This document shows positions 1-32,252 of a DNA stretch of 32,252 nt, one piece after another. Position numbers and translations under genes: made by a program. The notes under the pieces are model-generated. The model searched no databases. It saw only the letters and a program-made list of their open reading frames with translations, and was not told where the DNA came from. Source of the stretch: Candidatus Peregrinibacteria bacterium. GTDB lineage: Bacteria > Patescibacteriota > Gracilibacteria > Peribacterales > Peribacteraceae. The stretch spans positions 1 through 32,252 of the forward strand of contig JACPXZ010000006.1 in assembly GCA_016196225.1 (NCBI GenBank). The letters are read 5' to 3'. Position 1 is the first letter of the stretch. Every line of letters starts with the position of its first letter.

Positions 1-105
1 GATATCAAGCGTGTGCAGCACGAGCTGAACGACCGCCCACGGAAAGTGCTAGGATGGAGGAAACCGAACGAGGTTTTTAATCAACTCGTTGCGTTAAAAA
101 GTTGA
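1..105 (+). CDS. IS30-family transposase, C-terminal fragment (cut by window edge)
   Basis: The reading frame is open from base 1 to a TGA at 103-105 and gives 34 residues. They include HELNDRPRKVLGWRKPNEVF, which matches the conserved C-terminal end of IS30-family DDE transposases (NxRPRKxL..xxPxEVF). Only the tail is inside the window, so whether the transposase is intact cannot be judged. The enzyme would cut and join the ends of its own element. It is followed 24 bases later by the end of the oppositely oriented HerA-like gene, so the element sits against that gene's 3' end. Family assignment rests on this short motif. Confidence 0.8.
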   Translation, partial: DIKRVQHELNDRPRKVLGWRKPNEVFNQLVALKS

Positions 106-109
106 ATCC
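88..109. repeat. Probable right terminal inverted repeat of the IS30-type element
   Basis: The bases GTTGCGTTAAAAAGTTGAAT overlap the transposase stop codon. They resemble, from memory, the end of E. coli IS30, where a GTTGCGTT...TTGAATC core also overlaps the end of the gene. The left end lies outside the window, so the pairing and the target duplication cannot be checked here. Confidence 0.5.
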
Positions 110-129
110 AAGAACCAAAAAGAACAAAT

Positions 130-2622
130 TTACATCCCTGTTGCCCCGATCCTTCTCAATATTTCTTTACTCACAAAGTCTTTCTGTCGTCCGTACTTAA
201 GGCGCGAGAGCTGCTTAAAGGCTTCGGCGGCTTCGGGATCTTTTGGATAAGTCTTATCGATCCACGGACGCGGGACCTCAATACTGAACGGACGGGAGGG
301 TTTGCCGTCGATGCAGAGCTTTACGGCTCCTTTAAAAGCATCCATATTAATGAGGTCCTGATCGGAAAAAACCGGCGCCATTTCCTTGGTACAAACTTCG
401 GCATCCTGCGGGCCGATTTTGTAGAACATCATCGTCCCGACGTTCCCAAAGACCGCTCCTTTGAGACTGACGCTCCCGGAGAGTTTGTTCTCTTTTTCGA
501 GCTGATCGATGTATTGATGGGCAAGGACGAGGCCAAGGCGGTATTTGCGGGCTTCGGAGAGAATAGATTCGATCGAAGGTGTGACAAAGTTCTGGAATTC
601 GTCGATGTATAGGAAAAAGTCCTTCCGCTCTTCTTTGGTTTGGCGCTGGCGGCGCATGGCGGCAACCTGGATTTTGCTGACGGCGATCATACCGAGGAGT
701 TGGGCGTTGATATCACCGACGAGTCCTTTACTTAAGTTCATGAGGAGAATTTTTTTGGAATTCATGCAATCGGCAAAATCGAATGAACTCTTGGTCTGAC
801 CGACGATATTGCGGATCAGGGTGTTGGTATAGAACTGGCCGAATTTTGCCGCAAAGTAGGGGATCATTTCGCCCTTCTCCCGTGCGCCGGTTTTGGCCAT
901 CTGGTTCGTCCAGAAGGATTTGACGATGGGGTTTTTGATTTTCGAGACCTTGTACCGTTGCCAGTCGTCGTCGGTAAAGAGACGGACGAGATCGGTAATG
1001 GCGCCTCCTTCTTCTTCATCCGCCATGAGGGTGAGGCAGCCGTTACGGAAGTAGTCCTGGATCCGGGGACCAAAGATCTCTTCGCCAAACATTTTGATCA
1101 TCATGTTCATGGCATCAAGTGCAATAAGATCGCGTTCCTCGTCAGTCTGGGCTTCCAGAAGATTGAGTCCCATCGGTCGTTCGGTATCTGCCGGATCAAA
1201 ATGAATGACGTCATCGGCCCGCTCGCGCGGAATAAAGGGGAGGAGATCATCAATCAGCGATCCGTGGGGATCAATGACGCAGACTCCGTTCCCAGTATGG
1301 AAATCCTGCCGTGCCATGATTTGGAGAATGGAGGATTTTCCGGTTCCGGTTTGTCCAATGATGTAGAAGTGCCGAAATCGGTCTTCGGTGTTGAGATAGA
1401 TCTTCTGTTTTTCGCCCCGGTACGTATTTGTGCCAAGGTAGAGTCCGTCGCTCGGGATATTTTTTGGTGCAGGGGCAAATTTGTAGTTCTGCCATTTAAT
1501 GGTTTCGACATGGTTATATTTGGCAGAAGGAAAGTGAAAGAATCCCGTGAGTTCGCCGGTGCCAAGGAGCATGCGCGGTGAGCGAAGGAAGAGGGTGAGG
1601 GGTCGGCGGGGAGAGCGCAGGATAAAAGAACGGATGACCGCACTTTTGTGTTCCATCGTAGAGATGCGGATGCCGTTCCCGCGGACGGCGTTAAATTGTC
1701 CAAAACTTGCAACGAGGGTTTCCATGATAGACTCCGCGCGGGGAGCGGAGGTCCCGGAGGCGATGATGCGAATGATGGTATGGAATCCCGGCGCGCTCGC
1801 TTTTTCGTCCAAACATTTGCTGTATTCTTCGGCGGCTTGGGAGACGCGCTCGTTGGTGGGTTTGTCTTCATTAAGGAGTTTGTTATTCTCTGTCCCATAG
1901 ACGAGCGAATCGAAGATGCCGCTGATCCAGGAGAGCGGATTCCAAAAGTTCCACTGTTTCTTTTTGGGATTGAGGATGCCCGATGCTTCTTTTTGGAGAT
2001 ACTGCTGCCATCCTGATTTGGCGGGCGTAAGAATAATTTGAATACTGGCGCCCTCGTCTGCCTGGAGCTTGGAGAACGAATTCGTGATGGTATTCAAGGG
2101 GTCGGATTTGAGTTGCTGGTAGGTCTTAAAGCAGGTGGTGAATCTCTTCGCCGGGAGGAGGGTCTTTGCGACAACGACAGATTTTTCGGTAAAGATGTTG
2201 TAGTCCTCCACTTCGTCGATCACGGCATCGGGATAAAAGGAGGTGATCTGCTTTTCGATCAGAGCGGCGATGCTACGGGGACAGATGACAAAGAAGAGGA
2301 TCTCTTGGGCGAGGGCGGCATACTCTACCGCAAAGAATGGTTGCCCCTTCCACAATCGGCTTATGCGGCTATTAAAGAGTGCATGAAGGGATTGGTAGAG
2401 GTGATCCATGACGCCGAGGACCTCGCGGAAGTCCTGGCCGGTGGAGAATTTTTCGGATTCGCGTTCCCGATCCTCCTTGCTCTCTTTGCGGGGCATGAGG
2501 ATTTGGAAGAAGACCAGGCTTTCCATCCGTTTATAGTCAGCGATGAAGCGGAGGTATGCGAGGATCCCCACCACTCCGAGGACGGCCGCAGTTCCCAAAA
2601 TTATAAGGAAGGGGAGGGACAT
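130..2622 (-). CDS. HerA/VirD4-like membrane-anchored ATPase (type IV secretion / DNA-transfer ATPase superfamily)
   Basis: An 830-residue protein starting with one hydrophobic segment (about residues 5-26). An N-terminal domain of about 400 residues that I cannot assign follows, then a RecA-fold motor domain. Walker A is GQTGTGKSS at about 423-431, followed by VIDPHGSLIDDLLPFIP, typical of HerA/TraG/VirD4 ATPases. Walker B is FFLYIDEFQNF with D674 and E675, followed by an ARKYRLGLVLAHQ segment. The family pumps DNA or protein through membrane channels, or acts in type IV pilus/secretion-like machines; CPR genomes commonly carry long versions with one N-terminal membrane anchor. No other secretion genes lie nearby, so the substrate is unknown. 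It faces away from the phospholipase-D gene and its 3' end abuts an IS30 end. The ATG at 2622 is supported by the membrane segment and by the upstream -10 box. Confidence 0.8.
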   Translation of the reverse strand: MSLPFLIILGTAAVLGVVGILAYLRFIADYKRMESLVFFQILMPRKESKEDRERESEKFSTGQDFREVLGVMDHLYQSLHALFNSRISRLWKGQPFFAVEYAALAQEILFFVICPRSIAALIEKQITSFYPDAVIDEVEDYNIFTEKSVVVAKTLLPAKRFTTCFKTYQQLKSDPLNTITNSFSKLQADEGASIQIILTPAKSGWQQYLQKEASGILNPKKKQWNFWNPLSWISGIFDSLVYGTENNKLLNEDKPTNERVSQAAEEYSKCLDEKASAPGFHTIIRIIASGTSAPRAESIMETLVASFGQFNAVRGNGIRISTMEHKSAVIRSFILRSPRRPLTLFLRSPRMLLGTGELTGFFHFPSAKYNHVETIKWQNYKFAPAPKNIPSDGLYLGTNTYRGEKQKIYLNTEDRFRHFYIIGQTGTGKSSILQIMARQDFHTGNGVCVIDPHGSLIDDLLPFIPRERADDVIHFDPADTERPMGLNLLEAQTDEERDLIALDAMNMMIKMFGEEIFGPRIQDYFRNGCLTLMADEEEGGAITDLVRLFTDDDWQRYKVSKIKNPIVKSFWTNQMAKTGAREKGEMIPYFAAKFGQFYTNTLIRNIVGQTKSSFDFADCMNSKKILLMNLSKGLVGDINAQLLGMIAVSKIQVAAMRRQRQTKEERKDFFLYIDEFQNFVTPSIESILSEARKYRLGLVLAHQYIDQLEKENKLSGSVSLKGAVFGNVGTMMFYKIGPQDAEVCTKEMAPVFSDQDLINMDAFKGAVKLCIDGKPSRPFSIEVPRPWIDKTYPKDPEAAEAFKQLSRLKYGRQKDFVSKEILRRIGATGM

Positions 2623-2636
2623 AGAGGTATCCTACC

Positions 2637-2645
2637 ATTGTACCA
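2637..2645 (-). promoter_or_regulatory. Extended -10 promoter for the HerA-like gene
   Basis: On the minus strand the sequence reads TGG-TACAAT, an extended -10 (TG at 2645-2644, hexamer 2642-2637). It lies 14 bases before the ATG at 2622. A second -10-like hexamer, TAGGAT, ends 6 bases before the ATG. The best -35 candidate is weak. No Shine-Dalgarno sequence is seen, so the transcript leader would be very short. Confidence 0.4.
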
Positions 2646-2671
2646 TAACTTTTGCCTTTTGATCAGTCCCT

Positions 2672-3853
2672 ATGGGAAAAGGATTCTTCCCTCCAATGCG
2701 GCGGCTCAAGACCTTTGCGCGAGTCGGGAAACTGTATCTTTTTGGCAGGTGGGAGCGGAGGCGTATTCCACTGACACGGTTATTTTATCATTTGAGGATC
2801 CGGAGTCTTTTCCATGCCTTTGAACGACATCTGGAACGGCCGATCCAGCATTTGCGATTGCTTACAGATCGGCCGCGCGTTCGTGTTTACGTGGATGGGA
2901 AGGATGCATTTGCGTGTATCCTTAAGTGGATACGGAAGGCGCAGCATATGATCGTCATCCAGATGTTCATCTGGAAGGACGATCCGACCGGTCGCATGGT
3001 CGCGGAAGCCTTGTTGCGCGCTGCAGATCGGGGGGTGATGGTTTCGATCAGCAAGGAGGCACTAGGGGATGCATTCGAATGGGAAGAGGATTTTTTGACG
3101 ACCAAGAATGATCGCTTGGGGGTCTGGCATCGGTTTTGGCATCACTCCAATATTGAGGTGCTCTATGGTCATCATGGGGATCATGCCAAGGTATACACGA
3201 TCGATGATAGGGTTCTTCTCCTCACGGGGATGAATATTGCCGATGAATACCGATTTGATTGGCACGATCTCCTCATCCAAGTCCGGTCTCCGGCTCTTGT
3301 GCAGGCGTATCTGAGTGGTGGCGGACGGACCGATTCGCTGACACTGGTGATGAATCAAGATAGCCGCAGCGGCATCCGACCGGCTCTGCGGAAGTTTTTG
3401 CAGTCTGCAAAGCGGTCGATTGTGCTGGAACATGCGTATCTCTCCGATCCGGAGGTTCTCCAAATCCTTGCTCGCAAAAGTCACACCGGTGTGCGGATTA
3501 CGATTATTTTGCCGGCACATCCCGATTCTCATCACTATGCCAATATGCAATCCGTCGCATGGCTGATCGGACATTCTTCTCGGCAAAATCTTCAGATCTT
3601 TTTATATCCCAAGATGCTCCATAGTAAAGTGACGCTGGTGGACCACTGGCGGGTATTTTTGGGATCGGCCAACCTCATGCAGGAGTCGCTGGATGATATG
3701 GGAGAAGTAAATCTCCTCATCGACCGATCCCATCATCGAGCTCTGGTGAAGATCAATACGATGGTGCGTCTGGATATCTTGAAAAGCCGCCTCATCGAAG
3801 CCCCGCCCAGTCTCTGGTGGTACCAGCGGATACTGGGGTGGCTGCGATTATAG
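2672..3853 (+). CDS. Phospholipase D superfamily protein, cardiolipin-synthase-like
   Basis: A 393-residue protein with two HKD motifs of the HxKxxxxD type. The first is H171/K173/D178 in HAKVYTIDD, followed by LLLTGMNIAD. The second is H317/K319/D324 in HSKVTLVD, followed by LGSANLMQESLDDMGEVN. This is the layout of bacterial cardiolipin synthases and related phosphatidyltransferases. Unlike ClsA it lacks two clear N-terminal membrane spans and begins with a basic stretch instead, so it would be peripheral, as in ClsB/ClsC. Other PLD-type enzymes such as nucleases are possible, but the GSAN and D-E-x-N surroundings favour phospholipid chemistry. The ATG at 2672 has no ribosome site; an in-frame ATG at 2696 (MRRLKTF) is preceded by AAAAGGA and may be the real start. 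Confidence 0.8.
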   Translation: MGKGFFPPMRRLKTFARVGKLYLFGRWERRRIPLTRLFYHLRIRSLFHAFERHLERPIQHLRLLTDRPRVRVYVDGKDAFACILKWIRKAQHMIVIQMFIWKDDPTGRMVAEALLRAADRGVMVSISKEALGDAFEWEEDFLTTKNDRLGVWHRFWHHSNIEVLYGHHGDHAKVYTIDDRVLLLTGMNIADEYRFDWHDLLIQVRSPALVQAYLSGGGRTDSLTLVMNQDSRSGIRPALRKFLQSAKRSIVLEHAYLSDPEVLQILARKSHTGVRITIILPAHPDSHHYANMQSVAWLIGHSSRQNLQIFLYPKMLHSKVTLVDHWRVFLGSANLMQESLDDMGEVNLLIDRSHHRALVKINTMVRLDILKSRLIEAPPSLWWYQRILGWLRL

Positions 3854-3859
3854 GAATTA

Positions 3860-3897
3860 CCCCTCCCTGGATGGGTGCGAGGACTAAGGGGAGGGGG
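3860..3897. repeat. Inverted repeat between the PLD gene and livH
   Basis: CCCCTCCC at 3860-3867 pairs with GGGAGGGG at 3889-3896 (8 bp). It resembles the GC-rich palindromic elements found elsewhere in the window, though more degenerate. It could act as a terminator for the PLD gene, but no T-run follows on the plus strand. Confidence 0.4.
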
Positions 3898-3912
3898 TCT
3901 ACTGTTTGTATC

Positions 3913-3921
3913 TGATACCAT
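3913..3921 (+). promoter_or_regulatory. Extended -10 promoter of the liv operon
   Basis: TGA-TACCAT forms an extended -10 (TG 3913-3914, hexamer 3916-3921). It ends 7 bases before the livH ATG at 3929, so transcription would start at or next to the A of the ATG and give a leaderless message. No convincing -35 or Shine-Dalgarno sequence is visible. Confidence 0.45.
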
Positions 3922-3928
3922 ATCAACA

Positions 3929-4807
3929 ATGATTGCGCTCCAACTTCTTGTGAACGGACTTATTGCCGGATCAATCTATGCGCTGATAGCAGCGGGATTT
4001 TCGCTGATTTACTCCGTGAACCGTTTTATGCATTTTGCTCATGGAGCGGTGGTGACCGTGTGTGCATATTTGCTGTATGCATTCTTTGCAGTTCTCGGCC
4101 TAAATTTTTTTCTTGCATGTGTATTCACACTCATCAGTGGGGCACTCCTCGGGTGGCTCATGCATGCAGTGCTCTATAGACCTTTACGCAATCGTGGAGG
4201 TTCGAATGCGGTGATGTTGGTTACATCGATCGGGCTGATGATTTTTTTGGAAAATCTTATGTTGCTGATTTTCGGAGCCGATGTAAAAACGGTTGGATTC
4301 TTGAAAGTCCGAGAGGGTCTCCACATTGCAGGGGTGATCGTGACGCCGTTACAACTCGTCATCATCGGTGCATCCGCTCTCCTCCTTTTCGGTCTTTGGT
4401 TTCTGCTCAATAAGACGAACATGGGTATGGTTCTACGAGCGGTTGCTGATGATGCAGAACTTGCACGAATCTCCGGTATCGATGCCAACCGCGTACACAC
4501 ATGGAGCTATATGGTCGGATCCGGTCTCGCCGCGTTTGCGGCGATCTTCATTGCTCTTGAACAGAATATCGAACCGATCATGGGGACGATGCTCATTGTG
4601 AAAGGGTTCACGGGAGCGGTCATTGGCGGAGTGACATCCGTACCGGGAGCAGTGGTCGGGAGTTACCTTCTCGGTATTGTGGAAAATGTTGGTATCTGGT
4701 GGTTGCCGAGTGGGTGGAAGGATGCCATTGCATTCACACTTCTTTTCCTCTTTTTACTTCTCAAACCCTCGGGGATCTTTGGTGTGAACAAGGGTGTTCG
4801 CAACTAG
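3929..4807 (+). CDS. livH: Branched-chain amino acid-type ABC transporter permease LivH
   Basis: A 292-residue inner-membrane permease with about eight hydrophobic segments. It begins MIALQLLVNGLIAGSIYALI and carries the family signature FSLIYSVNRFMHFAHG near the N-terminus. The C-terminal part has KGFTGAVIGGVTSVPGAVVG, the conserved cytoplasmic loop that contacts the ATPases. LivH pairs with LivM to form the membrane channel of the HAAT-family importer. The frame is open upstream to 3875, but those codons run through an inverted repeat and the putative promoter, so the ATG at 3929 is preferred. It opens an eight-gene operon and is followed by livM after 4 bases. The actual substrate (branched-chain amino acids, other amino acids, amides or urea) cannot be read from the permease. 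Confidence 0.9.
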   Translation: MIALQLLVNGLIAGSIYALIAAGFSLIYSVNRFMHFAHGAVVTVCAYLLYAFFAVLGLNFFLACVFTLISGALLGWLMHAVLYRPLRNRGGSNAVMLVTSIGLMIFLENLMLLIFGADVKTVGFLKVREGLHIAGVIVTPLQLVIIGASALLLFGLWFLLNKTNMGMVLRAVADDAELARISGIDANRVHTWSYMVGSGLAAFAAIFIALEQNIEPIMGTMLIVKGFTGAVIGGVTSVPGAVVGSYLLGIVENVGIWWLPSGWKDAIAFTLLFLFLLLKPSGIFGVNKGVRN

Positions 4808-4811
4808 CTCT

Positions 4812-5681
4812 ATGTCTGCGTACCTCATTCATCTTTCTATCCTTATCGGCATCTATGTTATTCTTTCAACGAGTCTCAATCTCGCGATGGGATTCACAGG
4901 GCTCCTCAATCTCGGACATATTGCCTTCTTTGGGGTGGGTGCCTACACATCGGCAATACTGACGATGGCAGGGGTACCGTTCAGCGTTGCATTCTTCCTT
5001 GCAGGAGCATTTGCCGTCCTCTTCGGTGTCCTCCTTGTTCTGGCAACGCGCAATCTCAAAGGGGATTACCTGGGACTGGCAACCCTTGGATTTGGGTTTG
5101 TGGTGTACTCCGTCTTCCTCAATTGGACTGGACTTACACGTGGCCCCCTTGGGATTCCAGGAATTCCAAAACCGTCACTCCTTACATGGGCTATCCAATC
5201 CAATACGGAGTATCTCTTCTTTGTGCTGCTGGTGATGGCACTCACACTGCTCCTTTTGTGGATGCTCACCAGTTCACCATACGGACGTGTGCTGGAAGCG
5301 GTGCGTGATGATGAAATTGCCGCACGTGTGCTGGGGAAGAATGTTTCGAAGCTCAAGTGTCAGGCTATGGGGATCTCCGCATTCTTTGCAGGGATCGCCG
5401 GATCGCTCTTTGCGCATTACATTACCTACATTGATCCGAGTAGTTTCTTCCTATCGGATATCGTGCTTCTCCTCACGATTGTGATGATCGGGGGACTTGC
5501 GTCACTACGTGGTTCGGTTATTGCAACGGTGATCATTCTCCTTATTCCGGAGGCACTTCGTTTTGTTCATTTGCCATCTTCGATCATTGGCCCCATGCGG
5601 CAGATGATCTACGCACTCCTCCTTATTGTTATTCTTCTTTATCGACCAAGGGGATTTTCGGGTCACGTTGATCTTGCATAA
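4812..5681 (+). CDS. livM: Branched-chain amino acid-type ABC transporter permease LivM
   Basis: A 289-residue polytopic membrane protein with the LivM signature SLNLAMGFTGLLNLGHIAFF (about residues 22-41). Further conserved stretches are GDYLGLATLGFG, TRGPLGIPGIP and AVRDDEIAARVLGKNV (cytoplasmic loop), plus IGGLASLRGSVI near the C-terminus. It forms the second half of the membrane pore with LivH. The chosen ATG lies 4 bases after the livH stop; a longer in-frame start at 4794 overlaps livH and adds nothing conserved. No Shine-Dalgarno sequence precedes it, which fits translational coupling to livH. livG begins 2 bases after its stop. Confidence 0.9.
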   Translation: MSAYLIHLSILIGIYVILSTSLNLAMGFTGLLNLGHIAFFGVGAYTSAILTMAGVPFSVAFFLAGAFAVLFGVLLVLATRNLKGDYLGLATLGFGFVVYSVFLNWTGLTRGPLGIPGIPKPSLLTWAIQSNTEYLFFVLLVMALTLLLLWMLTSSPYGRVLEAVRDDEIAARVLGKNVSKLKCQAMGISAFFAGIAGSLFAHYITYIDPSSFFLSDIVLLLTIVMIGGLASLRGSVIATVIILLIPEALRFVHLPSSIIGPMRQMIYALLLIVILLYRPRGFSGHVDLA

Positions 5682-5683
5682 TT

Positions 5684-6466
5684 ATGTTGCATGCAAAAAA
5701 TATCCATAAGGCGTTTGGGGGAGTGAAAGCCCTGCAAGGGGTGACACTCACTATCCAACCGAAGTGTATCACGGCGCTCATCGGACCGAATGGTGCAGGC
5801 AAGACAACACTCTTTGATATCATCAATGGTCTCATTGCTCCGGATACGGGAGAACTCTTTTTGGAAAAAGAAAATATGACGCGTCTGCCATCGCACATAC
5901 GGGCACAGCGCGGCATCAGCCGCACATGGCAAGCAGTTCGTTTGTTCAAGCATCTCACTATGTTCGATCATCTCCGCATGGCAGAGAATAATGAAGACAC
6001 GAATATTCTAAAAAATATTTTTCTATTTTCAAAAAAACAAACACACACATGTCATCCTGAGGTGCGAGGCAATGCTCAGCATTGCCGAGCCTCGAAGGAT
6101 CATTATGAGCTAGTTTTACAAAAATTCGGCATCGATCGAAGTCCCCAAACTCTCGTCTCTCACTTAAGTTACGGTCAGCGAAAACTTCTGCAATTGGCCA
6201 TGGTCTCGTTGCAACCGCACAAAATTCTTCTTCTCGATGAGCCGGTTGCCGGAGTGAATCAGGTTGTGCAGGCGCATATCGAAAACGTCCTTCTCAAATT
6301 AAAAGACGAAGGGGAGACCATCTGTATCATCGAGCATGATATGGAATTCGTGCAGAAAATCGCCGATCACACCATTGTCATGGATGCGGGGCGGGTGCTC
6401 ATGGAGGGGTCTCCACGAGAGGTCTTGAAGGATAAAATGGTTTTGGAGGCATACTTAGGGGAATGA
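5684..6466 (+). CDS. livG: Branched-chain amino acid-type ABC transporter ATPase LivG, with an in-frame repeat insertion
   Basis: A 260-residue ATP-binding subunit. Walker A is GPNGAGKTT (34-42), the LivG-type stretch RGISRTWQAVRLF follows, the signature is LSYGQ (about 161-165), Walker B is KILLLDEPVAGVN, and the switch histidine lies in IIEHDMEFV. It powers import together with LivF. About residues 115-140 depart from the family: an A/T-rich Lys/Phe stretch is followed by THTCHPEVRGNAQHCRASKD, the translation of a palindromic intergenic-type repeat. The insertion falls in the variable helical region before the signature motif and keeps the frame open, so the enzyme may still work. The TGA stop overlaps an upstream in-frame ATG for the next gene. 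Confidence 0.9.
   Translation: MLHAKNIHKAFGGVKALQGVTLTIQPKCITALIGPNGAGKTTLFDIINGLIAPDTGELFLEKENMTRLPSHIRAQRGISRTWQAVRLFKHLTMFDHLRMAENNEDTNILKNIFLFSKKQTHTCHPEVRGNAQHCRASKDHYELVLQKFGIDRSPQTLVSHLSYGQRKLLQLAMVSLQPHKILLLDEPVAGVNQVVQAHIENVLLKLKDEGETICIIEHDMEFVQKIADHTIVMDAGRVLMEGSPREVLKDKMVLEAYLGE
6050..6101. repeat. Palindromic dispersed repeat inserted inside livG
   Basis: The segment starts TGTCATCCTGAGG and ends CCTCGAAGGATC, the ends of a widespread bacterial repeat that is usually intergenic (often translated as CHPER...SKD). Its centre is a 9-bp inverted repeat, GGCAATGCT (6068-6076) and AGCATTGCC (6078-6086). A related half-element occurs at 27841-27852, between the phosphoesterase gene and deoB. 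Confidence 0.7.
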
Positions 6467-6474
6467 GCGACTTT

Positions 6475-6507
6475 CCCTCTCCCGAGGGGAGAGGGCCAGG
6501 GAGAGGG
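6475..6507. repeat. GC-rich tripartite palindromic repeat between livG and livK1
   Basis: CCCTCTCCC (6475-6483) is followed by GGGAGAGGG (6487-6495) and, after a short spacer, by a second GGGAGAGGG (6499-6507). The left-right-right arrangement matches the elements at 18605-18637 and 28322-28354, and in mirrored form the one in livF. It could form a strong hairpin in the operon transcript and lower or protect parts of the message. Confidence 0.65.
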
Positions 6508-6576
6508 GGTAGAAAATTTCTATATTTTGTCTTGTCTTCCTGCTATTCTCTCTCCCTCATTCTTCCATCATTTTCT

Positions 6577-7689
6577 ATGCACCTACGCCATTCCCTTGCC
6601 TTTCTCATTCTTGTCCCATTGCTTCTCACGGGATGTAATAGGGAAGAGCAAATTTCCAGTACAAAAAATGTCCGAGGTGACGTACCCATACGCATCGGTG
6701 TCCGCGCTCCTCTTACAGGGGATCTGGCGTTGTATGGAGAACATATGCGCAATGGAATGGAGTTAGCAAAAAAAGACCTATTGGCCGTCGATTCCTCTCG
6801 ACATATTGAACTTATCTTCGAGGATGCATGTTTTCCGCAAGATACTATTTCTGCGACACGCAAGATGGTCCAAATCAACGATGTCACTATGATTGGAGGA
6901 TCGTTCTGCCTCTTTGGGCATGTACCTATTCTTCCCTTCACAGAGGAAAATAAGATTATCGCATTCAATACTGCAGCAAATCCTGACGATGTACTCAACA
7001 AGCGATATGCTTTTTCAACCAACTTTTCCATTAAGGAGAATGCTGAAGAGTTAGCACGCTTTGCTTACAAAGATATCGGTGCTCGTCGTGCAGCCATCAT
7101 GCACTTGCAAACGCCATTCGGTGAAGATTACAAGAAGTACATCACACAATCGTTCGAACGTCTTGGTGGTTCCATTGTTGCCACGGAGGCGCGAGCTCCG
7201 GATGCCCGTGATTTTCGTACGGAAGTGACGAAAATGAAGGCTGCAGATCCCGACTTGATTTTTACCATTCATTTCGCAAGCCCTTTAGGAATTTTCTTAA
7301 AACAGTCACGAGAAGCAGGTATTGATGCAAAAATGTTGGGATATTACGAAAACGAGGATCCGACGACGGTTCGTGCATCGCAGGGAGCAGCAGAAGGATT
7401 AATATTTTCTTCCTCCCCCATTGATAGCGTGTTCATGAAACAATACCGTTCTGTCTACAATGACGACCCTGATGTTCTCGCAGCAAATGCTTACGATGCC
7501 CTCATGCTCCAAGTGATGGTCTATGAGAAGTGTGGAAAAGATGTCGATTGCATGGCGGAGGAACTACACGATGTGCGTGGCTACAAAGGAGTAAGTGGAA
7601 CCATTACCATCAACAGCGATGGCTCTGCCTCCAAGCCAACAATCTTTAAAGTGGTTCGCGGTGGCAAATTTCTTCCTTACCAACCCTAA
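6577..7689 (+). CDS. LivK-type substrate-binding lipoprotein, copy 1
   Basis: A 370-residue periplasmic-binding-protein-like receptor (leucine-binding type, fold class I). It has a lipoprotein signal peptide with lipobox LLTGC (Cys20), so the mature protein would be lipid-anchored outside the cytoplasmic membrane. The mature start is followed by IRIGVRAPLTGDLALYGEHM, a typical LivK ligand-lobe opening. Cysteines in EDACF, GGSFC and EKCGKDVDC align with those in copy 2 and suggest disulfides outside the cell. The frame is open back to 6463, but those extra residues translate the palindromic repeat, and the ATG at 6577 gives a standard signal peptide. It would deliver ligand to LivHMGF. Confidence 0.85.
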   Translation: MHLRHSLAFLILVPLLLTGCNREEQISSTKNVRGDVPIRIGVRAPLTGDLALYGEHMRNGMELAKKDLLAVDSSRHIELIFEDACFPQDTISATRKMVQINDVTMIGGSFCLFGHVPILPFTEENKIIAFNTAANPDDVLNKRYAFSTNFSIKENAEELARFAYKDIGARRAAIMHLQTPFGEDYKKYITQSFERLGGSIVATEARAPDARDFRTEVTKMKAADPDLIFTIHFASPLGIFLKQSREAGIDAKMLGYYENEDPTTVRASQGAAEGLIFSSSPIDSVFMKQYRSVYNDDPDVLAANAYDALMLQVMVYEKCGKDVDCMAEELHDVRGYKGVSGTITINSDGSASKPTIFKVVRGGKFLPYQP

Positions 7690-7691
7690 TC

Positions 7692-8831
7692 ATGCATCGT
7701 TCTTTCACTCTTCTCATTCTCATTCCACTTTTCCTTTCTGCGTGCACGTCGCAGGACGTTTCGCAGGATGGAGAGCCGATTAGGATCGGTGTGATCTCAC
7801 CGCTTACAGGACCTGCAGCGACATACGGAGAACCGGCAGCACGAGCAACAGAGCTTGCTGCAAAGGAGATCAATGATGCGGGCGGGATCCTCGGGAGGCC
7901 CATCGAGCTTATTGTGGAAGATGGAAAGTGTGAGGGGAAGGATGCGGCTAGTGCAGCAAGTAAACTGATTCATACTGATCACGTAAAGATTATTCTCGGT
8001 GGTCATTGCAGTACCGAGAGTCTTACGATTGCTCCTATTGCCAACGAGAACAAAGTGCTGCAACTGGCGACACTGACTGCATCCGATGATTACACCAATG
8101 CAGGAGATTATAGTTTTCGTAATTATCCTGCGAGTAGTGTTCGTGATATTCCTCTGGGCAAGGTGGCCTACGAACGGGGTATTCGCACAGTAGCGTCGAT
8201 CTATGAACAGAAGGATTATCCGTTGTCTACATACCGAGCATTTAAAAAAGGATTTGAGGATGCGGGAGGAGAAATTATTCTCGATCAATACTTTGTACCA
8301 GCGGAAAAAGATTTTCGTTCGTATCTTACCAAGATAAAAAATACCAATGCTGATGCCATTTATTTTGCTCCCCAGGCGCCTGAGGAGGCAATTCTCTTCC
8401 TTCGTCAGTTGAATGAGCTTGGGATGCAGCAGTATCCACTCTATGGGAATGCACAAGCAGTTTCGGTTGCGGTATACAAAGGTTCTGATGGTCTCAATGC
8501 AGGTTTACTAGCGACAGATTCGTATGTTGATCCTGAGCTGCCTGCAACACGTTCATTTGTTCAGGCATACGAGAAACTATTTGGATCGTTCCCTCCCATT
8601 AATCTTTTTTGGGTTACCACTGCTTATGATCAATTGTTTCTCCTTAAAGAGGGGATGGAGACTTGTGGACGGGTTGATGACATCGAATGTTTAAAAAAGT
8701 TTTTGTATGATCTGGATACATGGGAGAAAGCCAGTGGTCCTTATTCTTTTGATGACAATGGTGACGGTCTTTTCCCCGTGTATCTCCATTCTTTTACCAA
8801 AGATGGAGAGGAAGTTTTTGAGCCATTATGA
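7692..8831 (+). CDS. LivK-type substrate-binding lipoprotein, copy 2
   Basis: A 379-residue receptor with lipobox FLSAC (Cys18). After a short linker it has IRIGVISPLTGPAATYGEPA, the classical LivK N-lobe motif, then INDAGGILGRPIELIVEDGK. Cysteines in GKCEG, GGHCST and ETCGRVDDIEC match the positions seen in copy 1, so copies 1 and 2 form one subgroup. The gene starts 2 bases after copy 1 and its TGA overlaps the ATG of copy 3 (ATGA). Of the four copies its binding lobes look closest to ordinary LivK. Ligand identity is unknown. Confidence 0.88.
   Translation: MHRSFTLLILIPLFLSACTSQDVSQDGEPIRIGVISPLTGPAATYGEPAARATELAAKEINDAGGILGRPIELIVEDGKCEGKDAASAASKLIHTDHVKIILGGHCSTESLTIAPIANENKVLQLATLTASDDYTNAGDYSFRNYPASSVRDIPLGKVAYERGIRTVASIYEQKDYPLSTYRAFKKGFEDAGGEIILDQYFVPAEKDFRSYLTKIKNTNADAIYFAPQAPEEAILFLRQLNELGMQQYPLYGNAQAVSVAVYKGSDGLNAGLLATDSYVDPELPATRSFVQAYEKLFGSFPPINLFWVTTAYDQLFLLKEGMETCGRVDDIECLKKFLYDLDTWEKASGPYSFDDNGDGLFPVYLHSFTKDGEEVFEPL
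7751..7780 (+). repeat. 30-bp exact direct repeat shared by livK copies 2 and 3
   Basis: The 30 bases at 7751-7780 recur exactly at 8881-8910. In both genes they encode the linker just after the lipid-attached cysteine (QDVSQDGEPI). The rest of the two genes is far more diverged, so this points to duplication with local gene conversion or linker exchange. Confidence 0.9.
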
Positions 8832-9916
8832 AGCGCTTTTTTCCATTGCTGGTGCTGATATTTCTCACAGCCTGCACATTGCAGGACGTTTCGCAGGATG
8901 GAGAGCCGATCAAAATAGGCGGACTCTTTGCGCTGACCGGATATGCGTCGTTTGCGGGAGAGGCCTCAAGAAACGGCTTTCTTATGGCGATCGAAGATGC
9001 CGGCGGCTCAACGCAGTACGTGGTAGAAGATTTTCAATCTGATGTAAAAAATGCTGTAACGGCTGCAAAAAAACTAACGAACATTGACGGGGTTTCCGTT
9101 GTCATTGGCCCAGAATGGAAGGAATTTTCGGTGGCTATTGTTCCCATCGCAGAGGCCACAACGACGCTCTTTATTTCGCCCTGGATGACGGGGGAAGACA
9201 TGGTGAGTGATTATTTCATGACAGCAACGCCGAGTGAGCGATATCAGATCAAAAAAACACTTGAGTATATGAATCAACAGGGGCAGAAGAATATTATTCT
9301 TTTATATTCGCAAAATGCATGGTCCATTGGATATGCCGATATTTTTAAAGAAGAAATAAAAAAGTTTCCTACGTTAAATATCGTCGCAGAGTTTACGACT
9401 CAGCAGGATACGAACGATTATCGTACAGAAATTACGAAGATACAAAAAACAAATCCCGATGCTATTTTTACCGCGATTGCAACAGATGATGGACAAGGAA
9501 TCTTTGGAAAGGAACTCCAAGAGATGGGAGTAGATATCCCTGTTTATACTGCGTATTCACGAGGGTCGAGTGATGTCCTCCTGAACAAGTTTTCAGATGT
9601 TGTCGAAGGTGTGATGTATGGCGCACCCTCTCCCTATGCCAAACAAGACGAGTTTAGAGAGAAGTATCGAAAGCGTTTTGGAAAGGATCCTTCAGCAATC
9701 AGTGCTGCAACGACGTACGATATGACGTCGATTGTTCTCCGTGCGTTAAAAAGCGGGACTAAGACCAGTGCAGACGTTCGAAAGTATATCGAAAAACAGG
9801 AGGCATTTGAAGGATATTCCAATATCATCCGTTTTGATAAGAAGGGACAATTACTTCCGGGAACAGCAGTGATAGAGCAGATTCAGAACGGTCAGCGCGT
9901 AACGATTGCAGAATGA
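8828..9916 (+). CDS. LivK-type substrate-binding lipoprotein, copy 3
   Basis: A 362-residue receptor with lipobox FLTAC (Cys16) and the linker QDVSQDGEPI shared with copy 2. IKIGGLFALTGYASFAGEAS, a more divergent ligand-lobe motif, follows. Unlike copies 1 and 2 it has no cysteines beyond the lipobox. EITKIQKTNPDAIFTAI and the C-terminal VVEGVMYGAPSPYAKQDEF match the usual LivK layout of two Rossmann-like lobes. Translation is probably coupled to copy 2 through the ATGA overlap, and the same kind of overlap links it to copy 4. It probably binds a ligand different from copy 2. Confidence 0.87.
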   Translation: MKRFFPLLVLIFLTACTLQDVSQDGEPIKIGGLFALTGYASFAGEASRNGFLMAIEDAGGSTQYVVEDFQSDVKNAVTAAKKLTNIDGVSVVIGPEWKEFSVAIVPIAEATTTLFISPWMTGEDMVSDYFMTATPSERYQIKKTLEYMNQQGQKNIILLYSQNAWSIGYADIFKEEIKKFPTLNIVAEFTTQQDTNDYRTEITKIQKTNPDAIFTAIATDDGQGIFGKELQEMGVDIPVYTAYSRGSSDVLLNKFSDVVEGVMYGAPSPYAKQDEFREKYRKRFGKDPSAISAATTYDMTSIVLRALKSGTKTSADVRKYIEKQEAFEGYSNIIRFDKKGQLLPGTAVIEQIQNGQRVTIAE

Positions 9917-11004
9917 TTATGTCGAGATTTTCCTCACTGACGGCTGTCGGTTTCTTTTTTTTCCTTACAGCCTGCGCCCAGCAGGTTACAGAGGATCAGG
10001 AACCGATCAAGATCGGTGGGGCGTTTGCGCTCTCCGACTTTGGGGCTGAGTGGGGAGAGGCCGAACTCAACGGCGCGACGCTTGCTATCGAAGAGCAGAA
10101 TGCACGGGGTGGCATTAGAGGGAGGAAGGTTGAGCTTGTTGCGGAGGATACTGCGACTAATGCTTTGAAGACGGTCACGGCCACTCGCAAACTTATTGAT
10201 ATAGATCAGGTGGAGGTGATGGTGGGTCCGACATGGTTTGATTCGTTCGCGGGACCTGCGCCCATTGCAGATCAAGAGGAAGTTGTCATGCTGACGCCGA
10301 GTGCGGCGATTACGGCAGTGCAAGGGGATAATCCCCATCCGTACGTCTTTTCCACGTGGTTCCGGTCTGATGAGGAGAGTCGGGAGATTGCACGATATCT
10401 TGCGAAGATCGGCCAAAAGCGGATTGCATTCTTCTTCGGATTGGATCCTTTTTGGGATGATGTGTCAGCGAAGGCTCGTGAGGAAGCACAAAAGCTCGGA
10501 GTAGAGATTGTCAAAGATATTACCGTGCAGGGGAATGACAGCGATTTTCGTACCATGCTGACTCAACTCAAAAAGATCGAACCGGATGTGATTCTGTTTG
10601 GGTTTAATAACAAGAAGCAGTTTGCCGCTTTCCTTAAGCAGCGTGCGGAGATTTATCCAAATTCCCCGCTTTTCACAACCGAATATATCGAAGAGTTTTT
10701 GGATAACCCCGATTACGCGCCGCTCCTTGCGCCGATGTGGTACATTGCTCCGAAGGTGGAAGAAAGTGCGTTTACCAAGAAGTATCGGGATCGGTTTGGG
10801 AAGGATCCAGTTTTCTCTGCTTCCAATAGTTACGATGCAACCAATATGATTCTTGAGGCGTTTAAATTGGGGAAGACGACGGGTCCGGCCATACGGGAAT
10901 TTTTGGCGGAAAACATGTTTGAAACGGTGACGTTTGGGAAGCTAAAATTCGATGAAATTGGAGGCGTAAAGGGTGGGGCGTTTATTATAAAGGAGGTCAA
11001 ATAG
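9913..11004 (+). CDS. LivK-type substrate-binding lipoprotein, copy 4
   Basis: A 363-residue receptor (361 if the second ATG at 9919 is used) with lipobox FLTAC and the opening IKIGGAFALSDFGAEWGEAE. GIRGRKVELVAEDTATN follows, then VEVMVGPTW in the first lobe. Like copy 3 it lacks the extra cysteines. The opening lacks the usual PLTG element of the amino acid-binding loop (ALSDFGAEWGE here), which suggests an altered ligand. Its start overlaps the copy 3 stop, and an AGGAGG stretch near its end lies upstream of livF. Confidence 0.87.
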   Translation: MIMSRFSSLTAVGFFFFLTACAQQVTEDQEPIKIGGAFALSDFGAEWGEAELNGATLAIEEQNARGGIRGRKVELVAEDTATNALKTVTATRKLIDIDQVEVMVGPTWFDSFAGPAPIADQEEVVMLTPSAAITAVQGDNPHPYVFSTWFRSDEESREIARYLAKIGQKRIAFFFGLDPFWDDVSAKAREEAQKLGVEIVKDITVQGNDSDFRTMLTQLKKIEPDVILFGFNNKKQFAAFLKQRAEIYPNSPLFTTEYIEEFLDNPDYAPLLAPMWYIAPKVEESAFTKKYRDRFGKDPVFSASNSYDATNMILEAFKLGKTTGPAIREFLAENMFETVTFGKLKFDEIGGVKGGAFIIKEVK

Positions 11005-11007
11005 GAG
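11004..11007 (+). promoter_or_regulatory. Shine-Dalgarno-like site for livF
   Basis: GGAG lies 6 bases before the GTG at 11014, and AGGAGG lies further up at 10991-10996. This is one of the very few Shine-Dalgarno-like sites in the window, and it supports the GTG at 11014 over the downstream GTG at 11029. Confidence 0.5.
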
Positions 11008-11013
11008 AGCTCG

Positions 11014-11751
11014 GTGTATGCTGCGTGTGTGTTAGAGATTAGGAATCTTCATGCTGGCTACGAAGATTTGGAGGTCTTGAAAGGTGTGGATTTGATCTTG
11101 GAGCAGAGGAAGATCGGTGTGCTGCTCGGGCCCAATGGAGCGGGGAAAAGTACACTCATCAAAGCTATTTTTAATCTGGTGAAGATAACAAAGGGTGATA
11201 TTCGGTTTTATGGGGAAAATCTTCGTGATCTTTATACGCATGATCTTTTGGCACATGGCATCACGTATGTCCCCCAAGGACGCATTAATTTTGGCATGCT
11301 GACGGTCGAAGAAAATCTTTTGATGGGATTAACCCTCTCCCCAACCCTCTCCCTTAAAAGGGAGAGGGAAAATCATATGGAACGGATATTCGCGCAGTTC
11401 CCTGTTCTTAAAGAAAAGCGCAAGGAATATGCTTTTCGTCTCTCGGGAGGGCAGCAGCAGCAATTGGCACTCGGCCGGGCGCTTATGATGATGCCCAAAC
11501 TCCTTCTCCTTGATGAACCTTCGCTCGGTCTTGCGCCAAAACTCGTAAAGGAGATTTTCGTAACCATCAAACGCATTAATCAGGAATTCGGTATATCGAT
11601 CCTTGTGGTCGAACATAATATCAAAAGTGTTGTTGATATAGCAGACCAGTGTTTTGTGATGGTACAGGGGAAAATTGTGAAGAGCGGCCCCGCGTCAGCA
11701 TTGAAGGACAGCAGTGTTCTGCAGAAAGTATTTGTAGGGAAGTTTGATTAA
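11014..11751 (+). CDS. livF: Branched-chain amino acid-type ABC transporter ATPase LivF, with an in-frame repeat insertion
   Basis: A 245-residue ATPase. Walker A is GPNGAGKST (39-47), YVPQGRINFGMLTVEENL is the LivF-type Q-loop region, the signature is LSGGQQQ, Walker B is LLLLDEPSLGLAP, and the switch histidine lies in VVEHN. It partners LivG. Residues about 107-120 (LTLSPTLSLKRERENH) are encoded by a GC-rich palindromic repeat and have no counterpart in typical LivF, although the frame is kept. It starts with GTG; a later GTG at 11029 would give the common family start LEIRNLHAGY. It is the last gene of the liv operon and converges on tsf with only 9 bases between the stops and no visible terminator. 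Confidence 0.9.
   Translation: MYAACVLEIRNLHAGYEDLEVLKGVDLILEQRKIGVLLGPNGAGKSTLIKAIFNLVKITKGDIRFYGENLRDLYTHDLLAHGITYVPQGRINFGMLTVEENLLMGLTLSPTLSLKRERENHMERIFAQFPVLKEKRKEYAFRLSGGQQQQLALGRALMMMPKLLLLDEPSLGLAPKLVKEIFVTIKRINQEFGISILVVEHNIKSVVDIADQCFVMVQGKIVKSGPASALKDSSVLQKVFVGKFD
11331..11371. repeat. GC-rich palindromic repeat inserted inside livF
   Basis: AACCCTCTCCCC is followed by AACCCTCTCCC and then, after TTAAAA, by GGGAGAGGG. The perfect stem is 11345-11353 with 11360-11368, extendable by two A-T pairs. It belongs to the same family as 6475-6507 but is arranged left-left-right, as if inserted in the opposite orientation. Confidence 0.75.
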
Positions 11752-11760
11752 CATTTTGTT

Positions 11761-12528
11761 TTAGCTGATCTCTACCCGCACATAACTTAACACCTTCGCT
11801 TTCCCTAAATACTGCTCGACGGTCTTGCCGGGCTCCTTCACAAATTCCTGCTTGAGTAATGCATTCTCCTCCCGGAACTTTTTCTCTTTGCCCATCATGA
11901 TCTTGTCCATGATTTGCGCGGGCTTGCCCTCCTTGGCGAGTTGCTCCCGCCAGATTTCCTTTTCCTTCTCGATTGACTCTGAAGGAACATCATCGGGAGA
12001 GACATACTGCGGGTTCATTGCTGCGGCATGCATGGCGGTGCTGCGGGCTTGTTCCTCTGTCCCGCTATCGAGTCCGATAATGACGCCGATTTTCCCGTTG
12101 GTGTGGATATAGGTCCCTTTGACGGGAGCCTCGATCCGGTGATGCTCGCCGAGCGAGATATTTTCACCAAGTTTCTGTACGGCGTCGGGGAGACGTTCGT
12201 TGGCAAGGGCATTCAAACGTGCTTCCCCCTCTTTGAGTAGTGCTTGAACAAGATCCTTCCCGAGGGTTTGGAATCCTGCATCGCGTGCGACAAAGTCGGT
12301 CTCGCAGTGGAGGAGGACCAATGCGGAGATTTTTTGATCCTCGGCGCTAAACATAAATCCTTCCTTTTGTTCCCGGACCGCTTTTTTGGCGGCCTGCGCG
12401 ATCCCGCGTTTGCGGAGGATCTCAATGGCCTTCTCCTCATCGCCCTTTGCTTCATCCAATGCTTCTTTGCAAGCGGAGATGGAGACACCGGTACGTTGAC
12501 GGAGGGAGACGACGGCTTGGGCGGACAT
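11761..12528 (-). CDS. tsf: Elongation factor Ts
   Basis: A 255-residue guanine-nucleotide exchange factor that recycles EF-Tu in the cytoplasm. The N-terminal UBA-like domain has VVSLRQRTGVSISACKEALD, followed by AIEILRKRGIAQAAKKA. The exchange motif CETDFVARD, which inserts next to the EF-Tu nucleotide site, is intact. The core region HAAAMNPQYVSPDDVP is also family-typical. It lies 21 bases downstream of rpsB, the common bacterial order, and is last in the glyS-rpsB-tsf operon. No Shine-Dalgarno sequence is present. Confidence 0.95.
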   Translation of the reverse strand: MSAQAVVSLRQRTGVSISACKEALDEAKGDEEKAIEILRKRGIAQAAKKAVREQKEGFMFSAEDQKISALVLLHCETDFVARDAGFQTLGKDLVQALLKEGEARLNALANERLPDAVQKLGENISLGEHHRIEAPVKGTYIHTNGKIGVIIGLDSGTEEQARSTAMHAAAMNPQYVSPDDVPSESIEKEKEIWREQLAKEGKPAQIMDKIMMGKEKKFREENALLKQEFVKEPGKTVEQYLGKAKVLSYVRVEIS

Positions 12529-12549
12529 GGGAGGAGGGGAACAAAGACT

Positions 12550-13305
12550 TTAATAAGATTTATATGTAGGAGTCGGTTCTTTTACAGATTCTTCCACCGT
12601 TTTCTTTTTAACTTCTTTCGGCTCCTTTTTGGGGGTCTTCTTCAGTTCTTCCTCGACGGTTTTCAGGATGAGCTCCACCGATTTTATCGCATCGTCATTG
12701 GCGGGGATGCACACCTTGAAGGAGTCAGGATTGGCATTGCTGTCGCAGATCCCGTAGACCGGGATCCCGATTTTATTTGCTTCAGCGACGGCGACTTTGT
12801 CAAGCACAGCATCCACGACAAAGATTGCCTGGGGGAGCTCGGTCATGCTCGAGACTCCGCCGAGGGCCGTCTCCAATTTAACGAGCTTTTTACGGAGCAT
12901 GGTCTGTTCCTTCTTGGTATATTTTTCCACCTCACCCGTCTGGAATGATTTTTTAAGATCGAGGTAGTACTGAAGACGCTTGCGGAGAGTCGTCCAGTTG
13001 GTCAGCAGTCCCGGGAGCCATTTTTTGATCACCGTAGGTTGGTGGAGGGTTAGCCCGATATGCTCGATGAAAGGAATACTGAGTTGTTTGGTGGAGACGA
13101 AGAGAATGGTCTTGCCATCAGCAAGGAGATTTTGCAATTCCTTACAGGCATTCGTGAGACACTCGTGAGTTTTTACGAGATCAAAGATATGGATGCCCCG
13201 TTCCACTTTGTACAGGTAGGGAGCCATCTTGGGATTCCATTTGGCGCGAGGATGGCCAAAATGACAGGCAGCCAAGAGAAGATCTTCCAATGAAGGAATC
13301 GGCAT
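12550..13305 (-). CDS. rpsB: 30S ribosomal protein uS2
   Basis: A 251-residue protein of the small subunit. It begins SLEDLLLAACHFGHPRAKWN and has YLYKVERGIHIFDL, the conserved S2 N-terminus. LPGLLTNWTTLRKRL corresponds to the usual W.GG.LTN segment, with some substitutions. QAIFVVDAVLDKVAVAEANK and IPVYGICDSNANP complete the core. The last 35 or so residues are a Lys/Glu/Pro-rich tail that is probably disordered. The gene sits between glyS (24 bases upstream) and tsf, and a -10-like TACAAT before its ATG may give it a private promoter. Confidence 0.95.
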   Translation of the reverse strand: MPIPSLEDLLLAACHFGHPRAKWNPKMAPYLYKVERGIHIFDLVKTHECLTNACKELQNLLADGKTILFVSTKQLSIPFIEHIGLTLHQPTVIKKWLPGLLTNWTTLRKRLQYYLDLKKSFQTGEVEKYTKKEQTMLRKKLVKLETALGGVSSMTELPQAIFVVDAVLDKVAVAEANKIGIPVYGICDSNANPDSFKVCIPANDDAIKSVELILKTVEEELKKTPKKEPKEVKKKTVEESVKEPTPTYKSY

Positions 13306-13316
13306 AGGTTGTGAGC

Positions 13317-13344
13317 ATTGTAGGGGGGTTTAGGTCTCAAGCAA
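13317..13344 (-). promoter_or_regulatory. Possible internal promoter for rpsB-tsf
   Basis: On the minus strand TACAAT (13322-13317) lies 11 bases before the rpsB ATG, with TTGCTT (13344-13339) at a 16-base spacing. It overlaps the end of glyS. It would let the ribosomal protein and elongation factor be made at higher levels than glyS. Confidence 0.35.
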
Positions 13345-14730
13345 GGAAAAAACCTTCTCAATCGGTACCCGAACCTGTTCCAAGGTATCGCGATCCCGAA
13401 TGGTCACCGTATCCTTCTTCCCTTGCTTTTCATCTTCACCAATCGTCCCAAAGTCGATCGTGATGCATTTGGGAGTCCCGATCTCGTCTTGGCGGCGGTA
13501 GCGCTTACCAATCGAACCGGTGATATCAAAATCGGTGCGCAGGTTTGTTTCTTGAATAATTTTTTTGTACAATTCTTGTGCCTTACGGATAAGGTTTTCT
13601 TTCTTACTCAGAGGAAGAATAGATACCTGTATTGGTGCGATGCGAGGGGGGAGGCGGAGGAGGGTCCGTGCATCCCCCTCTACCGTATCTTCATCGTAGG
13701 CTTCAAGAAGAACCATGAGGACAAGGCGCGACAGGCCGAACGTCGGCTCAATGACATGGGGGATAAATTTCTGTGTAGGATCATCCGGATCGGTGAACTC
13801 AAGGTCAGCACCAGACTGCGCCATGTGGTTTTTGAGATCGAAATCCGTACGGTAGGCGAGACCAAACATTTCTTTCCATCCAAAAGGTGTCTGGTACTCG
13901 ACGTCCGCTGTTCTTTTTGAATAATGCGAAAGCTCATCCTTGGTGTGCTCCCGTACACGAAGACGTTCTGGTGCAAATCCAAGATCCTTCGTCCACTTCT
14001 GCTGTTCTGCGAGCCAGTATGCAAAGTGTTCCTCCCATTCTTTTGGATGAATAAAGTATTCGAATTCCATGAGATCAAACTCGAGGGTGCGGTAGGTGAA
14101 GTTCCCTGGTGTGATTTCGTTACGGAAGGCTTTGCCGATGGAGGCAATGCCGAAGGGAAGCCGCTTGCGAGTCACCGTGCAAACATTCTTAAAATTTACG
14201 AACATTGCCTGCGCAATCTCGCCGCGCAGATATATTTGTTGGTGCTTTCCCTCTTCCACCACCCCGAGAGGGGTAGAGAAGAGTAGGTTGAATTTCCGCG
14301 TATCGGTGAAGGATTTCTTGGTTCCGCAGCGAGGGCAGGGGAGGGTATGTTCTTGGATCAGAGCAGTGAGTTCCTTGGGGGATTTCCCCTCCACTTTTGT
14401 CCCTGGGAGAGCGTCTTCGATAAGGTGATCCGCGCGGAACCGCATCTTACAATTTTTGCAGTCCACTAGTGCATCATTAAAATTCGCCACATGACCGCTT
14501 GCTTCCCATACCTTGGGGTTCATGAAGATTGCGGCATCGATCCCCACCATATCTTGGCGTTTCTGTACGAAACGTTCCCACCACCAGTCCCGGATGGCAT
14601 TTTTCAGTGCTGTGCCCAAAGGGCCGTAGTCCCAAGTGTTGGCTAGGCCTCCATAAATATCCGATCCGGGGAAGACAAATCCCCGGCGTTTGCAGAGGGA
14701 GACGATTTGATCAAGAGAGGAGGCGGGCAT
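13330..14730 (-). CDS. glyS: Glycyl-tRNA synthetase, dimeric (class II) type
   Basis: A 466-residue cytoplasmic enzyme that charges tRNA-Gly. It is the single-chain homodimeric form, not the alpha2beta2 GlyQ/GlyS form. GSDIYGGLANTWDYGPLG near the N-terminus is diagnostic. Two Cys pairs (CKNC and CPRC) probably bind zinc. Motif 2 is FRNEITPGNFTYRTLEFDLMEFEYF, and motif 3 includes VIEPTFGLSRLVLMVLLEAYDED. The C-terminal 130 or so residues are the anticodon-binding domain. It leads the glyS-rpsB-tsf operon. The short leader leaves no room for a T-box riboswitch. Confidence 0.95.
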   Translation of the reverse strand: MPASSLDQIVSLCKRRGFVFPGSDIYGGLANTWDYGPLGTALKNAIRDWWWERFVQKRQDMVGIDAAIFMNPKVWEASGHVANFNDALVDCKNCKMRFRADHLIEDALPGTKVEGKSPKELTALIQEHTLPCPRCGTKKSFTDTRKFNLLFSTPLGVVEEGKHQQIYLRGEIAQAMFVNFKNVCTVTRKRLPFGIASIGKAFRNEITPGNFTYRTLEFDLMEFEYFIHPKEWEEHFAYWLAEQQKWTKDLGFAPERLRVREHTKDELSHYSKRTADVEYQTPFGWKEMFGLAYRTDFDLKNHMAQSGADLEFTDPDDPTQKFIPHVIEPTFGLSRLVLMVLLEAYDEDTVEGDARTLLRLPPRIAPIQVSILPLSKKENLIRKAQELYKKIIQETNLRTDFDITGSIGKRYRRQDEIGTPKCITIDFGTIGEDEKQGKKDTVTIRDRDTLEQVRVPIEKVFSLLET

Positions 14731-14738
14731 CGAAGGAA

Positions 14739-14767
14739 AGGATACACTAGAGATTTTGCGCTAGAAA
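14739..14767 (-). promoter_or_regulatory. Promoter of the glyS-rpsB-tsf operon
   Basis: On the minus strand TATCCT (14744-14739) ends 8 bases before the glyS ATG, with a weak -35 TTTCTA (14767-14762) at 17-base spacing. The rpsU promoter uses the same -10 hexamer. The predicted leader is 0-2 bases. Confidence 0.35.
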
Positions 14768-14776
14768 TGGTAAAAT
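14768..14776 (+). promoter_or_regulatory. Extended -10 promoter of the LTA-synthase-like gene
   Basis: TGG-TAAAAT is an extended -10 immediately before the coding region. It is too close to serve a start at 14779, which favours the in-frame TTG at 14788 (11 bases after the hexamer) as the real start. No -35 is evident. Confidence 0.4.
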
Positions 14777-14778
14777 GA

Positions 14779-16950
14779 TTGGATATTTTGAAACACAAAA
14801 AAACACTTCTTTTGGGCCTTGTTCTCTTTGTTCTAACGCCTTCGGTGATGCGGGTGATCCTCATGCGGTCGTATGCCGAGTTTCCTGGGGCACTGCTCTA
14901 CCATGGACTGGTTTTTGTTTTGCCATTTTCAATTTTTGCGCTGTTGCCGGAGGTTCTGCGATTGACCAGTCGATGGATACTCGCAGGTGCTGGAGCCGCG
15001 TATTTTCTCGCAACATACTCCCTTATGGGATATTGGGGTTATACCGGAGGACCATTGGATATGTTCTTTGTGCTGGACTCCTGGTCCGATGTCTTACCTA
15101 CGATGCGAGATGTGATCGGGATCCATGGTCTGGTCTTTATGAGTGGTTTACTTATGTTAGTCGGTTGGATGTTCATGCGACTCTTTTGTGCACTCCTTCA
15201 ACCGGTTCCGGTGTACACACGGAGAATCAGTGGACGTATCGTTGGTCTTACAGTACTGGTTGTGAGTTTTACGTTGGTCTCTCCCTCTTATGGATACCTT
15301 TCCGAGCAGCTCGGGAGTGTCCTTTCCGTGAAGGAAGCACGGAAAATCATGACGACACAGTTCCCGGATAACAGTGTCTTTGGTACGGATTCGAACGAGA
15401 GTGTGTTTATCCTTCAACTCGAATCCGGAAATGGGATGGCCTCGGAGGGGAAACTCACAATTGATGGGAAACAGTATGATGGGCTCTATGCTCCCATGAT
15501 GCGGCGTGTCGCGGAGGATGGCGTCCATTTCCCGCTCTTTTGGGGGAATTCGATGCAGACCAATCGGGGACAGGAGGCAATCCTCTGTGGCATTGCAAAC
15601 AATATGGGTGATTCGTATTCGTATCGCCCGCAGGATATTTCGACCAAATGCCTCCCGGAGATTCTTAAAGAAAATGGATACAAAACAGTGTTCCTTTCCT
15701 CATATTACGAAGACCAATATTTCAACCTAGGCGAATTTATGGATCACATTGGATTTGAGGATAGTCATCACGGGGACATGATGGTCCCGGGTGAAGATAC
15801 CAAGTATCCGTGGGGATATGACGATTGTTCGTTTGTACGGCGCTCATTCGATTATCTCAAAGCTACATATATGCCGAATGAGAAAAAGTTTGTGTACCTC
15901 GAATTTACAAACAACCACATGCCGTTTATCCCGCGTGAAGAATATGCGTCTGTGCATCCCTTTTCCTCTCCGCGCAATTACATTGAGCGATACCTCGACT
16001 CCGCCGCAGAGCAGGATCATTGTGTCGGAGAGTTTTATAAAGCCTTTCAGGAGTACACCGGAGGTAATGCACATTTGTTGATTCTGCCTGATCACTCATG
16101 GCCGGTCGGCACACACAGGAATACCTTTAATGAACGCAATGCCTACAACGATAATATCCTGACTAACTTTGCGTATGTTCCTCCCGTGTCCCGACGTGCA
16201 GAATTCCGTATCGGGGAGATCCTCGACCGGATATTCAGTCAGACAGACATTATTCCAACACTGTTCGAAATCCTTAACAGAACATCGTATCCCCAATCCT
16301 TTGTCTTTGCTTTGAAAAAGGAATCTGCGAGTGAAGAAGTCTATGAAGATTGCCACGTCTTTACCCAACCCTACGGTGGGGGCATGCTTGCCATTCTGCG
16401 TGGGCAAGACAAGTTCATCTACCTCGTCCCGGACCAGATAGTGATTCACTTTGATCTCACGACAGATTTTTACGAAAAAAATCCGGAAGTGGTTGGGGAA
16501 GATATTTCGTATGACCAATTTATCGAGCAATATATGTGTGATCGGTATCGTCAAGGGCAAGGGGAGCGCGTGATAGTATGGGAAGGATCGGTGCATTTTG
16601 GGAACGAAGTGGCAAAAAATGACTGGGTGGATGAGGATCCGGTTTGGATCCGGGTTATTGGAGAGGAGCCGGTGGAGGAATTCAATATTCCCTTTGCGAT
16701 CCCACTGGGATCGCGGATCGTAGAGATCGAACTCACGGCGGCGGACATGGAACCGGGACATCTGATCCTCCTCAACGGTGAGGAGGTGGGAACAAGCTGC
16801 AGTACTGGAGCAAAACACTGGACGTGTACCGTGAATCTCGAGAAGCCGTATACTGTTTCTGCTCAAGAAAATGTTTTCATGATGAAGTTCGGAGAAGAGG
16901 GGGGCGGGGATGATTTTATTCTGACCGGAATCAATGTGGTGATAGAGTAG
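14779..16950 (+). CDS. LTA-synthase-like membrane phosphotransferase (alkaline phosphatase/sulfatase superfamily)
   Basis: About five hydrophobic segments within the first 180 or so residues are followed by an extracellular sulfatase-fold domain, the layout of lipoteichoic acid synthases and related enzymes that move phosphoglycerol or phosphoethanolamine from lipids. Catalytic-site candidates are E215 in FILQLES, T261 in SMQTNRGQEAIL (the position of the LtaS nucleophile threonine), and D438/H439 in LPDHSW. A C-terminal region from about residue 540 (723 in total) is additional and looks beta-rich. The tail contains a possible disulfide pair (CSTGAKHWTC). The start is TTG at 14779 or, judged from the promoter, TTG at 14788. 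The glycosyltransferase that follows begins 7 bases after its stop. The natural acceptor is unknown. Confidence 0.8.
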   Translation: MDILKHKKTLLLGLVLFVLTPSVMRVILMRSYAEFPGALLYHGLVFVLPFSIFALLPEVLRLTSRWILAGAGAAYFLATYSLMGYWGYTGGPLDMFFVLDSWSDVLPTMRDVIGIHGLVFMSGLLMLVGWMFMRLFCALLQPVPVYTRRISGRIVGLTVLVVSFTLVSPSYGYLSEQLGSVLSVKEARKIMTTQFPDNSVFGTDSNESVFILQLESGNGMASEGKLTIDGKQYDGLYAPMMRRVAEDGVHFPLFWGNSMQTNRGQEAILCGIANNMGDSYSYRPQDISTKCLPEILKENGYKTVFLSSYYEDQYFNLGEFMDHIGFEDSHHGDMMVPGEDTKYPWGYDDCSFVRRSFDYLKATYMPNEKKFVYLEFTNNHMPFIPREEYASVHPFSSPRNYIERYLDSAAEQDHCVGEFYKAFQEYTGGNAHLLILPDHSWPVGTHRNTFNERNAYNDNILTNFAYVPPVSRRAEFRIGEILDRIFSQTDIIPTLFEILNRTSYPQSFVFALKKESASEEVYEDCHVFTQPYGGGMLAILRGQDKFIYLVPDQIVIHFDLTTDFYEKNPEVVGEDISYDQFIEQYMCDRYRQGQGERVIVWEGSVHFGNEVAKNDWVDEDPVWIRVIGEEPVEEFNIPFAIPLGSRIVEIELTAADMEPGHLILLNGEEVGTSCSTGAKHWTCTVNLEKPYTVSAQENVFMMKFGEEGGGDDFILTGINVVIE

Positions 16951-16957
16951 GAAGCCC

Positions 16958-17749
16958 ATGACCCTCTCACTTATTCTTCCATGCTTTAACGAAGAAGCGA
17001 CGATTGCTCAGACAGTACGATCGTGTATTGATTGGGTGGCGGAAAAAAAAATCATCGGAGAAATCATTGTGGTGAATGACGGGAGCACCGATCGATCGGG
17101 GGAGATCCTTGCAGCATTAAAGTCGCGGTTCCCGCTTTTGCGTATTGTTACGCACGGAGTCAATCAAGGGTATGGGGTCGCGGTACGGAGCGGTTGTGAT
17201 GCGGCGCGAATGGAATGGATTGCATTCATGGATAGTGATGGGCAGTTTGACGTCCGGGATTTGGAGAAGTTTGTGGGTCGGGAATCTGTTATTGCCGGTC
17301 GCAGGTGTCGGCGGGCAGATTCGATGCTGCGCAATGTGTACGGGAAGGGGCTCGGGATTGTTACGTGGATACTTTTTGGGGTATGGGTCCGGGATATTAA
17401 TTGCGGGATGAAGCTCTTTAAACGAGAGCTTTGGTCAGGCATTCGTCCAATATATGGAATCGAGAAGATGTTTAACACGGAGTTGTTCCTGCGGTTAAAA
17501 ACAATGGGGGTGGTATGGAGACAAGTGGATGTGCGACATTTTCCACGTCATGGAGGACATCCGACAGGCGCATCCGTAAAAGTCATTGGGAGGATGTTCA
17601 AAGAATTGTGGAAATTGCGGATGAACTTGTCCCTCATCGCGGCCGGACAATCGAGTTACTGCGCGAACAATTCACGCACCGAAGGTCCCATAGCCGAAGA
17701 AGCGATCGGTTCTGCACAGCCTGATCAGGGATTGGTTCGTAGTAGGTGA
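16958..17749 (+). CDS. Family 2 glycosyltransferase, polyprenyl-phosphate sugar synthase-like
   Basis: A 263-residue GT-A enzyme. It opens SLILPCFNEEATIAQTV and continues IIVVNDGSTDRSGEI; the DxD-type motif is FMDSDGQFD, followed by VIAGRR and DINCGMKLFKRELW, the layout of dolichol/polyprenol-phosphate mannose (or glucose) synthases. Such enzymes make the lipid-linked sugar donor used by GT39-type membrane enzymes, which are encoded next to it. One hydrophobic stretch (GLGIVTWILFGVWV) may touch the membrane. The last 38 or so residues, after WKLRMNLSLIA, look unlike the family and lie antisense to the end of the convergent GT39 gene (116-base overlap). A weak AGGA lies before the ATG. It probably forms an operon with the LTA-synthase-like gene. 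Confidence 0.85.
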   Translation: MTLSLILPCFNEEATIAQTVRSCIDWVAEKKIIGEIIVVNDGSTDRSGEILAALKSRFPLLRIVTHGVNQGYGVAVRSGCDAARMEWIAFMDSDGQFDVRDLEKFVGRESVIAGRRCRRADSMLRNVYGKGLGIVTWILFGVWVRDINCGMKLFKRELWSGIRPIYGIEKMFNTELFLRLKTMGVVWRQVDVRHFPRHGGHPTGASVKVIGRMFKELWKLRMNLSLIAAGQSSYCANNSRTEGPIAEEAIGSAQPDQGLVRSR

Positions 17750-19166
17750 ATGGACGATAGGCTTGGAAGGCGAGGAAGATCAGTATCCCCATCACCATTG
17801 CAATGCCTTTTTTTCGATTATCGGTGAGAGAGACGTAGCCGATGTGTTTGATCTGCATAAGGACGATTGCAAAAAGGACGAAGCTCAGGATCAGTGGGAT
17901 AAAGTAGTGGTACAGGTACATGACGCGCGAAAGCTGCGCCATGACGAACATGTAGGCAAGGTACATTCCCAGGAACACAGAAAGTTCAAATCGATATTTA
18001 AGTCGGAGGTTTAAGCAGAGTGAAGCAAGGAGAAAGCTGATACTTGCAATGACACCAAGAAGCCCCAATCCCCAAACGATGGGATTCGCTTGGAGATACA
18101 AATATTGATAGGCCTCGCTGTCCGGGGTTTCCCACCGATAGTTGATGGAGCGGGCTCCCACAGGCCACATAAACCACGGGCTCCCATTCTCATCGGGTTT
18201 GCAGAGATCGAGTGTCGGGACTCCCGCCTCGTAGTGGGAGAGGAAGTTCCACGAATCCCGAAGCATCACGGGGAAGGAGAGGAGAGAGTTCTGTTTTCCT
18301 TCGGTAAGGATCCGCTTATAACTCTGCGATGCCTGATAGTATCCCGCGTCCGGGAGGTCCGGATTAATTTTTGTCGCGAGAGAAAAATGTATTTGCCAGA
18401 CCGCACCGTAGAGGAGGAGGAAAGAAATTCCACTGTAACGGAGGAATGTCCATAGGCGCGGATGATCGGACCGTAGGGTCCAGAGGAGAATAGGGACGAG
18501 GAGCAGGACAATAAGACCAAGAACCTTGGTAGCCGCAGTCGCCGCCAAGGCTAACCCAAAAAGAACCGACGCCCATTTAAACTTTTTCTTTTCTTGGAGG
18601 GGCACCCCCCCCTTAGGGGGGGGATGAAGGGGGGGGGTGAATTCCAATAAAAGAAGAAACGCCAATATCGTCAGCAGTACAAAGAACACCATAGTCGAAT
18701 CCAACATTGCACCGCGAAAGTGGACGATCAGCGCATTGTCAAAGACATAAGGGAAGGAGAGGAGAGCGGCAAGAAGTGCCTTGCGTGTGAGGAGAAGAAG
18801 TATCCCAAAAAAGATAAGTGCTCCTCCCCACGCAAAGAGGACCGGAAAGAGTCGGTATCCTGCAAAAGAGAATCCTGGGGAGAGGTTGCGTGCATAATCT
18901 GTCCCGATGAATGCCCAGTCATCGGGATTGGCATCGACAATCTTTTCTCCGAGAGCAATGAGGAGTTTTGCGAGCGGGGGATGCGGTTCCATGAAGAACG
19001 TCCCCGTCAGATATTTCTGCGCGCTCGAAAGAAAATAGTTCTCATCCCAAAATAAAGCAGGAGGGTATGTGTAATTATAGACGTACGTGAAGTACGAGAG
19101 AATGAGAATGATCGCTCCGTAAAAAACGGTATGCCATGTCCAGATTGATCGAGCGTTAACGGACAT
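17634..19166 (-). CDS. GT39 protein O-mannosyltransferase-like membrane glycosyltransferase, with repeat insertion
   Basis: A 510-residue polytopic protein with about ten membrane segments. The first outer loop holds FWDENYFLSSAQKYL (D41/E42, the catalytic acidic pair of the PMT/GT-C fold) and FMEPHPPLAKLL, both typical of dolichyl-phosphate-mannose protein O-mannosyltransferases. It would move a sugar from a polyprenyl-phosphate donor, perhaps made by the adjacent GT2, onto exported proteins or another surface acceptor. Residues about 172-190 (TPPLHPPPKGGVPLQEKKK) come from a palindromic repeat with C8, G8 and G9 tracts and fall in a loop between membrane spans. The C-terminal tail overlaps the GT2 gene. 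The ATG at 19166 lies 7 bases from an extended -10 box. Confidence 0.8.
   Translation of the reverse strand: MSVNARSIWTWHTVFYGAIILILSYFTYVYNYTYPPALFWDENYFLSSAQKYLTGTFFMEPHPPLAKLLIALGEKIVDANPDDWAFIGTDYARNLSPGFSFAGYRLFPVLFAWGGALIFFGILLLLTRKALLAALLSFPYVFDNALIVHFRGAMLDSTMVFFVLLTILAFLLLLEFTPPLHPPPKGGVPLQEKKKFKWASVLFGLALAATAATKVLGLIVLLLVPILLWTLRSDHPRLWTFLRYSGISFLLLYGAVWQIHFSLATKINPDLPDAGYYQASQSYKRILTEGKQNSLLSFPVMLRDSWNFLSHYEAGVPTLDLCKPDENGSPWFMWPVGARSINYRWETPDSEAYQYLYLQANPIVWGLGLLGVIASISFLLASLCLNLRLKYRFELSVFLGMYLAYMFVMAQLSRVMYLYHYFIPLILSFVLFAIVLMQIKHIGYVSLTDNRKKGIAMVMGILIFLAFQAYRPFTYYEPIPDQAVQNRSLLRLWDLRCVNCSRSNSIVRPR
18605..18637. repeat. Palindromic repeat with C8/G8/G9 tracts inside the GT39 gene
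   Basis: C8 (18605-18612), TTA, G8 (18616-18623), ATGAA, G9 (18629-18637). It has the same left-right-right design as 28322-28354. It is in-frame in the minus-strand gene. Long homopolymer runs are prone to slippage. Confidence 0.85.
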
Positions 19167-19173
19167 GGAGCGT

Positions 19174-19202
19174 AGTGTACCAAAAAGAATTCGTTGAGTC
19201 CA
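19174..19202 (-). promoter_or_regulatory. Promoter of the GT39 gene (leaderless type)
   Basis: On the minus strand TGGACT (19202-19197), a 17-base spacer, then TGG-TACACT as extended -10 (hexamer 19179-19174). It ends 7 bases before the ATG at 19166, so transcription should begin at the start codon itself. Confidence 0.55.
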
Positions 19203-19217
19203 AAGAGTCCGATGAGG

Positions 19218-20504
19218 TTAGTACACTGGTACTACGTGATTAATGATCGTGAAGAGCGCAACACATATCAGGGCCACCTTCCATGCGCGTACGGATCGGC
19301 ATGCGTACAAATTGTTACTCAAGAGGTACCCGATCCCAAAAATAACCGGTGCGATGTAAATCGCCTTTGCCGGATGCCACGGAGCGTACGGCTTATCATA
19401 GACAAACTGCAGAGAAGCGATGACCTGCAGGAGGGAGAAGGTTAGGACAACCAGTCCCAGTGCTCTCCATAATGGGGGAGAGCGGTGACGATATTTTCGC
19501 AGAGCAATGAAGCCGCTCAAAAGAAGGATGGGCATCGAGGCGATGTACATCATGCTCACAAAAATGGAGGGAGAATTTTGTGCCCGAAACCATGTGGAAC
19601 GTGCCCAAATACTGTTCCATGTATCAAAGAGGCGGATCCCGGCAAAGTCAAAATCTTCGAGTGCGGTTCCCTCTGCGTGTGCGATGGGGGCGAATAATTG
19701 ATTGAGGACGAATGTCAGTCGATCTTGGTTGCGCTCGGCCTGATACGGTTCGATCCATCCGTCATTATTGGAAGGGAGAAACACTCCTTCGGTTTTGTAA
19801 TAGCGGTTGAAGTAGTATGGAGAAGCGAGAGCGAGAGCGAAGATACTGAGGAAAGTGGCGGCGGTAATACGTTTAAATTGGAACTGTGTTTTCGGAGAGA
19901 AGACGGCGACGAGAGGAGGAATGGTAAGGAGGATAAGGCCGGAGAAACGCGTGAGGAGAGAGAACGTAAGGACGGCGATGAGGCCGAGAGTGAGGCGGAT
20001 CGTTTGTTCACGCGTATTCTCACACCAAAAAAGTCGGATAGAGACATAGAGGGTGGCGCTCGCACAGGCGACGATGATTGCATCGAGATTGATACTCGCG
20101 GCCATGTAGACTTGGAGGGGGATACTGGCAGTGAGATAAAGGAAGGCGAGGGAGACCGGGTGATAGAGGAGGTTTAAGTGTTGAAGAGTTGCTCGGAGGA
20201 AGAAGAATGCCGTAAGGGAGGCTGCAAACGAAACGAGTTGTACGCTCACAATATCACTGACCCCGAGGGACATCAGTGAGTGGGGCAGGAGGAAGCCAAG
20301 CGGAGGATGATAGCTAAAAAAGCTTTCCCGGACGCCGACAATCGGGTTTTTCCACGAGAGGATCTGGAGCATCCATCGATGGGCGTCACTATCAAATCCC
20401 CACGACTCCCCCCATCGACTAAAGAGGATCCATAGGCGACTCGAGAGGAAGACCGTGAGCAAAAATCGCTCCCATCGTACCCATGTATTTACATGTCCAG
20501 ACAT
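19218..20504 (-). CDS. ArnT/GT39-like integral membrane glycosyltransferase
   Basis: A 428-residue polytopic protein with about ten hydrophobic segments. The first loop has WGFDSDAHRWMLQIL and SFFSYHPPLGFLLPHSLM, resembling the acidic-plus-HPP loop of GT39/GT83 enzymes that use polyprenyl-phosphate sugars outside the membrane. ASINLDAIIVACAS is a further conserved membrane motif. The frame can be read from a TTG at 20522, but that codon lies upstream of the -10 hexamer TATAAT, so the ATG at 20504 is chosen. It is a separate unit from the GT39 gene 51 bases downstream, which has its own promoter. The sugar and acceptor cannot be told from sequence. Confidence 0.75.
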   Translation of the reverse strand: MSGHVNTWVRWERFLLTVFLSSRLWILFSRWGESWGFDSDAHRWMLQILSWKNPIVGVRESFFSYHPPLGFLLPHSLMSLGVSDIVSVQLVSFAASLTAFFFLRATLQHLNLLYHPVSLAFLYLTASIPLQVYMAASINLDAIIVACASATLYVSIRLFWCENTREQTIRLTLGLIAVLTFSLLTRFSGLILLTIPPLVAVFSPKTQFQFKRITAATFLSIFALALASPYYFNRYYKTEGVFLPSNNDGWIEPYQAERNQDRLTFVLNQLFAPIAHAEGTALEDFDFAGIRLFDTWNSIWARSTWFRAQNSPSIFVSMMYIASMPILLLSGFIALRKYRHRSPPLWRALGLVVLTFSLLQVIASLQFVYDKPYAPWHPAKAIYIAPVIFGIGYLLSNNLYACRSVRAWKVALICVALFTIINHVVPVY

Positions 20505-20510
20505 CCGATC

Positions 20511-20516
20511 ATTATA
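20511..20516 (-). promoter_or_regulatory. -10 box of the ArnT-like gene (leaderless type)
   Basis: A perfect minus-strand TATAAT lies 6 bases before the ATG at 20504, so the first transcribed base should be the A of the start codon. No strong -35 is seen. It faces away from the prsW promoter 21 bases to its right. Confidence 0.55.
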
Positions 20517-20534
20517 CCGCAATTCGTAAAAATG

Positions 20535-20543
20535 TGCTATAAT
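20535..20543 (+). promoter_or_regulatory. Extended -10 promoter of prsW
   Basis: TGC-TATAAT is a consensus extended -10 (hexamer 20538-20543) ending 9 bases before the ATG at 20553. The transcript leader would be at most a few bases. Confidence 0.55.
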
Positions 20544-20552
20544 AACCAGATT

Positions 20553-21914
20553 ATGCCCTTTCTTGCGCTGTCACTGACATTCTCCCTTAGTAAGACTGCT
20601 GCGGTTGTCGTTGCCGTGATACTCCTCGCAAGTTTTGACCTTTCGGAGCGTCTAAAACATCGCGAGTCTCATGTGATCTTTGCATCGATCTTAGGGACGG
20701 TACTCTCTCTTTCGATCCTTGCGATTGTGCGTGCGCTCTTGCAACCCGGGATACAGGAGAATGCACACGTCATGGCGCTCGGAGTGCTTACGATTGTGCT
20801 CCTTTGGCGATGTCTCTTTGGTCCATGGGCGGCTCAAACAAAGGCGGTTGTTTTGGGGACATTTCTCTTTTGGATCGGGCTCTATACATTTTTTCACGAA
20901 CCTCCCGAACATCGTCTCATTCGGATCCTTGCAACGATCACGGCGATCATCCCTGCGGTGATCTGGTGCGTGCTCTTCCTCGAGTATCACCGGGAGCGGC
21001 TGGCAAGCGTTGTCCTTATGTTTTTTGCAGGCATGGTTGCCACGATTCCGATTCTTTTTTATGACGCGCTGGTGCGGAGGGGGGTGGAACTTCAATTTTT
21101 TGTGGTCAAACTTAAACCCGAGAGTTTTAACCAGTCCACGGAGCAATTTGTCTCGGGACAATTGATTGGGATCACGCCGCTCCATTCGACCATACTCACT
21201 GTTTTTCTATCGTTCATCATTGTGGGACTCATTGAAGAAGTCAGTAAGTATTGGGTGCTGCGTCGGAATGGGGAACCGTTTATCACGAGTGTGGACGATA
21301 TGCTCCAACTCTCCATCATGGTGGCCATCGGTTTCTCCTTTGCGGAGAACATTACCAATCCGGGATACTTTATGGGATTTGTCCGTGAGTATCTCGTCTT
21401 CCCGGATCGACCGGATATCATCGGTTTTATCAGTAATGTTGTCGGTCGGTCAGTGATGACCACCATGGTCCACATCGTCTCGACGGGAGTCATGGGGTAC
21501 TTCATCGGCCTTGCCATCTTTGCGAACCCGCTTCTCGAAGAGGGGTACAAGCAGGGGAGAATCAATCAGGTGGTTGAATGGCTTCATACCATACTGCGTG
21601 TCAAACGTGTACCGATCTTCCGGACAGAGATGCTCATTGTGGGTGTGGTGAGCGCGATTGTGTTGCATGGACTCTTTAACTTTTTGGTCACGCTCCCGGA
21701 TATCCTCCCAGGTAATCCCCGTACCCTTGGTGATCTCTTTGGTGTCCCGGGTCACCCGATACTCAAATATCTCGCGATTCTTCTTTTACCCGCTCTTTTC
21801 TATGTGGTCGGGGGCTTTTGGATGTTGACGGGACTTTTTATGAATAAAGAAAACATGAAGGAGCGGGGACATTTGGTCCAGAAGGAGGTATTTATCAAGG
21901 AGGCGGTGGCGTAG
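20553..21914 (+). CDS. PrsW-type intramembrane protease homolog
   Basis: A 453-residue polytopic membrane protein of the PrsW/CAAX-protease-like superfamily. The active-site pair is E228/E229 in GLIEEVSKYWVLRR, with the EExxK pattern. The second motif is GFSFAENITN, the third MVHIVSTGVMGYFIG, and the fourth H372 and N376 in LHGLFN. In Bacillus, PrsW performs site-1 cleavage of an anti-sigma factor; here the substrate is unknown and no sigma/anti-sigma pair is encoded nearby. The N-terminal third adds several membrane spans beyond the core. The chosen ATG follows the promoter, while a longer frame from 20493 would run through it. The VTT gene follows 14 bases later. Confidence 0.8.
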   Translation: MPFLALSLTFSLSKTAAVVVAVILLASFDLSERLKHRESHVIFASILGTVLSLSILAIVRALLQPGIQENAHVMALGVLTIVLLWRCLFGPWAAQTKAVVLGTFLFWIGLYTFFHEPPEHRLIRILATITAIIPAVIWCVLFLEYHRERLASVVLMFFAGMVATIPILFYDALVRRGVELQFFVVKLKPESFNQSTEQFVSGQLIGITPLHSTILTVFLSFIIVGLIEEVSKYWVLRRNGEPFITSVDDMLQLSIMVAIGFSFAENITNPGYFMGFVREYLVFPDRPDIIGFISNVVGRSVMTTMVHIVSTGVMGYFIGLAIFANPLLEEGYKQGRINQVVEWLHTILRVKRVPIFRTEMLIVGVVSAIVLHGLFNFLVTLPDILPGNPRTLGDLFGVPGHPILKYLAILLLPALFYVVGGFWMLTGLFMNKENMKERGHLVQKEVFIKEAVA

Positions 21915-21928
21915 AGTATTCATCATTC

Positions 21929-22546
21929 ATGCGCCATTGGTCCAACATTGCATTCGGTCTGTTCATTGTTTTTATCATCGCACTTGGGCTCTGGGAATAT
22001 CAGTGGGATCTGAAGGCTCTCGAAGACGGTATCCGGGCGGAGCCGCTTTTGGGTGCACTTCTTTATATAACACTCCTCATTGCATCGGTGGTGCTGCTCC
22101 CATTCTCATCTCTCCCGCTCCTACCACTGGCCGCGCGGATCTTTGGAGTATGGATGACGGGAGTCTTGAGCATCATCGGCTGGTGGCTGGGTTGTCTCAT
22201 CGCCTTCCAGATTGCGCGTCTCGGGCGGAGTGTCCTTGAGCGTTTTGTATCCTTCGCAGTTGTCGATCGGTTGGAGCGGCGGATTCCTCCGGATATCAAT
22301 TTTGCGGGGATCGTGATGCTCCGCATGATCCTCCCGGTCGATCTCACCAGCTTTGCGTTGGGACTCCTCAAAAATCTCCGTTTTTCTACCTATGCGGTGG
22401 CATCTCTTCTGGGGATCATGCCATTTGCATTTGTCTGGAGTTATGCGGGAGGGGAGATCGGGCGCGGGGAGATCTTGCCGGGGATAGCGATCCTACTTGT
22501 GTTACTCCTTACAGTGATGATGCTCCGGAGGAAGTGGTTACGGTGA
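21929..22546 (+). CDS. TVP38/TMEM64 (VTT/SNARE-associated domain) membrane protein
   Basis: A 205-residue membrane protein with about five hydrophobic segments. It contains the VTT core: VVLLPFSSLPLLPLAARIFG (re-entrant segment with prolines), then GWWLGCLIAFQIARLGRS, then FAGIVMLRMILPVDLTSFALGLL. Relatives (TVP38, DedA, TMEM41B) are implicated in lipid scrambling or transport across membranes. It lies 14 bases after prsW and ends before the S41 protease gene, so all three may be cotranscribed. No ribosome site is visible. Confidence 0.8.
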   Translation: MRHWSNIAFGLFIVFIIALGLWEYQWDLKALEDGIRAEPLLGALLYITLLIASVVLLPFSSLPLLPLAARIFGVWMTGVLSIIGWWLGCLIAFQIARLGRSVLERFVSFAVVDRLERRIPPDINFAGIVMLRMILPVDLTSFALGLLKNLRFSTYAVASLLGIMPFAFVWSYAGGEIGRGEILPGIAILLVLLLTVMMLRRKWLR

Positions 22547-22592
22547 CGGTGCCGAGTCAGAGAATCGTGTATCAGTTTCGGATCATGTGCAG

Positions 22593-22598
22593 TAGAAT
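22593..22598 (+). promoter_or_regulatory. Possible -10 box for the S41 protease gene
   Basis: TAGAAT ends 10 bases before the ATG at 22609. The -35 region is poor and the box lies just after the VTT gene, so an operon with prsW is equally possible. Confidence 0.25.
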
Positions 22599-22608
22599 TG
22601 CTGCAATC

Positions 22609-24219
22609 ATGTACAGGATACTTAGTCGGCTTTCCGTCATATTTCTTACTCTTATATTTCCTGTAGGCGTCTTTGCGGCGCCGCGTCCCGTCGATCTTCT
22701 CAAAGTCGATAACGATGAGATCGTGACCCGGGGAGATTTTATCCGGGCGGCCGTCAACATTCTTGGTCTCTCTATAAAGGAAGGGGGAGAACTTCCCTAT
22801 CCGCGGATTCCACGGGGTCTTATCCCCTATATTTCAACCGCGTATAACAAAGGCGCGCTCGATCATCTCGGGGACGATCTCCGCCTTGGGCAGGGGATCA
22901 CGCGAGGCGATGCGTTGCTCCTCCTCGTTCGTTTGATGAATCTCGAGCCGGAGCTTTCTCCAAGTCGATCCTTTCGGGATGCCCCCAAAGGAACACTCCT
23001 CGGTGATGCGGTACAGACGGCGGTGGAGCATGAGTGGATGGAATCATTTTCGGGCAGTCTCTTCGGTGTGCGGCGGATACTCCTCGGACAGGAAGCAAGA
23101 CTCCTCCTCGGACGACTGGGCAAAGAAGTAACCATCCCGAAAAAGCCCGAACGTATTCAGATCCGGTTTTCGTTGCCCGAACAAAAAGAACTTCCCAAAA
23201 AGGATATCCTGCAGACGATTTGGGATCTCCTCAACAAGCAGTTTTTGTATGACGATCGCATTGATCCGGAAGAAGCAGCGTACCGAGCTGCAGAATCGAT
23301 CGTGCAGAGTATGAAGGATCCCTATACAACCTTTATGCGACCGGTATCGGCACGGAACTTCCAGACCCAAATTGACGGCGAGGTATCCGGGATCGGCGCG
23401 CAGGTTGAGTATGTCAATGAGATCCTCACGATTGTGAGTCCGCTCCCGGGATCGCCGGCGCAGGCGGCGGGACTCAAGCCCGGCGATCAGATCATTCTGG
23501 TGGACGGGGAGACCGTCATCGGACTTGGATTTTTGGAGGGGGTGGAGAAGGTTCGCGGACCCAAGGGGTCGAGCGTGATTCTGCGCATTCGGCGAAATGG
23601 TGCGGATTTTGATGTTACGGTTATTCGGGACACGGTCAAAGTCCCCGAGATTAAGATCAGCTGGCAGGGCGAGGTTGCGGTTGTTCAACTCATTCAGTTC
23701 GGCCGGTCGGTCGATAACGGATTTCGATCAGAACTGATCGAGATCCAAAAACGAAAACCAAAAGGGATTATTCTGGACTTACGCAATAACCCCGGGGGAC
23801 TCCTGCATGCAGCCCAGAGTGTTCTTGCAAACTTTCTTCCGTTGGGCAGTACTTTTGCCATTATCCGCACGCGAGGAGAGGAAGTCCGTGAGTTGACGGA
23901 TACGTCGCCCACGATTGATCGCAGTATCCCGATGGTGGTTCTCGTCAATGGGGGGTCCGCAAGCGCATCCGAGATTGTGGCGGGGGCATTGCAGGATACC
24001 AAGCGCGCCCGCATTGTCGGAGAAAAAACATTTGGTAAGGGAACCGTTCAGCAGGTCATTGAGTTCAATGACGGGTCGAGTATCAAGATGACGATTGCCG
24101 AATGGTTTACCCCAAGTGAGCGCAAAATCGATGGGGCGGGGATCAAGCCGGACTTCGCTCTTGCGAATACCGATAATCGTGATGAGCAGATGCTGAAGGC
24201 GTTGGATCTCTTACGATAA
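22609..24219 (+). CDS. Secreted SLH-like/PDZ/S41 C-terminal-processing protease
   Basis: A 536-residue exported serine protease. A signal peptide (MYRILSRLSVIFLTLIFPVG) is followed by about 140 residues resembling two S-layer-homology repeats (TRGDFIRAAVNILGL, YISTAYNKGALDHLG, GITRGDALLLLVRLM). A helical linker follows, then a PDZ domain (about 250-335; SGIGAQVEYVNEI to LKPGDQIILVDGE), then the S41 catalytic core. S452 in GGSASASE and K477 in GEKTFGKGTVQ, 25 residues apart, match the Ser-Lys dyad of CtpA-type proteases. The SLH-like part would hold it on the cell wall or surface, so it probably trims envelope proteins. The ATG at 22609 is chosen because it gives a clean signal peptide; the frame is open back to 22534, inside the preceding gene. 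Confidence 0.85.
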   Translation: MYRILSRLSVIFLTLIFPVGVFAAPRPVDLLKVDNDEIVTRGDFIRAAVNILGLSIKEGGELPYPRIPRGLIPYISTAYNKGALDHLGDDLRLGQGITRGDALLLLVRLMNLEPELSPSRSFRDAPKGTLLGDAVQTAVEHEWMESFSGSLFGVRRILLGQEARLLLGRLGKEVTIPKKPERIQIRFSLPEQKELPKKDILQTIWDLLNKQFLYDDRIDPEEAAYRAAESIVQSMKDPYTTFMRPVSARNFQTQIDGEVSGIGAQVEYVNEILTIVSPLPGSPAQAAGLKPGDQIILVDGETVIGLGFLEGVEKVRGPKGSSVILRIRRNGADFDVTVIRDTVKVPEIKISWQGEVAVVQLIQFGRSVDNGFRSELIEIQKRKPKGIILDLRNNPGGLLHAAQSVLANFLPLGSTFAIIRTRGEEVRELTDTSPTIDRSIPMVVLVNGGSASASEIVAGALQDTKRARIVGEKTFGKGTVQQVIEFNDGSSIKMTIAEWFTPSERKIDGAGIKPDFALANTDNRDEQMLKALDLLR

Positions 24220-24263
24220 TTTGCGTTGCAGGATGATCGACTCCTACTGTCAATCCATTGTTT

Positions 24264-24292
24264 TTGAAATTGAAACAGTATTCGCGTAGGAT
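24264..24292 (+). promoter_or_regulatory. Promoter of the double-phosphoesterase gene
   Basis: TTGAAA (24264-24269), a 17-base spacer and TAGGAT (24287-24292) form the best-spaced sigma70-like promoter in the window. It ends 10 bases before the ATG at 24303. No Shine-Dalgarno sequence lies between. Confidence 0.55.
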
Positions 24293-24302
24293 GATCTCTC
24301 CT

Positions 24303-27300
24303 ATGAAGACGTCCGAGTCTCACGGGAAGGAACCAAAAAGTGGAGGCTCGGTGTCCCTAAAAAGAATACCTGCATTTGATAAAAAAACACTTCAGGCGCT
24401 GCTTACGGTTCATCAGGAAAATCTTACTAGTGAAACAGGAGGAATCATGGAGAGTGTGTCTACTGTACTTTCACTTTCTGAAACAGATATCACGCATGCT
24501 ATTACGGCCCGCGTGCGGGCACTACGGGAGGACATTGGGATACTGCTTTCCAGAGTTGAGAAGTTTAAAACATTTAAGCGACTTTCTCCGTCTACTCTCC
24601 AGGAGGTCAAGGAGCATCTCGATGACGATTCGTCTCTGCAGGAGCTGACGCGATGGAAAAATGCTCTTTCCCGTGAGCTTTTGGCGCGGGATCAGGATCC
24701 GGATGCCATATTGGAGAAGTCCTTTAAAAAGCGGGAGGGGGATAGGCAGTATCAGACGGATACTCGGATTCTTGATCAAGTCGAGATCGTTTTCCTCCTT
24801 GACGAAATCGCTCGTAACCGCGAGAGGGCGGTCCGAGAAACATTGGAAGCGACGGTCGCACGTTCCGGGCCACAGAGCCCACTCGTCGAGGTTCGTCGAA
24901 ACTTGTTCAATCTTCTTTCGGGTCCAAAAAAACAACAGTTTTCTGCGGCGGAGAAGTTTGATTCTCTTCGCGGAGAAATTCGGGAAGATCGGGATGAGCA
25001 GGAGTACCAGGATTGTGCCGAGAAAATTCTTGCCGCCTTTGGGCGGCGGGAAGGACAATCACCGTTCCACACGATTGAGACCGTCAAGAAAATTCTGAGA
25101 AATGATGACGAGGGACGCGTTAAACATGTGCTTGGCCGGATGAATCAGGAAGAGCAGATCGCCTTTATGATGGGAGCTCAAGGGGAGGAGTTGTATCTCT
25201 GTCGTGATAAAAAGGTGGTCAAGTATACGACGGGAGAATTTGTAGATATCTTGGATCCCTTGTACTTCGATAAAGTCGGACAGTTTTTGCGCGATGCTCT
25301 CAATAAAAATGAGATCGTTGATAAAGATTATCTGGCAGATCATGCGCACGAGCTCAAACTCCCTCCAGATATCGCAGAGTGGATCCTTGATTGCTATGTC
25401 GACTTAAAGCGTCTTCGTCGTACCAAAGATCGAGGCTACCAAATGCCCAAAGATGAAGAAAAATCAGTCTTGAGCTCAACGGTCTTTAAGCGTGTCGGTC
25501 TTGCCCAGCAGTTTTATGAACTGGCTGGTGCACTCAATGATGAGGACATGAGCGATATACCCAAAGGAGTAAATTGGGAGACGATTTCTGAAGACTATCG
25601 GCGGTTCCGTCAACGGCGGAAGGTCGCAGAGGTTCCATTAAAAACAGATAAACCTTCGGCGAAAGTGTTGCATTTCAGCGAGATTCAATTTGGACATAAG
25701 GATTTGGATGAGGAGGCATTGCAACGGTTTGTCGATACGCTCCGTACGCTTCCGATGGAAGAGCGACCTGATCAAATTGTCGTATCGGGGATTGTTTTTG
25801 GTCGGTTTAGAAACTGGGATAAGGACAAGCATCGTCTTAAGGTGTATGAGATAGATGAACAGCTCAAATGTGCGAAGTTTTTCCTCGATCAATTGCAGGA
25901 ACTGGGGATCCCGATGGTGTATAACATGAGTGATAACGATGCGTTGATTGCGAAGGAATATACGTACGATGCTGTGCATCTTATGGAAAGTCTGCTTCAG
26001 GGGGTTGAATATGAGTTTGATCCAACGATGAAGCGCCACTTGGCGCGCGGAGCTGCCTATTGGCAATTTGAGCAGGCGCAACGGAGCCGAGCGTGGCCGC
26101 AGCATTTTGCCTTCCAATGGGATGTCGTCTTCCCCTATATGCTGCGATCAGGACGGCATTTACTCTCGGCAGAGGATGTCCTTGCGCAACATGGAGAGTA
26201 TATGGAGGAATATCTTCTTCTCCTCTATGTATACCAAAAAAGGAAGAATGGCGAAGATCTTGCCGCATTGGCGAAAGGGGGGGATAAGATTGCGGAGCTT
26301 GCATTGAAGGTGCTCAATGTCAACGCAGTGCTTCTCCGGGACGAAGTGAAGGATGATCAACTGCGGGTCACATCGGATTTTAATATGAATATCAATACCA
26401 AGGGGCGGAAGTGGAAGTGGGAAGAGAAGCACTTCTTTCGGCAGAGTCCGGCAGCGAAGGTCCAAGATCCTTTGAAGGAGGCTCGCGAAAATATCGGACA
26501 GCGGCATGCGATGAAAGAAGAAGCGCCGCGTGTCTTTGCTATTGAGGGAGAATCGCATACGGTGGGGTCTCTTGAGGGTGGCAATACCCTTGTCTTTGCA
26601 ACGCCAGGATTACATCGAGTACGTGATGGAGATAGTTCCTACACGGGTGTGCAGTCTGATGAGGGTAGGCGCAAGTATCTCTCCCGGAGGGAACGCTTTA
26701 CGCCGGGGGTGACCCCGATCACTCTCGGGGATGACGGACGCATCTTTATTGATTTTTGGAACGAACGGTTTCTCGATAAAGCGGCCAAGTCGAAAGAGCG
26801 TGTTGCGGTTGCACACTTTTCCGATTGGCAGACCGGATCGGTAACATCCCGTCCCGATCTGTATACGAAGGCTCTTGATTATGTTTTCCATGAGCTCATG
26901 CGGTTCCGCAGAACCTATCTTTTCCTTAATGGGGACATTATCCAGGGGCGCAATTATCCTAACATGCCGAATGAGAACTGTGATATCGGTCTCGTGCGTC
27001 CACCCGATCAGAAGCTCTTTGTGGAGACAGTCATTCATAATGTTCTCTCCGGAGTATCAGCGGATCTCAAGTCAAAATTGCAATCCGTGAGCATCACGCC
27101 GGGGAATCATGAGTGGAATAGCGGGTACGCGCAGTATGGAGAGATGCACTCACAGTATCTTCGGACAATCTTTTACAACTGGCTCGGTGGTCATCAGCAG
27201 ATCAACTATGGTATCGATAGTCCAATCCGATACGGTCCCGAGTACTTCAAGTCATCGACGGTGGTGGAGAACGTGGGGGGGTATCGGATTCTGGCCCAGC

Positions 27301-27830
27301 ACATGTTCTTGGAGAAGGGGGGGAAGGGGAGCGGGGGATTACCGGTTTATGGTTTTCGGGATTTGTTACGGGGGGTTGGAGGGAAGATGGGGAGCATTGA
27401 TGCGATGCTCACGGGGCATTACCACCACCCAAGCTGGCACATGGTGAATGATAAACTCGGTGTCATCAATGGGTCGATTGCAGGTACGTCAGGATATGAA
27501 TGGTGGCGGGGGTACAATCCGGTGATCGGGACGACGGTTTTGCATCTCGGTGGTGGGCTCCCTCCCAAGCTGGAAATCCTCACGGAGGAAGCGCTGCTCA
27601 ATTACAAACCACGGGGGTATTACTCGGATGAAAATCTTGCGCGGAAAGGATTCAATACCGATCGTGGTTTTGATTCGCGCGAGCATGGATTTGGACGTCT
27701 GCGTGTTCGAGATACCGATGCCGAAGGAGTTCCCCAACAAAAGAAGCTTCCACAAAGTGCGTTGCAAAAGGCTTTGTGGGACAAGGTGGAGGATATCCTG
27801 CGAGGAGTGACTGCGAATTTGAAGGAGTAA
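24303..27830 (+). CDS. Large protein with tandem calcineurin-like phosphoesterase modules, first one degenerate
   Basis: An 1175-residue protein with no membrane segment or signal peptide. Residues 1-450 are charged, probably helical, and unlike anything I recognise. Module 1 (about 454-600) begins KVLHFSEIQFGH, with VVSGIVFGR and MSDND in place of NGD and GNHD, so its metal site is lost. Residues 600-830 are a linker. Module 2 (about 833-1100) has HFSDWQTG (D841, Q843), LNGDIIQGR (D878), TPGNHEW (N935, H936) and LTGHYHHP (H1039, H1041), a near-complete phosphoesterase site with Gln where the first His is usual. The SDW.xG and GNHE motifs recall SbcD/Mre11-type nucleases, but substrate and activity are unknown. 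The start at 24303 is set by the upstream promoter; the frame is open from 24258. Confidence 0.75.
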   Translation: MKTSESHGKEPKSGGSVSLKRIPAFDKKTLQALLTVHQENLTSETGGIMESVSTVLSLSETDITHAITARVRALREDIGILLSRVEKFKTFKRLSPSTLQEVKEHLDDDSSLQELTRWKNALSRELLARDQDPDAILEKSFKKREGDRQYQTDTRILDQVEIVFLLDEIARNRERAVRETLEATVARSGPQSPLVEVRRNLFNLLSGPKKQQFSAAEKFDSLRGEIREDRDEQEYQDCAEKILAAFGRREGQSPFHTIETVKKILRNDDEGRVKHVLGRMNQEEQIAFMMGAQGEELYLCRDKKVVKYTTGEFVDILDPLYFDKVGQFLRDALNKNEIVDKDYLADHAHELKLPPDIAEWILDCYVDLKRLRRTKDRGYQMPKDEEKSVLSSTVFKRVGLAQQFYELAGALNDEDMSDIPKGVNWETISEDYRRFRQRRKVAEVPLKTDKPSAKVLHFSEIQFGHKDLDEEALQRFVDTLRTLPMEERPDQIVVSGIVFGRFRNWDKDKHRLKVYEIDEQLKCAKFFLDQLQELGIPMVYNMSDNDALIAKEYTYDAVHLMESLLQGVEYEFDPTMKRHLARGAAYWQFEQAQRSRAWPQHFAFQWDVVFPYMLRSGRHLLSAEDVLAQHGEYMEEYLLLLYVYQKRKNGEDLAALAKGGDKIAELALKVLNVNAVLLRDEVKDDQLRVTSDFNMNINTKGRKWKWEEKHFFRQSPAAKVQDPLKEARENIGQRHAMKEEAPRVFAIEGESHTVGSLEGGNTLVFATPGLHRVRDGDSSYTGVQSDEGRRKYLSRRERFTPGVTPITLGDDGRIFIDFWNERFLDKAAKSKERVAVAHFSDWQTGSVTSRPDLYTKALDYVFHELMRFRRTYLFLNGDIIQGRNYPNMPNENCDIGLVRPPDQKLFVETVIHNVLSGVSADLKSKLQSVSITPGNHEWNSGYAQYGEMHSQYLRTIFYNWLGGHQQINYGIDSPIRYGPEYFKSSTVVENVGGYRILAQHMFLEKGGKGSGGLPVYGFRDLLRGVGGKMGSIDAMLTGHYHHPSWHMVNDKLGVINGSIAGTSGYEWWRGYNPVIGTTVLHLGGGLPPKLEILTEEALLNYKPRGYYSDENLARKGFNTDRGFDSREHGFGRLRVRDTDAEGVPQQKKLPQSALQKALWDKVEDILRGVTANLKE

Positions 27831-27840
27831 CACTTCATTG

Positions 27841-27852
27841 TGTCATCCTGAG
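27841..27852. repeat. Half-element of the GTCATCCTGAG-type repeat in the gap between phosphoesterase gene and deoB
   Basis: GTCATCCTGAGC lies in the 33-base gap between the convergent stops. It matches the left arm of the repeat inside livG, but no right arm follows. No terminator hairpin is visible in this gap. Confidence 0.4.
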
Positions 27853-27863
27853 CTAAATTTTTC

Positions 27864-29285
27864 TTATGTTGTGATCTCTTCCAAAAAACTCTTCCCATTT
27901 CCCATGGTTCGACTACGCTCACCATGACATAATTCAATACCAAAATTTTTTGCAATCGTTGCTGCGATATCGGCATAAGACTCCCGGATACCGAGGATGA
28001 TGGGTTGGGTGATGCGGGGAGAAAAACAAAGGAGGGGGACCCGTTCGCGCGTGTGATTGGTATGGGGCTTACCAGAGCCATCCATTCGGGTCGTATGCGT
28101 TGGATCATTCCCGTGGTCAGAGGTGATGATAAGGAGCGTTCGGTCGTTCATCGTGCGCATGATCGTCCCAATGGTTCGATCAATCATATTGATATGCTCG
28201 ACGTATTCTTTGGGTTTTCTTCGATGACCATAGAGCTCATCCGTGGCATTGAGATTGGCAAAAATCAATTTTCCCTCCCCCCGCGCCTGCCCGCCGTAGC
28301 CTTGGCGAAGGTGGGGGAGCACCTCCCCCTTCGGGGGAGGATTAAGGAGGGGGGTGTCTTTTCTGCACATCCACTCTCTCAATATCTCCATCCGCTCCAT
28401 ATCATCCCCCCCCTTCTCGATGGACCAATCGGGAAATCCCCGACGATTGAGCATATCGGCGGCTTTTCCAATCCCAAATACAGGAACACCTGCGTTGGTA
28501 AGGTGATCAATCACTGTTGGACCATCGGGATCGCTTGCATAGTCTCGTCGATCTGCGGACACGCGTTCGAATTCCCCCGGTTTCCCGATAAATGGCCGCA
28601 TAATGACGCGGCCTACACGGAATCCAAGAGCATTGCACACCTTCTCCCGTACTGTCCGACCAATGGTTTCGATAACCTTTTGTGGAAGGACTTCCTGATG
28701 AATGGCAATTTGGATAACGGAATCGCTGGAGGCATAGACAGGGAGTTTTAGGGGCGGGATGTCATGGTGAGCTCGACGAACCATGACACCGCTCTTCAGA
28801 TGTACTTCCCCAATCCGCGGATCATTAATGAATACCGTTCCACTGACATCATCCGTCCCCGGATACCGGATCACCTCGACTGGTCGGTGCAGTAATTGTG
28901 TGAGTTCTCGTTCGATTGCGACAATGAGCGCCGCCGGGAATCCGTCTTTATCAAAGTAAAGATAGGGTTCTTTTACTTCCCATCCCATGAGTGCCTGATG
29001 ACCTTCGGGGCTCCCTTTGCCGGCAAACGTTGATTCCATGGCGCCGAATGCGCCGCGGATGTCCTTCCATGGGGTCGTATGTTTTGTACGCATCTCTGCA
29101 AGTCCGGGAATACGTTCGAGTCCCATGGATTGGAGCGCTGGTGCATCGATCGGTTGAACAATGCTTGCATGAACCAAACTGTTGGCACCCCGATCCTCGG
29201 GGTATGTTTTTTCACAGTCATCTGCTTCTCCGCATCCAACACCATCAATGACCGTCACAGCGATCGTATCAAAGGGTCCCTTCAT
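27864..29285 (-). CDS. deoB: Phosphopentomutase-like enzyme (DeoB family) with two repeat-derived insertions
   Basis: A 473-residue cytoplasmic enzyme of the alkaline phosphatase superfamily that would interconvert ribose/deoxyribose 1- and 5-phosphates. Metal-ligand candidates are D14 in VIDGVG, D390/H391 in TSDHGNDPTH, and the histidine in NHTRERVPLL. In ordinary DeoB the phosphorylated threonine lies in a GKDTxTGH motif; here the motif is GKGSPEGH with S92 at that position, more like the NSEVGH of cofactor-independent phosphoglycerate mutase. The family is usually about 390-410 residues; two repeat elements account for part of the excess, one at about 312-340 (LNPPPKGEVLPHLRQGYGGQ) and one at the C-terminus (CHGERSRTMGNG). 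Its start overlaps the udp stop by 17 bases, which fits nucleoside salvage: udp releases ribose-1-phosphate and this enzyme converts it. Confidence 0.8.
   Translation of the reverse strand: MKGPFDTIAVTVIDGVGCGEADDCEKTYPEDRGANSLVHASIVQPIDAPALQSMGLERIPGLAEMRTKHTTPWKDIRGAFGAMESTFAGKGSPEGHQALMGWEVKEPYLYFDKDGFPAALIVAIERELTQLLHRPVEVIRYPGTDDVSGTVFINDPRIGEVHLKSGVMVRRAHHDIPPLKLPVYASSDSVIQIAIHQEVLPQKVIETIGRTVREKVCNALGFRVGRVIMRPFIGKPGEFERVSADRRDYASDPDGPTVIDHLTNAGVPVFGIGKAADMLNRRGFPDWSIEKGGDDMERMEILREWMCRKDTPLLNPPPKGEVLPHLRQGYGGQARGEGKLIFANLNATDELYGHRRKPKEYVEHINMIDRTIGTIMRTMNDRTLLIITSDHGNDPTHTTRMDGSGKPHTNHTRERVPLLCFSPRITQPIILGIRESYADIAATIAKNFGIELCHGERSRTMGNGKSFLEEITT
27901..27930. repeat. Palindromic repeat in the 3' end of deoB
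   Basis: CATGGT (27903-27908) and ACCATG (27921-27926) flank TCGACTACGCTC, a common bacterial dispersed repeat, here read as CHGERSRTMG in the deoB frame. Confidence 0.6.
28272..28354. repeat. Composite palindromic repeat inside deoB
   Basis: Left part: CCTGCCCGCCGTAGCCTTGG and following bases (28286-28311), a motif seen in many CPR genomes, read on the minus strand as LRQGYGGQAR. Right part: CCTCCCCC (28322-28329), TTC, GGGGGAGG (28333-28340), ATTAA, GGAGGGGGG (28346-28354), of the same tripartite family as 6475-6507 and 18605-18637. The whole element is in-frame. Confidence 0.75.
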
Positions 29286-30195
29286 GGAGGCGACTCTTAA
29301 TGTAATTCACCACCACTTGCTGTGCCCGGGCCGAGAACGTTTTCAACTCTTCCTTACTTGATTTGATCGGTACGCCGATCGGATCGACGACCGTACAAAT
29401 GTCAGCTGCCGGGATATTGGCTCTGGTTGGCCCGCAAAATCCTGCAAGAGCGGCCGCTTCCATCTCGACATTCCGCACACCCATGGCAATGAGTTTTGGT
29501 ACATCCCGGTGGAGTTCTTCTTCGGTATATTCATCCAATGCACCATGGGTATTTGGCTCTTCTTCATAGAAGCCGTTGGAAGTCAGAGTATCTCCGATAA
29601 TGACGGTGATATCCCCACGGGAGGCGAAGATGCGTTCCCGGAGAGCGGGATCAAAAACGGCAGGATACTGATAGGTCTCTCCCATACGGTAAATTTCATC
29701 TACCGGTTTCAAGGTGCGGGGGTGAATGGCCTGTCGGGAGAGGACAACATCGCCCAAATCGGCACCGATGCCACCGGATGTCCCGATGCGGATATATTCG
29801 ACATTGTGCAGGATTTTTCGGGTATCTTCTCCCGCATAAAAGAGGAGTTTGGTGATCTCATGGATAGCAATGCGGATGGAACCGATACCCATGCCATGAG
29901 ATATCGAGAGGAGAGGACCTATTTTATAGAGATGGAGACGGTCGGGACTCAGGCTGAAATTCCGAGGTTTTTTTGGATCGACCCCAAAGTGTGGAAATTC
30001 TGTAGCGAGTTGCTTGGCGAACCGCTCGGCACGTAAGGGACTGCCCCCCATGCAGACAATGCGGGTATCTCCAAAGAGTTCGGGGAGTGTTTTCTCATTG
30101 AGATCAACGCTCTCGACCAGATGCATATCCTTGTTAAGACCAAAGTGATAGAGGGGGTCGTCAGTATATTCTGATAAACGTGGATTGAGAGGCAT
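29269..30195 (-). CDS. udp: Uridine phosphorylase, animal UPP1-like type
   Basis: A 308-residue nucleoside phosphorylase that would split uridine with phosphate into uracil and ribose-1-phosphate. Motifs are FGDTRIVCMGGSPLRAERFA, GPLLSISHGMGIGSIRIAIH, EYIRIGTSGGIG and GVRNVEMEAAALAGFC. Length and motifs fit the vertebrate UPP1/UPP2 type (about 310 residues) better than the 253-residue E. coli Udp. The frame extends upstream to 30657, but that part is antisense to rpsU coding and to the next gene, and MPLNPRLSEYTDDPLYHFGL is the natural N-terminus. It lies 7 bases after rpsU and overlaps deoB. The true base preference (uridine, thymidine or deoxyuridine) needs assay. Confidence 0.85.
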   Translation of the reverse strand: MPLNPRLSEYTDDPLYHFGLNKDMHLVESVDLNEKTLPELFGDTRIVCMGGSPLRAERFAKQLATEFPHFGVDPKKPRNFSLSPDRLHLYKIGPLLSISHGMGIGSIRIAIHEITKLLFYAGEDTRKILHNVEYIRIGTSGGIGADLGDVVLSRQAIHPRTLKPVDEIYRMGETYQYPAVFDPALRERIFASRGDITVIIGDTLTSNGFYEEEPNTHGALDEYTEEELHRDVPKLIAMGVRNVEMEAAALAGFCGPTRANIPAADICTVVDPIGVPIKSSKEELKTFSARAQQVVVNYIKSRLHEGTL

Positions 30196-30202
30196 ATTGA
30201 AG

Positions 30203-30418
30203 CTACATGTTGGAATAGAATTGTTTCTTCTTATTACTGGCACGGAATTCCTCGCGCTTGAGGGCGCGAATGCGGACGGCGCGCTTGTTTGGTTTGTGGA
30301 TGTACGAGGAGCGGATACGGAGGCGTTTGAGGAGTCCGGTGTCTTGGACTTGCTTTTTCCACCGATGGAGGAGTCGGTCGCTGCTCTCGTCGCCGTGTTT
30401 GTGCGCATGGATAGCCAT
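30203..30418 (-). CDS. rpsU: 30S ribosomal protein bS21
   Basis: A 71-residue, very basic protein. The core ESSDRLLHRWKKQVQDTGLL followed by KRLRIRSSYIHKPNKRAVRI matches the bS21 pattern of E-(x)-L-x-R-F/W-K-K and a basic C-terminal helix. It binds the 30S platform near the anti-Shine-Dalgarno end of 16S rRNA. The ATG at 30418 starts MAIHAHKHGDES; a longer frame exists but runs through the promoter. It is first in the operon rpsU-udp-deoB and diverges from the DUF4215 gene. Its presence is notable given the weak use of Shine-Dalgarno sites here. Confidence 0.85.
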   Translation of the reverse strand: MAIHAHKHGDESSDRLLHRWKKQVQDTGLLKRLRIRSSYIHKPNKRAVRIRALKREEFRASNKKKQFYSNM

Positions 30419-30429
30419 GATGGATGAAG

Positions 30430-30458
30430 AGGATAAGAGGGATTGTTTTTTTTTGCAA
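30430..30458 (-). promoter_or_regulatory. Promoter of the rpsU-udp-deoB operon
   Basis: On the minus strand TTGCAA (30458-30453), a 17-base spacer containing an A-run, and TATCCT (30435-30430). It ends 11 bases before the rpsU ATG, so the leader is only a few bases. Confidence 0.5.
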
Positions 30459-30472
30459 GGCGATAATATAAT
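30443..30472 (+). promoter_or_regulatory. Promoter of the DUF4215 gene (near-leaderless)
   Basis: TTGTTT (30443-30448), an 18-base spacer and a perfect TATAAT (30467-30472), ending 8 bases before the ATG at 30481. It interleaves with the divergent rpsU promoter, so the two may compete for polymerase. Confidence 0.5.
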
Positions 30473-30480
30473 GAAGGGGC

Positions 30481-31923
30481 ATGCCCTTCCGGATTGCAAT
30501 TGCCATTCTCACGCTTGTGATGCCTCTGACGATGCATGCATTGGCTTGGAACTCGTTCCTTGCGGAGATTATTCCGGTTAAAGGTGGCGAAAAGCGTGCA
30601 CTCATTTGGCGACAAATCAATCATGGGGATAAGAAGACTCTTACAGCGGGGATTCACGGGATTATTACTTGCCCTCTGAAGGATCCCATTGATCCTTATT
30701 CATGGGCAGGACCGCAAGATTTAGGAACAAAAGGAGAGGGACTGCGAGTGTATGAATACACGCCGGGGTTTGGGCCGGAAAAGTTTGTCGAGCAGCCGGA
30801 TCCTACCCGTTGGCCCAGTGAACGGTGGGGGTTTGGAACCGATACATCTGTCGATACGCTTTTTCAGTTTAAGCGGGGACGGCGTTACTACATTTTTTCT
30901 AATGTTGATGTTGAGATGACCTGTACCAAAGGGGAACAGACTTCTTCGTCGCGGGTGACGACGATCGTTACGATCACTCCTCCTGCTCGACCCACGACCA
31001 CACCAACGGTCACCCCCTCAGTAATTCTAACGACACCCACAGTGACTCCCATTCCTACACCAATGGTAAAACCCACCATCACTCCTCCCATTCCTACACC
31101 AATGGTAAAACCCACCATCACTCCTCCCATTCCCGCACCGATATTTACACCTGTGGTGATACCGGGAACGGTGATTCCGCTTAGCAGTATGCGCGGAATT
31201 GGGGGAGACTTCGGAGGGAGTTTTCAGGAGAGCTCGGGATGCGGCGATGGATTTTTAGAAGAGAGTGAGGAATGTGATGATGGGAATATCCGTGATTTTG
31301 ATGGATGCAGTGCCAGGTGCCAGCTCGAGATCGGGATTTGCGGAGACGGGGTCATCCAGGAACTTCTTGGAGAGGAATGCGAACCTCTGCTGCATGATGC
31401 CGCGCTTCCATATCGTTGCACGCAGCAGTGCAAGATTGCATCACGGAGTTGCGGGGATGGCAAACGTGATCCCGGAGAAGAATGTGATCGAGGCAAAGAA
31501 AATTCGGATCGTCCTGATGCCGCCTGTCGGACCACGTGCAAACTATCCCGATGTGGCGATGGGCTCCTGGATACGGATGAAGAGTGTGATGACGGGAACT
31601 TATTTGGAGGAGACGGATGCAACGATGTCTGTCGTATTGCCATGCCAGTTGCGATGATGGGGGGTGGGGCGGGATTCCCCATGTTCCCGGATTTGCCGGA
31701 GTTTCCACAAATGCCTTCGGGGATCGGGGGGCTCCCGTGGCCGACAGGTGCGCCGCAAGCGGTGGATAGCGTGGGTCGACCCATTCCTTTGTCGCCATGG
31801 ACCGCATCAATGATGACGGCTCCACTGCATTCTCCCGTTGGTGATACGGGTCCGGCCATACTAGTCGTAATGGCGGGAGGGGCGGCAGCGGGGATGGCAT
31901 GGATTAGGAGGAAAAGAAGATAG
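30481..31923 (+). CDS. Secreted Cys-rich DUF4215-repeat protein with C-terminal sorting-like tail
   Basis: A 480-residue exported protein of unknown function. A signal peptide (about residues 1-22) precedes a domain of about 140 residues that I do not recognise. A Thr/Pro linker follows, containing a 13-residue unit (IPTPMVKPTITPP) in exact tandem. Residues about 254-386 hold four Cys-rich units of the DUF4215 type, each starting CGDG and with EEC or ECDDGN, and probably held by disulfides. After a Pro/Gly/Met-rich stretch the protein ends in SPVGDTGP, a hydrophobic segment (AILVVMAGGAAAGMAW) and IRRKRR, the three-part layout of cell-wall sorting signals or a plain membrane anchor. The Thr/Pro linker would be a plausible substrate for the O-mannosyltransferase-like genes in the window; that is inference only. 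Confidence 0.8.
   Translation: MPFRIAIAILTLVMPLTMHALAWNSFLAEIIPVKGGEKRALIWRQINHGDKKTLTAGIHGIITCPLKDPIDPYSWAGPQDLGTKGEGLRVYEYTPGFGPEKFVEQPDPTRWPSERWGFGTDTSVDTLFQFKRGRRYYIFSNVDVEMTCTKGEQTSSSRVTTIVTITPPARPTTTPTVTPSVILTTPTVTPIPTPMVKPTITPPIPTPMVKPTITPPIPAPIFTPVVIPGTVIPLSSMRGIGGDFGGSFQESSGCGDGFLEESEECDDGNIRDFDGCSARCQLEIGICGDGVIQELLGEECEPLLHDAALPYRCTQQCKIASRSCGDGKRDPGEECDRGKENSDRPDAACRTTCKLSRCGDGLLDTDEECDDGNLFGGDGCNDVCRIAMPVAMMGGGAGFPMFPDLPEFPQMPSGIGGLPWPTGAPQAVDSVGRPIPLSPWTASMMTAPLHSPVGDTGPAILVVMAGGAAAGMAWIRRKRR
31051..31128 (+). repeat. Two exact tandem copies of a 39-bp unit
   Basis: 31051-31089 and 31090-31128 are identical and encode the Thr/Pro linker unit. The number of copies may vary between strains, changing linker length. 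Confidence 0.9.
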
Positions 31924-31931
31924 GAAATTGT

Positions 31932-31955
31932 CACCTTTGTCCGGCAACAAAGGTG
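31932..31955 (+). terminator. Hairpin after the DUF4215 gene, possible terminator
   Basis: CACCTTTGT (31932-31940) pairs perfectly with ACAAAGGTG (31947-31955) around the loop CCGGCA. No T-run follows, so it is not a typical intrinsic terminator. The loop CCGGCA is complementary to TGCCGG at 31965-31970. Confidence 0.4.
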
Positions 31956-32216
31956 GCACAAAAATGCCGGCGCGCCAGAACTTACTCCGCCCGCCCTGCG
32001 GTCTCCTCTATAAGACCCTCCAAGGATTCGGGTCTGGTTCGTCGACGCCAAAAGCAGGGCTTCCCCTTCACCCCCCTGTGGCGCGCCATTCCCGTCCGTT
32101 ATCCATCGCTCCCCTGATTGTGAGCGGTTTCAGCTTCTCCGGAGCGGAGCGTTCGCAAAAATGCGGTGCGGTGGTGGCCTGCCAACCGAAGCAGCAGTAT
32201 TTATTTTATAATTAAA

Positions 32217-32249
32217 GCCCCCCTACGCTCCGTTGAAGCTTCGGGGGGC
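32217..32249. repeat. Palindromic repeat at the window end
   Basis: GCCCCCC (32217-32223) pairs with GGGGGGC (32243-32249). The inner part CTACGCTCCGTTGAAGCTTC resembles other dispersed CPR palindromic elements, and it contains the palindrome GAAGCTTC. It may be a terminator for either side or a member of the repeat families above. Confidence 0.5.
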
Positions 32250-32252
32250 AAC

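Follow-up and report, generated by a model that had tools for sequence, protein, structure and literature searches.

A degenerate and an intact metallophosphoesterase module in one predicted protein of a Peregrinibacterium, and the phage kinship of the intact module

The window analyzed here, a stretch of 32,252 nucleotides from a Candidatus Peregrinibacteria bacterium (contig JACPXZ010000006.1), contains an uninterrupted open reading frame (24303–27830, +) that encodes 1175 residues and for which two phosphoesterase modules, one inactive and one apparently active, had been proposed from the letters alone. The question raised by this locus is whether a dead and a live copy of one enzyme domain stand together in a single chain and, if so, what such a protein may do. 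The genome comprises 1.085 Mb in 38 contigs, and the organism is a tiny, probably host-attached bacterium. Because homologs exist at the protein level in three bacterial groups, the frame is taken as a real gene. The whole gene was delimited by the ORF call and these homologs, and all features given with coordinates below lie on the + strand.

The second module occupies residues 828–1110 (26784–27632). Over the whole protein, the only Pfam match above the cut-off is Metallophos (PF00149) at residues 836–1042 with E 1.3e-4, and the module also matches the PHROG family phrog_284, named "exonuclease" (E 5e-12), and a profile of viral enzymes (hhalign, P 4e-18). Five motifs that form a two-metal centre define the metallophosphoesterase (MPE) superfamily, namely D-x-[H/X], GD, GNH[D/E], a single H and GHxH, and all five are found in module 2. 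These are HFSDWQTG at residues 838–845 (26814–26837), NGD at 876–878 (26928–26936), GNHE at 934–937 (27102–27113), H1000 (27300–27302) and GHYH (27414–27425), the last being part of GHYHHP at residues 1038–1043. D841, Q843, D878, N935, H936, H1000, H1039 and H1041 are invariant in 15 full-length homologs from the three bacterial groups, as is G877; in some of the homologs, Ser or Ala replaces the first Gly of GHYH. Gln843 occupies a position that is usually His. Eight invariant active-site residues are what a working two-metal centre would show, and on sequence grounds module 2 is an intact two-metal MPE. The original prediction had listed NGD, GNHE and GHxHxP as retained in this module, and the motif set does appear catalytically complete. 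A conserved tail of residues 1111–1175 (27633–27827) follows, in which G1116, D1120, D1124, A1153 and K1156 are invariant in the 15 homologs.

Module 1 (residues 446–829, 25638–26789) was assigned from its profile match to module 2 and from the beta-alpha order in an AlphaFold2 model. As had been noticed earlier, both modules open with HFS(E/D)xQxG, which in module 1 reads HFSEIQFG at residues 457–464, within a motif HFSEIQFGH at 457–465 (25671–25697). The reported loss of NGD and GNHD was also borne out by the sequence and the 15-homolog alignment, where SGI (residues 495–497, 25785–25793) and NMSDND (residues 541–546, 25923–25940) stand in their places; NGD, GNHE and GHYHHP are present in module 2 only. 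A Gln had been claimed for both modules. The claim holds for Q843 of module 2 in 15/15 homologs, but the corresponding position of module 1 is Q in 4/15, all of them in the Peregrinibacteria clade, L in eight and R in three, and the acidic position before it is E, N or D. A Gln common to both modules thus marks a single lineage and is no signature of the family. Across the 15 homologs the metal-ligand positions of module 1 vary, and the five-motif active site is missing from it; judged by these ligands, module 1 is a degenerate copy. Residues G464, D546 and R790 of the module are conserved.

The proposal of an internal duplication stands as probable but is not proven. Comparison of the 15-row profiles of the two modules with hhalign gave a score of 33.7 (P 0.001), against 14.7 ± 2.3 for column-shuffled profiles, none of 60 of which reached it (about 8 s.d.), and against 13.6 and 14.5 for reversed-profile controls. 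With alignments of only nine rows, P was 0.03. When the clades were compared with one another, most alignments began within columns 1–11 of each module, and the M1–M2 alignment pairs SGIVFGRF...Q with NGDIIQGRNY...Q. In the AlphaFold2 model of the two-module core, module 1 consists of strand-helix-strand-helix-strand-helix, a helical insertion (about residues 573–670) and a strand-rich half, an order that parallels that of module 2; modelling was poor for the C-terminal half of module 1 and mediocre overall, with mean pLDDT of 66 for the core and 65 for the N-terminal model. A profile of module 1 found no match among PDB sequences. A reader could instead take module 1 for an unrelated alpha/beta domain whose HFSxxQxG likeness arose by chance. 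In keeping with this, the hhalign probability of the M1–M2 match is only 22%, the module-1 Gln is not conserved, comparison with the viral MPE profile is not significant (P 0.08), and no MPE appears among the best 50 Foldseek matches of the model spanning the N-terminus and module 1. The excess over every shuffle, the silence of the reversed profiles, the shared starting register and the parallel fold order all speak against chance, and we consider an unrelated domain quite unlikely.

The tandem-MPE proteins form a rare and patchily distributed family that occurs in Peribacteria/Peregrinibacteria, Saccharibacteria and Melainabacteria and that no Pfam or NCBIfam model describes. The gene was found in 4/74 genomes of the taxonomic family of the window, in 2/380 sampled genomes of its phylum (the window's own genome included), in 5/393 sampled genomes of the Saccharibacterial class, in 6 of the 11 genomes of one Melainabacterial order and in 3/292 genomes in a sample of that phylum. 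A single-sequence scan of the genome contigs with the window protein returned no relative, and relatives were found there only once an alignment replaced the single-sequence query. Searches of the phages and plasmids by tblastn with the whole protein gave no match, module 2 alone gave only chance-level matches in phages (E 3–10), and the full and core alignments found no tandem-module relative in IMG/VR viral contigs. The homologs are 763–1244 residues long with two modules, and the first module, whose absence from relatives would have spoken against the proposed architecture, is present with the second in 15/15 aligned homologs. In the first three Melainabacterial genomes the proteins have 767–775 residues and share about 43% core identity with the window protein, a higher value than the 31–32% of the other Peribacteria. 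In a maximum-likelihood tree the window protein groups with those of the Peregrinibacteria, at a support of 88/87 and with a flag for long branches, and a well supported Melainabacterial clade adjoins this group. The original prediction had regarded the shared Gln as the sign of a distinct family. This argument fails, as the module-1 Gln is lineage-specific and the DxQ motif of module 2 is not unique to the family, being found also in the nucleotide enzyme ADPRibase-Mn and in phrog_284; the family is distinct through its pseudoenzyme-enzyme tandem and its family-specific sequence.

The closest kin of module 2, as judged by profiles, is the phrog_284 family of phage MPEs. A scan of IMG/VR with the pattern ADWQxGK gave at least 120 stretches, and the complete ORFs among the stretches listed are mostly 350–450 residues long, with GNHG-type and GHxH-type motifs. 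All 16 viral ADWQxGK ORFs that were aligned belong to phrog_284 and carry DxQ, the motif by which they were chosen, and module 2 aligned with them over 245 columns (hhalign, Prob 99, P 3.7e-18). Likewise, phage metallophosphatases rank first among the Foldseek matches of the two-module core model (E 3e-11 to 5e-11). Module 2 shares with phrog_284 the set DWQxG, GD, GNH, H and GHxH. The phage proteins are single-module, mostly of 350–450 residues and GNHG in motif III, whereas the window family has two modules, the first degenerate, with GNHE/D, to which the Peribacteria add a winged-helix N-terminus. Annotated relatives exist in hundreds of Actinobacteria phages, often as "MRE11 double-strand break endo/exonuclease", a name that is annotation only, and in Streptomyces phage Animus genes for a primase, a helicase and a Holliday resolvase lie around the relative. 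Overexpression of Hammy gp34, also named MRE11 exonuclease and connected to phrog_284 by that name, nearly abolished the growth of Mycobacterium smegmatis (PMC10700055).

Two other MPE families were considered and rejected. Against the PDB, the core model matched the 3'-5' exonuclease DP1 of PolD (Foldseek, E 2.8e-7) and Mre11 (about 1e-6). PolD DP1 and the eukaryotic B-subunits share the MPE exonuclease fold and give a weak NCBIfam match (best E 6e-4); however, the DP1 equivalog scores 17.4 bits, far under its cut-off of 445, and the tandem architecture is absent in these subunits. Catalytically dead MPE copies are known among eukaryotic DNA polymerase B-subunits. SbcD/Mre11 profiles also match module 2 weakly (E 0.005–0.02), but module 2 has DxQ and not DxH, no SbcD family call was made, and no SbcC/Rad50-type partner adjoins the window gene.

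The N-terminal 450 residues had been said to match nothing. This is true of sequence families, none of which was matched, but AlphaFold2 predicts a helical region at about residues 27–244 (24381–25034; pLDDT about 50–90 by block), common to the loci L008, L009 and L011, followed by two winged-helix units. The first lies at about residues 245–301 (25035–25205; pLDDT 82–92, with helices and a wing hairpin) and the second at about 310–381 (25230–25445), and pLDDT over the two is mostly 76–92. The best winged-helix matches by Foldseek, which include chains of RNA polymerase III complexes, SelB and MntR, have probabilities of 0.9–0.99 with E above 0.01. Because of these E-values, the presence of two winged-helix domains is supported by the models and not proven. 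The full N-terminal extension is missing from the Melainabacterial and most Saccharibacterial members, and winged helices are therefore not general to the family.

Overall, we lean toward a pseudoenzyme-enzyme tandem in which module 2 is a two-metal phosphodiesterase or nuclease of the phage DxQ "MRE11-like exonuclease" class, a reading that we hold to be somewhat more probable than its negation. Under it, D841, Q843, D878, N935, H1000, H1039 and H1041 would hold two metals, probably Mn2+, with H936 assisting catalysis, and module 2 would be an exo- or endonuclease that cleaves phosphodiester bonds. Module 1 would be a duplicate of the same domain type that has lost its metal site and now probably serves as an inactive scaffold or a substrate-gripping surface. 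In the Peribacteria, the two winged helices of the added N-terminus would probably grip nucleic acid and present it to module 2. The Mn dependence, the nucleic-acid substrate and the role of module 1 are what we infer here. The enzyme fold itself is ordinary and the architecture is unusual within a known superfamily; what distinguishes the family is the pseudoenzyme-enzyme tandem, its scattered occurrence in distant lineages with small genomes and its kinship to phage enzymes. DNA polymerase small subunits provide known cases of dead phosphoesterase-fold copies that aid a partner. In the present family dead and live copies share one chain in small genomes prone to gene loss, and what a pseudo-phosphoesterase contributes to its active twin can readily be tested in it.

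The family links the widespread phage "MRE11-like" class with bacterial genomes and with a Nudix gene, a partner found in the Saccharibacteria. Of the five Saccharibacterial loci with a tandem MPE, four have a Nudix gene, encoding an N-terminal winged helix, that adjoins the MPE gene in divergent orientation. Close forms of this gene occur in 8/295 genomes, and in the four others the divergent neighbor is a single-module DxQ MPE (phrog_20266, E 3e-40 to 2.5e-49). The Saccharibacterial Nudix gene thus lies beside a DxQ MPE in 8/8 loci, four tandem and four single, which is a strong association. The chance that the four tandem-MPE genomes would all fall among these 8/295 is about 2 in ten million by our own simple count, in which two of the genomes are near relatives. 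HAD_SAK-like and HD phosphatase-like neighbors were observed at two of the single-module loci, and HD, HAD and PPP-like genes lie near some of the Saccharibacterial Nudix–MPE loci. A close Nudix match is lacking in the window, the other Peribacteria, the Melainabacteria and the fifth Saccharibacterium, and the family therefore does not require this partner.

The partner gene bears on the main rival to the nuclease reading, in which module 2 would hydrolyse nucleotides, as a phosphodiesterase or pyrophosphatase for ADP-ribose, NAD-derived, CDP-alcohol or cyclic-nucleotide substrates, and would work with a Nudix-type sensor or hydrolase in the metabolism or signalling of nucleotides or NAD/ADP-ribose. 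ADPRibase-Mn has a D[V/I]Q motif whose Gln is a side-chain ligand of metal 1 in a docking model (PMC4334965), and thus shares D-x-Q with module 2. Nudix-type sensors of ADP-ribose exist among regulators (NrtR), and ADP-ribose systems include phosphatases of the calcineurin-like, HD and HAD kinds (PMC9503650). The 8/8 pairing of so rare a gene with DxQ MPEs and the HD, HAD and PPP-like genes near some of these pairs also count for this rival. However, ADPRibase-Mn differs from the window protein in length and architecture, shows no sequence match to it and is absent among the best 50 Foldseek matches of the core model; the neighbors of module 2 in sequence and fold are phage MPEs annotated as exonucleases, PolD and Mre11, and the window, the other Peribacteria, the Melainabacteria and one Saccharibacterium have no close match to the Nudix gene. 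We regard a nucleotide enzyme as possible, if rather doubtful. Calcineurin-like, HAD and Nudix enzymes also stand together in phage RNA-repair neighborhoods (PMC9503650), and the HAD_SAK ("Swiss army knife" RNA repair)-like and HD phosphatase-like genes beside the Nudix–MPE pair of two Saccharibacteria would suit a protein that heals RNA ends by removing 2',3'-cyclic or 3' phosphates within an RNA-repair set. Those genes flank single-module MPEs and not tandem ones, and the surroundings of the window gene showed neither an RNA ligase nor a kinase. We consider RNA-end healing very unlikely. A more novel reading is a system of two parts, so far undescribed, in small bacteria that mostly live attached to hosts. 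It would join a DxQ MPE of phage ancestry, duplicated into a pseudoenzyme-enzyme tandem, to a winged-helix Nudix sensor of a nucleotide such as ADP-ribose that controls it or works with it, with the Peribacteria lacking the sensor gene and carrying the winged helices fused as an N-terminus instead. Such a system, which we think unlikely, could serve in defence or nucleic-acid salvage. The window protein and a Saccharibacterial tandem MPE matched no model of known anti-phage defence in PADLOC-DB, and membership in a PADLOC defence family was rejected.

At the locus itself, a well-spaced promoter had been claimed for the gene, and this did not hold up. The candidate TTGAAA-17-TAGGAT (9/12), whose second hexamer ends 10 nt upstream of the ATG, is not above chance, since the region holds two promoter-like sites and its shuffled versions have 4.4 on average. 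The gene is flanked by genes for an S41 (C-terminal processing) peptidase (22534–24219, PF03572, E 1.5e-48) and a phosphopentomutase. The peptidase was rejected as a functional partner because the PrsW–S41 pair occurs in Peribacteria that have no MPE; it was present in 16/16 Peribacterial loci examined, with the MPE gene downstream in two. In the window and one other Peribacterium (G008, locus L009) the gene has the same site, between the S41 peptidase and nucleoside-salvage genes, and in two other Peribacteria it adjoins a DsbA-like gene. These differing loci, together with the patchy occurrence, point to a gene that is mobile or has been lost repeatedly.

In the Saccharibacterial class, a rare winged-helix-Nudix gene adjoined a DxQ metallophosphoesterase (MPE) in divergent orientation at all eight loci. 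The partner slot was filled either by the tandem MPE, which carries a degenerate and an intact module, or by a single phage-type MPE. The Nudix genes beside the tandem form lie at 4102-4773 (-) in L007, 4325-4978 (-) in L034, 8189-8869 (+) in L031 and 4645-5361 (-) in L032, and those beside the single-module form (phrog_20266) at 6313-7023 (+) in L160, 6684-7415 (+) in L161, 6941-7672 (+) in L162 and 7092-7760 (-) in L163. The nearest kin of one Saccharibacterium's single-module MPE were MPEs from phages of Actinobacteria, with Clavibacter, Microbacterium and Mycobacterium as hosts. Cultivated Saccharibacteria live on Actinobacteria (PMC10633639).

Two Peribacterial tandem-MPE genes (L009, 7788-11501; L011, 7788-11522) encode proteins sharing ~90-100% identity over the C-terminal ~450 residues and only about 43-70% over the N-terminal ~730 residues. 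Silent sites showed the same step, with identity of about 0.6 versus 0.3. From these alignments, the catalytic half of the tandem MPE looks to have been swapped by recombination.

The tandem-MPE genes of Melainabacteria lie next to a gene for a 2OG-Fe(II) oxygenase, and two of the genomes also have a gene for a membrane protein beside the MPE; orientations differ among loci. These neighbours lie at 5457-7620 in L005, 10203-12518 in L010 and 6278-7555 in L004. Another Melainabacterial homolog (L037, 2402-4729; contig G466 C44, 2399-4546) had one in-frame TAA within its open frame according to the genome search; nevertheless, a 775-residue ORF with a TTG start is open across the whole core.

In the window itself, a PrsW-like gene is paired with an S41 peptidase gene at 20493-24219, and this pair was found in 16/16 Peribacteria loci examined (L172-L187). 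Read by eye, 3875-11751 encodes an ABC transporter of the branched-chain amino-acid type, with two permeases, two ATPases and four substrate-binding protein genes in a row, which is unusual in a genome of 1.1 Mb.
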